This document shows positions 1 through 64,000 of a DNA stretch of 64,000 bases, piece by piece (within the stretch, counting starts at the first letter, position 1; each line of letters begins with the position of its first letter). The stretch lies in IMG/VR virus record IMGVR_UViG_3300047494_000112, positions 123,325 to 187,324 of that record; one strand, 5' to 3'. The notes under the pieces are model-generated. The model was not told where the DNA came from. It saw only the letters and a list, made by a program, of their open reading frames with translations, and ran no database searches. A program made the translations under genes and the position numbers. Source of the stretch: a virus.

Positions 1-219
1 TACAGCAAAGGTAGCTGCGCTGTAAATTATAAAGCCTCTGCTGACATTGAGGGGTCTTATGTCGTCGATGAAAACAACGTTTGCAAGTTGACTATCGACA
101 ATATCACATGGAATGGGCCTGACGAAGATGCTGATGAAGATGATGACGATTCCGACGAAGATGCTGATGAAGATGATGACGATTCCGACGAAGATTCGGA
201 TGAGGACGATGATGACTAG
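1..219 (+). CDS. C-terminal part of an Asp/Glu-rich protein (5' truncated)
   Basis: Frame 1 is open from the window edge to TAG at 217-219 (72 codons visible). The first 40 residues are ordinary sequence with two Cys. The rest is an acidic tail built from an 11-codon DNA repeat present twice in tandem (121-153, 154-186) plus a diverged third unit. It resembles the Asp block of the gene at 3724. Function unknown; the tail may be a polyanionic DNA-mimic or linker (inference). Confidence 0.75.
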   Translation, partial: YSKGSCAVNYKASADIEGSYVVDENNVCKLTIDNITWNGPDEDADEDDDDSDEDADEDDDDSDEDSDEDDDD

Positions 220-266
220 TTCCCGTGAAAAAGGCGAGTCAATCGATAGTTGAATAGCTAGACATT

Positions 267-290
267 GTAGGGAGGCAATTGCCTCCCTAC
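267..290 (+). terminator. perfect 24-nt palindromic hairpin
   Basis: GTAGGGAGGCAA pairs exactly with TTGCCTCCCTAC, 47 nt after the preceding stop codon and just before the next gene. No clear T-run follows, so it could be a terminator or an mRNA processing/stability hairpin. Confidence 0.5.
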
Positions 291-313
291 ACCTTATTAT
301 GGAGAGAAAATGT

Positions 314-820
314 ATGACCTACTACATTCAACGTAAAGCACCGCGCTTGAACGAAATTTGGGAGGCGTTTACTCGCGACGAAATAAGGGACCTTGAGGTA
401 GAATTTCAACCTTGCTATGACCCACCCAAGAACCGCAAGGGCGACAAAATGGATGTAATGTTTCTTTTCGGTGATAGTGTAACAGTGGTTGAGACCACCA
501 ATGACGAGAAAAGATTTTGGGTTACGTCAAACAGCTTAGATCCATTTGGTACTGTAGCGCCGGTTGCTGATATAATTGCCAACACAAAGGGCGTAGATGA
601 CATGATGGATGCGCTGAGACCAAAAGGATCGTACAAGCATCTAGGCAAATATTGCGCTACCTGGGAAGAAATATGGGCTGCTGCTTGCTATATTGAGAAT
701 GAGCCGCCAGAGAAATGGCCGACTGATGATGAACACCCTCGTGTTCCGTATGCTTTGCGTGATATAGAGCCGGACGATGATGACGATACCGGCTCTGATA
801 TGGATGATGACGATGAGTAA
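314..820 (+). CDS. hypothetical protein, acidic C-terminus
   Basis: Encodes 168 aa from ATG 314, which has GGAGAG at 301-306 in front; the in-frame ATG at 299 lies on top of that ribosome site and is less likely. Mixed N-terminal sequence with several Trp, ending in an Asp/Glu-rich tail (DDDDDTGSDMDDDDE). The stop overlaps the next start (ATGAGTAA). No family recognised. Confidence 0.7.
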   Translation: MTYYIQRKAPRLNEIWEAFTRDEIRDLEVEFQPCYDPPKNRKGDKMDVMFLFGDSVTVVETTNDEKRFWVTSNSLDPFGTVAPVADIIANTKGVDDMMDALRPKGSYKHLGKYCATWEEIWAAACYIENEPPEKWPTDDEHPRVPYALRDIEPDDDDDTGSDMDDDDE

Positions 821-1220
821 AGCTCTAGAAATACCTGATAAGACTTGCACTATCCGAAAGCTTGAGCATGACATGTGGCGCGGTGAATTTTCGCCTGGAT
901 TGCCGTATGATCCAATGACAAAAGGCTGCAAACACAATGCAGCCGACATTGAGATAATTGAGATACAGAGTCCTACAACGCATCAGGCCAATGTTTATTT
1001 GTCCATTCATGAGGTCGGCAAGCACGGCTTACGGTACATGCACTACCTATTTCACTTGATGGGTACGCGTGATACTGCTTTGACCGCCAAGCGCCTAACT
1101 AGCTTACTGAAAACCCACTTGGGCTACACTGTGATTGATCATGATAAAAAAGTAGCGTTAAACGCTTTGAAAAAACTCACCGAAGAAGAGATACGCGCAT
1201 TGCGTATCAGCGGCGTATAA
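813..1220 (+). CDS. hypothetical protein
   Basis: Encodes 135 aa from ATG 813, which overlaps the upstream stop and so is probably translationally coupled. An upstream in-frame ATG at 777 would lie inside the Asp-rich end of the preceding gene and is rejected. Basic, His-containing, with a helical C-terminus. No family recognised. Confidence 0.65.
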   Translation: MSKALEIPDKTCTIRKLEHDMWRGEFSPGLPYDPMTKGCKHNAADIEIIEIQSPTTHQANVYLSIHEVGKHGLRYMHYLFHLMGTRDTALTAKRLTSLLKTHLGYTVIDHDKKVALNALKKLTEEEIRALRISGV

Positions 1221-1253
1221 AGTAAACCTGACCGAAAAACAAGGAGCCATCAA

Positions 1254-1523
1254 ATGCAGGTATTTAAAGATCTAGAAACTCTGGTTGCACTAGTACCTGA
1301 AGAAAAGGCAATGGCTATTAGCTTCAAAATTCTTCAAGAGGAGCTTAATCGAAGTGTAGATTCAGTGGTTGAAGAGCTTCGATCCAAAGGATTCTTTTTA
1401 GCTGAAGACAATGTCTCGCTATTGATTGCACGCTCTGAGAATATAATTGATGCTGCCTGTAATGGTGCGGAAATTTTGGAATTGAATGAAATTGCTCTAG
1501 AATCTCCAAGATATTTGTCCTAA
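1254..1523 (+). CDS. hypothetical small protein
   Basis: Encodes 89 aa with AAGGAGC ahead of ATG 1254. Mainly helical and acidic in appearance, no Cys motif or membrane segment. First gene of a tightly packed run continuing to 3553. Function unknown. Confidence 0.65.
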   Translation: MQVFKDLETLVALVPEEKAMAISFKILQEELNRSVDSVVEELRSKGFFLAEDNVSLLIARSENIIDAACNGAEILELNEIALESPRYLS

Positions 1524-1539
1524 TACCAGGAGAATGAAA

Positions 1540-1956
1540 ATGGCTACTCCGATAAAAGATAGGATTGAGATAGCAGCTGTACTAGGTATTTCTATTGGAA
1601 CATATGTAAACTATGATAATTTTGATGACGGAGACGAAGAAGCAGAAGGTAGCTGTGAAAACGGAGAACAAATTTTTGTAGGCTTTGAGCCCAATAAAAC
1701 ATTCAAAATGTACCTACCTGATAACTGGTTAGAAAATATTTCAAAGTGGAAGAAACAAAAGATTAATCAAATAGAACCTGCTTGGTTTTTGAAGCTTTTC
1801 CACGAGACGGGCTCAATTAAGCTAATCAATTACGAGACAGGCATAGATGAAGACACCTTCGAGGAAGAAATTGATGGTGAACAGCTACAATGGCTAGATA
1901 TTTTGATGCACTTGGTAAGTGCTGATGAAGATATGAATGAGGAAGGCGAGGAATGA
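1540..1956 (+). CDS. hypothetical acidic protein
   Basis: Encodes 138 aa. ATG 1540 sits 6 nt after AGGAGA; the in-frame ATG at 1534 abuts that ribosome site and is less likely. Acidic patches near residues 25-38 and at the C-terminus, with aromatic-rich sequence between. Overlaps the next gene by 4 nt (ATGA). Function unknown. Confidence 0.65.
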   Translation: MATPIKDRIEIAAVLGISIGTYVNYDNFDDGDEEAEGSCENGEQIFVGFEPNKTFKMYLPDNWLENISKWKKQKINQIEPAWFLKLFHETGSIKLINYETGIDEDTFEEEIDGEQLQWLDILMHLVSADEDMNEEGEE

Positions 1957-2348
1957 AACTCAAATTGGTTCTGACTTGCGGGGCTTGCCCTGAGCAGTAT
2001 GATGTCTTTGATCCAGATAATACAAGAATTGGATACTTGCGTCTAAGGCATGGGCATTTTAGTGCAGAATATCTTGGTGATACACATGTTGCTGATGACG
2101 AAGGATGGCTAGGTGAGATAGTGTATGAAGCAAGACCAAAAGGTGACGGCATATTTGATTCTGAAGAACGTGATTATTATCTGCGCTGGGCTGTATACAA
2201 GCTGCTAGAAAGAATTAAAAAAGGTGAACCTTTTTCAAAAGAAAAGCCTAAAGCTCCTGATGTAGAATATGAAATTGAAGGTGACGCAGAAGAATGGGGT
2301 GGCTGGGGAAATTACTTGCAGGATAAAGGCGACGATGATAATGTCTAA
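1953..2348 (+). CDS. hypothetical protein
   Basis: Encodes 131 aa, coupled to the previous gene by ATGA. Has CGACPEQYDVFD near the N-terminus and many Tyr/Trp. The C-terminus runs into the next gene, whose ATG overlaps this stop. Family not recognised. Confidence 0.65.
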   Translation: MKLKLVLTCGACPEQYDVFDPDNTRIGYLRLRHGHFSAEYLGDTHVADDEGWLGEIVYEARPKGDGIFDSEERDYYLRWAVYKLLERIKKGEPFSKEKPKAPDVEYEIEGDAEEWGGWGNYLQDKGDDDNV

Positions 2349-2577
2349 TCTATATAAACCGTCGCAAGAAGAAATTATGAATATAGCATTGGATATCACT
2401 GCTCCTAATCACAGCGTTCAGATTGAGATTCGTGAGGATGGGCAAGTGATATGGGTGAACATAGATGGTGTTTGTGCCTTAAGAGTTTGCCGTATCCCTA
2501 AGCTGGAATTAAATGACAGTAGAAAACGTATCTTAGATACGCATGTTACGCACTTGTCAGGTGGTGAACTTAGGTAG
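2341..2577 (+). CDS. hypothetical small protein
   Basis: Encodes 78 aa from ATG 2341, overlapping the preceding stop (ATGTCTAA). Longer in-frame starts back to 2269 would lie wholly inside the upstream gene and are not favoured. Alternating beta-like pattern in the middle. Function unknown. Confidence 0.6.
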   Translation: MSNLYKPSQEEIMNIALDITAPNHSVQIEIREDGQVIWVNIDGVCALRVCRIPKLELNDSRKRILDTHVTHLSGGELR

Positions 2578-2586
2578 GAAAAATCA

Positions 2587-2790
2587 ATGACTGAATATAG
2601 ATGGAAAAACGGCGGGCTATGCTTTAAATCAAGTTTGCCAAACGCAAAATGGCGCCCATGCTCTTTGGGACAAACTATTTTTTATCTAAAAGGCAAGATT
2701 CGTAGCACTGCAAGAAAATTGGCTACCAATCATGATGTTTCAGCAATAGACTTGCTAGAGTTAATAGGTGAGCATGATGCCTCAGCTTGA
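2587..2790 (+). CDS. hypothetical small basic protein
   Basis: Encodes 67 aa starting 9 nt after the upstream stop, with TAGGAAAAA as ribosome site. Basic, with Trp in the first third. Its last codons overlap the start of the next gene by 17 nt. Function unknown. Confidence 0.6.
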   Translation: MTEYRWKNGGLCFKSSLPNAKWRPCSLGQTIFYLKGKIRSTARKLATNHDVSAIDLLELIGEHDASA

Positions 2791-3100
2791 GTGGACAGTA
2801 AAACCGTTTGTATCTCGTTTTCATTGGATTTGGCATAATTGGGAACGCTGGCAAGATCAAGGCGACGAGACTCAGCGTAGAGAGTGCCTAGTTTGTGGTA
2901 AATTACAGGTTCGATCTACTTCACTATGTCAGCATACTTGGTTGGATAGAGGAATTACAAGAGTAATACATTTTGTTGACGAAAAACCGACAAAGGAACT
3001 GGGTATCAAATATGAATATGGCTGTATGAGATGTGCCAGGCACAAAACTGTCTTTAGTCCTCACGATATTAATCAGCGTACAAAAGTCACAATTACTTAG
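2774..3100 (+). CDS. small zinc-ribbon-like protein
   Basis: Encodes 108 aa from ATG 2774 (ATG 2777 also possible; AGGTGA upstream). Two Cys pairs, CLVCGKL near residue 41 and GCMRCARH near residue 85, with another Cys and His residues between them, suggest a bound zinc (inference). Trp-rich N-terminus. No named family. Confidence 0.6.
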   Translation: MMPQLEWTVKPFVSRFHWIWHNWERWQDQGDETQRRECLVCGKLQVRSTSLCQHTWLDRGITRVIHFVDEKPTKELGIKYEYGCMRCARHKTVFSPHDINQRTKVTIT

Positions 3101-3109
3101 GAGATTGAG

Positions 3110-3553
3110 ATGATCGATCTACGCCACGTTCAAGGTGACGCTCAAAGAGCAATCAAGTTGTATTGCACTATCTGTCAAAAAAACGAAGCTGTAATGTTCC
3201 TTGAACAAGTATACCGTAATCTGTGCGACAGGCTAAACCTGGATCCTGCTGTAGATCTTACAACCGCATACGTTGATAGCGCGCTGTATCAGCGATTAAT
3301 TATCTCAGAAACAATTATCATACTTTTGTCTTTAGATGAGATTCATTTGAATCTGGTAAATTCTGATTTGCAAGAAGCTTGCGATACTCTAATCGCACTT
3401 GAAGAACCTGAACAGGTGGGGTTTGAACAGTCTCTTGAGGAAGAAGATGATAGCAATAGGCGCATCATTGAATCCAATGACGTTTTTGATGTTGAAGAAG
3501 TCGGTAGCGATTTCGATAATGTTTTCCTGGAAGATCCCTATGACGATGAATAG
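3110..3553 (+). CDS. hypothetical protein with acidic tail
   Basis: Encodes 147 aa with AGGAGATTGAG before ATG 3110. The N-terminal two thirds looks helical; the last 50 residues are strongly acidic, like several neighbours. Last gene before a 170-nt structured intergenic stretch. Function unknown. Confidence 0.65.
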   Translation: MIDLRHVQGDAQRAIKLYCTICQKNEAVMFLEQVYRNLCDRLNLDPAVDLTTAYVDSALYQRLIISETIIILLSLDEIHLNLVNSDLQEACDTLIALEEPEQVGFEQSLEEEDDSNRRIIESNDVFDVEEVGSDFDNVFLEDPYDDE

Positions 3554-3723
3554 AAATTGCAGGCTATCCAGTGATAGCGCAACACTTACACAGCCTCATT
3601 ATCTTGAGGCTGGGTAAGACTGGTAAATCACACCAGTCTAGTAGACGCGGACACGCTAGGCGCAATTGCGTGAGCTGTACGGCAAGGACATTGCGCGTAT
3701 TTTAACACCGTAAAGGGTAAAAA
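3554..3723 (+). other. structured intergenic region, candidate ncRNA or leader
   Basis: No ORF. Three hairpins can be drawn in series: GCTATC/GATAGC (3563-3578), CTTAC..AGCCTCA with TGAGGCT..GTAAG (3585-3618), and GACTGG/CCAGTC just after it. A GC-richer stretch leads to the gene at 3724. The second hairpin may terminate the upstream operon; the rest may be a 5' leader. Confidence 0.4.
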
Positions 3724-4296
3724 ATGGCTTCTATCAAGAAAATGAAGAGTGAAATTGCTGCAAAGTTGGATGAGCTTTCGGACGAGCTTGTAACTGCTCA
3801 CCATACTTTGATTATGGCAGCCGGAACCGATGACGATGATACTTCATCCGATGACGATGACGATGACGATGTTGTATCTGACGATGACGATGACGATGAT
3901 GACTCTTCGTCTGATGATGACGATGATAGCAACGATGACGATGACGATGATACTTCATCTGATGACGATGACGATGATACTTCATCTGATGACGATGACG
4001 ATGACGATGATGACTCTTCGTCTGATGATGACGATGATGACGATGATAGCACTGATGACGATGACGATGATAGCACCGATGACGATGACGATGATGAACC
4101 CGCGCCGAAGCGTACCAAAAAAGTAAAGCCGGGAAAAAAGGCAGCTAAACCTGCCAAAAAAGTCAAGAAACCCGCAAAGGTGAAAAAGCCTGCAGCAAAG
4201 GTAAAAGCTGCCAAAGGTAAGGCAGTAAAGAAGACAGCTAAAGCTAAGCCTGGACCTAAGGCTGGCAAAAAGAAGACCACCAAAAAGACACGTTAA
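3724..4296 (+). CDS. two-faced low-complexity protein: poly-Asp block then histone-H1-like Lys/Ala/Pro tail
   Basis: Encodes 190 aa. Residues 1-36 form a short helical head. Residues 37-122 are almost pure Asp with Ser/Thr (repeating DDDDD and SSDDDD). From about residue 125 the chain turns strongly basic with repeated KPAKK-type motifs, as in histone H1-like DNA-binding tails. The DNA of the acidic part is a run of GATGAC repeats, so its length may vary by slippage. It has its own leader and terminator, suggesting a separate and possibly abundant transcript. Role unknown; DNA packing or charge-driven condensation is inference. Confidence 0.75.
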   Translation: MASIKKMKSEIAAKLDELSDELVTAHHTLIMAAGTDDDDTSSDDDDDDDVVSDDDDDDDDSSSDDDDDSNDDDDDDTSSDDDDDDTSSDDDDDDDDDSSSDDDDDDDDSTDDDDDDSTDDDDDDEPAPKRTKKVKPGKKAAKPAKKVKKPAKVKKPAAKVKAAKGKAVKKTAKAKPGPKAGKKKTTKKTR

Positions 4297-4302
4297 TCAG
4301 GT

Positions 4303-4330
4303 AATGGGGGTGTAACAGCCCCCATTTTCT
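4303..4330 (+). terminator. Rho-independent terminator
   Basis: ATGGGGG pairs with CCCCCAT around a short loop and is followed by TTTTCTGTTT, 7 nt after the stop of the Asp/Lys-rich protein. Confidence 0.75.
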
Positions 4331-4346
4331 GTTTAGGAAAAAATTA

Positions 4347-4778
4347 ATGGCAACAGAATATCACGTTGCTGTTAACAGCAACGGAATTAGACATTTGATA
4401 GGAGAAATTATCTCCACAAATGAAAACGGCATTGTGTTCCAATTCAAACAACCTCGTTCTTCTAAGAGGTTAAGAGTAACGGTTCCTTCTTATGCAATTA
4501 TCTTGATCAAAGAAAATGGCATCAAGAGTGAGTTAATTTTTCAGTCTCCTAGCTATGAAGTGGTAAGATTTACCGGAGTAACAAACGTAAGACAATCAAA
4601 AATTGTAGGACTCTCTGTAGGTGAAGCTAAAAAGGGAGAAACACTGCATTTTTCTTCCGACCGAGCTTTTGTTGCTTCATTACATGAGAAAACTAAAAGA
4701 GAAAGAAAAGCAACAAAATCTTCAAATACTGCTGTAAAAAAGAGTAAAGGTAAGCCAATCAAGGCACAAGCTTGGTGA
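4347..4778 (+). CDS. hypothetical basic protein
   Basis: Encodes 143 aa, RBS AGGAAAAAA. Beta-rich first 110 residues, then a Lys-rich tail (KTKRERKATK, KKSKGKPIK), as in other putative DNA-associated proteins in this window. Function unknown. Confidence 0.65.
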   Translation: MATEYHVAVNSNGIRHLIGEIISTNENGIVFQFKQPRSSKRLRVTVPSYAIILIKENGIKSELIFQSPSYEVVRFTGVTNVRQSKIVGLSVGEAKKGETLHFSSDRAFVASLHEKTKRERKATKSSNTAVKKSKGKPIKAQAW

Positions 4779-4789
4779 AAGGAAATTAA

Positions 4790-5152
4790 ATGACAATGTA
4801 TCGTGACGCAGAAAGAGAGTTCTTGCGTGAGCCTTCTTTGGAAGGCTTGTCCTATCTATTGCGTAATTTGAGTAGACTTCGTCCTGATTGGAAATGGAAT
4901 TTTGAAAAAGAAAATAGCTGTGCTTATGGATTGTTTTATGATCAATGGCCTACCGAGGAAGAGAAATTCTTTAGTGGTCCATGTGGCATGGGTTTTTGGA
5001 GTAGCCTAAACATATTCTTTGGCTGGGGTATCAGACACATGCCGAATCGTCATGTTAGGCCATATCATATTGCTTATCTGATTGATAAGTATTTGGAAAA
5101 ACATCCTGAGATGTCAAAAAGTCAAAGACTGTACGCTTTTTTGAATAGCTAA
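4790..5152 (+). CDS. hypothetical protein
   Basis: Encodes 120 aa with AAAGGAA ahead of ATG 4790. Trp/Tyr/Phe-rich, with a Gly-Phe-Trp stretch near residues 63-80 that could be a short hydrophobic segment. Immediately precedes two tRNA genes. Not recognised. Confidence 0.6.
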   Translation: MTMYRDAEREFLREPSLEGLSYLLRNLSRLRPDWKWNFEKENSCAYGLFYDQWPTEEEKFFSGPCGMGFWSSLNIFFGWGIRHMPNRHVRPYHIAYLIDKYLEKHPEMSKSQRLYAFLNS

Positions 5153-5158
5153 CTAAAT

Positions 5159-5236
5159 GGGGCCGTGGACTAATGGATAAGTCAACTGCCTTCTAAGCAG
5201 TTCATCATGTGAGTTCGACTCTCACCGGTCCCGCCA
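5159..5236 (+). tRNA. tRNA-Arg (TCT)
   Basis: Acceptor GGGGCCG pairs with CGGTCCC (one G-T), then discriminator G and encoded CCA. Anticodon stem ACTGC/GCAGT holds loop CTTCTAA, anticodon TCT at 5192-5194. T arm GTGAG-TTCGACT-CTCAC is intact. Reads AGA, an AT-type Arg codon likely common here. Confidence 0.93.
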
Positions 5237-5238
5237 TA

Positions 5239-5316
5239 GGAAGGTTAGCTCAGCCTGGTTAGAGCGGCCCGCTCATAACGGGTTGGTCACTGGTTCAAAT
5301 CCAGTACCTTCCACCA
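5239..5316 (+). tRNA. tRNA-Met (CAT), elongator-like
   Basis: Acceptor GGAAGGT pairs with ACCTTCC, followed by A and encoded CCA. Anticodon loop CTCATAA gives CAT. The normal G1-C72 pair argues against an initiator tRNA; a lysidine-modified Ile tRNA is the other possibility. Starts 2 nt after tRNA-Arg. Confidence 0.9.
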
Positions 5317-5354
5317 TTTATAATGATGCAGACTAAACCACAACGGAGAGTAAA

Positions 5355-6338
5355 ATGAAACGCTTACTAGCAGTAGCTTTAATTGCTTTTGGGTTTGCAA
5401 CACATGCAAACGCTCAATCGACCCCTAGTCTAGATTCGCTTGATAATTCAACCGTTCAAACGGTGACAATTACCGTTGCTTGCGGTGATCTGAAAAAAGC
5501 AAATTGTGCAGAAATACTGCCGCACATAGCTCAATATACTTCAGCAAGCAACGTGCAAATTCAGCCAGTTGCTTCACGAGGCAGCGTTCAATCAGCTGAA
5601 GGACTTTGCAAAGGTCTAATTAATGCAGCGGTTGGGCAGCATGATGCTTTTGCGGAAGTCGAACAACAAACTTTATGTGCTAATACGTTTACGTCTGTTG
5701 GACATCCATTGTATCCATACTTTGGCTACCTAATTGTAGCCGCCAGTAATAAGGCAAACAGCCTAAATGATATGGTTGATAATTTGCCAACTGGAAAGGA
5801 TGTTCAGATTGCAGACGGCAAGGTCGGCTCTGGTGGTCAGATAACGTTTGATAATATTCGACAGTACGGTACAGACGACAACGGCAATTCGTATCAAACA
5901 ACAGTTTCAGCTTTGCCTGAAGACTGGACCATTGCTCAGGAACAAATTTCATCAGGCCAGCTTGATGGATACTTTATCATGGATGCTCCTGGCTCGCCTT
6001 TGATTGCACAAATCAAGAGTATCATTGATCCAAATACTAAAAAGCCAGCGTTCAAATTTTTGGATGTTCGCCCCGGTGACAAGTTTTATGATCTTCAAGA
6101 TTGGAAAGGCGTTCCCTTGTATCAAGAAGTCACAATTAACGGTGGAGGTTGGTTTTCAAACGCTACAAAAACTGTAAGCACTTGGGCTGAGCTGTATGCA
6201 AACACTACTTGGACTAATTCGGATACAAACGAGCAAGCGTTTAGTGTATTGCAGCAATCAGCCGATCAAGCTGATGCAGCAATTCGAGCGTCAACTTTGA
6301 CGCCTAAGGACTGGACAGGCGACATTCCTAAAAACTAA
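5355..6338 (+). CDS. exported solute-binding protein, TAXI/TRAP-receptor-like
   Basis: Encodes 327 aa with GGAGAG before ATG 5355. A clear signal peptide covers residues 1-20: basic MKR start, hydrophobic core, cleavage site ANA before Q21. The mature part looks like a periplasmic substrate-binding fold. Features reminiscent of TAXI-type TRAP receptors are VASRGSVQSAEGL near residue 75, a GQHDAFAEV stretch, and GKVGSGGQITFDNI near residue 155, where such receptors hold ligand. Four Cys lie in the N-terminal half. No transporter gene is visible nearby. It sits alone between tRNAs and a structured RNA. Exported binding proteins are unusual in lytic phages, so this is probably a host-derived accessory gene. 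The family call is by pattern only. Confidence 0.7.
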   Translation: MKRLLAVALIAFGFATHANAQSTPSLDSLDNSTVQTVTITVACGDLKKANCAEILPHIAQYTSASNVQIQPVASRGSVQSAEGLCKGLINAAVGQHDAFAEVEQQTLCANTFTSVGHPLYPYFGYLIVAASNKANSLNDMVDNLPTGKDVQIADGKVGSGGQITFDNIRQYGTDDNGNSYQTTVSALPEDWTIAQEQISSGQLDGYFIMDAPGSPLIAQIKSIIDPNTKKPAFKFLDVRPGDKFYDLQDWKGVPLYQEVTINGGGWFSNATKTVSTWAELYANTTWTNSDTNEQAFSVLQQSADQADAAIRASTLTPKDWTGDIPKN

Positions 6339-6470
6339 TAGAGCTTGCCGCGCCGAGTAGGGGCAAGAGGCGACGATCCGGGTGCCATGAGTATCGCCGC
6401 GTGGAGCTAGATAATGCTACAGTTATCCCCTCAGTGAAGTAGCCACTACGGATCACAGTTTACTGGAGAA
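6339..6470 (+). ncRNA. candidate structured RNA
   Basis: A 136-nt gene-free stretch, clearly GC-richer than its surroundings, with four potential hairpins in series: CTTGCC/GGCAAG (6344-6367), GGCGA/TCGCC (from 6369), GATAA/TTATC (6409-6427) and AGTG/CACT (from about 6433). No ORF, tRNA cloverleaf or known riboswitch core recognised. Could be a small RNA or the leader of the gene at 6475. Confidence 0.4.
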
Positions 6471-6474
6471 AGAC

Positions 6475-6708
6475 ATGAGATGGCTAAGTGAAAAATTTGG
6501 TGCATTTATCCTAAAATGGAAAATATCTCTATGGTTATCTATACTGGCACTAATCTACAGTGCGGCTTGTATGCACGTTACACTATGGGAACCTGTAATT
6601 ATAATGTTTCTGATTATTGTTTTGTACCTAGCTCGCATTTTTGCTCACATTGAAGGCGAGGAAAAATACAAAGTAAAGTTGGCTAATAAGTTAGGAGAAA
6701 AGAAATGA
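6475..6708 (+). CDS. small membrane protein
   Basis: Encodes 77 aa with GGAGAAAGAC upstream. Two hydrophobic segments, roughly residues 17-34 and 39-55, predict two transmembrane helices with a charged C-terminal tail. Stop overlaps the next gene (ATGA). Function unknown. Confidence 0.65.
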   Translation: MRWLSEKFGAFILKWKISLWLSILALIYSAACMHVTLWEPVIIMFLIIVLYLARIFAHIEGEEKYKVKLANKLGEKK

Positions 6709-6935
6709 GTGAGCTTGCTGATAACCGTCGCGAAAAAAATGATACCAAAAAACAAGCTTCAATTCATCCAAATAAACGGAGTGCAAAGACAATTGCAAGA
6801 CGTAGGCAAAATTATCTGCGTAATAAACAGATAAGAGCTGAGTTATATAAAGCTCATAGGTCCAGTGGATGGAATAACCAGGTTAGTACCTGGCACGAAA
6901 CGCTAAAAGCTTTGTCTAACGGAAGCGCTGGTTAG
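6705..6935 (+). CDS. hypothetical small basic protein
   Basis: Encodes 76 aa, coupled to the membrane-protein gene by ATGA. Very rich in Arg/Lys (AKTIARRRQNYLRNK), suggesting nucleic-acid contact. No family recognised. Confidence 0.6.
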   Translation: MSELADNRREKNDTKKQASIHPNKRSAKTIARRRQNYLRNKQIRAELYKAHRSSGWNNQVSTWHETLKALSNGSAG

Positions 6936-6983
6936 ATTTGCAGCTATTACTAAATCGATAAACCAATATTAACGGAGATTGTT

Positions 6984-7610
6984 GTGCTTGAATTGATAAA
7001 AGTTTTTAAGATTAAAGACTTGGTTGAAAAAGATAACATGTTTCGTAGGTTAATAGTATCCAAGCTAATATCTCAGCTTGAGACAAAAGAGACCTATGAA
7101 TTTGTTGAGAATGACCGTTCTATTCCGAGCAATATGAATGGCATGATTAGAGCAGCTTTAGAGAAAAGTAAAAACAGACTACCAGAGTTGCAAGATTGTT
7201 GGATTTTATCCTCACATATTGGTTTCATGAATACTGAGGATGAGGAAGAAAATCCTTGGGATATAATGCACATTCACTGTAGGCTTGTAGATAATAAGCT
7301 AGTTACAGTTGAAAAAGCTCCAGAGGGGTACGAACTACACCGAATTTTTGAGGTGTGCATCAAGTATGATCTAATTTTTTCGCAAGTTCAAACTTTGGAT
7401 ATAAAATTAGACATTAAATTTAAAGATATTGAAATTGAAGATGAAGAGCTGATTAACGGTATGGAATTGGCTGGCTTAGTTGAAGAAGAGTTGGATGAGC
7501 TGGGCTACACTGATGACGATGATGACGAATATGAGGATGAAGATCCAGTTGAAGATTACAAAGGCTTCTTGCCTGGTGAGTTGCCTTTGAAGGATGATAC
7601 TCTTACATAA
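6984..7610 (+). CDS. hypothetical protein with acidic C-terminus
   Basis: Encodes 208 aa from a GTG start at 6984 behind GGAGATTGTT. Mixed alpha/beta body, then DDDDDEYEDEDPVEDY near the C-terminus, continuing the acidic-tail theme of this end of the window. Function unknown. Confidence 0.7.
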   Translation: MLELIKVFKIKDLVEKDNMFRRLIVSKLISQLETKETYEFVENDRSIPSNMNGMIRAALEKSKNRLPELQDCWILSSHIGFMNTEDEEENPWDIMHIHCRLVDNKLVTVEKAPEGYELHRIFEVCIKYDLIFSQVQTLDIKLDIKFKDIEIEDEELINGMELAGLVEEELDELGYTDDDDDEYEDEDPVEDYKGFLPGELPLKDDTLT

Positions 7611-7696
7611 ACAGGCGCCAGACACTTTTTGGCTTGCTGTTTGCTCCTGCTGTAATCCGTAGTCCTGGTTATAAGATCAATTTTGGAGTTACAGGT

Positions 7697-7936
7697 ATGG
7701 CAAAAGTTTTGATCATTGCAAAGTATGCTGATGAGAGTGCGCGTGAATGTTTGGGTAGGCTTTTGGAGGATTTTTGTCTTCAAGACAGCATTTGGGACTC
7801 TTACACTGGTAAACAATTAGGAGTTGCTGAATACTATGAAGCGGACAAGAGAAATTTTGCTGAATCTGTGTTGTCAGAATGTAGGAAATTAAATCCTTCA
7901 GTTGGTTATGACATTGTTGAGGTAAACAAGGCATGA
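7697..7936 (+). CDS. hypothetical small protein
   Basis: Encodes 79 aa; ATG 7697 follows GGAG at 7684, preferred over a TTG at 7634 that lacks a ribosome site. Starts with a beta-strand-like MAKVLIIAKYAD. Overlaps the next gene by 4 nt. Not recognised. Confidence 0.6.
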   Translation: MAKVLIIAKYADESARECLGRLLEDFCLQDSIWDSYTGKQLGVAEYYEADKRNFAESVLSECRKLNPSVGYDIVEVNKA

Positions 7937-8127
7937 TGAAATATTCAGCTTCAATTACTGTTGGTGAACACGACCTTTCTTATCCTGAAGGAACTAACAC
8001 TCTACAAATGCTGGAGATACATCGAGACATTGACAAGATTCAGGATACTGTCACAATTTGGATTGATCAGCAAAGAATTAAGCTGACTTTTGAAGAGTTT
8101 CAGAGCATTGTACGAGAAATAATGTAA
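7933..8127 (+). CDS. hypothetical small protein
   Basis: Encodes 64 aa, ATGA-coupled to the previous gene (ATG 7933, or 7936). Beta-strand-like pattern with a conserved-looking acidic end. Ends just before the tRNA-like fragment at 8128. Confidence 0.6.
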   Translation: MMKYSASITVGEHDLSYPEGTNTLQMLEIHRDIDKIQDTVTIWIDQQRIKLTFEEFQSIVREIM

Positions 8128-8141
8128 TTGGCCGGTTAGCT
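8128..8141 (+). repeat. 14-nt direct repeat, copy 1 (tRNA-Val 5' end)
   Basis: TTGGCCGGTTAGCT is identical to 9406-9419, which is the junction and first 12 nt of tRNA-Val. The two copies flank the helicase gene exactly, so this may be a tRNA 5' remnant left by insertion or duplication. Confidence 0.55.
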
Positions 8142-8152
8142 GGGAGTCTAGC

Positions 8153-9400
8153 TTGAACAAAAAGCAGAAAAGATTCTACAACTTACTAATCAAGAAAACT
8201 AGGGGCGCGTTCTTAGTGCGAGGTCATGCAGGTACAGGTAAAACTTATCTTGCCTGTCGTATAATTGAAAAGTTTTTAGACGATGGAAAAACTGTCACTG
8301 TTTTATGCCCTACGCATCAAGCCAAATATCAGTTTTCAGCCAAACTAGAACAAAATAAGCGTCTTGAAATCGATACTGTAGCCAGTTTTCTTACACAATT
8401 TCCTATAGTAGATAAAGCTACAGGTGAATTGGTGTTTCAAAGAGGTGGCTACGGTGGGTGTGATTCTGATTTGTTGGTAATTGATGAAACTTCAATGGTC
8501 TCTGAATATGAAATGAGTGAACTCCTAATAGCCAAAGAATTTGTATTAGTCATTTTCTTAGGAGATTTTGAGCAACTTCGACCAGTAATGAAAAAACAAG
8601 GAGATCTGTACAAACAGCTAAAAACTTTTACTTTAACACAACAACAGCGCAATGCAGGACCCATTCTTGAAATGTGTTCTGAATTGCGAGAACGCTTATT
8701 TTATCCAGTCAAGTCTGTAGTTAAAGACAACGGGAGCATTATCGTTCACCATACTAGGGAACAACTGATAGAAAAATTTTTAGAAGACTTGCAAAAAGAA
8801 AAAGTAAAATATAACCTGTGCTATTTAGCATACCGAAATGCGACAGTAGAGCAAGTTAGAATAAAAGCACACCGATTACTATATGGCTCTGCCTCGTTTA
8901 CAAAGGGGCAGTACTTACGTTTAGACGGGCGATCTCATGCAGGTAATAATGGCTCAATACTAAAAGTGTTAAAAGTTGAAGCGAGTGAAAAAGTCAAAAT
9001 AGCTGGACTGCTTGTTAGGCTCTTTACACTCAAGATTCGTAATCTTGATTTAAAGCAAGCTTTCCATGTTGATATGGTAGGACCTAAAACTCAGATAAAG
9101 CTAAAAAATCTACTACAAGATTTGTATAATCAATCTGCAAAGTGGTTTCGGAAAAATCATATCAAATGGAAAATATGCCAAGAAGAGATCAAAGAAATAA
9201 GGCAAGTGGTAATGTATAGTTGTCCATATGTTTCTACTGTACACAAGTCTCAAGGTAGATCAATACCTCGTGTTTATGTAGACACTTTGGATATTAATAG
9301 TGGAAACGATCGCAAACGTTTAATGTACGTCGGTTGTTCTCGAGCCATTGATAAAGTACATACGGTTCGAGTACCTGATAAATCTAAAAAGAAAAGATAG
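8153..9400 (+). CDS. dda: Dda-like SF1B DNA helicase
   Basis: Encodes 415 aa from TTG 8153 behind GGGAG. Walker A is GHAGTGKT (residues 24-31) and Walker B is LLVIDETSM (about 105-113). A QQQRN box follows, and near the C-terminus come STVHKSQGRS and MYVGCSRA, which are SF1 motifs V-VI. Order and size (about 440 aa in T4) match phage Dda/RecD-like 5'-3' helicases that clear template-bound proteins and help start replication. A 14-nt repeat flanks the gene, and tRNA-Val begins 8 nt after its stop. The UvrD/Pif1-like superfamily is certain; the exact Dda role is inferred from phage context. Confidence 0.85.
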   Translation: MNKKQKRFYNLLIKKTRGAFLVRGHAGTGKTYLACRIIEKFLDDGKTVTVLCPTHQAKYQFSAKLEQNKRLEIDTVASFLTQFPIVDKATGELVFQRGGYGGCDSDLLVIDETSMVSEYEMSELLIAKEFVLVIFLGDFEQLRPVMKKQGDLYKQLKTFTLTQQQRNAGPILEMCSELRERLFYPVKSVVKDNGSIIVHHTREQLIEKFLEDLQKEKVKYNLCYLAYRNATVEQVRIKAHRLLYGSASFTKGQYLRLDGRSHAGNNGSILKVLKVEASEKVKIAGLLVRLFTLKIRNLDLKQAFHVDMVGPKTQIKLKNLLQDLYNQSAKWFRKNHIKWKICQEEIKEIRQVVMYSCPYVSTVHKSQGRSIPRVYVDTLDINSGNDRKRLMYVGCSRAIDKVHTVRVPDKSKKKR

Positions 9401-9405
9401 TATGT

Positions 9406-9419
9406 TTGGCCGGTTAGCT
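9406..9419 (+). repeat. 14-nt direct repeat, copy 2
   Basis: Second copy of TTGGCCGGTTAGCT, here forming the start of tRNA-Val. See copy 1 at 8128. Confidence 0.55.
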
Positions 9420-9482
9420 CAGCGGTAGAGCATTCCCTTTACACGGGACAGGTCGGCGGTTCAATCCCGTCACCGGCTACCA
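9408..9482 (+). tRNA. tRNA-Val (TAC)
   Basis: Acceptor GGCCGGT pairs with ACCGGCT (terminal G-T), then A and encoded CCA. T arm GGCGG-TTCAATC-CCGTC. Anticodon loop TTTACAC gives TAC; the base of the anticodon stem has one T-C mismatch. First of three clustered tRNAs. Confidence 0.88.
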
Positions 9483-9487
9483 AAATA

Positions 9488-9563
9488 TACGCCTTGGTGG
9501 AATTGGTAACACCCCAAATTTTGATTTTGGAGATTCCTGGTTCGAGCCCAGGAGGCGTAACCA
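9488..9563 (+). tRNA. tRNA-Gln (TTG)
   Basis: Acceptor TACGCCT pairs perfectly with AGGCGTA, then A and encoded CCA. Anticodon stem CCAAA/TTTGG holds loop TTTTGAT, anticodon TTG. T arm CCTGG-TTCGAGC-CCAGG. Confidence 0.92.
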
Positions 9564-9567
9564 GTAT

Positions 9568-9652
9568 GGGGTCGTGGAGGAATGGCATACTCTTCAGACT
9601 TAAAATCTGACGCCCGTAGGGATTGTGGGTTCGAGTCCCACCGGCCCCACCA
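9568..9652 (+). tRNA. tRNA-Leu (TAA)
   Basis: Acceptor GGGGTCG pairs with CGGCCCC (one T-G), then A and encoded CCA. Anticodon stem TCAGA/TCTGA with loop CTTAAAA gives TAA. A long variable arm follows, as expected for a class II tRNA, then T arm GTGGG-TTCGAGT-CCCAC. Confidence 0.92.
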
Positions 9653-9675
9653 AAATTTATAACAAAGGAAAACAA

Positions 9676-9909
9676 ATGAAAAATCTATACGTGCATACAG
9701 TGTCTGTGCCCAAGTTTGCTTTTTGGTACGACGGAGAAGGAATGAAGTATCGTACTGGGCCATATCTGTTTTGGGAAAAACTAATTCGAGACTATGGACC
9801 AGCAGGTGGCAAATGGTCGGCTCTACTAGGAGGTTTTACTCCTTCAATTAGGTTCAAGAACAAGACGGATGCAAATAATTTATCAGTATATTTGTCGTTG
9901 TTCAAATGA
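9676..9909 (+). CDS. hypothetical small protein
   Basis: Encodes 77 aa; ATG 9676 follows AAAGGAAAACAA. A longer in-frame version beginning at 9625 would run through tRNA-Leu and is rejected. Aromatic and basic, no recognised motif. Confidence 0.6.
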   Translation: MKNLYVHTVSVPKFAFWYDGEGMKYRTGPYLFWEKLIRDYGPAGGKWSALLGGFTPSIRFKNKTDANNLSVYLSLFK

Positions 9910-9943
9910 AGGTAACTCTATCACAGTTAAAAAGTGAGATGCT

Positions 9944-10141
9944 ATGGGTCTCAGTTACGGAGAGTGGCTACGCAAGTCTAATGAAACAGCGGACATTAGA
10001 CAAGCATATGAGATGTTTGACCAAATGACCTTGTCGATTGGTAAAAGTTATAGAACTGAAATTTTCAACGCTATCTATCATGAAGCTGAACGTCGTTGGA
10101 AAGAAAGAAAAGAGCAATATGACACAGAAGACGGGAATTAG
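9944..10141 (+). CDS. hypothetical small protein
   Basis: Encodes 65 aa with a weak ribosome site (GTGAGATGCT). Helical, with a charged C-terminus. Overlaps the topoisomerase start at 10119 by 23 nt, consistent with coupling. Function unknown. Confidence 0.5.
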   Translation: MGLSYGEWLRKSNETADIRQAYEMFDQMTLSIGKSYRTEIFNAIYHEAERRWKERKEQYDTEDGN

Positions 10142-12029
10142 GTTAACGCAATCAGAAAAAGATGTCTCCTACTTTAAAGACGATCTGCACAAAATTCGAG
10201 CTAAGCCACAAATGTACGCTGGTGCGACAGACGTCACTGGCGTTTTTACGCTTCTACGTGAGATATTAGATAATGCAGTAGATGAAGCTAGAGCAGGACG
10301 AAATAATCAGATTGATATTTGGCTTACTGAAAAAGCATTTTGGGTTCGTGATTTGGGTACCGGAATACCTGTCAAAAAACATCCTGAGGCAAAAATTAGC
10401 ACACTCACTCACATTCTGACTAGCTTACAGTCATCAGCAAAAATGACCTCAGGCAAAGCTTACAAGACTGCTATCGGAACCCACGGGGCAGGACTGAAAG
10501 TTACCAATGCTCTTAGCAAACTATATAGAGTATGGACTTACAGGCCTGATGCTGATGGCTGGCACCATACTGAATTTCAAAGTGGCGTTGAAAAAGTAAA
10601 AGTACAAAAAAGTAACGCTCCAAAGTTACCTGACGGAACAAAGCCAAAATCTGGCACTGTAATGATGTTCATTCCAGATGAGGTAATATTTGGCAAGTTT
10701 ACCAAAGCTTGGTTAGGCTCTGATACTCAAAAGATAAAAACCCACTGTAAGATTATAGAACAGTGGAGTGAGATGGCTGCGTATATGAACGCAGGGCTAC
10801 AGGTTACTTTTACTTTTCGAGATCAAAAACCCAAGGTTTGGAAATTTAAAGACGGTATTTATGCCTATACAACAAAGCGCCTATCTGATCTAAACGCTGA
10901 GCCTATTAACAAGAAGCCAATCTTTCATACGTCTCAAAACATGGACTTGGTTCTTTCCTTTGCCGATGTTGAAGGATGTGAAATAGAGTTTTTTACCAAC
11001 ACTATCAGAAACATTGAACAGGGAGTTCATGCGGATGCTTTGTATAAAGCTATGTTTGACTCCCTAAAACCGTTTCAAAAGAAGCTAAAATACACTCCTA
11101 CTGACCTCCGGGACGGATGTGTCGGTTTGCTAAATTATAAGATTGATGCTCCACAATTCGATAGTCAGACTAAGGAAAAACTTGTTGACGGGAGAGTAAA
11201 GGAGTCCTGCTACAAAGAATGTTTAGATACTTTGGAGGAATACTGGAAAAAGAACAAATCTATAGCTCAACAAATTGTCAAACGAGCTTCAGAACTACGG
11301 AGCATGACGGCTGATTTCTTGAAAGATAAAAAGCTGATAAAAAACGTCAATGCAGCTAAAAAGAAAATGAGCGCCAAGCTTGCTGATATTGTGGGAAATA
11401 CACCAGTTGAAAAGACTGAGCTGTACCTAGTTGAGGGCGACAGTGCAGGCGGCCAAGCAAAGGCTGCTCGCAATAAATCTTTCCAAGCCGTTTTTCCTTT
11501 AAAAGGGAAACCATTGAATGTAATGACTGCAAAAAAAGATAAAATTAACAACAATAAAGAGATTGCAGGAATACTTGCTGCCATTGGTCTGGACATGAAT
11601 GCCAAAACTCCTACTGATAAAGTTAGATACGGAAAGATTATATTTCTAGCTGATGGTGATGATGACGGTCACCACATTAATGCTTTACTGATTGGCTTAT
11701 TTTGGAAATATTTGCCAGGCTTGTTCAAACAAGGTCGAATATATCTAGTTGATAGTCCAAAATACATCACTCGATATAAAGGCAAAGTTCACTTTGCTCA
11801 TACAAAAGAAAAGCTGTATAAAAGACTAGGAACTCAAAACTTGACTATAACCTATTTGAAGGGCTGGGGGGAACTTAATGCTATTGACATGAAACCTCTT
11901 GTGTTTGATACAGAGAGTAGAAAATTAATCAGACTAACTGTACCGAATGATAAAAAAAGCATCAAAGATTTTGAAGCTATGCTGAGTAAAGACAAAGAAC
12001 TTCTTAGAGAAGATTTAGGGCTTAGCTAA
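10119..12029 (+). CDS. type II DNA topoisomerase, ATPase/TOPRIM (GyrB/ParE-like) subunit
   Basis: Encodes 636 aa from ATG 10119; a 27-residue extension back to 10038 would be translated from inside the previous gene and matches nothing. The GHKL ATPase opens with REILDNAVDEA (Glu48 is the expected catalytic base), then DLGTGIPV and GTHGAGLKVTNALS. The TOPRIM domain has LVEGDSAGGQ (about 437-446) and LADGDDDGHH (about 511-520), giving the metal-binding acidic residues. Length fits GyrB/ParE without insertions. Works with the next gene as a heterotetramer that passes DNA duplexes during replication, comparable to T4 gp39/gp60 with gp52. The stop overlaps the next start by one base. Confidence 0.93.
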   Translation: MTQKTGIRLTQSEKDVSYFKDDLHKIRAKPQMYAGATDVTGVFTLLREILDNAVDEARAGRNNQIDIWLTEKAFWVRDLGTGIPVKKHPEAKISTLTHILTSLQSSAKMTSGKAYKTAIGTHGAGLKVTNALSKLYRVWTYRPDADGWHHTEFQSGVEKVKVQKSNAPKLPDGTKPKSGTVMMFIPDEVIFGKFTKAWLGSDTQKIKTHCKIIEQWSEMAAYMNAGLQVTFTFRDQKPKVWKFKDGIYAYTTKRLSDLNAEPINKKPIFHTSQNMDLVLSFADVEGCEIEFFTNTIRNIEQGVHADALYKAMFDSLKPFQKKLKYTPTDLRDGCVGLLNYKIDAPQFDSQTKEKLVDGRVKESCYKECLDTLEEYWKKNKSIAQQIVKRASELRSMTADFLKDKKLIKNVNAAKKKMSAKLADIVGNTPVEKTELYLVEGDSAGGQAKAARNKSFQAVFPLKGKPLNVMTAKKDKINNNKEIAGILAAIGLDMNAKTPTDKVRYGKIIFLADGDDDGHHINALLIGLFWKYLPGLFKQGRIYLVDSPKYITRYKGKVHFAHTKEKLYKRLGTQNLTITYLKGWGELNAIDMKPLVFDTESRKLIRLTVPNDKKSIKDFEAMLSKDKELLREDLGLS

Positions 12030-13465
12030 TGGAAAAAATCAGAGAAAAGTATTTTACTGTTGCGGGTAAAGAAGCCTACTATACATACTCTAATATGGTC
12101 AATGAGGATCGTTCCATTCCTACTGCATTAGAAGGTCTCAAACCCAGTGGACGAAGAGCCTTGTGGACTTTGCATACCTTGGGGCTTACTAGTAAAGCCG
12201 GGTATATGAAAACGGCAAGAGCAATTGGAGAGTGTCTTGGAAAATTTCATCCCCATGGTGACAAAAGTTTACACGATACATATGTTACCTTAGTTCAAAG
12301 TCCACTGTCAATGGCTGACGGTTCCGGCGGCTGGGGCAGCTTTGCGAATCCAAAAGGCATTGCTGCCATGAGGTATTCTGAAATTCGCATGTCGCTTTAT
12401 AGCGAAAAGGTTTTCTTTGACAAATTTTATCTTCCAACTGTAAAGCTATATCCAAACTATGACGGTAAAGAAGTTGAGCCGTTGATCCTACCCTCTTTGG
12501 TACCTAATCTTCTAGTAAATGGAAGCTTTGGTATCGGCGTAGGTGTAAGTACAAGCAATCCTAGCTTTACCTTTGCAAGTGTTGTAAAAGTTCTGATAAA
12601 GACTTTAACTAGTAAAGAACCCTGTACGCCAAAAACTTGTATGGACTTGGTGTTTACTTCAAAGTACGAAGGTATACCCGTATTTAGTAAAGACGAATTT
12701 TTACGACTACATAGAACAGGAAAAGGTAAGGTAAAATTTGTATCTAAATACACTTTGGATCCCAAGAAAAAAGAAATGCGAATAACGCAGTTTGCACCTT
12801 TTGGTAGCTTAGAAAAATGCTTAGAAAAAGCATTAGCAATGAAGACTGTTGCGTCTGTTAATGAGATATCAGACGTGACTGATAAGCACGGGACAATTTT
12901 AGTCAAATTACGCATGACTGGTAGCGAAGCAGAGTTAAAGAAAGAAGCAGATAGAATAATTGACCAGGCTTTTTCAGCACAAAAAAGCTACAATATTAAG
13001 GTGCTTGATCGAGAACTAGATGAAGATAAACAGGATACAAAACGTAAATTGCGAGACGCAATTACTCCTGAGTTGATTAACGGCTGGATAAAATATCGAA
13101 TAGCAATGGAAATTGAAGCTTGCCAATATTGGATAATTCAGGTTCAAAAAGAAATTGATTACCGTTTGCTTTTAATTAAAGCTGTTGACCAACTTGAAGT
13201 CATCATTAAAGCTTTACGTCAAAAATTTTCAAAGGACGAATTGCGTGCCTACGTTGCCAAGCACATGAGGATAACCTCTGATGAAGCTGAAGTTATTATC
13301 AATCTAAAAGTGTATCAATTGCGTCGGCTTGAAGCTAATCAGCTAAAACAGGAAATTGAAGAGAGAAAAAAGACAATTGCCGGTTACAAAGAGAGGATAA
13401 AAAATCCTGCTACCTATATCGCAACCCAACTAGATGGTTTTGCAAAAACTTTTGCCAAAACCTAA
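12029..13465 (+). CDS. type II DNA topoisomerase, DNA-cleaving (GyrA/ParC-like) subunit
   Basis: Encodes 478 aa, translated immediately after the ATPase subunit (TAATG). The winged-helix catalytic region includes KPSGRRALWTL, GKFHPHGDKS and AAMRYSEIR, so Tyr116 is the expected tyrosine that attacks DNA. A coiled-coil C-gate follows. The protein stops after the breakage-reunion core and has no GyrA-type beta-pinwheel. It is therefore T4 gp52-like in size (442 aa) and unlikely to be a true supercoiling gyrase (inference). Confidence 0.93.
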   Translation: MEKIREKYFTVAGKEAYYTYSNMVNEDRSIPTALEGLKPSGRRALWTLHTLGLTSKAGYMKTARAIGECLGKFHPHGDKSLHDTYVTLVQSPLSMADGSGGWGSFANPKGIAAMRYSEIRMSLYSEKVFFDKFYLPTVKLYPNYDGKEVEPLILPSLVPNLLVNGSFGIGVGVSTSNPSFTFASVVKVLIKTLTSKEPCTPKTCMDLVFTSKYEGIPVFSKDEFLRLHRTGKGKVKFVSKYTLDPKKKEMRITQFAPFGSLEKCLEKALAMKTVASVNEISDVTDKHGTILVKLRMTGSEAELKKEADRIIDQAFSAQKSYNIKVLDRELDEDKQDTKRKLRDAITPELINGWIKYRIAMEIEACQYWIIQVQKEIDYRLLLIKAVDQLEVIIKALRQKFSKDELRAYVAKHMRITSDEAEVIINLKVYQLRRLEANQLKQEIEERKKTIAGYKERIKNPATYIATQLDGFAKTFAKT

Positions 13466-13498
13466 TCTGGTAAAATATACATGAAGGGGTTACTCTAG

Positions 13499-13729
13499 AT
13501 GGAAAAAGAAATATTAACCTTTGCTCAAGCAATTGAAATAATGGACAAAGGCGGAGTAGTCTGTCTTGGAAAAGAGGCAAACGTTATCTACAAAAAAATT
13601 TTTGGTCTGTACGTTAAACGTTTCGGCTGGTTCAGCGTAGAGAATGCCGTCTTTCAAGGCGAACATTTTAACTTGCCTTGGTACGAAGTTAAATCCGTCG
13701 ATGTAGCAAAGGGAGAGGCTCGTGTCTGA
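13499..13729 (+). CDS. hypothetical small protein
   Basis: Encodes 76 aa. Starts a fresh group 33 nt after the topoisomerase, with AAGGGGTTACTCTAG upstream. Aromatic and beta-like, resembling small phage proteins that carry a single folded domain. Overlaps the next gene by 8 nt. Confidence 0.6.
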   Translation: MEKEILTFAQAIEIMDKGGVVCLGKEANVIYKKIFGLYVKRFGWFSVENAVFQGEHFNLPWYEVKSVDVAKGEARV

Positions 13730-14567
13730 TAATCAAGAAGTATCACTAGAAGTAAAGAACGCATTGCAGAGCGCTTTGGATGACGTCTCAGATAACCCTC
13801 TTACAGAAATGCGCTTATATGTCTTTGAACAAATGATGGAGCTACTTAAAAATGTACCCGATCAATTTGAAACGTTGGCTGTTGCTCGTTTAGCATTGAT
13901 AGGCAATGTAACGGGTTTGGTTCAGCAAAACGCTAACTTAATGTCACTTGTACAAAGTGTCTGTGAGTGGTTTGGCGTTACTGTAAGAGTAACTGCTTAC
14001 AACGGCACTCAAGTATTTGAGCAAGATTTAGCTATTGTTGCAGATTCAAGATACGATATTAAAACTTTGCAGCAAGCCATGATTTCACTAAAGGCAAAAA
14101 TCAATATTATTGTCAGTGAAGCCGAAGCTAAAGGCAAACTGCACGATGAATTGAACAACAAAATTATCAACATGACCGAAGAAACGGTTAGACTGCAAAA
14201 TCGAATAAAAGAATTTGCAAACGCTCCGCCTCCTTTGACAATTGAAAAACCCTTTCGTTTAGCGCGCTCATTCATTAAAGATGGACAAGTGCGCTTTTTG
14301 TACATTTGCAAAGACGAGACTGGTGATCAAGGATACAAAGTCACTAAGCATTTAAGCAAGGCACTAGCTTGGGATGATGCTGGTAAGGCAGCAGAACGTT
14401 TGGTGCATCTAATGCAAAACGCTTTGGAATATCCAATACCCAAAATTTACGATTACAATGTTTTGTCTCTTCATGTCATGAACCCTTCTACAAAGATCTC
14501 GACTGAGACCCAACTAGCTCTCTCTCAAGCTCGAATTAGAGCTGAGAAAAACTTGAAAGCTAAATGA
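13722..14567 (+). CDS. hypothetical protein, mostly helical, in the vWA cluster
   Basis: Encodes 281 aa from GTG 13722 behind GGGAGAGG. Residues about 100-165 look like a coiled coil. The C-terminal 110 residues form a separate domain beginning near KPFRLARSFI. No catalytic motif seen. Same run of genes as the 577-aa coiled-coil protein and the vWA protein. Confidence 0.65.
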   Translation: MSDNQEVSLEVKNALQSALDDVSDNPLTEMRLYVFEQMMELLKNVPDQFETLAVARLALIGNVTGLVQQNANLMSLVQSVCEWFGVTVRVTAYNGTQVFEQDLAIVADSRYDIKTLQQAMISLKAKINIIVSEAEAKGKLHDELNNKIINMTEETVRLQNRIKEFANAPPPLTIEKPFRLARSFIKDGQVRFLYICKDETGDQGYKVTKHLSKALAWDDAGKAAERLVHLMQNALEYPIPKIYDYNVLSLHVMNPSTKISTETQLALSQARIRAEKNLKAK

Positions 14568-14568
14568 A

Positions 14569-16302
14569 ATGAGATTAATAGACCTACTTTCAGCACTCAA
14601 AAAGGAACTAGAAGCTGCTAGAGCTTCCGATGGTTCTGAAGAGCAGCTTGAGCAACACTATCATACTTTGACTGCTAGATTTGATGAGTTAAATAAATAC
14701 AAGTTATCAGATGATGTTGTAGTCGTGGGTATCAATATTGCTGAAGTTAAATCGGATTTAAAGAACGTTAAAAACGTTTTTTATTCAGTACACTCTGGTC
14801 TACTTGATGATGAGATAAATAAAGGAAAATATTCACGCGAATTGGGAATATTGGCTGTCAAGGTAGGTGAAGCTGTCGATAGAATTAGTAAAGAATACCT
14901 AAAGACGGCAATGATAAAATTTACAGAAAAAGCCTCTCCTGCAGTTGCTTTGCAAGTTGAAGCTGCTACAGATTCAAAAAAGACTTTCAAGGCTCTAGTT
15001 GATATGAGCCAAGAATTGCAGGAAGCCAAGCATGATATAGAAGAAGCAGGGAAAATTCAAATAGGCCTCAATATAGAAGATCCTTTGCATGTTAAATACC
15101 TGCGTGAAACGCAATCAGCTCCTTCCACGCCAGAGGGTTTTCGAGCCTTGCAGGACAAGGACAAAATTAGTCATGATCCAAAGGAAGCTGAAAAAGATCA
15201 AAGAGTAAGGCTAAACAATCTGAATCAAGACGACAGAGCTTATTCTGTTCTTGAAAATTACCAAGACGGTGTACGCAAATTAGCTGCAACCCATTGTTTG
15301 CCTAATATGAACTGGACAATAGGGCGAGGTCCAGTTTGGTTCATGTCAAAACCTGCATTAAAAGAATTTCAAATCAAGGGGTTAAAAGTTAGATTTGATC
15401 CTTTCTTTCCTGGTTGGATAGTAGCAGATCAATATCTGTTAGGCATAAAGCCAAGTTTGTTAAAAGACAAAAAAGAGCTTCTGCATTCACTAAGGCACAT
15501 TCGTGAAGCTTTTAGTCAGAGGTTTTACACTCCTTTTGTATATGTTACCTTGCCGCATGTAAATTTAAACAATAAAGAAATTTCAAAAAATAAAACAAAG
15601 GAAGAGACTAATCAATACGGTCAGCTTGTGATCAATAAAAAGAAGCAGCGATCTGATCCTGGACTAAAAGAAGACATTAGTGTGGAGATTCCAAAATTTA
15701 AACCATTACCAGGCAGTAGTTTAATCTGGACCTGGTTGATGCCCGAAAACAAATATAATGCTTTGCCTTTTCTAAAAATACAAGATTTTGGATTTCCAGT
15801 AGCGCAATCAATGCGTAAATTGGATGAGCGAATGGCTAACAGCATTATTCCTTCCCTAAAAGAAGATGCTGCAAAACGAGATGCTTTGATGCGTGAATAT
15901 AGCATTAAAGTAGACAAGGAGTATTATGAACAGGTTAAACCTTTAACCGCTCAGATTAAAGAGATTGAGGAGAAAGTTACCTCAATGGAATTGACAAAAA
16001 CTGATCTGGCAACACGTTATGTCAAGCTAGAAGAGCATCTGAAAGAGTTGCAGCAAAGTTTAGCGCTGGCAGGTATAGGCTCTTTGCGAGAAAAGCTAAG
16101 CCTTGAGATTCAAGCACAAGAAGACAAAATAGCTGCTCTAAATGGACAAATTGAAGGCCATAGAGCAATTATTAAATCCTTGGGCAAAGAGTCAAAGTCA
16201 ATTAAAGCTCAAATGGCGGCTTTGCAATCTCGTATTCGTCAAGAGCAAATGAGCGCGATAAAAGCTATAAAAGAAGGGAAAAAACCGGAGGATCCAAAAT
16301 AG
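14569..16302 (+). CDS. large coiled-coil protein of the vWA cluster
   Basis: Encodes 577 aa from ATG 14569, one base after the previous stop; no strong ribosome site, so translation is probably coupled. Helical N-terminal half, then a globular middle (about 240-420) with many Trp/Phe/Pro, then an uninterrupted coiled coil from about residue 440 to 565. Lys-rich end. Architecture suggests a scaffold or tether; no enzyme motif seen. Not recognised. Confidence 0.7.
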   Translation: MRLIDLLSALKKELEAARASDGSEEQLEQHYHTLTARFDELNKYKLSDDVVVVGINIAEVKSDLKNVKNVFYSVHSGLLDDEINKGKYSRELGILAVKVGEAVDRISKEYLKTAMIKFTEKASPAVALQVEAATDSKKTFKALVDMSQELQEAKHDIEEAGKIQIGLNIEDPLHVKYLRETQSAPSTPEGFRALQDKDKISHDPKEAEKDQRVRLNNLNQDDRAYSVLENYQDGVRKLAATHCLPNMNWTIGRGPVWFMSKPALKEFQIKGLKVRFDPFFPGWIVADQYLLGIKPSLLKDKKELLHSLRHIREAFSQRFYTPFVYVTLPHVNLNNKEISKNKTKEETNQYGQLVINKKKQRSDPGLKEDISVEIPKFKPLPGSSLIWTWLMPENKYNALPFLKIQDFGFPVAQSMRKLDERMANSIIPSLKEDAAKRDALMREYSIKVDKEYYEQVKPLTAQIKEIEEKVTSMELTKTDLATRYVKLEEHLKELQQSLALAGIGSLREKLSLEIQAQEDKIAALNGQIEGHRAIIKSLGKESKSIKAQMAALQSRIRQEQMSAIKAIKEGKKPEDPK

Positions 16303-16373
16303 TGGCTAAATTTGCTTAATGCGATCCAGACTGTAGAATACACGTGCCTAAAAATTTAAAACAGGAGAACACA

Positions 16374-17042
16374 ATGGACTTTGGTTTCGATAGCACAAAA
16401 TTAATGAACCGCTTCTTTCGCAAAGTTGATGGAGTGGTTTGGGACTTGCTTTCCGGTAATGTAGGGGTTAGGACAAACGAAGGTATTGCTAGCTTAACTG
16501 AGGAAATTGAGGAAGTTCCTTCTACCAAAGCTGGAAAAATTGTTCCAGGCACCATTAGTTATGGCGTAACCATTAACCCAATGGAGAGCATGGGATTTCC
16601 TTTGCCTGCATTTGCACAAAACACTCCTGCTTCTTCAGTAAAGCCGGGTGATCTTATCAGTGGTGCAAAAGGATTAATGGGTTGGGTTACAGACATTAAG
16701 CCCAAATCTTACAGCATAATGAAGGCTGACGGAACCATTACAAATTGGTTCCCGCCAAAGGTTCAGTTCTTTGGACCGGAAAGCGGAATTATGGTTGTAA
16801 GGTCTTTGACTAACCTAATGGGCGGCAGCAAGGACGGTGTTGCTAATCTTGGCAATATGCTTTTGCCTATGCTAATGATGAATGAAGGCAAAATTGATTC
16901 TAGCATGGAAAAAATGTTGCCGTTGATGCTGTTTGGAGGCATTGGCGGAATGACAGGTGCAGGTTCCACTGCTGGTGGTATGAATAACATGATGCCCATG
17001 CTAATGATGATGAGCATGATGAAAGGTGGAAAGTCTTTTTAA
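16374..17042 (+). CDS. phage protein with Met/Gly-rich C-terminus, vWA cluster
   Basis: Encodes 222 aa; ATG 16374 follows AGGAGAACACA (a GTG at 16344 is rejected). The first 150 residues look beta-rich, with GDLISGAKGLMGWV. The last 70 residues are a Gly/Met-rich hydrophobic segment ending MMSMMKGGKSF. I recall similar Met-rich C-termini in phage and bacterial proteins of unknown function. A weak membrane or self-association surface is plausible. Lies between the coiled-coil protein and the vWA protein. Confidence 0.65.
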   Translation: MDFGFDSTKLMNRFFRKVDGVVWDLLSGNVGVRTNEGIASLTEEIEEVPSTKAGKIVPGTISYGVTINPMESMGFPLPAFAQNTPASSVKPGDLISGAKGLMGWVTDIKPKSYSIMKADGTITNWFPPKVQFFGPESGIMVVRSLTNLMGGSKDGVANLGNMLLPMLMMNEGKIDSSMEKMLPLMLFGGIGGMTGAGSTAGGMNNMMPMLMMMSMMKGGKSF

Positions 17043-17046
17043 CTCA

Positions 17047-17073
17047 GGAGAGGGGAGGGTCGACCTCCTCTCC
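17047..17073 (+). terminator. GC-rich hairpin after the Met-rich protein
   Basis: GGAGAGG pairs with CCTCTCC, with a further inner GTCGAC palindrome. No good T-run, so it may attenuate or protect mRNA rather than fully terminate. Confidence 0.5.
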
Positions 17074-17129
17074 GTCTACATTTAATCGACGTAAAAAAAG
17101 CTGGTTTGACGAATAATAGGAGAAAGTAA

Positions 17130-18041
17130 ATGGGTAATAGTAGCTGGACAGCCGTAGATAATGTTACCGGGGTAACTGCAAGCATGGCTTATGCTTCAAA
17201 TGCCAATCTGCGTAGCAACAAACGTCTTGAGGATATTTTTGTCAATAATACTATCCAAAAGACAATGGATCCCATTCATATCACATTTCGTGAATCGCGT
17301 GATTCAGAAGCTAATCCTAATTCGTTGGCTATTATTCTGGGATTGGATGTCACCGGTAGCATGGGTATGATCGCTGATGACATGGCAAAACGTAGTCTCG
17401 GAGTCTTGATGGATGAGATTCATAAGCGCAAAAATGAATATGATCCACATATCATGATCATGGGTATAGGTGACGTGGAGTACGATCAATCTTTTCTGCA
17501 AGTTAGCCAATTTGAAGCTGACTTGAGGATTGATGATGAGCTGCAAAAGCTACACATTGAAAAAGGTGGTGGCGGTAATAATTCTGAGTCTTATAATCTA
17601 GCTTGGTGGTTTGCGGCCAACAAGACAAAAATTGACTGCTGGGAAAAACGTTCACAAAAAGGTTTGGTGTTCACAATTGGTGATGAATTGCCTCCACCAG
17701 AGGTAAGTAAGACATCTTTTCGCCGCCTTTCTCATCCTGTTCAAGCTGACATTGACTCTAAAGAGCTTCTTTTAGAAGCTCAGAAAACCTATGATGTATT
17801 TCACATTATTGTTGAGGAAGGGAGTTACGCTTTATCAAGAAAAAAGCCTGTCATTGCAGCATGGACTGAATTACTAGGTAAACGCGCACTACCCTTGTCC
17901 GATTACAAGCGTTTGCCTGTTGTAATTTTATCTGCAATTGAAGTAAACCAAGGAGCTGATCCTCTTGAGGTAGCAAATTCTTGGCAAGACAAAAAAGACA
18001 AAGTCGTTGTTTTACATGCTTTCGGTTTAGACAAACAGTAA
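17130..18041 (+). CDS. von Willebrand A (vWA) domain protein
   Basis: Encodes 303 aa with AGGAGAAAG before ATG 17130. A short N-terminal extension leads to a vWA Rossmann-like fold. The strand LAIILGLDVTGSMG carries a MIDAS-type metal site (Asp73, Thr75, Ser77; DxTxS for the usual DxSxS). A later TIGDE near residue 188 supplies the expected distal Asp. GGGGNNSESYN fits the loop with the MIDAS Thr/Ser. vWA proteins bind partners through the metal and often work with AAA+ ATPases, but no AAA+ gene is next to it. No signal peptide, so cytoplasmic. Confidence 0.8.
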   Translation: MGNSSWTAVDNVTGVTASMAYASNANLRSNKRLEDIFVNNTIQKTMDPIHITFRESRDSEANPNSLAIILGLDVTGSMGMIADDMAKRSLGVLMDEIHKRKNEYDPHIMIMGIGDVEYDQSFLQVSQFEADLRIDDELQKLHIEKGGGGNNSESYNLAWWFAANKTKIDCWEKRSQKGLVFTIGDELPPPEVSKTSFRRLSHPVQADIDSKELLLEAQKTYDVFHIIVEEGSYALSRKKPVIAAWTELLGKRALPLSDYKRLPVVILSAIEVNQGADPLEVANSWQDKKDKVVVLHAFGLDKQ

Positions 18042-18057
18042 AAAAGGAGTTTTGAAA

Positions 18058-18285
18058 ATGAGTAACGAATTAAAGAAACACTACTATGTCAAATCTGACA
18101 ACTATTTCTTTTTCTTGACAGATCAAGAAGAGTACTGCTGGCTAGAAGAACAAGATGAAGCTACAGTATTTGATATGGATGATGCTATGACATTAGGACG
18201 AATGATCAAAAAATATAATCCTAAAGCCAAAATAACCCTATGTGTTCAAGAGATGATTGAAATTACTTTACAAGAGGGAGAATAG
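18058..18285 (+). CDS. small protein, paralogue of the next gene
   Basis: Encodes 75 aa from ATG 18058 (AAGGAG upstream). Pattern YYVKSDNYFFFL, then aromatic and acidic residues, then a helix ending in EMIEI. The next gene has the same layout, so they form a tandem duplicate pair. Function unknown. Confidence 0.65.
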   Translation: MSNELKKHYYVKSDNYFFFLTDQEEYCWLEEQDEATVFDMDDAMTLGRMIKKYNPKAKITLCVQEMIEITLQEGE

Positions 18286-18286
18286 T

Positions 18287-18529
18287 ATGAATAAATACTA
18301 CGTTAAATCTGGTGTCATGTATCTTTCATTGAGTAAATCAGGTGAAAATTATACGATGTGGGAATCAGATACAGATGACGCAACTTGGTTTTCAAAAGAA
18401 AATGCTATTGTTATGGCTACACTTTTAAAGACTCGCTTTCCAAAAGAAAGTATTCGAGTTGTGGGTTTAGAGATTTCTGAGATTGACATAGACGAGCCGG
18501 AAGAAAAACGTCCAACACGACTCCGTTAA
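18287..18529 (+). CDS. small protein, paralogue of the previous gene
   Basis: Encodes 80 aa from ATG 18287 behind GAGGGAGAATAGT. Shares YYVKSG at the start, a Trp/Asp-rich middle (DDATWFSKENA) and LEISEI near the end with the preceding 75-aa protein. Arg/Pro-rich final residues. Confidence 0.65.
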   Translation: MNKYYVKSGVMYLSLSKSGENYTMWESDTDDATWFSKENAIVMATLLKTRFPKESIRVVGLEISEIDIDEPEEKRPTRLR

Positions 18530-18543
18530 AGTGTTTCAACCTG

Positions 18544-18570
18544 GGAGGGGGTGCAGAAATTACCCCCTCC
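18544..18570 (+). terminator. strong G/C hairpin terminator
   Basis: GGAGGGGGT pairs with ACCCCCTCC (9 bp) and is followed by AATTCTTTG. It separates the vWA-cluster genes from the purine enzyme gene. Confidence 0.65.
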
Positions 18571-18593
18571 AATTCTTTGTGGGAGAGCTGAAA

Positions 18594-19808
18594 ATGGTAC
18601 TCGAAGGCCATGCTATCATCGGAGCAGGCTACGGAGATGAGGGAAAAGGTTTAATTACTCACTACAAATGCAGATCAATTAAAAAACAATTGGGTAGAGT
18701 TATAAACGTTAGGTTCAACGGCGGGGCTCAGGCGGGCCATACAACATACAGCGAAAAAACTAATACTCGCCATGTATTTAATACATTCGGTTCAGGTACA
18801 ATGGCAGGAGTAAAAACTCACCTATCAGAATTCTTTCTCTTTGATCCTTTAATGTTTGAGCGTGAGAGAACTACTCTTCGTGAAAAAAACATTCCTTTTC
18901 AGCGACCAACCATTAGTCCACTTTGTTACATGGTAACCTTTATAGATATTATTCTAAATCAATCTGCTGAGATATTGAGAGGCTCTAATAGACATGGGTC
19001 TTGCGGCATGGGAATTGGAGAAACTGTCGAACGCTCTGAAAATTCAGATTACGATTTTGTTGTTGGAAATCTTGCCGGTGATAACAAAGGACATCTGCTA
19101 GAGATTTTAATGGACTGTTGGAAAAACTACCTACCTGAAAGAGCCGAAAAATTAGGCGTTACTTCGGATAAATATGAAGAATTAGAAATGAAGCTCTTTT
19201 TTGAAGACAAAGACTATGCTCATTTCATGTTGTCTAAATGGTACGATAGTGCTAAACAAGCATTACGCCATATTACTTTGGTTCCTGATGAACAGCTTGA
19301 AGCTGAAGGAGTTGTATTTGAAGGAGCGCAAGGCTTAAAATTAGATATGGATAATGGAACTTTTCCATACGTCACTCGGTCAAATACAGGATTGACTAAC
19401 GTTGCTAAACTCTGTGAAAAAATGAATGTAGGCGTGTTGAATACAACCTATGTTTCTCGTACTTATAAAACCCGACACGGAGAGGGTCCAATGCTACATG
19501 AATTAGAAGGCCCTCCTTCTATGCAGTTTGCAGATCAAACCAATAAACCAAATCCGTATCAAGGCTCGCTACGATTTGGCTTACTTGACTTAGATGAGCT
19601 AATGCAAGATATATTGGCAGATGCAAGTAAAGCACGGACAACTGTATCTGTTGCACTTACCTGTTGTGATCAGATACCTGATGGCACTTTTGTCGTTACT
19701 AATGGAAAAGCTGAAAAAATGACAGCAATGGAAATAGCCAAAAAAATTGGCATTACAAAGCTAATGTCATATGGTCCAACGGTAAAGGACATTAAGAAAG
19801 TTTGCTAA
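18594..19808 (+). CDS. purA: adenylosuccinate synthetase family enzyme (PurA/PurZ-like)
   Basis: Encodes 404 aa; ATG 18594 chosen over an upstream start at 18531 that would cross the hairpin. The nucleotide loop is GAGYGDEGKG, with Asp15 where PurA has its catalytic Asp13. RFNGGAQAGHT supplies the second catalytic His (His49). SCGMGIGETVER, FEGAQGLKLDMDNG and FPYVTRSNT are family signatures. PurA joins IMP and aspartate with GTP on the way to AMP. Phage PurZ does the equivalent step on dGMP for 2-aminoadenine DNA and, as I recall, lacks that Asp. The retained Asp favours PurA chemistry, but TRHGEGP and the shortened C-terminus recall viral or archaeal forms. Confidence 0.78.
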   Translation: MVLEGHAIIGAGYGDEGKGLITHYKCRSIKKQLGRVINVRFNGGAQAGHTTYSEKTNTRHVFNTFGSGTMAGVKTHLSEFFLFDPLMFERERTTLREKNIPFQRPTISPLCYMVTFIDIILNQSAEILRGSNRHGSCGMGIGETVERSENSDYDFVVGNLAGDNKGHLLEILMDCWKNYLPERAEKLGVTSDKYEELEMKLFFEDKDYAHFMLSKWYDSAKQALRHITLVPDEQLEAEGVVFEGAQGLKLDMDNGTFPYVTRSNTGLTNVAKLCEKMNVGVLNTTYVSRTYKTRHGEGPMLHELEGPPSMQFADQTNKPNPYQGSLRFGLLDLDELMQDILADASKARTTVSVALTCCDQIPDGTFVVTNGKAEKMTAMEIAKKIGITKLMSYGPTVKDIKKVC

Positions 19809-19809
19809 C

Positions 19810-20253
19810 GTGCCAATAGATTTAATTGAAAGAGGTAAAGCTCTTTGTAAGCATTTTCCGGACTCTGAATCATGTGGAATCTGTAACACAACAATTGAAG
19901 TTCAACAGCATCACTTGTGGCCTAGACATCTTCATGGTCCTGAAGATGGGCCACTATTTCCTATATGCTCAGCTCACCATCTAATGATACATCATTTAGC
20001 AGGTAAGGAAAAAGAAATTCCACCTGGTTTTAATGAGAACCAAATCAAACTAATTAAACTGCTTGTGCAATTTATCAATATTGCCAAGGTACAAGCTGAA
20101 GATTTAGATCCGACTATGCTTGATCGAAAAATAATGTTCACAGTACCTCAAGCTCTACTTAAAAGAGCGCATAAACGCAAGCAGGATAAAGGCTACAGTC
20201 GTCTTCAAGATTATTTGACTGACCTGATACTTCAAGATACAATGGAGCTCTAA
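19810..20253 (+). CDS. HNH-type zinc protein
   Basis: Encodes 147 aa from GTG 19810, one base after the purine enzyme. Cys22-x2-Cys25, then HHLWPRHL (His34/35), then PICSAHHLMIHHL (Cys53, His56/57) gives the zinc-plus-HNH layout of small nicking or homing-type nucleases. C-terminal helices look like a DNA-binding extension. Could instead be a non-catalytic HNH-fold protein; no intron or intein is seen nearby. Confidence 0.7.
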   Translation: MPIDLIERGKALCKHFPDSESCGICNTTIEVQQHHLWPRHLHGPEDGPLFPICSAHHLMIHHLAGKEKEIPPGFNENQIKLIKLLVQFINIAKVQAEDLDPTMLDRKIMFTVPQALLKRAHKRKQDKGYSRLQDYLTDLILQDTMEL

Positions 20254-20360
20254 TTTAGGTAAAAAAATGTACTTTGTAGTAAAAGTGTGTATAACAACAA
20301 TTTGTTGTAGTCTAATCCTTAAACAAATGAAACGTCTGATCTAAAAATCTGAAATACCAA

Positions 20361-20389
20361 TTGCAGATTTTTGTAAGGTTTGTTATAAT
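20361..20389 (+). promoter_or_regulatory. sigma70-type promoter candidate
   Basis: TATAAT at 20384-20389 is a perfect -10, with TTGCAG at 20361-20366 exactly 17 nt upstream. It lies in the 185-nt gap before the gene at 20439, which otherwise holds only AT-rich sequence. Confidence 0.6.
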
Positions 20390-20438
20390 TTAGGTACACC
20401 AACTATGCGTAAATTTTGGTGAACAAAAGGGGTGAGGT

Positions 20439-21107
20439 ATGAATGAAAAAACTGAGTCGCCACTAGAAAATAAAGATAAACGCCGACAACCTATTGCTTT
20501 AAACGTTAGGTGTGGTAGCTGTATCTTTTTTGAGGATCGGGCGCATCAAGCGTTCAAAAAACCTTGCTCAACGTTGGGAGTAAAAAAGTTTAGTCGGCCC
20601 TGCATCAAATTCTTTGCCAACCCTTTTCATTTTCTTCAAGATGATCCTGAGTACAAGCTTGTTAATCGATTATTGGTAAAATACGGGAAGCAACTGCCTA
20701 CTTTGGTAGCTTGGTTAAATCAAGAATCCTCCACAAAGAAAACAGGATTTACATTTGGACAGACTGTGTACGTCCGAATGCTAGGTGATGATTATCTATT
20801 AAATTATGCTAAAGCAACAGTAATATCTTCAAGCAAAGAACAGGTTTATGTTCAAGGCAAAAAGTTAGGCAAGGGTGGCACTTATTTACATGATTCAGTT
20901 TTAACTGAAGAGCAATGGAGTCGCAAAAAGAAAAATTTGATAAAGCATAAACGGATACGAGATCCAAAAGAAAAGGAATACTACAAGATAACAGTCACAC
21001 CTAAAAAAGCTGTTGATTACGAAATTCCTACAATTGATCAGTTTGCAAAAACAATGAGCAAAGTCAAAGATAAAAAGACAAATAGTCGAGTCATTATTGT
21101 CAAGTGA
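20439..21107 (+). CDS. hypothetical basic protein with Cys cluster
   Basis: Encodes 222 aa behind GGGGTGAGGT, first gene after the promoter. Near the N-terminus RCGSCIFFED and a later PCSTLG..SRPC offer four Cys for one metal site. The C-terminal half is Lys-rich. Function unknown. Confidence 0.65.
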   Translation: MNEKTESPLENKDKRRQPIALNVRCGSCIFFEDRAHQAFKKPCSTLGVKKFSRPCIKFFANPFHFLQDDPEYKLVNRLLVKYGKQLPTLVAWLNQESSTKKTGFTFGQTVYVRMLGDDYLLNYAKATVISSSKEQVYVQGKKLGKGGTYLHDSVLTEEQWSRKKKNLIKHKRIRDPKEKEYYKITVTPKKAVDYEIPTIDQFAKTMSKVKDKKTNSRVIIVK

Positions 21108-21113
21108 TTTCAT

Positions 21114-22283
21114 TTGCAGGATATTGTTCCTGTAAATCTTCCAAAGAGGGCTCAAGCTTTGACACAGATAAGAGTAAGCGATAGCACATGGAAACAGCTA
21201 TCAAAAGACAATGATTCCTCATTGGCAACAGTGTTGCTACAATCAATACCCAATTCAACAAATTTATCTTCTGACGCAGTTACCGATATAAAAGTTGCAA
21301 TGCTTGGCTATATAATGCACGTTAACGATTTCAATGATCTAAAGAGGGTAGTTAGATATTGGGATTTAGAGACCAATGACAGCTATAAATTACTACATGG
21401 AATCTTGGAAAACTTTGAGACAAACTTGGGTCTCAAACAAGCATTGCTAATCTGTTTGAATAAGATGAGAGATAAAGAACGTATCAACTACACTAGCTTA
21501 ATGCGAACCTGTGACATTACTGCTGGGAATGAGGTGTGGCTTACAGCTCTAAAAGGAATCAATTTCAAAGGCAACTTGCTCACAAAGGTAAAAGAAAGAC
21601 CTTTGTTGATACCTAAACAAGTAAAGCGCAACTGTCAAGAAACGATGAAAAATTTAGAACAGTACGTTACTAGATTCGTGTATCATTCTCTGCATTTTGT
21701 GGTAAAATATAATCAGATGGATCACAAAGACATGATCTCTGATTTGATGCGTAAAGGGGTTGAAACGTATTACCGAGTTACACCTATGCAGGTTGATTTA
21801 CATAGAGAAAACAGCGTAAAGCGGTCAATTCATAATCAAGGCATGAAAGAAATTTCCTTTTTTACCAGCAAGAAGCGTGCTCGCATTGTGAAAACAGGAG
21901 AAGGGGAATACGAGACTAAAGAGCAGTCTCTCCACAATAAGGAGGGTTTTATCAATGATTCTAAAATGGGCGATGCTAATTGGCAATTACCTACTCTAAG
22001 ATTTGAGACTGAGCGAGTAATGCAGCAATACATTGAAGCTAATCGCAAGCAAGCACATATTGTCCTTAAGCTAATGTTTAAGGACAATGATGCGTATTTT
22101 GAAAAATACGTTCGTACTAAAATGAGAGCTAGTGAAGATCACAGCATAGAAAATCTAGCAGCTAGTCGTCCTAAAAACTACACAAAATTTATTGCCGACT
22201 ATCACGATATTCCAGAACTTACAGTTCGTAGAATTGCCTATGAGCTACTAAGAGCCTTTAACGGCGAACAAACAACCTCTTAA
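21114..22283 (+). CDS. hypothetical protein
   Basis: Encodes 389 aa from TTG 21114, the only plausible early start, with no good ribosome site; translation may be coupled to the gene 6 nt upstream. Helical with many charged residues; no catalytic motif recognised. A large unknown of the same transcript. Confidence 0.65.
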   Translation: MQDIVPVNLPKRAQALTQIRVSDSTWKQLSKDNDSSLATVLLQSIPNSTNLSSDAVTDIKVAMLGYIMHVNDFNDLKRVVRYWDLETNDSYKLLHGILENFETNLGLKQALLICLNKMRDKERINYTSLMRTCDITAGNEVWLTALKGINFKGNLLTKVKERPLLIPKQVKRNCQETMKNLEQYVTRFVYHSLHFVVKYNQMDHKDMISDLMRKGVETYYRVTPMQVDLHRENSVKRSIHNQGMKEISFFTSKKRARIVKTGEGEYETKEQSLHNKEGFINDSKMGDANWQLPTLRFETERVMQQYIEANRKQAHIVLKLMFKDNDAYFEKYVRTKMRASEDHSIENLAASRPKNYTKFIADYHDIPELTVRRIAYELLRAFNGEQTTS

Positions 22284-22309
22284 CTCACTCACAAAAGGAC
22301 AAAAAGTAA

Positions 22310-23017
22310 ATGGCAAAGATTGCTTGCAAACACACTGGGCATGTTTTCTATACTACCTCTGATCTAAAAATTGTGCCACTGGTTTCATTTAGTTTGATCT
22401 CGGTGCTATCACCAGCTCTACCTTCTTCCGAAGAAGGCCGTACGGCATTTCAGATCACTGAGCGTGTCGAAGCCAAAGTGTTGGCGCAGTTTAACTCGAA
22501 TAGTTTCATGCTATCAAGTGCAAAAAAGACAAAGAAACGTGTCAAGAATGAGGATGATAACGAAGCTGAAGACGAGGAAATGCACATTCCTTCTTTGGGT
22601 CAATACAGCGAAATTATTCACGAAGCAACAGTAGATTCGTTTTCTGAAATTAATGCTGTTGGCGTTGAGAGTAGCCAAGTGTACGCTATGATGGGCGACA
22701 AAAACAAGAAGAAGCTTCAAATGCGTTTACGCAACCTAATCAGCGCTGTTGCTGAAAAAGAAGCAATTGCAACAAATGCTGAATTGCTTGCTGACAACAC
22801 AACACTAGCAGCAGCTGAGGCAAAGATTGACGAGCTTTCTTTTAAGATTAATCGTCTCCTGTTGGCGTATTCGACAAAGCCTTTCATCGCATTAAAGCCT
22901 CTTGGTGAAGCGGTAGACGAGTATGCTACAAAGTACGGCGTTTCAGATGAGGACAAAGCCAAATTGTCTAGTTCTCTACTCAAACAGTATCATGATGGCT
23001 TTTCTGTAACAGGCTAA
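22310..23017 (+). CDS. hypothetical helical protein
   Basis: Encodes 235 aa with AAAGGACAAAAAGTAA upstream. A central KKTKKRVKNEDDNEAEDEE linker splits a beta-rich head from a long Ala/Leu/Glu helical region (about 135-185). Followed at once by a strong terminator. Not recognised. Confidence 0.65.
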   Translation: MAKIACKHTGHVFYTTSDLKIVPLVSFSLISVLSPALPSSEEGRTAFQITERVEAKVLAQFNSNSFMLSSAKKTKKRVKNEDDNEAEDEEMHIPSLGQYSEIIHEATVDSFSEINAVGVESSQVYAMMGDKNKKKLQMRLRNLISAVAEKEAIATNAELLADNTTLAAAEAKIDELSFKINRLLLAYSTKPFIALKPLGEAVDEYATKYGVSDEDKAKLSSSLLKQYHDGFSVTG

Positions 23018-23036
23018 TACGCTAAAATTAGGCATG

Positions 23037-23069
23037 AGGCCCATTGGCGAAAGCTAGTGGGCCTTTTTT
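23037..23069 (+). terminator. Rho-independent terminator
   Basis: AGGCCCA pairs with TGGGCCT around a 14-nt loop, followed directly by a run of six T. Ends the 20.4-23.0 kb transcript. Confidence 0.85.
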
Positions 23070-23293
23070 CATATCAGAACTTGCTCGGATTCTTTTACTA
23101 TGTGGATAGCAAAGCAAAATGCCTACAAACACCCAGGATTTGTACAGTTTATCTGTATTGTAGTTTGTAGTAATAACAAAAATCCACTGTTTCCTATTAA
23201 ATCCAAAGAGTTGTAGGTATAGAGTTGAGTCAATCCAATGGATTTTGCATACCTGCTATGCAGTAAAAGATGGTAAAATGTAGTCAGATGCCA
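23070..23293. other. gene-free AT-rich spacer
   Basis: Part of a 384-nt gap (23018-23401). Between terminator and promoter I see no ORF with a ribosome site, only AT-rich sequence with short repeated ATCC and TTGTAG words. It marks the junction to the GC-richer island. Confidence 0.5.
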
Positions 23294-23322
23294 TTTACAG
23301 ACCTCTCCTAGTCGTGTAAAAT
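23294..23322 (+). promoter_or_regulatory. strong sigma70-type promoter
   Basis: TTTACA (23294-23299) and TAAAAT (23317-23322) each match consensus 5 of 6, with a 17-nt spacer. Expected start near 23329, at the left arm of an inverted repeat. Drives the island genes from 23402. Confidence 0.7.
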
Positions 23323-23328
23323 TGGGAC

Positions 23329-23363
23329 ACGTTCACCATGCGCGGATTTCAGCAGGTGAACGT
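23329..23363 (+). promoter_or_regulatory. 9-bp inverted repeat at the predicted transcript start
   Basis: ACGTTCACC and GGTGAACGT are perfect complements separated by 17 nt. Position just after the -10 fits an operator or a 5' mRNA hairpin. Confidence 0.5.
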
Positions 23364-23401
23364 TTCACTCAAAACAACTGATATGGAATGGAGATACTGA
23401 C

Positions 23402-23698
23402 ATGACGACACTTACCAACAAAAACATTGCCACCGTGCTGCCCGCTTTCATGGCGCAGGCTGATCAGCTTGGCTTGAAGCGCATGAAGGTCGAAAAGGCA
23501 CATGTCATCGGCCCTGTGTTTCATGCTGGTCCCAAGGTGGCTGTGTACTTTACGCGCCGTGAAGGCGAGGAATTGGCACTGAACCTGATGTTCAGGGGCC
23601 GAGTGGTTCGGCAGTACAGCGGCAAGCTGAATGACGAAAAGGTTGCAAAGAAGCTCGCTCGGTGGGGCCGCCGCGCCGCTTTCAGCAAGGCCAACTAA
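23402..23698 (+). CDS. small basic protein, first gene of the GC-rich island
   Basis: Encodes 98 aa behind GGAGATACTGAC. Base composition is visibly GC-richer than upstream genes. The layout N..A..LP.F...(G)LKRMK..HAGPKVAVYF.R recurs in the C-terminal half of the 253-aa protein at 24087, so both carry the same small domain. Its own terminator follows. Function unknown. Confidence 0.65.
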   Translation: MTTLTNKNIATVLPAFMAQADQLGLKRMKVEKAHVIGPVFHAGPKVAVYFTRREGEELALNLMFRGRVVRQYSGKLNDEKVAKKLARWGRRAAFSKAN

Positions 23699-23705
23699 TC
23701 GGCAC

Positions 23706-23737
23706 AAAGTGGGACACTTCAAGTGTCCCACTTTTCC
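23706..23737 (+). terminator. Rho-independent terminator
   Basis: AAGTGGGACACTT pairs perfectly with AAGTGTCCCACTT around a single-base gap, followed by TTCC. Very stable, so the 98-aa protein is probably a separate abundant message. Confidence 0.75.
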
Positions 23738-23763
23738 TTCCCTCATGATAACGGAGAATAGGC

Positions 23764-24084
23764 ATGTATCCTTATGTTCACTCAGGCCGCAAGTCGCCTT
23801 ATCAGCTTCGGAAAGAACTGGCGGCTGCGCTGAAAGCTGAGAAAAAAGCTGAGGCTGCCTCAGCACGAGGCAAGTGGCGAATAATTTTTGGCCAAACTTA
23901 CTGTCGCGTGTTCAGTAACGTGCTGAAAAACGGTCAACAGCGTGTCAAGTTGTACGGCCACGTTCGCCTTACACCTAAACAGGTCAAAAAGAAGCTGGAG
24001 GGCGCGGGCTACATTGTAGCTAAATGTGAAAATACTTTTGGCGGCTCGGTTACCGCCTACGTACAACCAAGAGCGGGAGAATAA
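23764..24084 (+). CDS. hypothetical basic protein
   Basis: Encodes 106 aa with ACGGAGAATAGGC upstream. Lys/Arg/Ala-rich head followed by a beta-rich body (WRIIFGQTYCRVF, RVKLYGHVRLT) and helix LTPKQVKKKLEGAGY; may be a distant relative of the domain in its neighbours. GC-rich codons. Confidence 0.6.
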   Translation: MYPYVHSGRKSPYQLRKELAAALKAEKKAEAASARGKWRIIFGQTYCRVFSNVLKNGQQRVKLYGHVRLTPKQVKKKLEGAGYIVAKCENTFGGSVTAYVQPRAGE

Positions 24085-24086
24085 GC

Positions 24087-24848
24087 ATGTCAAAAATTAA
24101 AGCAATTTATGGCTGCGTGATCGTAAAAGGCAAAGAATACTCGGATGATGAAATCCGAAAGCTTGTCGGAAAAAATGTAAAGGGCTGGCGTTACGGCGGC
24201 GATCAGTCAAACGAGGAAAGTAATATCTGCATCGTATTTAAATCCGGTGACAGTATCGAATATGGCTGGCCGGATTCAAATGCACTTGAGGAATGTTTGG
24301 CCTGTATTGAAAGGTTCGATCCTTCCCCTTTTGCAAAGGCAACGCAAATCCTGTCCGAAAAGAATTTTGCAAAGTTGCTGCCTAACTTTGCAGCTAAGCT
24401 GAAAGAGCTTGGCTTCCGGCAGCAGGCGGACAAGTCATCCATACTGAATTTCTACCACAAGAACCCCAGCGTGTGCTTTACGTTTGAGCGCATTGACGGT
24501 CAATTGCGTTTCATGTGTTACGGCAATATTCTCTGTGCCGGCCCGATGACCGAACAGCAGCTACTTAACGCGCTGGAAAAGTTTACTCGGGCGCGTAAGC
24601 CAATGAAAGCGCTGAAGCACAAAGAGGCAACACAGGAGGAATTGGAGGAAGCTTTCAACCTGGTGAAAAACAATAAGCATTGGAAAAATCCAATCAACAA
24701 AACGATCAAGGACCCTGGCCGCGAAATGCAAGGCTTGATTGTTGAGGCAGTGGCACATTATACTGGCTCTTTTCCCGAAATCAGCACGTTGCCTGGCGGC
24801 AAAATTAACGTGCGTGCCGCCGGCTACTATTCAACAATAGGAGCGTAG
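24087..24848 (+). CDS. hypothetical protein sharing a domain with the 23402 protein
   Basis: Encodes 253 aa, 2 nt after the preceding stop. Residues about 88-170 (NFAAKLKELGF through NALEKF) line up by eye with the 98-aa protein at 23402. The N-terminal 80 residues and the C-terminal 70 are extra. Function unknown. Confidence 0.65.
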   Translation: MSKIKAIYGCVIVKGKEYSDDEIRKLVGKNVKGWRYGGDQSNEESNICIVFKSGDSIEYGWPDSNALEECLACIERFDPSPFAKATQILSEKNFAKLLPNFAAKLKELGFRQQADKSSILNFYHKNPSVCFTFERIDGQLRFMCYGNILCAGPMTEQQLLNALEKFTRARKPMKALKHKEATQEELEEAFNLVKNNKHWKNPINKTIKDPGREMQGLIVEAVAHYTGSFPEISTLPGGKINVRAAGYYSTIGA

Positions 24849-24850
24849 TA

Positions 24851-24949
24851 GTGTCCTGCAAACAAAGGCTACTTGCAACCGTGTTGTTGCCTTCAGCATT
24901 GGCTGCTTGGGGATACGTTGCCTACATGTTTTGGACAATTATTAACTAA
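24851..24949 (+). CDS. 32-aa single-pass membrane peptide
   Basis: GTG 24851 has a strong AGGAGCG 7 nt upstream. The product starts with basic SCKQR and then is one hydrophobic segment, LLATVLLPSALAAWGYVAYM, ending WTIIN. Fits a tiny inner-membrane protein; possible roles (lysis or toxin-like) are guesses. Confidence 0.5.
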   Translation: MSCKQRLLATVLLPSALAAWGYVAYMFWTIIN

Positions 24950-24965
24950 AGGGATTAAGGCAATC

Positions 24966-25253
24966 ATGAAAGAAACGCTAAAGTCTTTTAATTCTTGGCT
25001 GGCCGATGAGAAAGCCAAAGAAAGTTCACTCTATGATTGTTGGGAAACAACTTGTAACACCTTTGGCGAACAAAAGGCTCGATACTTTTTATCGACGATA
25101 GACTTTCCTGTCCTTCACACACACCAGGTTTGGTGTGAGGTGTTGACACAGATAATGATTGATTGTGTGCATGATTTTCAGGACAACAAAAGAACAAAAC
25201 AGTCAATTGTTCCGGCAAAATCAAACGTTGTCCCTTTCAAGCCAAAAATTTGA
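24966..25253 (+). CDS. hypothetical protein
   Basis: Encodes 95 aa from ATG 24966; a longer in-frame start at 24873 would cover the membrane peptide gene and is rejected. Two Cys and several Trp in the middle, basic end. Function unknown. Confidence 0.6.
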   Translation: MKETLKSFNSWLADEKAKESSLYDCWETTCNTFGEQKARYFLSTIDFPVLHTHQVWCEVLTQIMIDCVHDFQDNKRTKQSIVPAKSNVVPFKPKI

Positions 25254-25259
25254 AACTAA

Positions 25260-25312
25260 TGCCTACCGGGCGAGATTGTAAATTGGTCTCGCTAGGCAGA
25301 CAATAGTTGTCT
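25260..25312 (+). terminator. tandem hairpins between genes
   Basis: TGCCTA..GCGAGA pairs with TCTCGC..TAGGCA (25260-25298), followed by AGACAA/TTGTCT (25298-25312). No T-run; either a terminator or a structured leader of the gene at 25334. Confidence 0.45.
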
Positions 25313-25333
25313 GGATTCAAAGGAGAAATTCAA

Positions 25334-25570
25334 ATGGCTCAACGTTGCAATTTTCCCGGCCGTCGTCGCATTCGTCAACAAAGTGCCATTGCGCGCAAAG
25401 AGGCGCAGCTGAAAACCTATCAAATCTTTTTGGAAGCTGAGATTGCCGATATCAAGGCAGGAAAAGGAGTTAAGCATCTTCACGAGGAATCGCGCGATGC
25501 GTTAATATCAACCATTAGCAAAACAATTGCCGACATTGGCTTTTCAAAAGCCAAACTAACCGCAGTCTAA
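25334..25570 (+). CDS. small basic protein
   Basis: Encodes 78 aa; ATG 25334 follows AAGGAGAAATTCAA. Arg-rich N-terminus (PGRRRIRQQ), then helical. Possible nucleic-acid binder by charge only. Confidence 0.6.
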   Translation: MAQRCNFPGRRRIRQQSAIARKEAQLKTYQIFLEAEIADIKAGKGVKHLHEESRDALISTISKTIADIGFSKAKLTAV

Positions 25571-25578
25571 AAAACTGT

Positions 25579-26472
25579 ATGTACTATCATGTTACCTCAA
25601 AGTATTATGGGCCTGAGGTAACTTTTACACCTCGAGTCCCAACAGGTTCTGATCCTGATTTAGAGGATAGGAAAACGCCACGCATTTGTTTTGCACCTAC
25701 TGTCAAACAGTGCTTAATGGGCGCAGTAGGCCATCCAAATTGGCAAGTTGCTTGGACCGACATGTGTGGCTTGAGGAGTCAACGTCAAGTATTCCTGTAC
25801 TCAATACCGGGCAATAGCAAGGTGTACAGGCCAACAAAAAGAAAAGTGTTCGATGTCGATAGAACAGGGGAGGTGTGGCGTCTAGTAAGTACAAAGCTAA
25901 CCTTGGTAGGCGAGATCGTCTGCCAGGACGGAGATCTTAAAATTATCAAACAAAAGGAACATACAATGCGTGTAGCAGACAAAATTGCAGCCAAAAAGGC
26001 TCAGGCGAAAAGCAACAAGGCTCCAGCCAAGGTCGCCAAGCCAGCCAAACCGGCTGCCAAAGGCAAGCCTGCCAAGGTCGTCAAGAAAAAGCGGGCAGCA
26101 AAGCCCGCGATCGTGTACACTCCGATAAAGGAGGAAATGAACAAGTCGGCGTTGCTCAATTATCTTTCCGAGGAAACGGAGGTTGAGCTGAAAGCTGTCA
26201 AGGCGATCATGCTAAAACTGGAAGAGACAATTTGCGGCTCGTTGGCGCCAAAGGGCGTGGGCGTGTTTACGCTGCCTGGCGTGTGCAAGTTTGTCACCAA
26301 GAAAATTCCGGCCAAAAAGGTACCGGCTCGCAAGGCAGGCACAATGGTTCGGAACCCGCGCACCGGCGAGGAATCTCCCGCTGAGGCACGTGCTGCCTAC
26401 ACCAAGCCTGCAACGGTAAAGGTTAAAGTTAAGGCGCTGACCAAGCCACGCAAGGCAGCCATTCCTGCATAG
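25579..26472 (+). CDS. HU/IHF-like DNA-binding protein fused behind an unknown domain
   Basis: Encodes 297 aa as an uninterrupted frame. Residues 1-129 form a compact beta-rich domain of unknown type. Residues 130-185 are a KPAK-rich histone-like linker. From about 187 the pattern NKSALLNYLSEETEVELKAV, then GVGVFTLPGVCKF and VRNPRTGEE, is that of HU/IHF dimers that bend DNA. An internal ATG at 25966 (Met130) has AAAGGAAC 6 nt before it, so the HU part may also be made alone, and base composition changes there. Either a gene fusion or one gene with two starts. Confidence 0.75.
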   Translation: MYYHVTSKYYGPEVTFTPRVPTGSDPDLEDRKTPRICFAPTVKQCLMGAVGHPNWQVAWTDMCGLRSQRQVFLYSIPGNSKVYRPTKRKVFDVDRTGEVWRLVSTKLTLVGEIVCQDGDLKIIKQKEHTMRVADKIAAKKAQAKSNKAPAKVAKPAKPAAKGKPAKVVKKKRAAKPAIVYTPIKEEMNKSALLNYLSEETEVELKAVKAIMLKLEETICGSLAPKGVGVFTLPGVCKFVTKKIPAKKVPARKAGTMVRNPRTGEESPAEARAAYTKPATVKVKVKALTKPRKAAIPA

Positions 26473-26484
26473 TTAGGAGAAAGC

Positions 26485-27051
26485 ATGACTGACTACAACA
26501 AATTGGTGGGCTATGACGTGTACGCAGGTATTCGTGATAGCTCAGCGCTGGAAAAGGTTGGCGAGTGGTGTGCCACATATCATAAAGGAGTGATATGTGG
26601 CAGCGCGGCGGTTGCTATCCACTTGGGCAAGGAAGTCAGGCCAGTTACTCCTGATTTAGACGTGTTGATCAGCCGTGATGAATCTACCATTGCAAGTGTT
26701 TTGGCGGCTTTTGGCAAAAAGGGACTGGCTAAAAACCGGTTTGGATTTTCCAATGTTGTCGATAACATGGATACTGATTGGTTGATTGCTAAGGACCGCT
26801 GGCAGGTTGCGGCAATTACAAAGCCTGTAATGTGGAAAGGCTTGGCTGTAATGGCTCTGCCTTTTCTGATAATTAGCAAGTTGGTCAGCGGTAGAGATAA
26901 AGACGCAAATGACCTTCAGCTGATTTTCAATCACAAGGGTCAGTCATACTTTGACAAATCTATAATGTTTATGCGTCAACTGGGAATGGATAAGGAAATT
27001 GAGGACTTGCAGTCTGATATGCACATTTTCAAACTGGTGAAACCTGATTAG
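26485..27051 (+). CDS. nucleotidyltransferase-fold protein
   Basis: Encodes 188 aa, AGGAGAAAGC upstream. VICGSAAVAIHLG (Gly39-Ser40) followed by VTPDLDVLI (Asp57, Asp59) is the minimal nucleotidyltransferase signature; KDANDLQLI near residue 140 fits the trailing motif. Such proteins transfer NMP to a protein or RNA, and several act in toxin-antitoxin or abortive systems. No obvious partner gene is adjacent. Confidence 0.65.
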   Translation: MTDYNKLVGYDVYAGIRDSSALEKVGEWCATYHKGVICGSAAVAIHLGKEVRPVTPDLDVLISRDESTIASVLAAFGKKGLAKNRFGFSNVVDNMDTDWLIAKDRWQVAAITKPVMWKGLAVMALPFLIISKLVSGRDKDANDLQLIFNHKGQSYFDKSIMFMRQLGMDKEIEDLQSDMHIFKLVKPD

Positions 27052-27059
27052 GAGGTTAC

Positions 27060-27242
27060 ATGTCACCTGACGAAAGCAACTACAAAGCCACGGAAACAGT
27101 TACTTTGACACCTTACGAGGTTCAGATGATCATGACCATGGCTGAATATTATGTTGACTGTGAAGCTGAGGCACATGAATTGGGTTGTATTCAATCTGTG
27201 CTGAACAAGATGAAGGGGTGCAAGCAACCCGCATTTAGCTAA
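27060..27242 (+). CDS. small acidic protein
   Basis: Encodes 60 aa behind TAGGAGGTTAC. Helical, ends CKQPAFS. Its stop codon is the first three bases of a repeated hairpin element also found at 33815. Function unknown. Confidence 0.6.
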   Translation: MSPDESNYKATETVTLTPYEVQMIMTMAEYYVDCEAEAHELGCIQSVLNKMKGCKQPAFS

Positions 27243-27299
27243 TACGAAACCAGAGCCCAGGGATAACACCAATAATCCTGGGCTCGCGCTTCGCATTGG
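27240..27299 (+). repeat. stop-codon hairpin element, copy A
   Basis: TAATACGAAAC (27240-27250) and CGCTTCGCATTGG (27287-27299) flank an inner 9-bp stem GAGCCCAGG/CCTGGGCTC. The flanks, starting at the TAA stop, are shared with copy B at 33815, whose inner stem has different sequence. The flanks can pair (AATACGAA with TTCGCATT, one mismatch). Confidence 0.6.
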
Positions 27300-27343
27300 G
27301 CGAAGATACTAGCATAGAATATCTATAGCAAAAGGAAAAACAC

Positions 27344-27517
27344 ATGCCGAAAGAGCTGACTGTCGATGAAATGATCGATCAAGCCGAAAAAGTGTTGGCT
27401 GAAAATGGGAGGACGCCGCCATCTCCGTCCACAATGTTCATTGCTTTTGACTACGCGGATGCAATGGAGGACTGTGTCGATGATGGCTACGATTACAGCG
27501 TAAAGTATCTGATGTAA
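27344..27517 (+). CDS. small acidic protein
   Basis: Encodes 57 aa, AAAGGAAAAACAC before ATG 27344. Pro-rich middle (RTPPSPS), Asp-rich second half. Codon use is GC-rich like the surrounding island. Followed by its own terminator. Confidence 0.6.
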   Translation: MPKELTVDEMIDQAEKVLAENGRTPPSPSTMFIAFDYADAMEDCVDDGYDYSVKYLM

Positions 27518-27527
27518 CTATTCACTG

Positions 27528-27562
27528 GGTGAGGATCAACTGTTGATCCTCACCTTTCTTTT
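27528..27562 (+). terminator. Rho-independent terminator
   Basis: GGTGAGGATCAAC pairs exactly with GTTGATCCTCACC and is followed by TTTCTTTT. Confidence 0.85.
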
Positions 27563-27583
27563 CATCATTCTCAGGAGAGAATA

Positions 27584-27805
27584 ATGAGTAAAGTATTTTT
27601 AATCTTTGTGGCTTGCGTTCTCTTGTTCGCTTTTATCTTTGTGACCTGGACACAGGATGAGCTGGGCTACGTGCTAACTTTGATCAAAGGGCATACTGTA
27701 CATGTTCCCTTCTTGATCGCTCTTATTTGTAATCTGTTCCTAAACGTTGCAACCTTTTGGTTTGACGTTGTAGTCTGGGCTCTGCGTGTTTGCTCTATTA
27801 TCTAA
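27584..27805 (+). CDS. small membrane protein
   Basis: Encodes 73 aa, CAGGAGAGAATA upstream. Two transmembrane stretches (about residues 4-22 and 40-70) joined by a short charged loop. Starts a run of three consecutive small membrane proteins. Holin-like size but no further evidence. Confidence 0.65.
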   Translation: MSKVFLIFVACVLLFAFIFVTWTQDELGYVLTLIKGHTVHVPFLIALICNLFLNVATFWFDVVVWALRVCSII

Positions 27806-27818
27806 GAAAGGATAATTG

Positions 27819-27932
27819 ATGACAATTTCAAATTGGAGTTTATGCGCCGCAGCAATTGGCGCATTGATTATAGTTGGCATACTGCTGTTCTGGTATGCTT
27901 TGTGGGTATATGCGGTAACTGTAGATAATTAG
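27819..27932 (+). CDS. 37-aa membrane protein
   Basis: ATG 27819, preceded by AAGAAAGGATAATTG. Single hydrophobic helix (AAIGALIIVGILLFWYALWV). Stop touches the ribosome site of the next small gene. Confidence 0.5.
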   Translation: MTISNWSLCAAAIGALIIVGILLFWYALWVYAVTVDN

Positions 27933-27946
27933 GAGGATGGATACCA

Positions 27947-28087
27947 ATGAATATTTGGGCAATACTACTGATCGCATATGCGTTGCTTGATGTAATCGGC
28001 TACGTTTACATACGGCACAATTATGTCCTCACGCGCCTTGATGCAAAGCTGCAGCGTGAGATTCAAACCGAGATTGGTAGGAGATAA
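27947..28087 (+). CDS. 46-aa membrane protein
   Basis: ATG 27947 with a perfect AGGAGG at 27931. Residues 1-22 form a transmembrane segment, followed by a basic amphipathic helix (LTRLDAKLQREIQTE). Third small membrane protein in a row. A 13-codon ORF follows at 28089 and is probably not a gene. Confidence 0.55.
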   Translation: MNIWAILLIAYALLDVIGYVYIRHNYVLTRLDAKLQREIQTEIGRR

Positions 28088-28157
28088 GATGCCAGATAAA
28101 AAATGTTCCACATTGAGACAGCTCGGTTAGTATCAACTACTACCAAGGAGTAAGGTC

Positions 28158-28538
28158 ATGGCCAATATAGTCAACATTAACGCCAAGGTTAACGACAAGG
28201 GCAAGCTGGTCCTTTTCATTGACCCAAAACAAAACGGTGAATTGTCAGGGACCGGCAAGTCCTTTGTCATTGCCTCAGCCAGGTGGTATGACTTGTCTGA
28301 CCTACCTGGCTGTGAAGGCTTGGCTATAAATTGCCAAGTGATCCGCAAACTTGCAAAAAAGAAAGTCAAAAAAGTTGAACCTGATGACGACGATGATACG
28401 GACGAAGGTCCGGTTGAAACCAAGACCAAAAACAAAGGCAAAAAGCCCAAATTGAATCGTGACAAGGATGGCAAAGTGAAGCCAATTGCGACTAGCACGC
28501 GCGTTGCAGATAAGCTTCGCGTCAAACGATCCAAGTAG
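28158..28538 (+). CDS. hypothetical protein with acidic linker and basic tail
   Basis: Encodes 126 aa, CAAGGAGTAAGGTC upstream. A beta-rich 65-residue head, then DDDDDTDEG, then a Lys-rich tail ending KLRVKRSK. The acidic-then-basic layout is a smaller version of the gene at 3724. Function unknown. Confidence 0.65.
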   Translation: MANIVNINAKVNDKGKLVLFIDPKQNGELSGTGKSFVIASARWYDLSDLPGCEGLAINCQVIRKLAKKKVKKVEPDDDDDTDEGPVETKTKNKGKKPKLNRDKDGKVKPIATSTRVADKLRVKRSK

Positions 28539-28547
28539 GAGAACATT

Positions 28548-29132
28548 ATGAGTGTAGTTCGCGTTGAAATGGTCCATCGGGTTATAGCTGAAATTAAAGA
28601 TGTGGCCTTAAAGGTGACCAAGCTGACAAATGGTGTTGAGATTTTTATGGAAGGAGGCAATTACAGCGGTGATAGCATAATTTTAGACAACAAGCAATTT
28701 GCCGGCTTGCTAAATGAGCTGCAACTTATGCTAGTTGATGGCGTTCTGCCTATCAAAACAGAAGTGATGCAGCTATCACCGTCGGTTCGCAATGATGAGG
28801 ATTTATCAATCTCATTAAAGCTTGCAAAGCAAGCAGAACCTGAAAATAAGCCAAAGAAGAGAATTGAACCTCGCGGACCAAACGCAAGGCCGACCAAAAA
28901 GAAGCCAGGTTTCAAACGGCTGAATACAAAGCAACAGGTTAACTCACATACAAAGTGGTCGGAAGAGGAGAAAAAAGAAGTTGCAGAGTTCCTTAATAAT
29001 AAAGGGACATGGTTGGCAGCATCCAAAAAGTATGGCCGCACAGTCAAAGCGATCGTAGTTGCGGCACAACTAAAACGTCTTCCCAACGTTGACTACCGAG
29101 CAGTTTGTTTGACTGCTGGCTCACCCCAATAA
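28548..29132 (+). CDS. protein with C-terminal SANT/Myb-like helix region
   Basis: Encodes 194 aa, TAGGAGAACATT upstream. Beta-rich N-terminal half, a Lys/Pro/Arg linker (about 105-130), then HTKWSEEEKKEVAEFL with KYGRTVKAIVVAA, the spacing of a Myb/SANT or resolvase-type helix-turn-helix. Likely DNA-binding. Confidence 0.6.
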   Translation: MSVVRVEMVHRVIAEIKDVALKVTKLTNGVEIFMEGGNYSGDSIILDNKQFAGLLNELQLMLVDGVLPIKTEVMQLSPSVRNDEDLSISLKLAKQAEPENKPKKRIEPRGPNARPTKKKPGFKRLNTKQQVNSHTKWSEEEKKEVAEFLNNKGTWLAASKKYGRTVKAIVVAAQLKRLPNVDYRAVCLTAGSPQ

Positions 29133-29144
29133 CAGGAGATTAGC

Positions 29145-29585
29145 ATGACCGACACAGCCAACATTGCAAATATCGCCAACACGGTAACGTCAACCATCAC
29201 AGCTTTGGCAACCAAGGCCGGGGCAGCAATTTCAGCCTACGGCCCACAAACCGTTGACTTTGCCGCTCACTATCTACACGTCATTGCTCTGATCACGGCT
29301 GCCACCGATATCCTTGGTCTAGTCTCTGTCCCAATTTTGGGATATATAGCCTACCGATTCTGTAAATATTTTATCATCAAGGTAATTGACGGCGGCGATG
29401 GCCCAGAATGGCTGATACCTATTGTTGTTGGGATGTTCACCGCATTTTATATTATCATCGCAAGCTTTACTTGTCTAGAAAGCCTACTTTCAACCCAAGA
29501 GCTTTTGGGTCTTTTTGCACCAAAAATTGCAGTTGTGCAATACGCGCTAAATGCGGTTACACCCAATACTGGTAATAGCAACTAA
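29145..29585 (+). CDS. membrane protein
   Basis: Encodes 146 aa, CAGGAGATTAGC upstream. Hydrophobic segments near residues 42-75 and 92-112, plus a weaker one near the end, predict 2-3 transmembrane helices. The Ala/Thr-rich N-terminus is amphipathic. Could be a holin but nothing specific supports it. Confidence 0.65.
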   Translation: MTDTANIANIANTVTSTITALATKAGAAISAYGPQTVDFAAHYLHVIALITAATDILGLVSVPILGYIAYRFCKYFIIKVIDGGDGPEWLIPIVVGMFTAFYIIIASFTCLESLLSTQELLGLFAPKIAVVQYALNAVTPNTGNSN

Positions 29586-29600
29586 TCAAAGGAGAGGCGA

Positions 29601-29795
29601 ATGTATTATGTCGTGTTTGAGGGAAACGGCAAAACCCTGTATCGGACAAAGTTGGGAGACTGGACACAGATCAAGAACGTTGCGTTTCCTCACAAGTGCA
29701 AGGCTCGAGCCTTAAACGTTGCCAGTCAGGCGCATGATGCCTATATGAAAAAATTCAAAACCGCGAATGGGATTCGCTTTCTTGTAAAGGAGTAA
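29601..29795 (+). CDS. hypothetical small basic protein
   Basis: Encodes 64 aa, AAAGGAGAGGCGA upstream. Starts MYYVVFEGNGKTLY, strand-rich, then Lys-rich helix. Function unknown. Confidence 0.6.
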   Translation: MYYVVFEGNGKTLYRTKLGDWTQIKNVAFPHKCKARALNVASQAHDAYMKKFKTANGIRFLVKE

Positions 29796-29799
29796 GGTT

Positions 29800-30249
29800 A
29801 TGGAAAAGATAATGGTTCGGCCACCTGGCGCTTTAAACCTGGCTGATTTGCAGGATTTGCTTGCTCTGGCAAAAATGGAAAAGGTCATCCTGTATAAGGT
29901 TTATGGCCTTGGCAAGGCGTCAAGTATAGGTATAATTGAACTAGACGAAAGATCTCTGATCAAGGAGCACAAGTACGATTCTGGAGACTCAAGCCAGTTT
30001 CTACATTACTATCGCACCAACAGCTTTACATCTATAGATTTTTCTACAAGCGCTAGCATTGTTGATGCCAATGTGATTGAAAATGGCTACAATGATCACT
30101 ACTGGTTCAGCAATAAGCTGATTGCAGAGAGATATCTCAATCTTTGCCGAAACTCGGCTCGACTAGAGTGTAATACCCAGCGTCACTGGGAGGACTGTCG
30201 TCGCTGGGAAGATTCATTTGATGACAATTGGGAGGATTATGAGGATTAA
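29800..30249 (+). CDS. hypothetical protein with Trp/Asp-rich end
   Basis: Encodes 149 aa starting 4 nt after the previous stop; ribosome site AAGGAGTAAGGTT lies at the end of the upstream gene. The last 25 residues repeat W-E-D motifs (HWEDCRRWEDSFDDNWEDYE). Not recognised. Confidence 0.6.
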   Translation: MEKIMVRPPGALNLADLQDLLALAKMEKVILYKVYGLGKASSIGIIELDERSLIKEHKYDSGDSSQFLHYYRTNSFTSIDFSTSASIVDANVIENGYNDHYWFSNKLIAERYLNLCRNSARLECNTQRHWEDCRRWEDSFDDNWEDYED

Positions 30250-30252
30250 AAG

Positions 30253-30528
30253 GTGCCCAAGCTAGTTGAAAACTCAGATTACAGGTTAACGATCTACAAT
30301 CGGTATGGGCCAAAAACTAGACAAGAGTTGTATCAAGTAAAAGGCAGAAATTATTTTCGTATTAGCGAGATGACAAAGCCTGGACTGATACGGTGTTTGG
30401 CGCATCTGTCAGAAAAGACCCGAAGGCAATACCTGACTGACATTTGCCGAGAACTTCGAGTACGCCAAATACTTGGCAAAAACGGTGTCACGTACTATTT
30501 TCTATCAAAGAAGAGGAAAAAGCAATGA
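30253..30528 (+). CDS. hypothetical basic protein
   Basis: Encodes 91 aa from GTG 30253, 3 nt after the upstream stop. Basic, helical C-terminal half ending KKRKKQ. ATGA-coupled to the next gene. Confidence 0.55.
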   Translation: MPKLVENSDYRLTIYNRYGPKTRQELYQVKGRNYFRISEMTKPGLIRCLAHLSEKTRRQYLTDICRELRVRQILGKNGVTYYFLSKKRKKQ

Positions 30529-31232
30529 TTAATAATCAACAAGCTTCTGAAAACATACTTGCCTACTTGAATGAAGGTAGGTTGGTTAAGCGTTATTGGA
30601 AAATAGAAAGAGAGGGGCGTTATTACGCCTGCTTGTTAGGTGCAGCATTTGGGATACCTTCAGTAGCTGATTGTCCCAATGAAGCCATGCCAAAATGGAT
30701 GGCTGAATGCACCGTCACGCTGGTTGATGGTATTAGTAATGAAGATTTAAACAATGGATTGATACGTAGGTATGCAGATCTGCTGTCAAAATGGACAGTG
30801 TTGTCAAAAGAACAATGGGCTAATGTACTAGCGCGATGGCTAGTTAGGTTGATCGATCAAGCAATTGACTCGATTCCTAAGCCTGTAAGAGATGAAGGGC
30901 TTATACTTGTAAAGGTTTGCGAACAATGCAAATCAGCTGTGATTTGCAAAAATGAATCAGATTATGCTAAAGTTACTGCAGCTGTTAAAGCTGCGGCTTC
31001 AGCGCATGAAGCTGTGTGCAGGCTTAATGCACATTCAGCTGTGCATGTTGCTAATGCTGCAGCTTATGCTGCTCATGCGATTGTTGATCCAACTTCATAT
31101 GCAGCTTATGCTGCACATTATGCTGCAAAGGTGGCTTCCAATGTTGCCAATGATGAATATTCAGCATATAAATCTCTTTTTCAAGCTTTACTTGATGAGA
31201 TTGAAAAAGAGATTTTCGGAGTTCAATCATGA
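30525..31232 (+). CDS. hypothetical protein with Ala/His-rich helical repeats
   Basis: Encodes 235 aa from ATG 30525 (ATGA overlap); a start at 30444 inside the upstream gene is rejected. About 150 residues of ordinary sequence with a CEQCKSAVIC Cys group, then a repetitive Ala/Tyr/His helix region (AYAAHAIVDPTSYAAYAAHY). I recall similar Ala-repeat helices in other phage proteins of unknown role. ATGA-coupled to the next gene. Confidence 0.65.
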   Translation: MINNQQASENILAYLNEGRLVKRYWKIEREGRYYACLLGAAFGIPSVADCPNEAMPKWMAECTVTLVDGISNEDLNNGLIRRYADLLSKWTVLSKEQWANVLARWLVRLIDQAIDSIPKPVRDEGLILVKVCEQCKSAVICKNESDYAKVTAAVKAAASAHEAVCRLNAHSAVHVANAAAYAAHAIVDPTSYAAYAAHYAAKVASNVANDEYSAYKSLFQALLDEIEKEIFGVQS

Positions 31233-31663
31233 TTGAACTCAATGAATGGAAAAGTGACAAATGGGAAGAAGCCGTTTTTAAAGTAATGGCTACTTTTCGC
31301 CAAAAATACGGAGTTAGCTACACCAGCGGTGTTGTACTTGGTGGCCACGACATGAAACCTGCTGCAATAAACCATGAATGGCCAGAGTTTTTAATTTCGT
31401 GGGAAAAAGGCAGTATGCTAGATTATTGCATTCGAGTTCAATCTCCAGCACCAAAAGGTTATGACCACCTGGTGCCCGTTCGAGCAGTGGTTTGGTTCAA
31501 CCATGATCAAGTAACCTACTTGGCAGCATTTGAATACATGGATGAATTGTATCAAGAGCTAATTTCAATTGAAAGGAGCAATAGGTGCCCAGAGCAATAT
31601 GCACAGGATGTGGAGAGGAGTATTCAGAAAAACGTGCCGCACTTGGTTACAACAAATGTTTAG
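31229..31663 (+). CDS. hypothetical protein
   Basis: Encodes 144 aa, coupled by ATGA. Trp/His-rich beta pattern. Its last 26 codons overlap the next gene in another frame, an unusually long overlap; a small indel could have extended the original C-terminus. Not recognised. Confidence 0.6.
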   Translation: MIELNEWKSDKWEEAVFKVMATFRQKYGVSYTSGVVLGGHDMKPAAINHEWPEFLISWEKGSMLDYCIRVQSPAPKGYDHLVPVRAVVWFNHDQVTYLAAFEYMDELYQELISIERSNRCPEQYAQDVERSIQKNVPHLVTTNV

Positions 31664-31821
31664 CTTGTGGTGATGCTGTTGCTCAGAAACAAATACAAGC
31701 AAAGCAGAAGCGTATTCTCCCAGCTTTCAACAAAGGAGGCTATACGCTTTTATCTGGTGACTACGAAACTGCAAAGTCAGAGGCTCGAGGTATGGCTCGA
31801 AAAACGGAGAATGAAAAATGA
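31585..31821 (+). CDS. zinc-ribbon protein
   Basis: Encodes 78 aa from GTG 31585 with a strong AAAGGAGC upstream inside the previous gene. CTGCGEEY near the N-terminus and CLACGDA about 20 residues later form a four-Cys zinc ribbon. Basic helical tail. Confidence 0.6.
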   Translation: MPRAICTGCGEEYSEKRAALGYNKCLACGDAVAQKQIQAKQKRILPAFNKGGYTLLSGDYETAKSEARGMARKTENEK

Positions 31822-31976
31822 CACCAACAGATAAGGACATTTGGGCTGCTTTGGCAATAAGCATGTCACTGTTCAAGCTGCAGGAAGAAGAAACGGAACA
31901 GAAGCAGTCATTTCAGGACTGGGTTAAAAAAGAAAATTTGCCTAAACTGGATGACGAAGAACCGTATACCTATTAA
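31818..31976 (+). CDS. small acidic protein
   Basis: Encodes 52 aa starting at ATGA overlapping the previous stop. Helical, Glu/Lys/Gln-rich, ending in an acidic DDEEPYTY tail. Function unknown. Confidence 0.5.
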   Translation: MTPTDKDIWAALAISMSLFKLQEEETEQKQSFQDWVKKENLPKLDDEEPYTY

Positions 31977-32006
31977 TTTTTAACCAAATGAGAGAGGACA
32001 TGTAAC

Positions 32007-32258
32007 ATGGATATGCCGGTAACTCTTCAGAGCCTGATGATAAAAGACATTCGTGCGTCTCACTTTGAGACCAAAAAGCAGGTTTGGTTTCGCTGCAAGC
32101 GTAATTGGACAGATGTTTATTTTGAAATTTTGGATTACTATTTTCCAGAAGATTCAGAAACCTATGAAGGCGTACCTTACCTTTGTGGCGCCGCCCACAT
32201 TGACGGGACTTGGATAATCGGCTTCCTAAATCCTTCTTGTGAATTTATTCCTTTGTGA
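32007..32258 (+). CDS. hypothetical protein
   Basis: Encodes 83 aa from ATG 32007, upstream GAGAGGACATGTAAC. Aromatic beta-rich sequence with YFEILDYYFPED. Followed 12 nt later by the next gene. Confidence 0.6.
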   Translation: MDMPVTLQSLMIKDIRASHFETKKQVWFRCKRNWTDVYFEILDYYFPEDSETYEGVPYLCGAAHIDGTWIIGFLNPSCEFIPL

Positions 32259-32270
32259 TAGGAGAGTTAG

Positions 32271-32684
32271 ATGAAATATGATTCTTGGAAAGCTGATATC
32301 AGGCCAGTAGATCCTGATCCTGACAATGAGTTACATCTTACGGTTAACGAGGTTAGAAATTGTATGGAGGTTGTGGCAAGCGTGCTTTATAGGCACGCCA
32401 AAGCTGCGGCCATCCAACACAATGATGGTCTGTATGATGAATTTTCTCGTTTGAAAGCTGATTTGAATATGCTTTCAGATCGCTTGTTTAGCGCAAGCAA
32501 TGATGCTTCGATGCATCGAGTGAACGCCAGTATTTCTCAAGGTGAGAAGAGCATGGCGGCCATTATGAGTGGTCTTTTAAAATCAGTGGGTACTGATAAA
32601 GACCCACTGACAACGGTCGCCGTTGAGTTGATGAAAGTCCACTATGACATGGCTGATGAGCTGAAGGAGTTGAAGGATGACTGA
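32271..32684 (+). CDS. hypothetical helical protein
   Basis: Encodes 137 aa, ATAGGAGAGTTAG upstream. Helical with many Met/Ala/Asp; resembles small oligomeric phage proteins only in general character. Overlaps the next gene by 8 nt. Confidence 0.6.
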   Translation: MKYDSWKADIRPVDPDPDNELHLTVNEVRNCMEVVASVLYRHAKAAAIQHNDGLYDEFSRLKADLNMLSDRLFSASNDASMHRVNASISQGEKSMAAIMSGLLKSVGTDKDPLTTVAVELMKVHYDMADELKELKDD

Positions 32685-32964
32685 CTTTACTCCTGGCAAC
32701 TTGGTCTTCCATGCTGAAAAAGTGTATAGCTGTTCCAAACTAGACTACCTATTCTGTGAGGATAGGTTTGTGGGCACAGTTGTTACTCTGAGTGATGCTC
32801 ACTCAGATGAGCATATAATTGACTTGCCTAATTTTCGATGCGAAAGGGACATTACCAGTCCTCATTGTCAGTATCAAAACGTTGAGGCACCTAGCACAGT
32901 TGCACCTGCAATCAAGCATTGGGTATCAAAGTTGAGTTCATTTTTGAAGGGAGACTTGCAATGA
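32677..32964 (+). CDS. hypothetical protein
   Basis: Encodes 95 aa, AAGGAGTTGAAGG upstream. Cys/His residues are scattered without a clear site. ATGA overlap with the next gene. Confidence 0.55.
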   Translation: MTDFTPGNLVFHAEKVYSCSKLDYLFCEDRFVGTVVTLSDAHSDEHIIDLPNFRCERDITSPHCQYQNVEAPSTVAPAIKHWVSKLSSFLKGDLQ

Positions 32965-33134
32965 AGTACGAATACCACGTCCTAATTCGGCATGACACTT
33001 TGCCACATTCTAGTCTCCAGGCTTTGGGAAAAGAGGGTTGGTTACTATGCAGCGTTGTCTCCCAAAGAATTGGAATTGGAGGAGACACTCGACATACTTT
33101 TTACTTTACTCGGCCGTTGAAAGAGCAAGTGTAA
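32961..33134 (+). CDS. DUF4177-like small protein
   Basis: Encodes 57 aa, AAGGGAGACTTGCA upstream. The pattern YEYHVLIR, then LQALGKEGWLLCSVV, then a final YFTRPL strand matches the small DUF4177-type fold, in which a Gly-x-x-Gly-Trp turn is typical. Role unknown. Confidence 0.6.
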   Translation: MKYEYHVLIRHDTLPHSSLQALGKEGWLLCSVVSQRIGIGGDTRHTFYFTRPLKEQV

Positions 33135-33541
33135 TGGGACTTGTGCTGGTACCTCTTTGGTTCATGTTTACTTTACCTGGGCGATGGCAACAATGGCGTA
33201 ATTTCTACTTTCCCAGCAACAGTCGTCAGAGCATTGTTGCATCAGCTCGTGACTACAATTCTAAAGGCGTAATGTTTATCTTTTGTCTACGTTTTTGGAG
33301 TTTTTGGCTGTGCGTATGGGCAATTTTTCCAGGTTTGATTTTACTTGGAATGGCATGGATTGCAAACAACAGTACAGAGTCAGCAGCAACGTGCCCAGTT
33401 TTTATCACAAACCTGTACTATTGGATTCACACTAGCGCATTGTGTCGCATATCGCTTCACTTTGATCTAAAGGTAACGTTGGCTTTTTTGACGTGGATTA
33501 ACGAAGCAGTAACCTGGCTAAACACTCCTCACAATCATTGA
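33134..33541 (+). CDS. membrane protein
   Basis: Encodes 135 aa from ATG 33134, overlapping the preceding stop (TAATG). Hydrophobic Trp/Phe-rich segments near residues 3-16 and 55-80, and a weaker amphipathic one near the end. Two to three predicted membrane spans. Not recognised. Confidence 0.6.
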   Translation: MGLVLVPLWFMFTLPGRWQQWRNFYFPSNSRQSIVASARDYNSKGVMFIFCLRFWSFWLCVWAIFPGLILLGMAWIANNSTESAATCPVFITNLYYWIHTSALCRISLHFDLKVTLAFLTWINEAVTWLNTPHNH

Positions 33542-33553
33542 TAAGGAAAGCTA

Positions 33554-33817
33554 ATGCAAACTATGAACAAATTTTTGGATTTGGTACTTAGGTTTCAGAA
33601 TCTTTCAGTAAAATTTGGAACGAGCAAATCTTCTTCGTATCAAGTCTCTTTGACTATAGGTCAGGATAAAAAATGGTGTCTAAATTTAGGCTGTTATGAT
33701 ATAGAAGACTGGCCTAGGAATTTATTGCTAGGCCCATTTTTGAATATAGAAGAAGTGTTGGAGGCTTTTGAAACGAAGGTAAAGGAAGCGGAAGCAATTC
33801 CAGATAATTTCGTCTAA
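33554..33817 (+). CDS. hypothetical protein
   Basis: Encodes 87 aa, ATAAGGAAAGCTA upstream. Its TAA stop forms the start of the second copy of the intergenic hairpin element. Mixed alpha/beta, no motif. Confidence 0.6.
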   Translation: MQTMNKFLDLVLRFQNLSVKFGTSKSSSYQVSLTIGQDKKWCLNLGCYDIEDWPRNLLLGPFLNIEEVLEAFETKVKEAEAIPDNFV

Positions 33818-33868
33818 TACGAAACGAGAAGGGTGGGCAGGGTTTCCACCCTTTACGCTTCGCATTGG
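33815..33868 (+). repeat. stop-codon hairpin element, copy B
   Basis: TAATACGAAAC (33815-33825) and CGCTTCGCATTGG (33856-33868) match copy A at 27240. The inner stem here is AAGGGTGG/CCACCCTT. Same placement on the TAA stop codon. Confidence 0.6.
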
Positions 33869-33903
33869 AGCGGAGAAACAACCAAAATGAAAGTTATCAT
33901 AAC

Positions 33904-34221
33904 ATGGCGAAAAACATTGAAGCACGTCTGGCTCTCTTGCAGCAGGCAGTATTGGCACTTTTGCCGGCGACAGGAACTCACGCCAAAGTGATCAAGGAAA
34001 CAGAGGAAGCTTTTCCTTTGATCACTGAGAAGAAGCGTTTGGCTTTTGCATCCAGCGTTAGCAAGAAGCTTTCCAAGGCTGAAAAGCCGGCCAAGGATTC
34101 CAAAAAAGAGACCAAAAAATCGGAAAAGAAAGTCGAGAAAAAGGTAGCCAAGAAGAGCAAAAAGCTCGAAAAGAAGCTGGCAAAAAAGGCAGGCAAAAAA
34201 GCAAAGCAGCTTTCGGACTAA
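33904..34221 (+). CDS. small histone-H1-like Lys-rich protein
   Basis: Encodes 105 aa from ATG 33904; a TTG at 33865 inside the hairpin element is rejected. A short helical head (about 55 residues) is followed by alternating Lys/Glu/Ala (KKSEKKVEKKVAKKSKK) to the end. Probable DNA- or RNA-binding by charge. A perfect terminator hairpin follows. Confidence 0.65.
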   Translation: MAKNIEARLALLQQAVLALLPATGTHAKVIKETEEAFPLITEKKRLAFASSVSKKLSKAEKPAKDSKKETKKSEKKVEKKVAKKSKKLEKKLAKKAGKKAKQLSD

Positions 34222-34233
34222 TTGTTTAACATT

Positions 34234-34257
34234 GAGGGTGGCAATATTGCCACCCTC
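34234..34257 (+). terminator. perfect palindromic hairpin
   Basis: GAGGGTGGCAAT pairs exactly with ATTGCCACCCTC. Like the hairpin at 267 it has little T-run. Confidence 0.6.
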
Positions 34258-34275
34258 CTAACTTAGGAAAATAAA

Positions 34276-34449
34276 ATGGAAAAAGGACCAACACAGGAGA
34301 TATTAGATCAATACACTGAGCTGTTGCGTAAAGCAGCTCGGCCTCGGCTAACTATTGCTGATGCAGGAGCAGCAGTACGAGAAAACGTTGATTTGGTTTT
34401 ATTCGTGACGCAAAATGCGCCTGCGATACTCACCGGACTTCAAAATTAA
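34276..34449 (+). CDS. small helical protein
   Basis: Encodes 57 aa, TTAGGAAAATAAA upstream. Helical with an Arg/Pro turn (KAARPRLT). Lies between two hairpin-flanked basic protein genes. Confidence 0.5.
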   Translation: MEKGPTQEILDQYTELLRKAARPRLTIADAGAAVRENVDLVLFVTQNAPAILTGLQN

Positions 34450-34470
34450 CTTAACCACAGGAGAGTAAAA

Positions 34471-34947
34471 ATGAGCAGCAAGAAAACCAAGCGTCAGATC
34501 AATGAGATCATGGAGGCGCTTGAATACATGGACGGAGATTATATTGATGCCTTCCATTCTTCCGTAATGTCAATGCGTGCCGAAGGCGAATTGGATAATG
34601 AACCGGTTCAGGTTGTCGTCAAGCGTCCCAAAAAGACAAACCCGGCTAAGGTTGAGAAGCCCAAAGCAAAGCGAACTGTCAAAGTTGCTGAGGATGCTCC
34701 AAAGTTTTCAGACATGTCTGAGCGTGAACAACGCGCCTATATCCGGGCTTTGAATGTCAAACCTAACGATGCTGGTGAAAATTTGGCGCGTTTTCTGAAA
34801 AAGGTTGCCAAAATGGCTTCTGAGCATACGGAAAAGCAACTACTCCGAATGGGGAAGGAAGCCGAAATCAAATTTGTGTTTGGCAAAGGTCGCCAAGATC
34901 CATACGTTAAAAAGGAGAAAATGGCTGCACAAATTCTTATTCAGTAA
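34471..34947 (+). CDS. hypothetical basic protein
   Basis: Encodes 158 aa, CAGGAGAGTAAAA upstream. Helical N-terminus, Lys/Pro linker near residues 53-75, helical C-terminus with basic clusters. Another of the Lys-rich set. Its own terminator follows. Confidence 0.65.
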   Translation: MSSKKTKRQINEIMEALEYMDGDYIDAFHSSVMSMRAEGELDNEPVQVVVKRPKKTNPAKVEKPKAKRTVKVAEDAPKFSDMSEREQRAYIRALNVKPNDAGENLARFLKKVAKMASEHTEKQLLRMGKEAEIKFVFGKGRQDPYVKKEKMAAQILIQ

Positions 34948-34962
34948 TTGGTAAATTGTAAT

Positions 34963-34998
34963 GTGAAGGCTGGCGTAAAACCCAGCCTTTCACTTTTT
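34963..34998 (+). terminator. Rho-independent terminator
   Basis: GTGAAGGCTGG pairs with CCAGCCTTTCAC (one bulged T), followed by five T. Confidence 0.8.
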
Positions 34999-35012
34999 AT
35001 AGGAGAGTGAAC

Positions 35013-35483
35013 ATGTCAGCTTGTAAAAAAGACAGCGTGTTGATTGACCTTGATCAAAACTTTGGATACAGGTTTGTGCGTTTCAATTCACCTGAGTTGA
35101 CTGGTAAGGTGTGGCAACTGGCATTTCAAATGTTGGTTGCAGGCGTGGGTTTTTATCAACCAAAGTCTTATCAAGAGACCGGAGTAGAGCCAAATATTAC
35201 ACGCGAGATTGTACCGGCACACTATTGGGTATTCTCTCATTATGGCGATGAGATTGGTCGCATACAGGTCAATGTTGTAAATGGGCTTATCCATCGTTTG
35301 AGAGCAAACTATCAGACGTGTCATTGGTCTGGAAAGATATGCTATCAAAAAATAAATCCAAAGAAATATGTTCACTTGGCCGATATAACTTTTGGCTGGG
35401 AGAAAGGAATGAACGACTACGTTCCTATCCTAATACAAAAATTTCAACGTGAGCCCGTTAAAGAAATGCTAATGGGGAATTAA
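35013..35483 (+). CDS. hypothetical protein
   Basis: Encodes 156 aa; ATG 35013 has AGGAG 8 nt upstream. Aromatic, mixed alpha/beta. First gene of the ligase group. Confidence 0.6.
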   Translation: MSACKKDSVLIDLDQNFGYRFVRFNSPELTGKVWQLAFQMLVAGVGFYQPKSYQETGVEPNITREIVPAHYWVFSHYGDEIGRIQVNVVNGLIHRLRANYQTCHWSGKICYQKINPKKYVHLADITFGWEKGMNDYVPILIQKFQREPVKEMLMGN

Positions 35484-35495
35484 TAGGAGAGTGAC

Positions 35496-35990
35496 ATGGA
35501 TTTCTTTTCAAAAGGTTTGACAGCAAAAGATTATCAAAACTTGGACAAGAAAGGCTGCATTGTATTACCGGATCGAAAAATTGAAAGCGTCTTGAATCTA
35601 AAAGATTTTTGGATAGTTGTATTGCGTGATGCCGATGAACCAGCTTATGTGCAAGTCTTTGCAACGCAGAATCTGCATGGGATGATGACCTCTCTCCTTG
35701 ATCTGGAACGCTCGCAAGGGGCATACGAAAACATAGCGGGTTCTCTATCTCAAGATGATTTGAATACAGATTTTAACAAAATGATATCTGACTTGATGCA
35801 GCGTTCAAATGTTTTAATTAGGCAAGTTAAAACCAGTCCTATAAACCCTGAAAGGACGATCGGTACTTGGCAAGCTCCAGATGAAAAACTTACGTCTAAA
35901 GACGCATACAACAAATATATTCTAAACTGTTTCATAGATTTTGATAAAATTCAGTCTACGGAAGAAATGCAAGAAAACGAGAAATTCTAA
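35496..35990 (+). CDS. hypothetical protein upstream of ligase
   Basis: Encodes 164 aa, ATAGGAGAGTGAC upstream. Its stop overlaps the ligase start (TAATG), so the two are co-translated. No motif recognised. Confidence 0.65.
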   Translation: MDFFSKGLTAKDYQNLDKKGCIVLPDRKIESVLNLKDFWIVVLRDADEPAYVQVFATQNLHGMMTSLLDLERSQGAYENIAGSLSQDDLNTDFNKMISDLMQRSNVLIRQVKTSPINPERTIGTWQAPDEKLTSKDAYNKYILNCFIDFDKIQSTEEMQENEKF

Positions 35991-37987
35991 TGGCACAAAC
36001 TATAGACCAAATGATCACAACACTAAAACTGTGGGATAAAGCTTACGCCAAAGGCAAGCCCATTGTAACTGACGCCATTTACGACGCCTTGCGTGAAAAA
36101 GCTAAAAAGCAAGCACCAAAGCATGAGTATTTCAAACTGCTCTCAACCAGGGACGCGCCTGGCGAAAAGGTAAAGTTGCCGACCCCAATGATGTCTCTGG
36201 ATAAAACTAGACCGTCTAGCATTGTTGAATGGGCCAAGTGGGATACCGAATATTTAATAGGTCCCAAACTGGATGGGTTGTCGGGCAAGTTAAAATTTGT
36301 CAAAGGCAGGCTGCAAATGGCTTTTACTCGTGGTGATGGTATCATTGGCCGTAACGTTACAGCGACAGCCAAATTGGTCAACGGCGTCATGCAAAACTTG
36401 CCAACAAAGGATTCATTGGAGATCAATGGCGAGTTTATCGTGCACAATTCAGTGTTTGCAGCGTTAAAAGAAAAAATGGCACAGAATCCAAAGCTAAAGC
36501 AATACAAAGCTGCACGCAATTTTGTTGTTGGTATGCTGAATACCAAGGAAGCTGATCCTGAGCTATTAAAGCATGTAACGTTCATTGTGTACTCGGTTGA
36601 TTGTCCTACAGCGAATTTCAAACACAAATTAGACCAACTAAATCTGGCTGCCAAACTAGGCTTTATCACAATTACAAACTGTGGCCGATGGAACGCTGAA
36701 ACCTATGTGGCCTATCAAGCCGGCAAAGCACCGGTAGTGTCAGGCTACAATTGCGTTGCAAATTTAGGAAAGTATCATTTCACCAAAGACGAAATTACAG
36801 AAAAGCTAGCTAGCTATTATTTGGCAACATGGCGTAAGGCCGTTGACATTGATCAGGATGGGCTAGTAATTGAAGTCGCTGACATGGCAAAGCGCAAAAA
36901 GATTGGAGCGGATGAGACTCCAAACTATGCTATCGCCATTAAGCCAGAGATATTAGACCACGCCTATTGTGACGTGCCTTTGAAAGAAAAAGAGTGGGCC
37001 ATATCAGGCAGAGGCTTGTACAAAATTACTCTGGTCTTGGCTAAACCAGCAGTGTTTAATGGCGTTGAAGTTACTCGCTGCAATGGCTTCAATGCCAAGG
37101 CAATCAAAGATGCTGGTGGGTTAGGCAAAGGATCCTTACTCCGCATTATTCGCTCAGGTGACGTTATTCCTCGTTGGATCGATACCATTAAAAATGTGCC
37201 TGATCAATTGCCTACGCACTGTATGCACTGCAAAAATAAATTGAAATGGACAAATTCAAACACTGATCTTTGGTGCGATAATACAAACTGTGTTGGGTTT
37301 CAGACCGAGCGTGTACATCACTTTTTTAGCTCATTCAAAATTGATCAGCTGGGTCCAGGCATCATTACAAAGCTAATTAAGAAAGGCTACAATACGGTCC
37401 CGCGTATTTTGCGAGTACCGGAAGATGAGCTAGCAAAAATTGAAGGGCTTGGCCCAAAGTCAGCCAAAACCATTATGACCAACATGAAGAAAAAGCTTGA
37501 AAAGGTATCACTGGCAAAAGTGATGGCTGCTAGCTTCATGTTCACCGATGAAAATGCAGGGTTGGGTGAACGCAGAGCAAAGGCAATCATTAACCATGTT
37601 GGCGAGAAAGCTTTGCTTGATGGACCAATTGATGAAAAGTTAGGTCGTACTTTGGCTCTAGAAATTGACGGCATTGGCACAACGTTGGCTGATATCGTAG
37701 TTGAAAACTTGCCAGCGTTCAGAACGTTTTACCGAGAGCTGCCAATTGGTAGCATTGAAAAGCAAAAGAAAACCAACGGCATGATTGCTGCCTGGAGTGG
37801 TTATCGTTCACAAGAGGAAGAAGAGTTATGGACAAGCAGAGGCGGTGAGGTTGGGTCAGTGACCAAAAAAACAACTGTCCTATTCACTAGCACTCCAGGT
37901 TCAACAAAGAGCACCAAGGCTAGAAACTACGGCATCAAGATTATCGACAAAAAAGATGCCATGCAATTTCTTCACAACTGGAAATAA
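35990..37987 (+). CDS. ligA: NAD+-dependent DNA ligase (LigA)
   Basis: Encodes 665 aa, close to bacterial LigA (about 670). Order: Ia-type helical start with AIYDALREKA; adenylation domain with GPKLDGLSG (Lys93 is the AMP-accepting lysine) and TRGDG; OB fold near LLRIIRSGDVIP; four-Cys zinc finger CMHCKNKL..CDNTNC (about 408-431); helix-hairpin-helix repeats (GLGPKSAKTI, GIGTTLADIV); C-terminal BRCT-like domain from about 590. Seals nicks using NAD+. Phages more often carry ATP ligases, so a full-length NAD form beside NAD-rebuilding genes is notable. Confidence 0.95.
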   Translation: MAQTIDQMITTLKLWDKAYAKGKPIVTDAIYDALREKAKKQAPKHEYFKLLSTRDAPGEKVKLPTPMMSLDKTRPSSIVEWAKWDTEYLIGPKLDGLSGKLKFVKGRLQMAFTRGDGIIGRNVTATAKLVNGVMQNLPTKDSLEINGEFIVHNSVFAALKEKMAQNPKLKQYKAARNFVVGMLNTKEADPELLKHVTFIVYSVDCPTANFKHKLDQLNLAAKLGFITITNCGRWNAETYVAYQAGKAPVVSGYNCVANLGKYHFTKDEITEKLASYYLATWRKAVDIDQDGLVIEVADMAKRKKIGADETPNYAIAIKPEILDHAYCDVPLKEKEWAISGRGLYKITLVLAKPAVFNGVEVTRCNGFNAKAIKDAGGLGKGSLLRIIRSGDVIPRWIDTIKNVPDQLPTHCMHCKNKLKWTNSNTDLWCDNTNCVGFQTERVHHFFSSFKIDQLGPGIITKLIKKGYNTVPRILRVPEDELAKIEGLGPKSAKTIMTNMKKKLEKVSLAKVMAASFMFTDENAGLGERRAKAIINHVGEKALLDGPIDEKLGRTLALEIDGIGTTLADIVVENLPAFRTFYRELPIGSIEKQKKTNGMIAAWSGYRSQEEEELWTSRGGEVGSVTKKTTVLFTSTPGSTKSTKARNYGIKIIDKKDAMQFLHNWK

Positions 37988-38117
37988 GAGGGTCTGAATT
38001 AATTTTTTAGCTGTGTTTGTAATCGTTACAATTGGATTTTGGGCTGCGGAATATATTCGTCAACAGTTGAGTATCTTAATAACGCTTGCGTTCAACAACA
38101 AAAGTAAGGAGATTATC

Positions 38118-38711
38118 ATGTCAAAGACAATTGAATTTGTGGACGTTGACTGCCTAAAAGTTGGTCAGCTAAAAGACGGCGCTAAGATTATGGTCATGTG
38201 TCGAGAAAGAAATGACATTTTGACCGTAACCTGGAATAGACTTGAACGAGAGTTTCAGACCTATAGTGGCTTGACTCTTGACGTGGATGACATTACGCAT
38301 TGGTGTCCTTTGCTTGACCAAAGCAGTAGCCAATTGAAGGCTCAGGAAAAGCCTTTGACCAAGCTACAGCTTAAAGCCAGAGAAAAGGCAGAGGCGGATA
38401 TTAAAGCAATTATTGCTGAAATGAACGAGTTTGAAAAGTTTAAAGAAACCCAAGAAAAAACTATCAATTCGTTTATTGAAGACCTGGATAAAAAGGGTAC
38501 AGCTTTGTATGACAAAATTCATAAAATGAAGGGTGAATTGAAGGGAAACTTTGCCGAGTTTGTGGAGGAAGCAACTGAACACACAAGCTATTTTGGATAC
38601 AATTATCCTGATAATGATCTAGATGAATGTGAATACAAGGCAAATAATCCTGTAACCTTTGAAGCATTCCAGCTGTGGATAGAAAATGAGGATGAGGATT
38701 ACAATGACTAG
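38118..38711 (+). CDS. hypothetical protein with coiled coil
   Basis: Encodes 197 aa; ATG 38118 has AAGGAGATTATC. The same frame is open back to 38013 and would add a hydrophobic leader, but no ribosome site supports that. Residues about 75-155 look like a Lys/Glu coiled coil. Overlaps the next gene by 8 nt. Confidence 0.6.
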   Translation: MSKTIEFVDVDCLKVGQLKDGAKIMVMCRERNDILTVTWNRLEREFQTYSGLTLDVDDITHWCPLLDQSSSQLKAQEKPLTKLQLKAREKAEADIKAIIAEMNEFEKFKETQEKTINSFIEDLDKKGTALYDKIHKMKGELKGNFAEFVEEATEHTSYFGYNYPDNDLDECEYKANNPVTFEAFQLWIENEDEDYND

Positions 38712-38886
38712 TGAGGATCAAGTATTAGTCATGGAGAAAAGATCTGACGGAGTATGGTGGCTGGTTGAGGAACCAACTCCGGACTTTGAAATTGAAGGTA
38801 GTGTAACCCATGCAGTTGTAGTTATGCTTCTCTTTTTCTTTAGCTGTTGGGCGGTAAGCCACATTCTATCGTTATTTCACTTTTAG
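38704..38886 (+). CDS. small C-tail membrane protein
   Basis: Encodes 60 aa from ATG 38704. Soluble acidic head, then one transmembrane helix (AVVVMLLFFFSCWAV) near the C-terminus. Function unknown. Confidence 0.6.
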   Translation: MTSEDQVLVMEKRSDGVWWLVEEPTPDFEIEGSVTHAVVVMLLFFFSCWAVSHILSLFHF

Positions 38887-38896
38887 GAGGGCAAAA

Positions 38897-39721
38897 ATGA
38901 TTTCGGTACACGGTAAACAGATAAATAGTTTTAACTATCCCGGTGGTGAGGTTCACATTTCATCTGAAACCGCAATACTAGGCGCAACAGTACGCGCTGA
39001 TTTACGGTCATCAAACGACATTATGGAGCTGCTAATTTTTGCAGATGCTTACCATCGCCGGTTTAATGGTATTCCGTTGAAACTAAAAATTCCGTACCTG
39101 CCCTATGCTAGGCAAGATCGAGTAGCCAATAATGGAGATCCTTTGTCAGTCAAGGTAATGGCAGATTTGATCAACTCGTGCAAAGCAGAATCTGTTGAGA
39201 TATGGGACTGCCATTCAGACGTGGGTCTGGCATTGATCAACAATGTTGTGCATGTTCCTCAGCATCATTTTGTTCGGGTGTTTCAAGATGGTCCAGCAGT
39301 AATGATTGCGCCTGATGCCGGAGCACAAAAGAAGACTTTAAAGTGTGCTCAAGAATTTGAAACCACTCAGGTGGTGATGGCAACCAAACACCGAGATACA
39401 AGAACAGGAGAGATTACAAATACCACCATTGACGGAGTAATTCCGGCTTCTGGCCATCTCATGGTTGTCGATGACATTTGCGATGGAGGTCGAACATTCA
39501 TTGAATTGGCTAAAGCGATATATAATCGAGGTCTTTTTACAAAAGGTCTCAATGCGCTTAGCCTGTACGTCACTCATGGAATTTTTTCAAAGGGTGTAAC
39601 GGAGCTATTTCAATACTACGATCACATTTACACGGCCAATCCTTGGTCAAGCGTTACTGTAAAAGTGCCAGCGATTGAAAATTTGGTGTTTGAGGTATCG
39701 CGTAATCAATCCGTTTCCTAA
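38897..39721 (+). CDS. prs: ribose-phosphate pyrophosphokinase (PRPP synthetase)
   Basis: Encodes 274 aa, TAGGAGGGCAAAA upstream; shorter than bacterial Prs (about 315). PYLPYARQDRV is the ATP-binding flexible-loop region and VVDDICDGGRTFIE (about 190-203) is the PRPP-binding loop. Makes PRPP from ribose-5-phosphate and ATP. Directly followed by NAMPT, which uses PRPP; this pair is the known phage NAD+ rebuilding pathway 1. Confidence 0.9.
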   Translation: MISVHGKQINSFNYPGGEVHISSETAILGATVRADLRSSNDIMELLIFADAYHRRFNGIPLKLKIPYLPYARQDRVANNGDPLSVKVMADLINSCKAESVEIWDCHSDVGLALINNVVHVPQHHFVRVFQDGPAVMIAPDAGAQKKTLKCAQEFETTQVVMATKHRDTRTGEITNTTIDGVIPASGHLMVVDDICDGGRTFIELAKAIYNRGLFTKGLNALSLYVTHGIFSKGVTELFQYYDHIYTANPWSSVTVKVPAIENLVFEVSRNQSVS

Positions 39722-39780
39722 TTGCTACCCAAGACTACAACACGAAACCTATACATTCTTCGCAGAAAGGAAGAAATCAA

Positions 39781-41274
39781 ATGCGTATTTTCCCGCCACA
39801 TGCTACTGACGTTTACAAAACCGGTCATATCTATCAGTACCCGCCAGGCACCACTCAGGTGTACAGCAACTTTACGCCCCGCTCTGATAAGCTGGCAAAG
39901 GTTGGTCTGGGCTTTGATCACAAGGTAGTTTTCTTTGGCCTCCAAGGCTTTTTGAAGGAACACTTGCATGATCTTTGGGGCGGCAATTTCTTTGCTCAGC
40001 CAAAAGAATACGTCCTAGAGCAATACAAGCGCCGAATGGATGGAGCTTTAGGAGAAGGCGCTGTAGGGGTTGAGCATTTTGCAGCTTTGCACGATCTAGG
40101 GTATATGCCTTTGCATATCAAGGCTTTGCCTGAAGGAGCGCGTGTCAATATCAAGGTACCGCTGCTTACAGTGACCAACACTCATCCAGATTTCTTTTGG
40201 CTGACAAACTACATTGAGACAGCAATGTCAGCTGAGCTGTGGAAACCAATTACTTCCGCAACAACAGCGTTTGAACTTAAGCGCATCCTTATGAGGTATG
40301 CATCTAAAACGGGTTCTGCAAAAGAATTTGTGCAATGGCAAGGTCATGATTTTTCATTCCGAGGCTTGAGCGGTATTCATGACGCAGCAGTTTCCGGTGC
40401 AGGACATTTGCTATCCTTTAACGGTACTGATACAATTGTTGCAATGGATTATTTGGATCAATATTATCGAGGAGCCGAAACTTTTATCGGTGGTTCAGTT
40501 CCAGCTACAGAACACAGCGTAATGTGTATGGGAGGCCAAGACGATGAGGTGGAGACATTCCGTCGTCTAATCCGCACTTACCCGTCAGGCATTCTTAGCG
40601 TCGTGTCTGACACCTGGGACTTTTGGAAAGTGATTACTGAAACGGCCACCACATTGAAAGATGAGATAATGGCTCGTCAACCAGATGCTTTGGGTAATGC
40701 AAAGCTGGTATTTCGTCCTGACTCTGGTGATCCTGTCAAAATTATCTGTGGTGATTCAGGAGCAGAAAGGGACACTCCTGCGTATTGGGGTGCCATTGCA
40801 ACTCTTTGGGACGTGTTTGGTGGTACGACGACAAGTACAGGTCACAAGCTATTAGATTCTCACGTTGGTCTGATCTACGGTGACAGCATTGACTTGCAGA
40901 AAGCTGAAACCATCCTGGGACGATTGGAACGGCAGGGTTATTCTTCTGGCAACGTTGTGTTCGGTGTAGGCTCGTTTACCTATCAATATGTGACGCGAGA
41001 CAGCTATGGAACAGCCATGAAGGCTACCTTTGGAGTGGTAAATGGTGAGGATAGAGAGTTGTTTAAAGATCCAATTACCGATAGTGGTGTCAAGAAATCG
41101 GCAAAAGGCTTATTGCGAGTTGAGCTGGAAGACGGAGAGTATGTACTGTATGACCAGCAAACTCGTGAACAAGAGAAGCAAGGAGAACTAAAGACTGTTT
41201 ATGCAAACGGTGAGATAATCAACAAGAATTCTCTCGCTAAAATTCGCGAACGCTTAAACAGCTTTTTTGAATGA
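39781..41274 (+). CDS. nadV: nicotinamide phosphoribosyltransferase (NAMPT/NadV)
   Basis: Encodes 497 aa, close to NAMPT (about 490). Opens with ATDVYKTGHIYQYPPGTT and has QGHDFSFRGLSGIHDAAVSG, GSVPATEHSVMCMGG, SDTWDFWKVITE and LVFRPDSGDPV, all typical of the family. Joins nicotinamide and PRPP into NMN, which host NMN adenylyltransferase can turn into NAD+. Known to help phages survive host NAD+ depletion defences. A hairpin follows the gene. Confidence 0.95.
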   Translation: MRIFPPHATDVYKTGHIYQYPPGTTQVYSNFTPRSDKLAKVGLGFDHKVVFFGLQGFLKEHLHDLWGGNFFAQPKEYVLEQYKRRMDGALGEGAVGVEHFAALHDLGYMPLHIKALPEGARVNIKVPLLTVTNTHPDFFWLTNYIETAMSAELWKPITSATTAFELKRILMRYASKTGSAKEFVQWQGHDFSFRGLSGIHDAAVSGAGHLLSFNGTDTIVAMDYLDQYYRGAETFIGGSVPATEHSVMCMGGQDDEVETFRRLIRTYPSGILSVVSDTWDFWKVITETATTLKDEIMARQPDALGNAKLVFRPDSGDPVKIICGDSGAERDTPAYWGAIATLWDVFGGTTTSTGHKLLDSHVGLIYGDSIDLQKAETILGRLERQGYSSGNVVFGVGSFTYQYVTRDSYGTAMKATFGVVNGEDRELFKDPITDSGVKKSAKGLLRVELEDGEYVLYDQQTREQEKQGELKTVYANGEIINKNSLAKIRERLNSFFE

Positions 41275-41282
41275 TTAACCTT

Positions 41283-41307
41283 GGAGGGGAGCTTAGAGCT
41301 CCTCTCC
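41283..41307 (+). terminator. GC-rich hairpin after nadV
   Basis: GGAGGGGAGCT pairs with AGCTCCTCTCC with one mismatch and only a 3-nt loop. Weak T content after it; may be partial. Confidence 0.55.
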
Positions 41308-41327
41308 ATCTCTTGATGGAGAGTTTT

Positions 41328-41558
41328 ATGAGGCAGCTTTCAGCCCTTGAAAAAGAACAAAAGCTAATTGATATTGGCTTTTCAATTGCAATGATAATAA
41401 CTGACAAAAGGTATAGCAAAAAATTTAGTAACATGACCCAAGAAAAAATTGCTGAATGGGTTGCTGAACAATATAAAGGCTGTGGATTTCCAACAGTACC
41501 TTGTGGCATGTCATGGGGTGTTTTGACAAGGGAGTATTGTGATGACCGAGTTTCATAA
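41328..41558 (+). CDS. hypothetical small protein
   Basis: Encodes 76 aa; ATG 41328 follows GGAGAG, whereas the ATG at 41271 would cross the hairpin and is rejected. Ends in a Cys/Gly-rich GCGFPTVPCGMSWG. Overlaps the next gene. Confidence 0.55.
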   Translation: MRQLSALEKEQKLIDIGFSIAMIITDKRYSKKFSNMTQEKIAEWVAEQYKGCGFPTVPCGMSWGVLTREYCDDRVS

Positions 41559-41817
41559 GATACCAGATACTGAGCATTATGCAATATTGACTACTCGCAG
41601 AGTCTATATTCCTGGTGATGAAAGGTCACAAACTAATCCTGGACACGGTTATCCTGCTTCCACAGAGACATTTATCAATTATGAATCATTCTCTGATCGA
41701 AAAGCTTGGGAAGCAAAGATTGATTTTCTTGCTAAGAGGCAAGATACATTTAAGGCACTACACGTTGTTCCTGCTGAAATTACGGTGACTACTCAGGTAA
41801 AGGTAAAGACACCATGA
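41542..41817 (+). CDS. hypothetical protein
   Basis: Encodes 91 aa from ATG 41542 behind AAGGGAG. Beta-like, Tyr-rich. Overlap of 17 nt with the previous gene. Function unknown. Confidence 0.55.
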   Translation: MTEFHKIPDTEHYAILTTRRVYIPGDERSQTNPGHGYPASTETFINYESFSDRKAWEAKIDFLAKRQDTFKALHVVPAEITVTTQVKVKTP

Positions 41818-41886
41818 TAGGAAATGTAATCGACCCAGGCTCAATTCTTGAGACGAGGAATAAGCAGCGTTTGGAAAGGAATGCAA

Positions 41887-43059
41887 ATGAGCAAAGTGCT
41901 TGACCTGAATACTACTGTCAAAAAGATTGGTTGCATTTACGAAGAGTTTCTGCTAGAGAATTGGGGTAAAGTTAAGCTGAGCGAAATGCAAGATTTGATA
42001 ATAAAAGAATTACGTGAAGCGAATGTAAGGCTAAGAGAGGATTTTGGATATAAGACCAGGTATTACCAGCCTAAAAAGATGAGAGGCCGACCTGCTCCTT
42101 CTAATGCTACAATTGAACGTGCTGCCCAAATGGCTGACATGAAGCTAAATGAACGCATGACCTTGGAAGAAATTGGTGCTCATTATGGCATGACACGCGA
42201 ACGTGTGCGTCAAATTCTAAACAAATTTTCCAAAGAGCAGTATCAGGCTTACCGAGCAGATGTTTCTGAAGCTGCTCAGCGTAAACGAGAGGCGTTAAAG
42301 GATGAAATTGAACAGCGTAAAATTGAGCGGCAAAAATATTGGGATCAATGTCACGACATTGCAAAGCAAGATTTTGCAAATGGCTTGACTTGGGATCAGG
42401 TTTTGGAAAAGAATGGTTGGACCAGAACCATCCAGCATCAACTACTCGACAAATATGTGGATCTAATTCGATTTCCCAGAGTAAGAATTGCAGCAAAAAT
42501 GACAGACGAAATTTGGAATGAAAGATACGAGATAGCCAAAAGAGTCCTGTCTGATGGAGGATCTTCGGAGGAAATTGCGTCAAAGCTGCACATATCAATT
42601 AGCTGCATTACTGCTATATATAAAAAGTTTCCTGATCTTAAACAGTTGGTTAAAGACCAAAGAGATAAAAAGAAGCAAAAAAGAAAGTGTCCTACTTTTA
42701 AGATCTATGATAAGGTTTGGGAACAGAGATACACTATTGCAAAAGAAATGCTAGACCAAGGAAAAAGTTGGGATGAGGTGAAAAAAGCTTTAAATTTGAA
42801 AGGCTATTCTAGTATCATTCTTCTTCAAAATCACTATCCTGATTTAAAGAAAAAGCCAGGCCATCGTAAAATAGGAAAAGGAAATCATGCCTTATCACCT
42901 GACGTTTGGCAGTTTAGGTATGATACAGCAAGGCAGATTTTATTCTACGACAAGGGTACGTGGAATGACGTTGCTCGTAAATTAGATTTGAAAATATCTT
43001 CAATGAATCGACTCAAAGTCAAGTTTCCTGATTTGAAAAACGCAAGGACAAATAGGTAG
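41887..43059 (+). CDS. sigma-region-4-like protein with four tandem HTH modules
   Basis: Encodes 390 aa; ATG 41887 follows AAAGGA. Residues 91-111 (MTLEEIGAHYGMTRERVRQI) are a textbook sigma70 region 4 helix-turn-helix. After a charged linker come four repeats of about 46 residues (152-197, 210-256, 278-324, 341-384). Each has the plan W..RY.IA...L..G.SW.EV...L.....SI......FPDLK, i.e. small HTH units that could read a long DNA site. No region 2 is visible, so it is not a complete sigma factor; a transcription or replication-origin binder is the likely role. Confidence 0.75.
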   Translation: MSKVLDLNTTVKKIGCIYEEFLLENWGKVKLSEMQDLIIKELREANVRLREDFGYKTRYYQPKKMRGRPAPSNATIERAAQMADMKLNERMTLEEIGAHYGMTRERVRQILNKFSKEQYQAYRADVSEAAQRKREALKDEIEQRKIERQKYWDQCHDIAKQDFANGLTWDQVLEKNGWTRTIQHQLLDKYVDLIRFPRVRIAAKMTDEIWNERYEIAKRVLSDGGSSEEIASKLHISISCITAIYKKFPDLKQLVKDQRDKKKQKRKCPTFKIYDKVWEQRYTIAKEMLDQGKSWDEVKKALNLKGYSSIILLQNHYPDLKKKPGHRKIGKGNHALSPDVWQFRYDTARQILFYDKGTWNDVARKLDLKISSMNRLKVKFPDLKNARTNR

Positions 43060-43566
43060 ATGCAAAACACCTGGCAGTGGCGGAGCTTGGTTGCTCTAAA
43101 AACTCTATCAGAGAGCAAACTTGTAAAATTGTTCAAGCTGCCAGAGTTTAGAGTGATTATGCAAGATAAACCGTACTACAAGTCTCTAAGACTAGAAAAC
43201 TATGTCAAAGTAGAATACAGCAAAAAACGAGGAAATTTGCTGTTACTACATGCTGATCTAAGCCATCAAACAGCCAGTCCAAATTACATGGAATGGCTGT
43301 GGTACTCTCAAGCTAGAGGAGGCTCAGCTGCAAACTATGGCCCTTCATTTAAAATTTCACCACAAGTTGTAGCTCAACAGCATGCTTTTTGGGTACCTTT
43401 AGAGCAATGGTGTGAATTTCCTGACAAGTGGAAAAGCTTTAAATCTGACTTTACAATTGCAATTCGTTTGGATGAAGATGAGGTTCCAATAAAGGTAAAA
43501 CGCCTCTGGTTCAAGAAATACTTTGCTGAGTTTAACCGATTACGAAAAGAGGGGTTAGAGTTATGA
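43060..43566 (+). CDS. hypothetical protein
   Basis: Encodes 168 aa starting directly after the previous stop (TAG ATG). Basic, Trp-rich. Coupled by ATGA to the amber-interrupted gene. Not recognised. Confidence 0.65.
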   Translation: MQNTWQWRSLVALKTLSESKLVKLFKLPEFRVIMQDKPYYKSLRLENYVKVEYSKKRGNLLLLHADLSHQTASPNYMEWLWYSQARGGSAANYGPSFKISPQVVAQQHAFWVPLEQWCEFPDKWKSFKSDFTIAIRLDEDEVPIKVKRLWFKKYFAEFNRLRKEGLEL

Positions 43567-43892
43567 CAACCTGGCGCTATCAGCTAGTCTATGAAATTCA
43601 TTTGATAGGCGAAGAAGAAGAACGTGTGTATTCCTTCTGTGAAGTGTAGCCAGATAAAGATGAAAAATTATCTGGCTACACTGATCCTCAAAGGCCGGTA
43701 TCGGCTGAAGATGTAATGGGGATATTGTGGACGTTGGCCAAGATGAGAGACTCTGTGATAAAGTACGGTGCAGTTGAATACAAAAAATTAGAATCGGGAA
43801 TGAAATTCCAAATCCAGGAGAAGAAAAATGGACCATTGGATAATCAACAAGCTGGAAACATTGTGGATGAAGGTCCCGGTCTCACCATATGA
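43563..43892 (+). CDS. amber-interrupted gene (28 + 80 codons in one frame)
   Basis: ATG 43563 overlaps the upstream stop (ATGA) and has GAGGGG in front. Translation gives 28 residues ending FCEV, then TAG at 43647-43649. The same frame then stays open for 80 codons with normal protein character (QRPVSAEDVMGILWTLAK and on) to TGA at 43890-43892. The amber lies at the base of a perfect 12-bp hairpin. TAG is an ordinary stop elsewhere in this window, and no CTA-anticodon tRNA is seen here. Either programmed readthrough, a recent nonsense mutation or a sequence error. The tail overlaps the next gene by 65 nt. Confidence 0.55.
43646..43679 (+). other. perfect 12-bp hairpin spanning the in-frame amber
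   Basis: GTAGCCAGATAA (43646-43657) pairs exactly with TTATCTGGCTAC (43668-43679), 10-nt loop. The TAG is bases 2-4 of the left arm. Position inside an open frame suits a recoding element better than a terminator; no T-run follows. Confidence 0.6.
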
Positions 43893-44301
43893 GGTTTCAA
43901 GATTCTTGATAGTAGGTGCCGCATTTCCAATGAGCTTTGGTTCAGGATTTCAGATTTACCAAGGTGACAAAATAGCTTTAATACTATTGTTTATCTGGGC
44001 TTTGATTATCCGAAGCGATTATTTGGCAACAATTCAAGCTGAGAGAGAAAATTTAAGACAACACTACAATTCTCAAAAGATCAGCCAATTCATTTGGAGA
44101 ATTTGGCTAATTGTTTTGACTTTTCAAACAGTGTTTGTAATTGCATTAGATATTAAATGGAATCACTTTGATTTCTATGATCTATATTCTTTGGGATATC
44201 CAATGCTGGCAATTGCTGCCTACCTACGTGCCATTAATTGGATAAAGCCTCCGCCTAAGACGGTGCAAGTAAAGATTCCAGAAGGAGCAGTATTTACCTA
44301 A
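43828..44301 (+). CDS. membrane protein
   Basis: Encodes 157 aa, CAGGAGAAGAAAA upstream. Four hydrophobic segments (about 26-38, 47-61, 88-105, 120-138) predict a polytopic inner-membrane protein. Starts inside the C-terminal end of the amber-interrupted frame. Function unknown. Confidence 0.65.
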   Translation: MDHWIINKLETLWMKVPVSPYEVSRFLIVGAAFPMSFGSGFQIYQGDKIALILLFIWALIIRSDYLATIQAERENLRQHYNSQKISQFIWRIWLIVLTFQTVFVIALDIKWNHFDFYDLYSLGYPMLAIAAYLRAINWIKPPPKTVQVKIPEGAVFT

Positions 44302-44332
44302 TTCTGGTAAAGTAAAACGAAGGAGAATAAAA

Positions 44333-44611
44333 TTGAATTGTCAATTTCCGTTTGGTGATCCGCGAGACAGAGAACATTTTCACTTTTGCGGAAAGCCCAC
44401 TTGTGAAAACAACAGTAATGTTCCCTATTGTGAAGAATGCTACAACCTTGCTTATGATAGCAATCGAACCAAACACTATAACAATAGGGCAAATATTAAT
44501 CCTCAACCAAAGGTTTTGGCAGTAAAGCCTGTCAAAGAAGCTCCGCAAAAAAAGATCAAAACTCCCGCCATCGCACCTAAGCGAATGGGCATAACTATAG
44601 AGGTAGATTAG
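44333..44611 (+). CDS. GcrA-like zinc-motif protein
   Basis: Encodes 92 aa from TTG 44333 behind AGGAGAATAAAA. The first 41 residues match the C-terminal signature of GcrA: NCQFPFGDP, then FHFCG, then PYCEECYNLAY, with Cys3, Cys19, Cys33 and Cys36 as likely metal ligands. GcrA is an alphaproteobacterial cell-cycle regulator that binds sigma70-RNA polymerase and methylated promoters. Here the N-terminal helix-turn-helix of GcrA is missing and a basic Lys/Pro-rich tail follows. It could imitate or interfere with host GcrA (inference). Confidence 0.7.
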   Translation: MNCQFPFGDPRDREHFHFCGKPTCENNSNVPYCEECYNLAYDSNRTKHYNNRANINPQPKVLAVKPVKEAPQKKIKTPAIAPKRMGITIEVD

Positions 44612-44612
44612 A

Positions 44613-45458
44613 ATGTTTGGACATAACCGTATAATGGTTCCAAAATCTTATTCCGAGGAACCAAAAGAATCTCTAATGATAACTAGTCTATTTAAGACCA
44701 TGCAAGGAGAAGGCCCATTTGCAGGTCGTTCATGCGTTTTTTTGCGCCTTACTGGTTGTAATCTAAAATGCAGCTTCTGCGACACTTTCTTTGACTCTGG
44801 AGACACACTCTCTTTTCAAGAGATTATTGTTCGAATCCACGAAGCAGAATTAAGATTTTATCGTAGTAGAAATATTGACATACGAAGCACTGCACTTGAA
44901 ACGCAAAAAAGACTCCTGGTAATTACAGGAGGCGAACCAACAGCTCAACCAAACCTTACCGGGTTTATTGACCAGATTATTGGTCTTGGTTGGGATGTTC
45001 AGATTGAGAGTAACGGGTTGATTAAACGTCACCTTCATCCCGATGCTTATTATGTTGTAAGCCCAAAGGTAAATGAAAAAACCAAGCAATTCATCAAGCT
45101 TAATACAGATATGCTGATGAGAGCTAATTGCTTAAAGTTTGTAATCAGCAAGACAGAACCTGGCTATACAGACATTCCAGAATTTGCACTAGAATGGCGT
45201 AAAGAAGCTGATGAACGTGGAGTAGAAAAACGTATCTATGTTTCTCCTATGAACATGTATGCTACTCAGCCAGTAAAGCTAGGAGCTAATGGAACCTTGG
45301 AAGGTAGAAGTGAGGTTGATGAACGAATCTCATTCTGGACTCCAGGATTACTTGATATGAAAAAGAACCAGGAGAACCACGAATGGGCAGCTGAAATTGC
45401 TCTTAAGCATAGAGCGTACCTGACACTACAAACTCATCTGATGGCATCACTACCATAA
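44613..45458 (+). CDS. queE: 7-carboxy-7-deazaguanine synthase (QueE-like radical SAM)
   Basis: Encodes 281 aa, one base after the GcrA-like gene. FKTMQGEGPFAGRS and GCNLKCSFCD (Cys49, Cys53, Cys56 in CX3CX2C) hold the 4Fe-4S cluster and substrate, and VITGGEPTAQPNL binds SAM. QueE makes the 7-deazaguanine core used for queuosine in tRNA or, in some phages, for modified guanine in DNA. No QueC, QueD, FolE or DpdA gene is visible in this window, so the route may be completed elsewhere or by the host. Confidence 0.88.
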   Translation: MFGHNRIMVPKSYSEEPKESLMITSLFKTMQGEGPFAGRSCVFLRLTGCNLKCSFCDTFFDSGDTLSFQEIIVRIHEAELRFYRSRNIDIRSTALETQKRLLVITGGEPTAQPNLTGFIDQIIGLGWDVQIESNGLIKRHLHPDAYYVVSPKVNEKTKQFIKLNTDMLMRANCLKFVISKTEPGYTDIPEFALEWRKEADERGVEKRIYVSPMNMYATQPVKLGANGTLEGRSEVDERISFWTPGLLDMKKNQENHEWAAEIALKHRAYLTLQTHLMASLP

Positions 45459-45471
45459 CAAGGAGAATAAA

Positions 45472-46419
45472 ATGTCTGCAACACAAACTGAGACTAAAGT
45501 GTCAAACGTCGCAATGAAGCGTTTGATTGCTAATACTATTAGCCGAGCTCTCGAAAAGATGGGCAGCAAAATCTTTACTTTTACTGACGTAAATAACGCC
45601 ATTGTTTCTGACGGAAAATATAATGGTGGAGCAACAAATGATGAAATTCAGCACGCGCTTGATTGGCGTGTAAAAGCTTACAAATTATACAAGTTGCCTG
45701 ATGGTTCGTACACAAGGTCAAAAGGCCGTGCAAGGTTGGCTAAGACCAAAAATGAAGATAAGGTAGTGAAAACTATCTTTACACCTGCTGCCAAATTGGC
45801 AAAAAATGAAGTGCTGGCCAAAAACGCAAAGCCTGGAGATGGCCGTCCTGGTGGTCGTAAGATTATCCAAAGCCCTAAAAAGGTCAAGAGAAACAAGAAA
45901 CTTGTTCAAAGTAGCATAGGCCCAACGAAGCTTGGATTTGCAATAGGTAAAGCTATTAAAGCTTCAAACAACTTTTTGTCAGCCGACATTTTGCGAGCCG
46001 TTCAAATTGACTGGCCAAAAGCCACAATTCAGGACGTTAACAAAGCTCTAAATTGGCGTATTGCAAACAAGAGCTTAAAATTCGTTGATGGGTTTCTGGT
46101 TCATAGCGTCTGGAATGGCTCCAAGAGCCATGTACGCTCTGCCAAAAACGTTATCGTGCAAAAGAGCAATTTACCTGTAGAAACAAAGACTATAACAGAC
46201 GAAACTTTAACAGCACAGATAAAACGCTTAAACGATATTCCCCACACTATTGCTGACACCTCAATCAAGATAACCAAGACTTTTGATTTTACCGCTGATG
46301 CTCTTGGTATTGCTCAATTTGAAAGCTATTGCAAAATTTATGAAATGCTGAATGACAAGCACCAAGACATTTTGTATGGTAAAGTAATGGACTACATTAA
46401 TAGCATAATGGGAAGCTAA
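45472..46419 (+). CDS. protein with duplicated winged-helix-like domain
   Basis: Encodes 315 aa, AAGGAGAATAAA upstream. Residues about 20-85 and 160-220 share one plan: (I)S/GKAI.K....F...DI..AI......AT..(D/E)(I/V)..AL(D/N)WR......LK..DG......S. A Lys/Gly/Arg linker separates them. Looks like two copies of a small DNA-binding domain, with an acidic helical C-terminus. Family not named. Confidence 0.65.
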   Translation: MSATQTETKVSNVAMKRLIANTISRALEKMGSKIFTFTDVNNAIVSDGKYNGGATNDEIQHALDWRVKAYKLYKLPDGSYTRSKGRARLAKTKNEDKVVKTIFTPAAKLAKNEVLAKNAKPGDGRPGGRKIIQSPKKVKRNKKLVQSSIGPTKLGFAIGKAIKASNNFLSADILRAVQIDWPKATIQDVNKALNWRIANKSLKFVDGFLVHSVWNGSKSHVRSAKNVIVQKSNLPVETKTITDETLTAQIKRLNDIPHTIADTSIKITKTFDFTADALGIAQFESYCKIYEMLNDKHQDILYGKVMDYINSIMGS

Positions 46420-46421
46420 AC

Positions 46422-47435
46422 TTGAGTTGGCTTGTACTAGGTGATCTACACCTTCAATGTTACCCGAAGGGAGTTCCTGCGTCGTTCTCCTATATCAAAA
46501 ATATCTTTAATCAGGTAGAAGAGTATGCACGTAAAAACGCTGTAGACACCGTAGTACAAGTTGGAGATGTTCATGATGGTGCGGGGGTCGATGAGGCCAC
46601 CCGCATCTTTCTTTTGGATCAGTTGCATAATTCTAAACTACAGTGGCGATTGCTAATGGGCAATCATGATTACACAGACTCAGAATACAACACGCTTAAA
46701 TACTATCAAGCACTACAAAAACGCTTAGGCATTTTGCCGAATGTTCAATTTTACACTGAACCTACTCCGGACAAATTGAAGGGAAAATTTGTTGCCTTTC
46801 TACCTTGGCCTCACAACAAGATAAAATTTTCGGAGCCTTTGATCTGTTTTGCTCACTTTGCAGCGGCTGGAGCCAAAGGAGATAATGGCTATGTCTTAAA
46901 AGGTGATCGTTATATCTCAAAAAATCACTATTGGGAGATAGGTGATTTACATACACCGCAGCGTGGTAGTAATTGGAATTACATAGGAGCACCACTCCAA
47001 TTCAAATACGGTGACACTGACAAAAGGTTTTTTGGCCATTTTACTGGTACAGCTATCAAACCAAAGACAACCAAGATACCAATCCAATTGCCTTATAGGA
47101 TTGAACAAGGTACCTACACTAATCCAAAAGATTTAGATATGCTTTTCAAACACTTAGGTAAACGTGAGACCAATGAATATACTCTCCTAAAATTAGGAGA
47201 AGAAATATTAGTTGATCATCGTTATGACGAGCTTAGTAAACAGCCTAGATTAACAATTGAATATGCTGGCAAGAAGCAAAAAGATGAAGAACAACAGGAT
47301 ACAATTGTGTTAATTGACTCCAAGTCCGTCAGAGAATCTTTGGTTCGTAAGCGTTTAAAGAAAAAAGGCCATGACAAAAAAACTATAGATAAAGCCATGT
47401 CGATCGTCAATTCTTTGGAGAAAGAAAATGGATGA
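46422..47435 (+). CDS. SbcD/Mre11-like nuclease (T4 gp47-type)
   Basis: Encodes 337 aa from TTG 46422. Metallophosphoesterase motifs are in order: GDLHLQ (Asp8, His10), GDVHDG (Asp49), GNHDYTD (Asn81, His82). T4 gp47 is 339 aa. Partners an SbcC/gp46 ATPase to resect DNA ends in recombination-dependent replication; no gp46-like gene is in this window. Lys-rich helical C-terminus fits the partner-binding part. Confidence 0.85.
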   Translation: MSWLVLGDLHLQCYPKGVPASFSYIKNIFNQVEEYARKNAVDTVVQVGDVHDGAGVDEATRIFLLDQLHNSKLQWRLLMGNHDYTDSEYNTLKYYQALQKRLGILPNVQFYTEPTPDKLKGKFVAFLPWPHNKIKFSEPLICFAHFAAAGAKGDNGYVLKGDRYISKNHYWEIGDLHTPQRGSNWNYIGAPLQFKYGDTDKRFFGHFTGTAIKPKTTKIPIQLPYRIEQGTYTNPKDLDMLFKHLGKRETNEYTLLKLGEEILVDHRYDELSKQPRLTIEYAGKKQKDEEQQDTIVLIDSKSVRESLVRKRLKKKGHDKKTIDKAMSIVNSLEKENG

Positions 47436-47655
47436 AATTAAGCTGTGCAAGGACTGCCAATGGGTAAAAGTTGGCTGGATTGATAAATTGCTTGTTGGAT
47501 GGAGATTTGCTAAATGTACACACCCAGATTCGGAACAAGAAGAAGAAATAGACTACTCAACAGGAAAGATAGAGCCCAAACATTTTTACTATTGCTCTAC
47601 CATGAGAATGGGCAGTTGTGGAAAAGAAGCTAACCTCTTTGAGCCCAAATCATGA
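47428..47655 (+). CDS. Cys-rich small protein
   Basis: Encodes 75 aa overlapping the nuclease gene by 8 nt. CKDCQW at the start and KCTH, YYCST, GSCG later give five to six Cys, probably a zinc site. No family named. Confidence 0.6.
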   Translation: MDEIKLCKDCQWVKVGWIDKLLVGWRFAKCTHPDSEQEEEIDYSTGKIEPKHFYYCSTMRMGSCGKEANLFEPKS

Positions 47656-47978
47656 CAAAACGCTTACCTGAAGCTGTAAAGCTAATTCGTCGGGCTAAAA
47701 GATATTTACGAAAGGGCTGGACTAAAGGATATTCAGCTAGAGACAAAGACAACCATTGGGCTCCTCCTACAGAAAAAAGTGCTGTTTGCTGGTGCCTAGT
47801 TGGAGCTTTAGACAAAGCAGTCAAAGGTGGAGATTGGTATCAGCATTTAGGTAAGGAAGAGCTGTACAAAGTCTTTGGTCGGCAGCCTTTACATAAATTT
47901 AATGACGCTGCTGAATCTGTTGATGAGGTAATTGGCAAGTTAGACCATTTGGAGGCTCTATATGTATCAAGTAAATAA
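47652..47978 (+). CDS. DUF6197-like protein
   Basis: Encodes 108 aa, ATGA-coupled. RKGWTKGYSARD, then SAVCWCLVGALDKAV, then KFNDAAESVDEVIGKLD is the pattern of DUF6197, a family common in phages with no known function. Overlaps the next gene by 17 nt. Confidence 0.65.
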   Translation: MTKRLPEAVKLIRRAKRYLRKGWTKGYSARDKDNHWAPPTEKSAVCWCLVGALDKAVKGGDWYQHLGKEELYKVFGRQPLHKFNDAAESVDEVIGKLDHLEALYVSSK

Positions 47979-48330
47979 AGAGAATGCTTTTGCTACAATG
48001 CGTGAATGCTTTTACAATCAAAGAACAATATGGATTGATGGTGCTGGGCCTTACAAAGTTGGTGCATTTGACCCCAACAACAATCAGGTATTATTAATCA
48101 AATATCGTAATTCAGATTTATACGAAAGCTATCTAAAACTAATTGAACAGCTTTCAAAAAGGCGTTATGATCCTTTTAACATGGAGAGCATGAAACTATT
48201 TCATAAAGAAATGGAAGAAAAAGAGGGTGAATATTGGCACCTTTTGCAAGATTTTAAACTGTGGGTATCCTCTGACTTTTTTAGACTAAACACAGTGACT
48301 TTAGGACATCTGAAATCAGACCATGAATAG
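47962..48330 (+). CDS. hypothetical protein
   Basis: Encodes 122 aa, starting inside the DUF6197 gene (TTGGAGGCTCTAT upstream). Helical, many Tyr/Phe. Overlaps the primase start by 8 nt. Confidence 0.6.
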   Translation: MYQVNKENAFATMRECFYNQRTIWIDGAGPYKVGAFDPNNNQVLLIKYRNSDLYESYLKLIEQLSKRRYDPFNMESMKLFHKEMEEKEGEYWHLLQDFKLWVSSDFFRLNTVTLGHLKSDHE

Positions 48331-49315
48331 AGAAGCTCTTGTTGCAGCCTTACATTCGGTACCAGATCGAGGCTTTGAATTGCGAGGAGAAAAAGGCTGG
48401 ATAAAATGTCCTTGGCATCGCGATGGCAATGAGTCTACTCCATCACTTTGCATTACCTTAGATAGCGGGCAGTATCCTGCGGGTAGTTGGGTATGCTTTG
48501 GCTGTAGCCCTAGAAAATCAGGCAATTGGAATGTACTAGCAGTTAAACTTTCTTTAAAAAAGAAAGGCCAAGAGGACGAAGACGAACTCTATGCTTCTGA
48601 GCTGCCTGAAAAGATGCTGCAAAAAATGCTGGAAGAAGAAGATGAGCAAGCTAATAACCTGCACGAAATGATCTTAAAAGAGCCAATTGTACAGATAAGC
48701 CAAAATTGGAGGGGAATCAAAGGTTGGCTATTGAATGAGATTGGCGCTAGAGTGTCTATGCTTTCTTCCTCAGGAAAAACCATTAATTCCAGCAGAGTCT
48801 ATTTACCTGTTAGAGTAAATGGAAAATGGCAAGGTGGCATTTTTTGTTCTTGGTCAGAACAAAGCGGTCTTAAATACGAAAATGAGAAGATGGAATCGCA
48901 AAATTTACTCTTTCCATATGACTGGGTAAAAGAACAGCTATTAAAGCTTCCGCCTAAAAGAAGAAAATGCTTGTTTGTAGAGGGACCAAGAGATGCTCTC
49001 AACATGTGTCAAAACGGGATTATGGCTCTGGCTAATTTGGGTGGTGATACAGTTTGGAGTGAGTCTAAGTCTGAATTGCTTCAAGAGCTAAATTTATCTG
49101 TCTTGGTAATTGCAACCGATCCCGATCACATGGGTAATAAATTGGCAAATATAATTAAGCGTTCATTGGGTAACATTATCCCTAACATTAAAAGATTCAA
49201 AATGAAGGTAAAATGGAACGAAGCTAGAACAAAGATTTTGGAAAAAGAAGATCCAGGTAATTTATCTCCTGATAGAATAGATTATCTGCGTAAACAGATG
49301 GAAGGGTTTAGTTGA
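48323..49315 (+). CDS. DNA primase (CHC2 zinc finger + TOPRIM)
   Basis: Encodes 330 aa; T4 gp61 is 342. The CHC2 zinc ribbon is CPWH..CFGC (Cys29, His32, Cys58, Cys61). The TOPRIM part has LFVEGPRDAL (about 216-225) and IATDPDHMG (Asp near 263), which position metal for primer synthesis. The replicative helicase that would drive it is not in this window. Overlaps the genes on both sides. Confidence 0.88.
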   Translation: MNREALVAALHSVPDRGFELRGEKGWIKCPWHRDGNESTPSLCITLDSGQYPAGSWVCFGCSPRKSGNWNVLAVKLSLKKKGQEDEDELYASELPEKMLQKMLEEEDEQANNLHEMILKEPIVQISQNWRGIKGWLLNEIGARVSMLSSSGKTINSSRVYLPVRVNGKWQGGIFCSWSEQSGLKYENEKMESQNLLFPYDWVKEQLLKLPPKRRKCLFVEGPRDALNMCQNGIMALANLGGDTVWSESKSELLQELNLSVLVIATDPDHMGNKLANIIKRSLGNIIPNIKRFKMKVKWNEARTKILEKEDPGNLSPDRIDYLRKQMEGFS

Positions 49316-49662
49316 TGGACGAAACAACCACTCCAACAAGTGAGGATTTGAAAAAAGAAGTAGAATCTCACTTTAATGAGGTAATGTTGTCTCACAGTAG
49401 ATTAGGTAGATGTATAGGCTATGCAGAAGATGATACAGATTGCTATATCATTGTATTGTTTGAACGCAGAAAAATTGTCTGGCATACAATGGTGGGAGGC
49501 TACACGTGGCTAAAATGTTTAGAACAACAAAATGTCATTAAAATAAAAGACACAGACAAAATTTGGAATGATTATTCTAGATTAGATTCTCTTTTAAGTT
49601 TGAATGAGGCTCCAAAGCAAGACAAATTTTTAGTTGTTCTTGAGGAAAAAGAGAATGTTTAA
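49315..49662 (+). CDS. hypothetical protein
   Basis: Encodes 115 aa from ATG 49315 overlapping the primase stop (TGATG). Mixed alpha/beta with YIIVLFERRKIVWHTMV. Function unknown. Confidence 0.6.
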   Translation: MDETTTPTSEDLKKEVESHFNEVMLSHSRLGRCIGYAEDDTDCYIIVLFERRKIVWHTMVGGYTWLKCLEQQNVIKIKDTDKIWNDYSRLDSLLSLNEAPKQDKFLVVLEEKENV

Positions 49663-49945
49663 TAAATTTTTAGGGGTTATTATTCTAATATTTTTTATAT
49701 TTGTAATTACCTCACTATTGGCTTTTAACCAGTTAAAAATAAATCCGGTTGCAAACTTTAATCCAACTTTAATACAAGATCAACAAATGGCGCGTGACTG
49801 TATCTTGTCAGAGGTAAAATGGGCTGATAGCCAAACCAAGCCCTCCAATCAAGAAATTAATGCTTGGAGCGACAATTGTCTTGGTATTGCCACCGCTGAA
49901 TATAGGGTACTATTACAGGAGAAAATAGATGAAAACCGCAATTGA
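49655..49945 (+). CDS. single-pass membrane protein
   Basis: Encodes 96 aa from ATG 49655 (overlap 8 nt). Basic MFNK start, one transmembrane helix (residues 5-23), then a soluble outer part with three Cys and helical end. An inner spanin is possible but unproven, as no outer partner gene is seen. Confidence 0.6.
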   Translation: MFNKFLGVIILIFFIFVITSLLAFNQLKINPVANFNPTLIQDQQMARDCILSEVKWADSQTKPSNQEINAWSDNCLGIATAEYRVLLQEKIDENRN

Positions 49946-50339
49946 AAAATTGGCTGAACGTGATGAAGATAAAGGGCTAATAAAGCGCCATGTTTCATGG
50001 GGGCCTGAAGGCCACAAAATGACCCAAGAAGAAAAAGCTGAGTATATTCTTCAGATTGAAGATCAAGTAGCTGCAGAACTGGCAAACACTGTATCTATTC
50101 CAGTGTCAGTGTTGACTGACATTTCAGACGCTTTACATAATCTACATAAACTAGGTCAAGCTACCATTGATGAATGGACGCATATGAGTGAAAGTGAACG
50201 TTTTCTTCGTCATAAAGTAGGCGAACTTGCCGAGTTTCCAGCAATGTTTGCAGAGCAATATCTACCGGCAAATATTCAGATTGAGCGGCGTAAGGATCGT
50301 TTAAGACGAGAACGGGCACCAGCAACAGAGCGAGAATAA
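49929..50339 (+). CDS. hypothetical helical protein
   Basis: Encodes 136 aa, CAGGAGAAAATAG upstream, overlapping the membrane protein by 17 nt. Helical, with an Arg-rich end (RRKDRLRRERAP). Function unknown. Confidence 0.6.
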   Translation: MKTAIEKLAERDEDKGLIKRHVSWGPEGHKMTQEEKAEYILQIEDQVAAELANTVSIPVSVLTDISDALHNLHKLGQATIDEWTHMSESERFLRHKVGELAEFPAMFAEQYLPANIQIERRKDRLRRERAPATERE

Positions 50340-50363
50340 TGACACAATTTAGGAGGATATCTA

Positions 50364-50600
50364 ATGAATGAATACTGGCGCAAACCTAACTGGTCAGCAA
50401 ATGCTACAGGCGAACAGCTTCGCAATGCTCTAAAAGAAGCTATAGACTATATTGATAGGTGTGAAAAAACTTTGGCAGAGGCAGCAATCCCACTTGAAAC
50501 AATGAACATTGTAGGTCAAAAAACAATGGGAATAAGCGATGACTTGTGGCAAGGAATACATCGAGCCATCATGTCTATCCGACAAATTTTTACGCCATGA
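50364..50600 (+). CDS. hypothetical small protein
   Basis: Encodes 78 aa, TTAGGAGGATATCTA upstream. Helical, Trp-containing. ATGA overlap with the next gene. Confidence 0.6.
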   Translation: MNEYWRKPNWSANATGEQLRNALKEAIDYIDRCEKTLAEAAIPLETMNIVGQKTMGISDDLWQGIHRAIMSIRQIFTP

Positions 50601-50797
50601 ATATATTTAATGAATTGGTAGATCAAAACCAAATGGCTGCAGGATTAAAAGAAATTATGACTCATAGTACAATAATTGCTCTCAGCAACTCACCTGCCAT
50701 TTATACTGAGTTGATCAACAAAGGATACGCCTACAAATGGAGTAATAGGTGGCATGTTACGCCAAAAGGCTCAGACTTTATAAGTCATCAATTATAA
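50597..50797 (+). CDS. small winged-helix-like protein
   Basis: Encodes 66 aa from ATG 50597. IYTELINKGYAYKWSNRWHVTPKG has the helix-then-wing look of small winged-helix domains (LxxKGY..... W.VT.KG). Tentative. Confidence 0.5.
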   Translation: MNIFNELVDQNQMAAGLKEIMTHSTIIALSNSPAIYTELINKGYAYKWSNRWHVTPKGSDFISHQL

Positions 50798-50851
50798 ACA
50801 AAAACTTTCAGCTATCTGATAGATCATGTGGAAATAATACGGAGATTAAAA

Positions 50852-51445
50852 ATGGCTCGCACTTATTGGCTTTACGGAGATTTGCATTTTCAACATGAGA
50901 ATATGTCGTCATTTTTATTAGATGACGGTTCAATAGCTAGACCCAATCCTTTTACAAAAGAAAAATTTTCTGGTTCAGAAGAACATGATGAATTTCTAAT
51001 TGAGCAATGGAACTCAGTTGTAAAATCGGAAGGTCACACAGTTTATCTTCTGGGCGATATCTGTATTAACCAAAAAGGTCTATTCAAGCTTAATAGATTA
51101 AATGGCCGCAAAATTTTGGTGCCAGGTAACCACGATATCTTTCCAATGAAAGATTATATGCCGTATTTTTCAGATGTACGCGGATACATTGTACGCAATA
51201 AAATTATCTACACGCACATCCCAATTCATAAAGACTGCATGGCAAGATTTGGCTGTAACGTGCATGCTCATACACATAATAATGTAATGAAAGACATTCA
51301 CGGTCTACCTGATAGAAGGTATTTTTGTGTTTCTGTCGAACAGTGCCCTGGGTACAAGCCAATTTCAATGGATATAATTCATGCTCATCGTGACAAGTTA
51401 AAAGCTGATGGCTTAATTGACGAAAAAGCAAAGGGAAATGCCTAA
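50852..51445 (+). CDS. calcineurin-type metallophosphoesterase
   Basis: Encodes 197 aa; ATG 50852 follows CGGAGATTAAAA. Motifs WLYGDLHFQHEN (Asp10, His12), YLLGDICIN, VPGNHDIF, THIPIH and HAHTHNN are the full metal-binding set. The family includes phosphodiesterases and phosphatases often found in phages; substrate unknown. Distinct from the SbcD-like gene. Confidence 0.85.
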   Translation: MARTYWLYGDLHFQHENMSSFLLDDGSIARPNPFTKEKFSGSEEHDEFLIEQWNSVVKSEGHTVYLLGDICINQKGLFKLNRLNGRKILVPGNHDIFPMKDYMPYFSDVRGYIVRNKIIYTHIPIHKDCMARFGCNVHAHTHNNVMKDIHGLPDRRYFCVSVEQCPGYKPISMDIIHAHRDKLKADGLIDEKAKGNA

Positions 51446-51636
51446 TGACTTTGCCAAAGGATGAATTTTTAAGAGATCAGATTGCTGATACTATCAAACG
51501 GAGTACATCAATAATAGACCCAACAAATCTAGCAGCAAAGATTATTCGAGAGTTACAAGATATGGGTTACCACATTTTGTATTGTCCTGGTTTGCCTAAA
51601 CATAAGATTAGTGGTGTTAAGCGAAAACAAAATTAG
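51445..51636 (+). CDS. hypothetical small protein
   Basis: Encodes 63 aa, translationally coupled (TAATG). Helical first half, basic end. Overlap with nothing downstream; the next gene starts 10 nt later. Confidence 0.55.
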   Translation: MTLPKDEFLRDQIADTIKRSTSIIDPTNLAAKIIRELQDMGYHILYCPGLPKHKISGVKRKQN

Positions 51637-51646
51637 GAGAAAAGTT

Positions 51647-51916
51647 GTGCCTGCAATTTATGAACCAAAGATAATTGATGAGGTTGTCGGTATAGAGTGC
51701 GATAATTGTCATGAAGAATACCATGATGGAGTGAATGATTTTTATGTTGATTATACTTTTGGCTATGGAACAGCTCTTGATGGAACTCAATTGCATTTAG
51801 CTCTATGTGATAAATGCTTAGCGGTAATGGTTGCTACTTTTGTTCAAAATCCAGTGTTCAAGACTGAACAAGGGCTATTGTCAGGCAATGATGTTTTGAC
51901 TTTATTGAAAGCTTAG
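51647..51916 (+). CDS. zinc-ribbon-like protein
   Basis: Encodes 89 aa from GTG 51647 behind TAGGAGAAAAGTT. IECDNCHEEYHD and LCDKCLAVM form a CxxC...CxxC pair about 40 residues apart. Last + strand gene before the convergent terminators. Confidence 0.6.
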   Translation: MPAIYEPKIIDEVVGIECDNCHEEYHDGVNDFYVDYTFGYGTALDGTQLHLALCDKCLAVMVATFVQNPVFKTEQGLLSGNDVLTLLKA

Positions 51917-51936
51917 ATAATAGATAATCCAACCGT

Positions 51937-51976
51937 AGAAAAAGGCCAGGCGGCATTTTGCTTCCTGGCCTTTTTC
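51937..51976. terminator. bidirectional terminator between convergent operons
   Basis: AAAAAGGCCAGG pairs with CCTGGCCTTTTT; A-run on the left and T-run on the right make it work on both strands. Confidence 0.85.
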
Positions 51977-51995
51977 GCCTCAAGATTCGGTATTT

Positions 51996-52022
51996 AGATG
52001 TGTTAGTATAACTAACACATCT
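51996..52022 (-). terminator. terminator hairpin for the minus-strand cluster
   Basis: AGATGTGTTAG pairs exactly with CTAACACATCT over a 5-nt loop, 12 nt beyond the minus-strand stop codon at 52034. Confidence 0.7.
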
Positions 52023-52033
52023 TTAGTATCAAT

Positions 52034-52627
52034 TTACCTATGATTTGCAAGTATTTTGTTGACTTTATCAGTACGTGCAGCACCGCCAAGGTTCTTGTTC
52101 AAATAAGCCCAATCTTCCTTACTTAAGGTTTTTTCACTGCTACGCAAGCGTGAATATATTTCAATAGGGTCAATGTCATCTCTAGCACAAATGTCCTTGA
52201 TCATTGAGGAAACGTTTGGGTGATCATCAGCACTCATTTCAGTGATAATATCACGAGGCATAATTGGAGCAGCGTCTAAATCTTTAGTTGCTGAATTGTA
52301 TTTGTTTTTTAGACGAGTAGCTTCAATTACAGCATCTTCTTCAGCTAAAATTTTCTCAGCGTCGGGATCAGGAACCAATTCAATTAAGCCACGATTGATG
52401 GCTTGACGAAAATCAGGAGAGGCTAAAATTACCTCTTTTGGAGCTTGCGCGGTTAGATCTTGAGGAATCCAGCTATCTTGTACCAAAATGGACCGGATTT
52501 GATTATTGTAGCTAATTTCAAAGGAAACATTGGTTGATCTTTTATGTTTTGAAACAGAAATTGAAGTATTAAGCACAAATATTGATTCTGAAGGTGATTT
52601 GGTTAATTGGGTAATTGTGTAGGGCAT
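52034..52627 (-). CDS. hypothetical protein, minus-strand cluster
   Basis: Encodes 197 aa; AAGGAATACAAAA precedes the start on the minus strand. Beta-rich N-terminal 80 residues, then a helical acidic stretch (DPDAEKILAEEDAVIEATRL) and a helical end. General character suggests a virion or assembly protein (inference). Confidence 0.65.
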   Translation of the reverse strand: MPYTITQLTKSPSESIFVLNTSISVSKHKRSTNVSFEISYNNQIRSILVQDSWIPQDLTAQAPKEVILASPDFRQAINRGLIELVPDPDAEKILAEEDAVIEATRLKNKYNSATKDLDAAPIMPRDIITEMSADDHPNVSSMIKDICARDDIDPIEIYSRLRSSEKTLSKEDWAYLNKNLGGAARTDKVNKILANHR

Positions 52628-52688
52628 TTTTGTATTCCTTATGCTGTAATCGTTAAAGTTAATTCTAGTTTTCTAAGATTATTGATAC

Positions 52689-53060
52689 TTACCTCCGCAT
52701 TTGTAAAGACCAATCTGTCCTTACGTTAAATAACATTACTTGATCTCCTGTAATTGTTGCTACTGTATCGGAATCTACAATTGTAGGACAGTTCCAATAA
52801 GCGTCTGTTAAAACTTTAATGCCATTAATTTCTCCAGATATTCCATTCAATAATTCTACATAATCAACACAAGTTTGAAAATTTTCATCAGGCAATAGCC
52901 ATTTAATATAAGCTCCTCTACCAACAAGCAAAAAATCAGCATTTGGATTAGTTTGGATTATATCTCCAATATCTGCCACATCTTGTGATAATAATTCAGT
53001 GGTTGACTTTTGAACTTTTTGGTATATCTTCTTTTGAAGATCTGTAGGTTGAATTTCCAT
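52689..53060 (-). CDS. hypothetical protein, minus-strand cluster
   Basis: Encodes 123 aa; the ATG at 53060 has AAGGAG upstream on the minus strand and is preferred over the longer start at 53081. Mixed alpha/beta. Function unknown. Confidence 0.6.
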   Translation of the reverse strand: MEIQPTDLQKKIYQKVQKSTTELLSQDVADIGDIIQTNPNADFLLVGRGAYIKWLLPDENFQTCVDYVELLNGISGEINGIKVLTDAYWNCPTIVDSDTVATITGDQVMLFNVRTDWSLQMRR

Positions 53061-53150
53061 TTGTCTACTCCTTAAAAGCACTGTTCATTTAGACTATTTT
53101 ACTCTAAAAAAATAAATCCAAAGCTAATATCTATTCGATATGCTACTAAT

Positions 53151-53732
53151 TCATTTTCGTTCAAGTTCTAACTCCTTTAAAATCAAAGGTGGTAGTAAGT
53201 CCCAGAGAGTATCTGCAAAATATACTCCTAGTTTTTGTCTAATTTCTGTTTTTGTCATAGTTTTAACAAAAAGCCAAATGTCCATTCTTCTAATACCTAG
53301 TCCAGGCAAAGAAAAGGGGCTTCTAGATTTTTGTTTATTAACCAATTTGGCTCGATGTGAGCATTTATCTTGGTTCAGACACGCTGAATAGTTTGCCTCC
53401 AATGGAGAGCCACAATTAGAACAAGAATACTGCCATTTGGATTTTTCTCTTAGTTCTTGCAATAACTGATACAGTTTTGTCATTTTTTCTAATTGGGAAA
53501 CAGAATTAGAGTAAGCAGCTTGAGCAGTTTTTTGGTCAACACCAAAAACAATTGCAAAATCTTGAATACTAGCTGTATATTTTTTGTAAAAACATCCAGT
53601 CTTTTTTCCTCCTGTTAGTCTAACAAGATTAGCTGGGCATTCATAAACTTGGCAATCTCCAATTACACGAATACTAGATATAGGACAAACGTGTATCTGT
53701 GTCTTATCCTTTCCTTTTAGTTTTACTTCCAC
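53151..53732 (-). CDS. Cys-rich zinc-finger protein next to the RuvC-like gene
   Basis: Encodes 193 aa, overlapping the upstream RuvC-like gene by 29 nt. N-terminal VCPISS..VYECPANLVRL, then a central helix region, then CSNCGSPL..CLNQDKC with spacing of a four-Cys zinc finger. Probably a DNA-binding partner produced with the nuclease (inference). Confidence 0.65.
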   Translation of the reverse strand: MEVKLKGKDKTQIHVCPISSIRVIGDCQVYECPANLVRLTGGKKTGCFYKKYTASIQDFAIVFGVDQKTAQAAYSNSVSQLEKMTKLYQLLQELREKSKWQYSCSNCGSPLEANYSACLNQDKCSHRAKLVNKQKSRSPFSLPGLGIRRMDIWLFVKTMTKTEIRQKLGVYFADTLWDLLPPLILKELELERK

Positions 53733-54375
53733 GTTTATTTTCCTTTATCCATTTTTTTGCAAAAGCTTGAATTTGATTAGGCTTCCAAGATTCATATGGA
53801 TTTTTGTCCCACAAATTTGCTAAATAAACTGCTTGAAGATGAGCATCAATCATATGATCTGGAAAAGGCTTTAAGCTATCATAGAAACCTTCCAAAGGCC
53901 TTAAAATTTTCTCTGCTGGTACTAGTTTACCTTTCACACGTTTATTTACCATTATTGTCTTAGCGTATTGAGGATTTTGTTTAGTCCATCGGTTTTTCCA
54001 CTGTGATGCTGATATTAAATATATGTATATCTTATTCTGCAAACAGATAGAAGATATAATACCAATCATAATATTTAAATATTCGGAAGAATTTCCATTA
54101 AACCTCCCTCGATTCTGAAATCGCTCTAACAAGACAACATTTGGTTTATGCTTGTTTAGCAGTGTTTTAAATTCTAACTCGAAGGAAATTAGACAAGGCA
54201 AGAAAGCTGGATCAATTAATGTCTGAATAGTATTTGTTATAAATCCTAATTCAATTAATTTTTTACTTACGGTTAACCCGTACGCTAAATTCTTGCTACC
54301 CATGTCCAAACTTAAAATACGCTTGAATTTCTTTTTTGTTTTGATTAGCTTTGGCAGCTTAGGTTTCTTTGCCAT
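53704..54375 (-). CDS. RuvC-like (RNase H-fold) nuclease, candidate Holliday-junction resolvase
   Basis: Encodes 223 aa. ILSLDMGSKNLAYGL (Asp24) is the first RNase H-fold strand, NVVLLERFQNRG (Glu84) the second acidic site, and FPDHMIDAHLQAVY (Asp173, Asp177) the last pair. This D-E-D-D order and spacing is that of RuvC-type resolvases, including mitochondrial and viral forms. It may debranch phage DNA before packaging, the job of T4 gp49. First gene of the minus-strand cluster. Confidence 0.75.
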   Translation of the reverse strand: MAKKPKLPKLIKTKKKFKRILSLDMGSKNLAYGLTVSKKLIELGFITNTIQTLIDPAFLPCLISFELEFKTLLNKHKPNVVLLERFQNRGRFNGNSSEYLNIMIGIISSICLQNKIYIYLISASQWKNRWTKQNPQYAKTIMVNKRVKGKLVPAEKILRPLEGFYDSLKPFPDHMIDAHLQAVYLANLWDKNPYESWKPNQIQAFAKKWIKENKRGSKTKRKG

Positions 54376-54489
54376 CTATTACCTAAAATGAATAATTTGG
54401 TTTGTAGACTACCAGTAATGATTAATTGACTAACATACTAACACTATTTACCAGATTTGTCAATCTTCACAGATTTTAGGATAAAGACC
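54376..54489. promoter_or_regulatory. divergent promoter region
   Basis: A 114-nt AT-rich gap between the divergent resolvase gene and the first repeat gene must hold two start signals. TTGACT and TTGTCA words are present, but no -10 at proper distance stands out. Confidence 0.4.
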
Positions 54490-55125
54490 ATGAATACTAA
54501 ACAACGTCAAGCTTTAGCTGAAATTGGTCATCCTAAGCATTTAGATAAGCTAGTTTCAGATAAAGATTCAGATGTAAGATATGCAGTAGCTATAAGTGGA
54601 AACGACTCTCATAGAGACAAGCTAATTTCAGATAAAGATTTAGATGTAAGACAAGCAGTAGCTGAGAATGGAAATGATTCCCATAAAGACAAGCTAATTT
54701 CAGATCACGATGAAGATGTAAGACAAGCAGTAGCTGAGAATGGAAACGATTCTCACAGAGATGAGCTAATATCAGATCCAAATAAATATGTAAGATATGC
54801 AGTAGCTAGGTACGGAAACGATTCTCATAGAGACAAGCTAGTTTCAGATAAAGATGAGAATGTAAGATGTGCAGTAGCTTGGAAGGGAAATGATTCCCAT
54901 AGGGACAAATTAATGTCAGATCCAAGTGAGTTTGTAAGACGGGCGATAGCTAAGCATGGAAATGACTCCCATAGAGACAAGCTAGTTTCAGATCCAGAGG
55001 AATATGTAAGATATGCAGTAGCTCAGCATGGAAATGTTAGTCATGCAAGATCTTTACTAAAAGATAAAGATAAAGAAGTTAGATTTGCTGCAAAACAAAG
55101 ACTAAAAGAGTTAGGAGAAAAATAA
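54490..55125 (+). CDS. HEAT-like 24-residue repeat protein 1
   Basis: Encodes 211 aa; ATG 54490 follows TAGGATAAAGACC (a start at 54457 is rejected). Begins with the shared head QALAEIGHPKHLDKL and continues as about eight 24-residue units of the form GNDSHRDKLVSDxxxxVRxAV. Unit length and the VR..VA helix pattern fit HEAT-type alpha solenoids, which bind proteins. The last unit (HARSLLKDKDKEVR) differs, as in all copies. Function unknown. Confidence 0.75.
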   Translation: MNTKQRQALAEIGHPKHLDKLVSDKDSDVRYAVAISGNDSHRDKLISDKDLDVRQAVAENGNDSHKDKLISDHDEDVRQAVAENGNDSHRDELISDPNKYVRYAVARYGNDSHRDKLVSDKDENVRCAVAWKGNDSHRDKLMSDPSEFVRRAIAKHGNDSHRDKLVSDPEEYVRYAVAQHGNVSHARSLLKDKDKEVRFAAKQRLKELGEK

Positions 55126-55127
55126 AA

Positions 55128-55766
55128 ATGACACCTAACCAACGCCAAGCTCTAGCTTCAATTAGCCATCCTAAGCATTTAGACAAGCTAGTTTCAGATA
55201 AAGATTCAGATGTAAGACAAGCAGTAGCTGAGCATGGAAACGATTCCCATAAGGATAAGCTAATTAAAGATAAAGATTCAGATGTAAGACATGCAGTAGC
55301 TCAGCATGGAAATGACTCTCACAGAGATAAGCTAGTATCAGATCCAAGTGAGTATGTAAGACATGCAGTAGCTCAGCATGGAAATGACTCTCACAGAGAC
55401 AAGCTAGTTTCAGATCCAAATTCAGGTGTAAGATATGCAGTAGCTGAGAATGGAAATGACTCTCATAGAGACAAGCTAGTTTCAGATCCAAGTGAGTATG
55501 TAAGATATGTAGTAGCTAAGCATGGAAACGATTCTCACAGAGATAAGCTAGTAAAAGATAAAGATCTAGATGTAAGATATGCAGTAGCTGAGCATGGAAA
55601 TGATTCTCATAGAGACAAGCTAATTTCAGATCCAGATTGGCATGTAAGACGTGCAGTAGCTGAGAATGGAAATGTTAATCATGCAAAAGCTTTACTAGAC
55701 GATAAAGATAAAAAAGTTAGACTTGCTGCAAGACATAGACTAAAAGCATTAGGAGTTAAATCTTGA
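55128..55766 (+). CDS. HEAT-like 24-residue repeat protein 2
   Basis: Encodes 212 aa, 2 nt after copy 1, TAGGAGAAAAATAAA upstream. Head QALASISHPKHLDKL and about eight repeat units, nearly identical in DNA to copy 1 over long stretches; units end in HAKALLDDKDKKVR. Coupled to a virion protein gene whose TTG start overlaps the stop. Confidence 0.75.
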   Translation: MTPNQRQALASISHPKHLDKLVSDKDSDVRQAVAEHGNDSHKDKLIKDKDSDVRHAVAQHGNDSHRDKLVSDPSEYVRHAVAQHGNDSHRDKLVSDPNSGVRYAVAENGNDSHRDKLVSDPSEYVRYVVAKHGNDSHRDKLVKDKDLDVRYAVAEHGNDSHRDKLISDPDWHVRRAVAENGNVNHAKALLDDKDKKVRLAARHRLKALGVKS

Positions 55767-57370
55767 GTTTTACATTTAACGGTAACAGCGCAGATTACTC
55801 GAATACGGCAGGTTACGAAGCAATAGCTCCAGAAAACACAGGGATTGGCTGGATTGCACAAACACGATTAAATGGCTTAGTAGCTCGTGCTAATCAAAAA
55901 TTAATTAATGCTATGAAAGTTGATGGCGTGCCTTTGACTGTATGGGTAAAGACTCAGACAGGTTATCCATGTACGTGCTGTGCATCAGATAAAGTCACGT
56001 CGGGCCTTTTATCCTCTTCAGTTGAAAATGCTCAATCTACAAATCATTTTTATACTGATCTCGACGCCTCAGCTTTGCCTGATCCAACCGAACAAAAATT
56101 TAAAGCTGTTAGATTAAAAAGTGTAGATTTAGTCAACGATATCTCAGATCCAATTTGGGCCAGCTTAGCTAATCCAACAAGTAACAAGATAATTACTCCT
56201 GAAATAAATGAAACCAACCAATTAAATCAAGGAGTACAGGTTAATCTAAATCAAAACGAAGATTTAGATATTTTTGTACCTAATGCAAATCAAGTTGAAG
56301 GTCAATCTGAATACGGTGATTTTGAATTAGATGATTTCTTTGCAGGTGGAGATTCTGGAGCCGTATTTGGCGGTGATAAAACTGCTTGTGGAATTTGTTT
56401 TACCTCAGGTTTTACTCAAGGCTATTCACTATTAAATGGTCAGCGCATTGTTTTAGATGCTTCAGGTTCAGTGCCTTTTTCTTTACAAGGGGCTGATTTA
56501 ATTTCCAGCACCTATCCTAACTCTTTTAATCTACCAGTGAATAACACCGGCGTGTTTTGGCAATTAGAGCTACCTGTATTCTGCAAAGAATGGATAAACG
56601 TTAGAGCTAGGAATAATTTAAAACCAGCTCAATGGGTAATAATTGAATATAGCCTTGATGCTGTAAATTGGAATTTATTAACGTTAGATATTTTGAACGG
56701 AACTAGTAATTCTTATACACGCTTATGGTACATTCGCGCTAGAAGAGACCCTGCAGCAACACAGGTTTCACAGGTAACTTTTACACACTTGGAATTGATG
56801 GTCATTACCTCTGATCCAATTCCTTCACAAACACCAAATTTTTCCTACAACACAGATTTTAATCAGTATGATGCCATTGTAAATACAACTTTTGACGTTG
56901 CACCCACTGTAAATATGATTCCCCGAGAATCCGTTTTTAGCGATAACAAATATGGACTATTTTGGAAAGTAATAGATATTACGCCTCAAATGACCTCAGG
57001 CCAACAAATCTTTGGATTTACAGTTAATGCTAGGCTAGTACAAAGACACGAACAGCTCTATAACCTACACTCTCTATACGTTGAGGTTCCAACTTATATG
57101 TCTGTATTGGGGGCATCTGGTACAAATCTTAGTGGCTATAATTCTACTCTACCTAACCAGTTAAACGAAATCGCTGCAACTACAGCACCGTTTACTGGAT
57201 TAGAACAGGTTCAAGGTGGGTACTCTATCGTTAATTCAGAGGAACAACAAGGTGGACAACAAGTAGATAATATAGGATTAGATGACACCCAACCAATTGA
57301 ATATGATATTCAGGATACAGCTACAGTAGAATCTGGTTATCATCCTCCTGACAATCAAGGTACGTCATGA
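55763..57370 (+). CDS. probable virion structural protein
   Basis: Encodes 535 aa from TTG 55763 with TAGGAG upstream. Beta-rich, Asn/Thr/Gln-rich sequence. YPCTCCASDK near residue 73 and KTACGICFTSG near residue 210 give two Cys groups that may bind metal. Composition and position among tail-type genes suggest a baseplate or fibre-attachment protein. Family not recognised. Confidence 0.65.
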   Translation: MSFTFNGNSADYSNTAGYEAIAPENTGIGWIAQTRLNGLVARANQKLINAMKVDGVPLTVWVKTQTGYPCTCCASDKVTSGLLSSSVENAQSTNHFYTDLDASALPDPTEQKFKAVRLKSVDLVNDISDPIWASLANPTSNKIITPEINETNQLNQGVQVNLNQNEDLDIFVPNANQVEGQSEYGDFELDDFFAGGDSGAVFGGDKTACGICFTSGFTQGYSLLNGQRIVLDASGSVPFSLQGADLISSTYPNSFNLPVNNTGVFWQLELPVFCKEWINVRARNNLKPAQWVIIEYSLDAVNWNLLTLDILNGTSNSYTRLWYIRARRDPAATQVSQVTFTHLELMVITSDPIPSQTPNFSYNTDFNQYDAIVNTTFDVAPTVNMIPRESVFSDNKYGLFWKVIDITPQMTSGQQIFGFTVNARLVQRHEQLYNLHSLYVEVPTYMSVLGASGTNLSGYNSTLPNQLNEIAATTAPFTGLEQVQGGYSIVNSEEQQGGQQVDNIGLDDTQPIEYDIQDTATVESGYHPPDNQGTS

Positions 57371-57858
57371 CACCTAACCAACGCAAAGCTTTAGCTTCAA
57401 TTAGCCATCCTAAGCATTTAGATAAGCTAATTAAAGATTCACATGTAGGTGTAAGATATGCAGTAGCTGAGAATGGAAACGATTACCATAGAGACAAGCT
57501 AGTTTCAGATCCAAATTGGTATGTAAGACAAGCAGTAGCTGAGAATGGAAACGATTACCATAGAGACAAGCTAGTTTCAGATCCAAATTGGTATGTAAGA
57601 CAAGCAGTAGCTTGGAATGGAAATGACTCTCACAGAGACAAGCTAGTTAAAGATACAGATTGGATTGTAAGACAAGCAGTAGCTGAGCATGGAAATGATT
57701 CTTATAGAGACAAGCTTGTCTCAGATCCAGATTGGCATGTAAGACAAGCAGTAGCTAGGAATGGAAATGCTAACCATGCTAAAGCTTTGCTAAAAGATAA
57801 AGATAAAAATGTTAGAGATATTGCAAAAAATAGACTAAAAGATTTAGGAGCACAGTAA
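57367..57858 (+). CDS. HEAT-like 24-residue repeat protein 3
   Basis: Encodes 163 aa, ATGA-coupled to the structural protein. Same head (QRKALASISHPKHLDKL) and about six units; two adjacent units are near-identical 72-nt DNA repeats (GNDYHRDKLVSDPNWYVRQA), a sign of recent unit duplication. Ends HAKALLKDKDKNVR. Confidence 0.75.
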   Translation: MTPNQRKALASISHPKHLDKLIKDSHVGVRYAVAENGNDYHRDKLVSDPNWYVRQAVAENGNDYHRDKLVSDPNWYVRQAVAWNGNDSHRDKLVKDTDWIVRQAVAEHGNDSYRDKLVSDPDWHVRQAVARNGNANHAKALLKDKDKNVRDIAKNRLKDLGAQ

Positions 57859-58058
57859 TGATTAGAATAAATTTACCTCCAGCTGCAAAAATAAACAGAC
57901 AACAACGTTATGCAGCAATTAAAAATGTTGACCCAAAACCTTCGTTTATGCAAAAGCCTCTTCCGCCTACTTCTAGTACGGAAATTCGCACTCGATTACC
58001 TACAATGGAAACTGCATCAACCTGCAGACGCAACCCTAGAATTTCAACGGTGCGATAA
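57858..58058 (+). CDS. small Pro/Arg-rich protein
   Basis: Encodes 66 aa from ATG 57858, overlapping the previous stop (TAATG). Pro/Arg/Thr-rich with no motif; may be a real small virion protein or a remnant next to the repeat fragment. Confidence 0.4.
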   Translation: MIRINLPPAAKINRQQRYAAIKNVDPKPSFMQKPLPPTSSTEIRTRLPTMETASTCRRNPRISTVR

Positions 58059-58061
58059 TGG

Positions 58062-58181
58062 ATGTGTGGTAATAAAGACCACGCTAAAGCTCTATTAAAA
58101 GACACTGACCCGGATGTTCGTAAACGTGCTAAATATAAACTTGATCAGTTAAATTCAAAAAAATCTAATTCAAATTCATAA
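58062..58181 (+). pseudogene. remnant of a HEAT-like repeat gene (last unit)
   Basis: ATG 58062 gives 39 aa (NKDHAKALLKDTDPDVRKRA and on) matching only the terminal unit of the repeat proteins, without head or middle. No clear ribosome site. Probably the tail of a fifth copy lost by deletion. Confidence 0.5.
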
Positions 58182-58233
58182 TTACTTTTTGAGAGTCTAA
58201 AAAGACCTCATTCACTACACTTAGGAGAAAGTC

Positions 58234-58764
58234 ATGTTTGGTCTACGCCGTAGAAAAACCAATATGACCAGAGACAAGAAAACGGGTAGGATGCGAAGAA
58301 AAGACCCAAAACGTTCTAGAGCTGCCAAAAAAGCAGCTCGAAAGCGTATTGGTAAGCATTTATCAGCAGCTACTCGTCGAAAAATTGCACGTTCAGAACA
58401 ACGTGCAAGAAAAACCGGAAGAACCAAAGCAGGCCGTAGAGTAATCAAGGCTGCCGTAGTGCCGGTAATTGGACCCAACGCTAAACGTAAAAGGATATCA
58501 CTTGTGACTAAAGCTAAAAAAGCGGCTGCGAAAACAGCCTTGAAGCCGGCGAAACTAATTGCAGTTACAGCTAGTACAAAAAAGAAAGTAAAAGCTGTCA
58601 AGGCTGTAAAGCCTGCCAAAGGCACAAAAGCTGCTCCGAAGAAAGAAACCAAAGCTAAAGCTGTAAAGGTTGTTAAGGCCAAGAAGGCGGGACTGCAAAG
58701 GTCAAAGCCACAAAAGTTAAGGCTGCAACAAAGACTTCGCCTAAGACTGCACGTACAAAGGTAA
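58234..58764 (+). CDS. histone-H1-like Lys/Ala-rich protein, frame break near 58690
   Basis: Encodes 176 aa in the primary frame, TTAGGAGAAAGTC upstream. Arg-rich head (RRKDPKRSRAAKKAARKR), then Lys/Ala/Pro/Val repeats typical of histone H1-like tails. After KAKKAG at about 58690 the frame gives an odd LQRSKPQKLRLQ end. The other frame continues the same Lys/Ala/Thr repeats (ACT at 58692 onward) to TAA at 58869-58871. The intact gene therefore probably spans 58234-58871, with a 1-nt indel in a G run or a -1 shift. Likely DNA-condensing. Confidence 0.7.
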   Translation: MFGLRRRKTNMTRDKKTGRMRRKDPKRSRAAKKAARKRIGKHLSAATRRKIARSEQRARKTGRTKAGRRVIKAAVVPVIGPNAKRKRISLVTKAKKAAAKTALKPAKLIAVTASTKKKVKAVKAVKPAKGTKAAPKKETKAKAVKVVKAKKAGLQRSKPQKLRLQQRLRLRLHVQR

Positions 58765-58885
58765 CAGCTTCCGCCAAAAAGACGACCCCTAAAGGAAAGA
58801 CCAAAAATTTGGTCAAGGCCAAAGGTACACGTATCAAGAAAGCAACGCCTTCCGTTATTACAGTTAAATAAACTAATAGAGTATT

Positions 58886-58914
58886 GGTGAGAGTGTAAAA
58901 ACTCTCACCTTTTC
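58886..58914 (+). terminator. Rho-independent terminator
   Basis: GGTGAGAGT pairs with ACTCTCACC over a 6-nt loop, followed by TTTTCT. It lies after the second-frame stop at 58871, supporting the longer gene. Confidence 0.8.
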
Positions 58915-58928
58915 TAGGAGGCAAGTCA

Positions 58929-60086
58929 TTGCCGTCGACTGCAAATATTCGTAAGTATCAAAACCTTCGTGCTGTATCTTTACATTTAGTTGAGATTAAT
59001 AAACAGCACCAAGCTCTCGCGAAAACCATTGATAAGATTGTCAAAGCCAACGATAAAGTTATTACCGTTGGTCCTTCTGCACGACAAAAAATTACTGTAA
59101 AACAAGCACTACCTCAGCCGATAGTTGATAAAATTGCAAACAATAGCAAGGTAATTGACAAGCTTAGCCAGCAATATGCTGCGCTATCAAACATGATTCT
59201 TAATCTAAATACTCAATTCAAGACTTCAAATGTTGATCCCAAATTGGTTGATCTATTAACGTCTAAAATTGCTGAATTACAAAATCAAATTCGGTCACAA
59301 AGAGATATAGCCAATAAAGCAGCTACCCACTATGGTCAGTCTTACGCATCTAATGTTGGGATTAGCTATGCCAAAAAAATCATGAATTTTTTAAACAAAA
59401 AATTCAGCACCAAAGGTACAATGATTACTACCTCAGGTATGATTGACGGTCAGCCTTGTATTACTCATTTTGTAAAATACGAAAACATTAAGAATGATAA
59501 AGATGAAATTGAACCGATGGTTACGGTAGCAATTTCGGAGTATCAAGGTCATCATTGGATTAATCCTAATTCAGTTCAGCCTCGCTCTGTAGGAAAATTT
59601 AGATTAGGTTTTCAATTAGATGATGATGAAAAGAAAGCTCTCATTCAGATTCAACGCTACGTTCAAGAACAAATGGCTGCTGATTCTTTATCATCAACTC
59701 ATTCTTTGAAGCTAATACCGATTACCAAAAAGCAGGCAGGACTACAAAAATATAATAATGCTGTCTTTACTGACAAGTCGATAGTTGTTACTTTTCCTAA
59801 AAAAGAGATTAAGACAGAAGCTCAAGCCAAAGAAAGAGCGGAAGCAATTTATCGCAACATCCATCATGCTTATGTTGCTTCACATCCAGGAAAGAGATCT
59901 TTTGATCGGATTGTTTATCCTATTAAACAAGTGGGTGATAACTGGGTTGTAACGTACATGTTTGTCACTGGTGATAAATTTACAGGACGAACAATGACCA
60001 ATGATGAACATCAAAAATTAAATAACATTTTTGATCCTCATGAAGTAGCTGTTTTGAAAAAAGCTCTTAACAGCATGTTTGATTAA
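58929..60086 (+). CDS. probable virion protein with coiled-coil N-terminus
   Basis: Encodes 385 aa from TTG 58929 behind TAGGAGGCAAGTCA. A helical coiled-coil region (about 15-150) is followed by a mixed domain with QPCITHFVKYENI and a basic, His-containing C-terminus. Overall look is a tail or head assembly protein; family not named. Confidence 0.6.
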   Translation: MPSTANIRKYQNLRAVSLHLVEINKQHQALAKTIDKIVKANDKVITVGPSARQKITVKQALPQPIVDKIANNSKVIDKLSQQYAALSNMILNLNTQFKTSNVDPKLVDLLTSKIAELQNQIRSQRDIANKAATHYGQSYASNVGISYAKKIMNFLNKKFSTKGTMITTSGMIDGQPCITHFVKYENIKNDKDEIEPMVTVAISEYQGHHWINPNSVQPRSVGKFRLGFQLDDDEKKALIQIQRYVQEQMAADSLSSTHSLKLIPITKKQAGLQKYNNAVFTDKSIVVTFPKKEIKTEAQAKERAEAIYRNIHHAYVASHPGKRSFDRIVYPIKQVGDNWVVTYMFVTGDKFTGRTMTNDEHQKLNNIFDPHEVAVLKKALNSMFD

Positions 60087-60090
60087 CAGA

Positions 60091-60432
60091 ATGAACACAC
60101 TTGAACAACGCATAGCTTTAGCTAAAATTGGTCATCCTAAACATTTAGACAAGCTAGTCTCAGATCCAAGTAAGCATGTAAGACATGCAGTAGCTGAGAA
60201 TGGAAATGATTCTCATAGAGACAAGCTAGTTTCAGATCCAGATTGGAGTGTAAGATATGCAGTAGCTATAGAGGGGAATGACTCTCATAGAGACAAGCTA
60301 GTTTCAGATAAAGATTGGCATGTAAGACATGCAGTAGCTGAGAATGGAAATGATTCTCATAGAGACAAGCTAGTAAAAGATCCAAATGGATATGTAAGAT
60401 ATGCAGTAGCTAGGTATGGAAACGACTCATAG
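60091..60432 (+). CDS. HEAT-like repeat protein 4, first part (frameshifted)
   Basis: ATG 60091 opens the shared head (QRIALAKIGHPKHLDKL) and four to five units, then the frame ends prematurely at GNDS-stop. Other copies read AACGACTCTCATAG here; this copy has AACGACTCATAG, i.e. 2 nt of a CTCT run are missing. The remaining repeat units continue in another frame. Confidence 0.7.
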   Translation: MNTLEQRIALAKIGHPKHLDKLVSDPSKHVRHAVAENGNDSHRDKLVSDPDWSVRYAVAIEGNDSHRDKLVSDKDWHVRHAVAENGNDSHRDKLVKDPNGYVRYAVARYGNDS

Positions 60433-60583
60433 AGACAAGCTAATTTCGGATCCAAGTGAGTTTGTAAGACGTGCAGTAGCTTGGAAAGGAAATGCTAACC
60501 ATGCTAAAGCTTTGCTAAATGATAAAGATAAAAATGTTAGAGATGCTGCAAAAGGTAGACTAAAAAAGTTAGGAGTACGGTAA
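60428..60583 (+). pseudogene. HEAT-like repeat protein 4, out-of-frame remainder
   Basis: In the shifted frame the sequence reads HRDKLISDPSEFVRRAVAWK then HAKALLNDKDKNVR, i.e. the expected last units, to TAA at 60581-60583. Together with 60091-60432 this is one gene of about 164 codons. Confidence 0.7.
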
Positions 60584-61051
60584 ATGAAAGAATTAAACGG
60601 CGTACCTATATTTGATACTAGCATGCCCAGTCAAGGCAAGAAAATAGGTGGGTCACCTCCTAATACTAGCTTTTTTCCTAGTGGTCTGGCTGATACTTCT
60701 TCAATGCGAAATGCTTCAAAATCTTACACCGAAGAAAAACGTATGCACTTTATTCGTCGCATGTTGAAAAATGTATCTATACCCGAACATAAGGAAAAAG
60801 ATATTCAGATTCAAATGTACAACGGACAACCTATGATGAGTAATCCTCCTTATGGTTTTTTACCTTTTATGTTAATGTCAGAAAGAGGTGAAGTTAGTAA
60901 GGAAGCTTTAATTAAAGCCATAAACTGGTGCGGAGATCGTAAAAAAGAATACGAAAAATCTGGTGATTATTTTCGCATGTGGCTTTTTGCTCAACGTCAA
61001 AGCATGTTGTCCGGAATACTGACTCACCTTGTTAAATTCTCTCTAGCCTAA
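60584..61051 (+). CDS. hypothetical virion-region protein
   Basis: Encodes 155 aa starting at the base after the repeat-gene stop (TAAATG), with TTAGGAGTACGG upstream. Basic, Met-rich second half (LMSERGEVSKEALIKAINW). Not recognised. Confidence 0.6.
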   Translation: MKELNGVPIFDTSMPSQGKKIGGSPPNTSFFPSGLADTSSMRNASKSYTEEKRMHFIRRMLKNVSIPEHKEKDIQIQMYNGQPMMSNPPYGFLPFMLMSERGEVSKEALIKAINWCGDRKKEYEKSGDYFRMWLFAQRQSMLSGILTHLVKFSLA

Positions 61052-61108
61052 ATTTATATAACAGACAATTTTATATTAACAATACTTTTTCATAAGGAAT
61101 TAAACATT

Positions 61109-61555
61109 ATGCCTAAATCAGGTGCTCTCGAAACTGGCGTCCTTAACCTTGTTCTTAACGCCACAGGTATTGCAAATATTGCAGATAATACCGCAACTTC
61201 TCCTTTGACCAATCTATACTTTGCTCTTCATACAGCTTCTCCTGGCGCTTCTGGCAATCAAAGTGCTAACGAAATATCTTACACTGGTTATTCTAGAGTA
61301 GCTGTTCTTCGTAACACAGGTTCACCTGCTTGGACCTTGACAGGTACTAATCCTGTTTCCGCTTCACCAAACTCTAACGTTACTTTTGGCACTAGCACTG
61401 GCGGTACTGGTGGTACAATTACCTATTTTTCACTTGGCTCTTTAGCAAGTGGTGCTGGCGTAATTTATTACTATGGTACTGTTACTCCTAATATCACAGT
61501 TACTACCGGTGTTGCTCCTCAGCTAACAACGGCTTCAACCATCACGGAAACCTAA
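61109..61555 (+). CDS. phage tail-fibre-type beta protein
   Basis: Encodes 148 aa, AAGGAATTAAACATT upstream. YFALHTASPGASGNQSANE, then YTGYSRVAVLR, then FGTSTGG.GGTITYFSLG is the pattern of a beta-sandwich family often labelled phage tail fibre protein in tailed phages. Probably a surface-exposed virion protein. Confidence 0.65.
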   Translation: MPKSGALETGVLNLVLNATGIANIADNTATSPLTNLYFALHTASPGASGNQSANEISYTGYSRVAVLRNTGSPAWTLTGTNPVSASPNSNVTFGTSTGGTGGTITYFSLGSLASGAGVIYYYGTVTPNITVTTGVAPQLTTASTITET

Positions 61556-61557
61556 TT

Positions 61558-62400
61558 ATGGCTGGAGGTTGGCCTATACTACCCGAGTTTAGTAATGCTA
61601 ACGACCAAGGTACTGTACTATCTGTTAGTTCTGGTACCTTGGTCACATCTAGCTCAACAGCAAAAACTAAAGGAGCTTACACACAGTTAGTGGCTTCAAC
61701 GCCATATGATGCTATAGGATTCTTGCTAATCGTAAACGTTACTCCAATTACTACAGGCGTTAGTGCAATTACAGTTGATATTGCAATTGGTCCTTCAGGT
61801 TCTGAATTAAATATTTTAACGGATTTTTATATTCCTAATGTGGGCATCCAAGAAACTAACGACGTAATGATCTATCTTCCTTGCTTGATACCTGCAGGAA
61901 CTAGAATTTCTAGTAGAGTTGCAGGCTTACAAGCTTCAAAGTCTGCAACTATTAGCCTGGTAATGTTCGATAGTGATTTTATAGACGTAGATACTTCTAG
62001 TACTTATGATACCTTAGGTTTTAGTGAAGCTAATTTGAATGGAACAGCAGTCACTAATAGCAGCACGGTAAATCAAAAAGGAGCATTTACAACCATTGTA
62101 TCAGCTACAAGTTATGATTACAGCGGATTTGTTGTTGTATTTGATGCTAGAAATACATCAAATTCAAATGCTCCTATTAATCTTTTAGTTGACATTGCTA
62201 TCGGCCCAGCCGGTTCTGAAGTTGTAATTTTACCGAATCTGCAGATTACAATCAAATCACCGACAAACTCTAGCGCAAGTCCTACAAACACTCCTTTTTT
62301 ACCAATTCCTATACCTGCAGGCTTACGAGTATCTGCCAGAACTTCTGGCGCGGTAGCTAGTACAGCTTTAGGCGTAACCATTATAGCAGCGAGGTTTTAA
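61558..62400 (+). CDS. virion protein with duplicated beta domain
   Basis: Encodes 280 aa, 2 nt after the previous stop. Two halves (about 15-140 and 150-280) repeat the same plan: SS(G)T..KGA(Y/F)T..V..T.YD..GF, then DIAIGPSGSE/DIAIGPAGSE, then P.PAG.R(I/V)S.R. A tandem-duplicated beta-sandwich, as in tail or fibre proteins. TAATG overlap with the next gene. Confidence 0.7.
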   Translation: MAGGWPILPEFSNANDQGTVLSVSSGTLVTSSSTAKTKGAYTQLVASTPYDAIGFLLIVNVTPITTGVSAITVDIAIGPSGSELNILTDFYIPNVGIQETNDVMIYLPCLIPAGTRISSRVAGLQASKSATISLVMFDSDFIDVDTSSTYDTLGFSEANLNGTAVTNSSTVNQKGAFTTIVSATSYDYSGFVVVFDARNTSNSNAPINLLVDIAIGPAGSEVVILPNLQITIKSPTNSSASPTNTPFLPIPIPAGLRVSARTSGAVASTALGVTIIAARF

Positions 62401-62732
62401 TGACTTGGACAATTGATCAGTCTGGTACAACCAGCACATTAACAATTGGTGCCTCAGCACAGTTGGGTACAAATAGCACCACAAATGCTACATATGTTTT
62501 AAAGTTTAATGCTTCAAATTTGGCATTAGGTGATGTATTAGAAGCTAGAATCTTTACACAAGATCTTTCATCAGGGTCTTTGGTTCAGGTTTGGAAAGCT
62601 TCATTTTCAAATTCACAAATTAATCCACTAAAGCTTAGTCCTCCGGTATCTTCTGATATAGCTTTAGCTTGCTATTTAACTCAAGTTGCCGGTACAGGTA
62701 GAACCTTTACTTGGGAGATTTTGCGTATCTAA
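62400..62732 (+). CDS. small beta-rich virion protein
   Basis: Encodes 110 aa, coupled (TAATG). Ser/Thr-rich beta strands (STLTIGASAQLGTNSTTN), resembling decoration or fibre-tip proteins. Companion of the duplicated-domain gene before it. Confidence 0.6.
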   Translation: MTWTIDQSGTTSTLTIGASAQLGTNSTTNATYVLKFNASNLALGDVLEARIFTQDLSSGSLVQVWKASFSNSQINPLKLSPPVSSDIALACYLTQVAGTGRTFTWEILRI

Positions 62733-62747
62733 AAAAGGTAGACCTAA

Positions 62748-63575
62748 ATGTATTTCTACTATGGACTAACGCAGGAAATTCCCAGTACAATTGTTTCCTC
62801 AGCCAGTGCTTTTACCGCTGGTTCGTCCTTAGTAATAGGTAAAGGCGTAACACAGACAAAAATTGTAGGTACAGCTTCTGGCATTGCAAATGTATCTGGT
62901 TCAAGTAGCTCAACTACCTACGTTACAGCTCCCGGTTCCGCAATTGGTATAGCAACAGCATCAGGAGCTGCTTTAGCTAATGTGTCTAGTGCATTTAGTG
63001 CTGTAGGCATAACAAATGTTATAGGTTCAGTCTACCAAATAAATAACAGTTTATTTTTGGCTAGTGGTTCTTCTGTAGCTATAGGTGGTAGTAACTCTAC
63101 AACTTATATATCAGCATCCGGATCCGCTTTAGGTATGGGTTCTGCATCAAGTGTCGGAGTAGCTGAAAGCTTTGGCTTATTCTCAGCTGATAGTTTTTCA
63201 AATGTTTTTGCTACAGCAATCGAACAGCAAAATAGCACTGGCGTTGCATCAGGTTTTGGAGATTCTGCATTTGTAGGTGTATCTACAAATTCAGCGTCAG
63301 CTGCAACAAATGGAACATCGGCGGTATCTGGTACTTCTCTATCTACTTTCTTTGCTTCTGGTTCAGCTGATGGCTTTGGAGATGGCTTAGGTTCTGGAGT
63401 AAGTTTAGATCAAGCTATAGCATCAAGTGATAGCGCAACTAACGTTAGTGGAATTGGTTATTCTACCACTTTTATTTCAGCCACAGGAACCTCAGACAGT
63501 ATCGGAGAGGGTTTAGGTAGTGGTGTTGGATTAACAAATTCTACCTTATCTTGTGATAGCTTTTCTAGCGCGTAA
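62748..63575 (+). CDS. Gly/Ala/Ser-repeat fibre-like protein, frame break at its end
   Basis: Encodes 275 aa to TAA 63573-63575, weak AAAAGGTAGACCTAA ribosome site. After a short head the chain is Ser/Ala/Gly repeats of about 33-36 residues, with recurring GSA.G.G, GDGLGSGV and FIS.. units, as in extended fibre or adhesin stalks. The same repeats resume in the -1 frame from 63569, so the true protein probably continues beyond the window. Confidence 0.65.
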   Translation: MYFYYGLTQEIPSTIVSSASAFTAGSSLVIGKGVTQTKIVGTASGIANVSGSSSSTTYVTAPGSAIGIATASGAALANVSSAFSAVGITNVIGSVYQINNSLFLASGSSVAIGGSNSTTYISASGSALGMGSASSVGVAESFGLFSADSFSNVFATAIEQQNSTGVASGFGDSAFVGVSTNSASAATNGTSAVSGTSLSTFFASGSADGFGDGLGSGVSLDQAIASSDSATNVSGIGYSTTFISATGTSDSIGEGLGSGVGLTNSTLSCDSFSSA

Positions 63576-64000
63576 CTGGTCAAATTTATGCTTTAGCAAC
63601 TTTTCAAGCTTCTGCTTCGGGTTCAGCAGTTGTCAATGCTCCTAGTTTACAGCTGTCTCCTGCATTAGCATCAAGTGATGGTATAAGTAATGCTTTAGGC
63701 TTAGGATTTAGCATTAATCAAGCTATTGCAAGCTCTAACGGCTTAACTGAAGTATCAGGCTCTAGCACTTCTACAAAATATCTGTCTGGTGTAGCTGAAT
63801 CTACTGGGATAAGCTTAGCTTTATTTGTTGGTACTGAAATAACAGTAGCCACAGGTCTAAGCAATGGCTTGGGAGACGGCTTAGGATCAGGCGTAGCTAA
63901 TACATTTATTTCAGGTGAATCTGATAGTATAGCTACCGTACAAGCTAACTCTATAGCTTTATTCAATTCAGCTTTTGAAGCTGATGGTATTACTCTAGTT
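63569..64000 (+). CDS. continuation of the Gly/Ala/Ser-repeat protein in the -1 frame (3' truncated)
   Basis: From 63569 the frame is open to the window end (144 codons), with units such as SNGLGDGLGSGVANTFISGE matching those upstream. No start codon with ribosome site is seen. A 1-nt deletion near 63570, or a -1 shift, would join it to the preceding ORF. Confidence 0.6.

Follow-up and report, generated by a model that had tools for sequence, protein, structure and literature searches.

Our analysis suggests, with somewhat better than even confidence, that the 24-residue repeat genes described here constitute an expanding, recombining repertoire of small protein binders of the LRV (leucine-rich repeat variant) type that would be expressed together with virion genes. 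The genes were noticed in a stretch of 64,000 nt (the window), which represents bases 123,325-187,324 of a linear virus record of 187,324 bases (G000). The terminase encoded by G000 has a 33-38% match to those of jumbo-type myoviruses (e.g. Phage NCTB, Erwinia/Xanthomonas phages and Vibrio GR7B phages).

The repeat family in the window and in the whole record

A family profile search of the record identified about 20 genes or pieces that share one architecture, i.e. an N-cap followed by four to eight 24-residue units and then a C-cap. Three intact genes, one frameshifted copy and one C-cap fragment are in the window, all on the plus strand. The first gene (54490-55125; 211 aa; N-cap, seven units and C-cap) was recognized from its open reading frame, a Pfam HEAT match (1.8e-22) and a 72-nt tandem array. 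The second (55128-55766; 212 aa), which was assigned based on its reading frame, Pfam LRV/HEAT matches, an AF2 model and Foldseek, is its tandem neighbor, and its stop codon overlaps the start of the following gene. This 535-aa gene (55763-57370, plus strand; phrog_21298) has relatives in Erwinia/Xanthomonas, Vibrio and Rhizobium phages, and its stop codon in turn overlaps (ATGA) the start of the third repeat gene (57367-57858; 163 aa; five units and C-cap; reading frame and junction). The fragment, a diverged C-cap, is within a 40-aa frame (MCGNKDHAKALLKDTDPDVRKRAKYKL...; 58061-58180) and was detected by sequence and by a profile match with an E-value of 7e-6. Finally, the copy at 60091-60583 (sequence and profile) has a 2-nt shift near 60418 that leads to a stop at 60432, with the remainder at 60416-60583 in another frame.

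An earlier note on this DNA had described four genes and a fragment with a common head, near-identical 72-nt units and a variant last unit, separated by structural genes in a virion block. The common N-cap (...HPKHLDKL), the 72-nt units and the variant last unit (GNANHAKALL...) are indeed present in the reading frames at 54490, 55128 and 57367, and Tandem Repeats Finder reports a period of 72 or a multiple thereof with scores of 405-889, far above chance. The described identity holds for framework codons but not for whole units: across the G000 copies, mean nucleotide identity is 87% for N-caps, 83% for C-caps and 79% for units (range 56-100%). Adjacent near-identical units are found in the gene at 57367, which contains an exact run of 81 nt at lag 72. 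The fragment noted at 58062 is genuine, while only three of the four genes are intact. Moreover, the genes at 54490 and 55128 are 2 nt apart rather than separated by structural genes, and only one nearby gene in the window (61109) is annotated as a virion gene, so that the virion block rests mainly on the copies elsewhere in the record. The family is thus real, but its size had been understated, because the profile detects some 15 further members between 8 and 51 kb of the record, all of which are encoded by the minus strand. Their record positions are 8174, 10365, 11916, 32864, 36009, 40591, 44451, 44755 (fused to another domain), 47718, 48146, 49038, 49760, 50182, 50598 (diverged) and 50939. 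The same search found no family members between 52 and 177 kb. The reading frame is intact in 15 of the 16 main copies.

The surroundings of the window genes hold several other features. A RuvC-like Holliday-junction resolvase gene (53704-54375, minus strand) is just upstream of the repeat genes and points away from them. Amid the repeat genes, a very basic Lys/Arg/Ala-rich protein, perhaps DNA-condensing, is encoded at 58234-58764; it is the opposite of an acidic protein encoded at 3724-4296, which consists of long aspartate runs and a lysine-rich tail and has a 27-33-nt tandem repeat in its DNA. A low-complexity, repetitive Gly/Ala/Ser-rich protein of fibre-like composition follows a head gene (62748-63575).

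The copies are unlikely to be a collapsed-repeat artefact of assembly, because the longest exact tract common to two G000 genes is 116 nt, 68 of the 69 G000 units are distinct, and each copy has different unique neighbors. Short-read assembly can scramble high-identity repeats of this kind (PMC12222747), and the order of units may be locally wrong in the metagenomic records of G000 and of the second phage described below.

The units fit an LRV-type solenoid

The units had been called HEAT-like in the earlier note. All three intact window genes score 70-78 bits against Pfam HEAT (PF02985; cut-off 23.5). Against LRV (PF01816; cut-off 21.6), the genes at 57367 (25.4 bits) and 60091 (23.9 bits) are above the cut-off and the gene at 54490 (19.7 bits) below it; the 55128 protein scores 34.9 bits for LRV and 70.2 bits for HEAT. 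HEAT units are two helices of together about 37-47 residues, and the phage units, at 24 residues, do not have this length. By contrast, an LRV unit has 24 residues (a period of 72 nt), and the AF2 model of the 55128 protein is a regular two-helix solenoid with an LRV superhelix (mean pLDDT 96.7); in this model, helix A spans unit positions 3-9 and helix B positions 15-24 (7 and 10 residues). With this predicted model, Foldseek ranks 1lrv first (TM 0.78 over 191 columns), followed by the alphaRep complexes 6bzx, 4xl5 and 4zv6. Similarly, 1LRV is the sole solved relative in a single-sequence search (2e-10), and the family profile finds 1lrv at 8e-13 and alphaRep at 7e-5. On the strength of unit length, best solved match and predicted fold, the family is of LRV-type alpha-solenoids, and we prefer this label, which keeps the solenoid of the original description.

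Variation is confined to a few positions, including those that bind in alphaRep

Among the 69 units of G000, the framework (G-N-D-S-H-R-D-K-L...D...V-R..V-A) is almost fixed, and each unit varies at only six or seven positions (13-16, 19, 23 and 24), which have an entropy of about 2-2.9 bits, while other positions are mostly below 0.5 bits. In alphaRep, the randomized positions 18, 19, 22, 23 and 26 form the concave-face binding interface in complexes (PMC3754942). These align to unit positions 15, 16, 19, 20 and 23, the last being less certain because the alphaRep helix is longer there. By this alignment, the variable positions would lie on the concave face of the phage protein. At the G000 positions 15, 16, 19 and 23, Trp makes up 12% and Tyr 15% of residues, compared with 1.4% and 3.2% in the window proteins (9-fold and 5-fold).

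The earlier note had asked for signs of positive selection at surface positions. To avoid selecting positions by their own variability, we took those defined by alphaRep. By simple counting on a minimum spanning tree of distinct, recombining units, pN/pS at these positions is 1.68 [1.29-2.38] in G000 and 3.92 [2.45-7.88] in the second phage (G001), compared with 0.15 and 0.16, respectively, in the framework. Such signs are thus present in both phages, although an excess of pN over pS within a genome need not mean an ongoing arms race and can also arise when each unit touches a different part of one fixed ligand. The three variable stretches of a unit are nearly independent of each other in G000 (z 0.6-1.9) and linked in G001 (z 5.7-8.1); because of this linkage, we do not claim a fully combinatorial library.

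Related families in other phages

G001 is T4-like, with a gp6 closest to those of a pelagiphage and a Methylophilales phage, and has about 19 genes of the family; variable positions in its 116 units are 14-16, 19, 20, 23 and 24. The copies are 57-61% identical between G000 and G001 and 67-77% within a phage. The greater likeness within than between phages points to independent expansions or to likeness that is kept by exchange. A third phage, vB_VmeM-32 (KU160494), has five family genes (PHROG 20647; annotated "HEAT repeat protein"), with variable positions 13-16, 19 and 20 plus position 4.

The family was matched by only one of 50,697 phage records, and G001 was the only real match in a scan of IMG/VR with the degenerate pattern GNDxHRDKL. 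Pattern scans of IMG/VR also found no relatives of the 535-aa neighbor or of the terminase. In 84,980 bacterial and archaeal genomes, scans by profile and by protein, which required exact short matches and could miss distant LRV proteins, found no close relative, and plasmids contained just two LRV-like proteins, both distant. Among viral models, Foldseek matched the proteins of vB_VmeM-32 and, in uncultured phages, single LRV proteins. Thus, LRV proteins in phages are not new per se; a repeat family of the present kind in phages was not found described in the open-access literature.

Copies are inserted at gene boundaries among virion genes

All G000 copies are within two virion-gene blocks. 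In one order, a 393-aa gene is followed by a repeat gene, the hub gene (gp5-like), gp25, a repeat gene, gp6, a repeat gene and the gene for a TIM-barrel tail protein; the terminase gene is also within the stretches that hold repeat genes. In G001, the order is gp25, a repeat gene, gp6, two repeat genes and the next wedge gene, and the boundary between the baseplate genes gp25 and gp6 is therefore occupied by a copy in both phages. In the distant relative RHph_N46, hub, gp25 and gp6 genes are contiguous with gaps of 3-9 nt; in HTVC008M, gp25 and gp6 overlap and the site is empty; and the annotation of PhiXhv-15 has no extra gene of the repeat kind at the hub/gp25/gp6 site. These empty sites argue that the repeat genes have been inserted at gene boundaries, at least one of which is common to two unrelated phages. 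The five vB_VmeM-32 genes, four of which encode a distinct 70-aa N-terminus, are among small unassigned genes outside the virion genes, so that virion linkage is not universal.

In the G000 record, a gene at 45765-47708, beside several copies, reads by eye like a portal protein gene, and a gene at 43115-43933 like a prohead protease gene. Directly after the probable portal gene, record positions 44755-45768 encode a protein of 337 aa in which LRV units are accompanied by a separate C-terminal domain, possibly an adaptor of the family joined to an effector-like part. Amid the capsid- and portal-type genes and next to repeat genes are two ADP-ribosyltransferase (PF03496) genes (record 41080-42798 and 43863-44438), whose products might, by analogy, be packaged enzymes like Alt of T4.

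Turnover of arrays and duplication of copies

Neighboring repeat genes follow one another in tandem, either 2 nt apart or with overlapping stop and start codons, and two exact tracts (116 and 82 nt) are common to different genes at different unit numbers, i.e. out of register. In G001, the two copies after gp6 have identical sequences over 100 nt upstream and 52 nt downstream, while they contain five and eight units, respectively, with different variable residues. The identical flanks show that an operon stretch was duplicated, and together with the differing arrays they imply either that turnover of arrays outpaces mutation of the flanks or that two strains with different arrays recombined; such differences in unit number and content were seen in this one within-genome duplicate pair. 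In two runs of G001 repeat genes (117078-121126 and 134280-137069), the overlap of stop and next start is inside AATAATGAGTAA, which suggests that units as long as a gene can be duplicated head to tail without loss of the joint. Thus, the earlier view of an expanding, recombining solenoid family is well supported by the about 20 copies, the tandem duplicates, the out-of-register tracts, the LRV-type fold and the second phage's own expansion. The family also combines, as in concerted evolution, units that are kept alike with a few binding-face positions rich in non-synonymous changes, the 79% unit identity being at the low edge.

Discussion

We suggest the following model for the repeat family. 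The framework residues would form the helices and the core of each solenoid, while unit positions 14-16, 19 (20), 23 and 24 would form an exposed concave face that differs from unit to unit, giving each gene product its own recognition surface. The repertoire would grow by tandem duplication of whole genes, while 72-nt units would be gained, lost and exchanged among copies. Because the copies are at gene boundaries of virion operons, mostly with overlapping stop and start codons, their products would be made together with the virion proteins. Late in infection, they might then bind those host or rival proteins by which virion parts are sensed or blocked. Alternatively, they might bind virion parts of the phage itself and serve as shields or as helpers in assembly. 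The family, its copy number, the fold prediction, the confined variation, the pN/pS contrast, the out-of-register exchange and the insertion sites are results of the analysis; we infer the time of expression, the binding to proteins and the class of targets. Protein binding is suggested by variable residues that coincide with the binding positions known for this fold and by pN above pS, which makes the earlier idea of binding to varying proteins reasonable, although nothing points specifically to the host or rival-phage proteins named there. Such targets would fit, because many bacterial defenses sense capsid, portal, terminase and tail proteins (PMC11364771), matching the placement of the genes, and because the diversification matches an arms race. 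In PADLOC, the two G000 solenoid proteins tested had no match and relatives had two marginal short matches; the short matches in PADLOC and NCBIfam are marginal and mutually unrelated, and we take them as chance.

Own-virion targets would fit the placement and the coupling of the genes, but relatives form particles in the absence of these genes and the content of the arrays is not conserved. A separate explanation holds that each solenoid binds the product of the neighboring structural gene, as a chaperone, a jig or a minor virion part, and that the diversity reflects many ligands of the phage itself. As expected from it, copies with coupled start and stop codons are interspersed with baseplate, portal-like and terminase genes, and the same gp25/gp6 boundary is occupied in two very different phages. 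However, relatives assemble without the repeat genes, unit number and content differ even between two copies at one G001 boundary, and vB_VmeM-32 has the family away from virion genes. We therefore consider this explanation unlikely, if the best of the alternatives. In the vB_VmeM-32 study in PLoS One, virion proteins were analyzed on gels without mass spectrometry.

Selfish or near-neutral expansion, in which repeated DNA recombines and spreads with little function and exposed positions drift, would account for the evident repeat-driven duplication, the frameshifted copy and the fragment. Yet the intact frames of nearly all main copies and the framework pN/pS of 0.15 indicate that the proteins are under purifying selection, and pN/pS at the exposed positions is above 1 rather than near 1; this explanation is therefore improbable. 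Still less probable are solenoids that, like PUF or TALE proteins, read RNA or DNA by their variable residues: a weak Pfam PUF match (E 0.001) and a mean pI of 8.7 in G000 are outweighed by a fold that matches protein-binding solenoids and by a Trp/Tyr-rich variable face that is net acidic in the two phages (-0.9 and -0.5 charges per unit). Directed diversification, e.g. by a diversity-generating retroelement, is the least credible explanation and the retroelement is rejected, because a reverse transcriptase search (PF00078) that works in control genomes found none in G000, G001 (both records maybe incomplete) or vB_VmeM-32, and because the pattern in its favor, in which several variable codons vary mainly at bases 1 and 2 with base 3 nearly fixed (almost all NNT at unit position 16, mostly NNG at position 23, and different codons for one residue at different unit positions), is explained by selection for residue change and shared ancestry.

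The preferred repertoire of LRV-type binders has several known parallels. The LRV protein of Azotobacter (1LRV; PF01816) has the same 24-residue two-helix units and is the best solved match by sequence and by fold. The Azotobacter protein also has an iron-sulphur domain. By contrast, in the phage family no cysteine cluster was seen, and the family is multi-copy with a homogenized framework and a hypervariable face. In alphaRep (PMC3754942), an N-cap, a variable number of units and a C-cap are likewise combined, with five variable positions that correspond by alignment; however, alphaRep is an engineered library with repeats of about 31 residues, while the phage family is natural with 24-residue units. 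The vB_VmeM-32 genes have the same unit and most of the same variable positions, and differ in the N-terminus of four of them, the placement apart from virion genes, the fewer copies and the lower homogeneity. Ankyrin-repeat families of poxviruses and giant viruses are also virus-encoded expanded solenoids, usually binding host proteins, but with a different repeat and in hosts of a different domain. Finally, fungal NLR sensors (WD40 repeats of Podospora het-d/het-e) undergo concerted evolution with few diversifying surface positions and unit number in flux (PMC12222747). As in the phage family, units are kept alike while few binding-face positions diversify; these sensors, however, are immune receptors built from a nucleotide-binding domain and a beta-propeller, while the phage proteins are stand-alone solenoids.

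As a tentative extension, to which we give a low probability, we speculate that an evolvable library of about 20 natural solenoid binders, produced along with the virion proteins, masks virion parts from, or neutralizes, the many host defenses that sense terminase, portal, capsid or tail proteins, with new specificities arising by exchange of units between copies. If true, such a library would be the viral equivalent of the hypervariable repeat sensors found in immune receptors. Solenoid libraries with a variable concave face are otherwise engineered (alphaRep) or a trait of immune receptors (fungal NLRs), and here two unrelated phages each have about 20 natural solenoids in virion operons. 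If their targets are found, these proteins would offer a direct view of what phages need to bind or block at the late stage, together with a ready set of natural binders.
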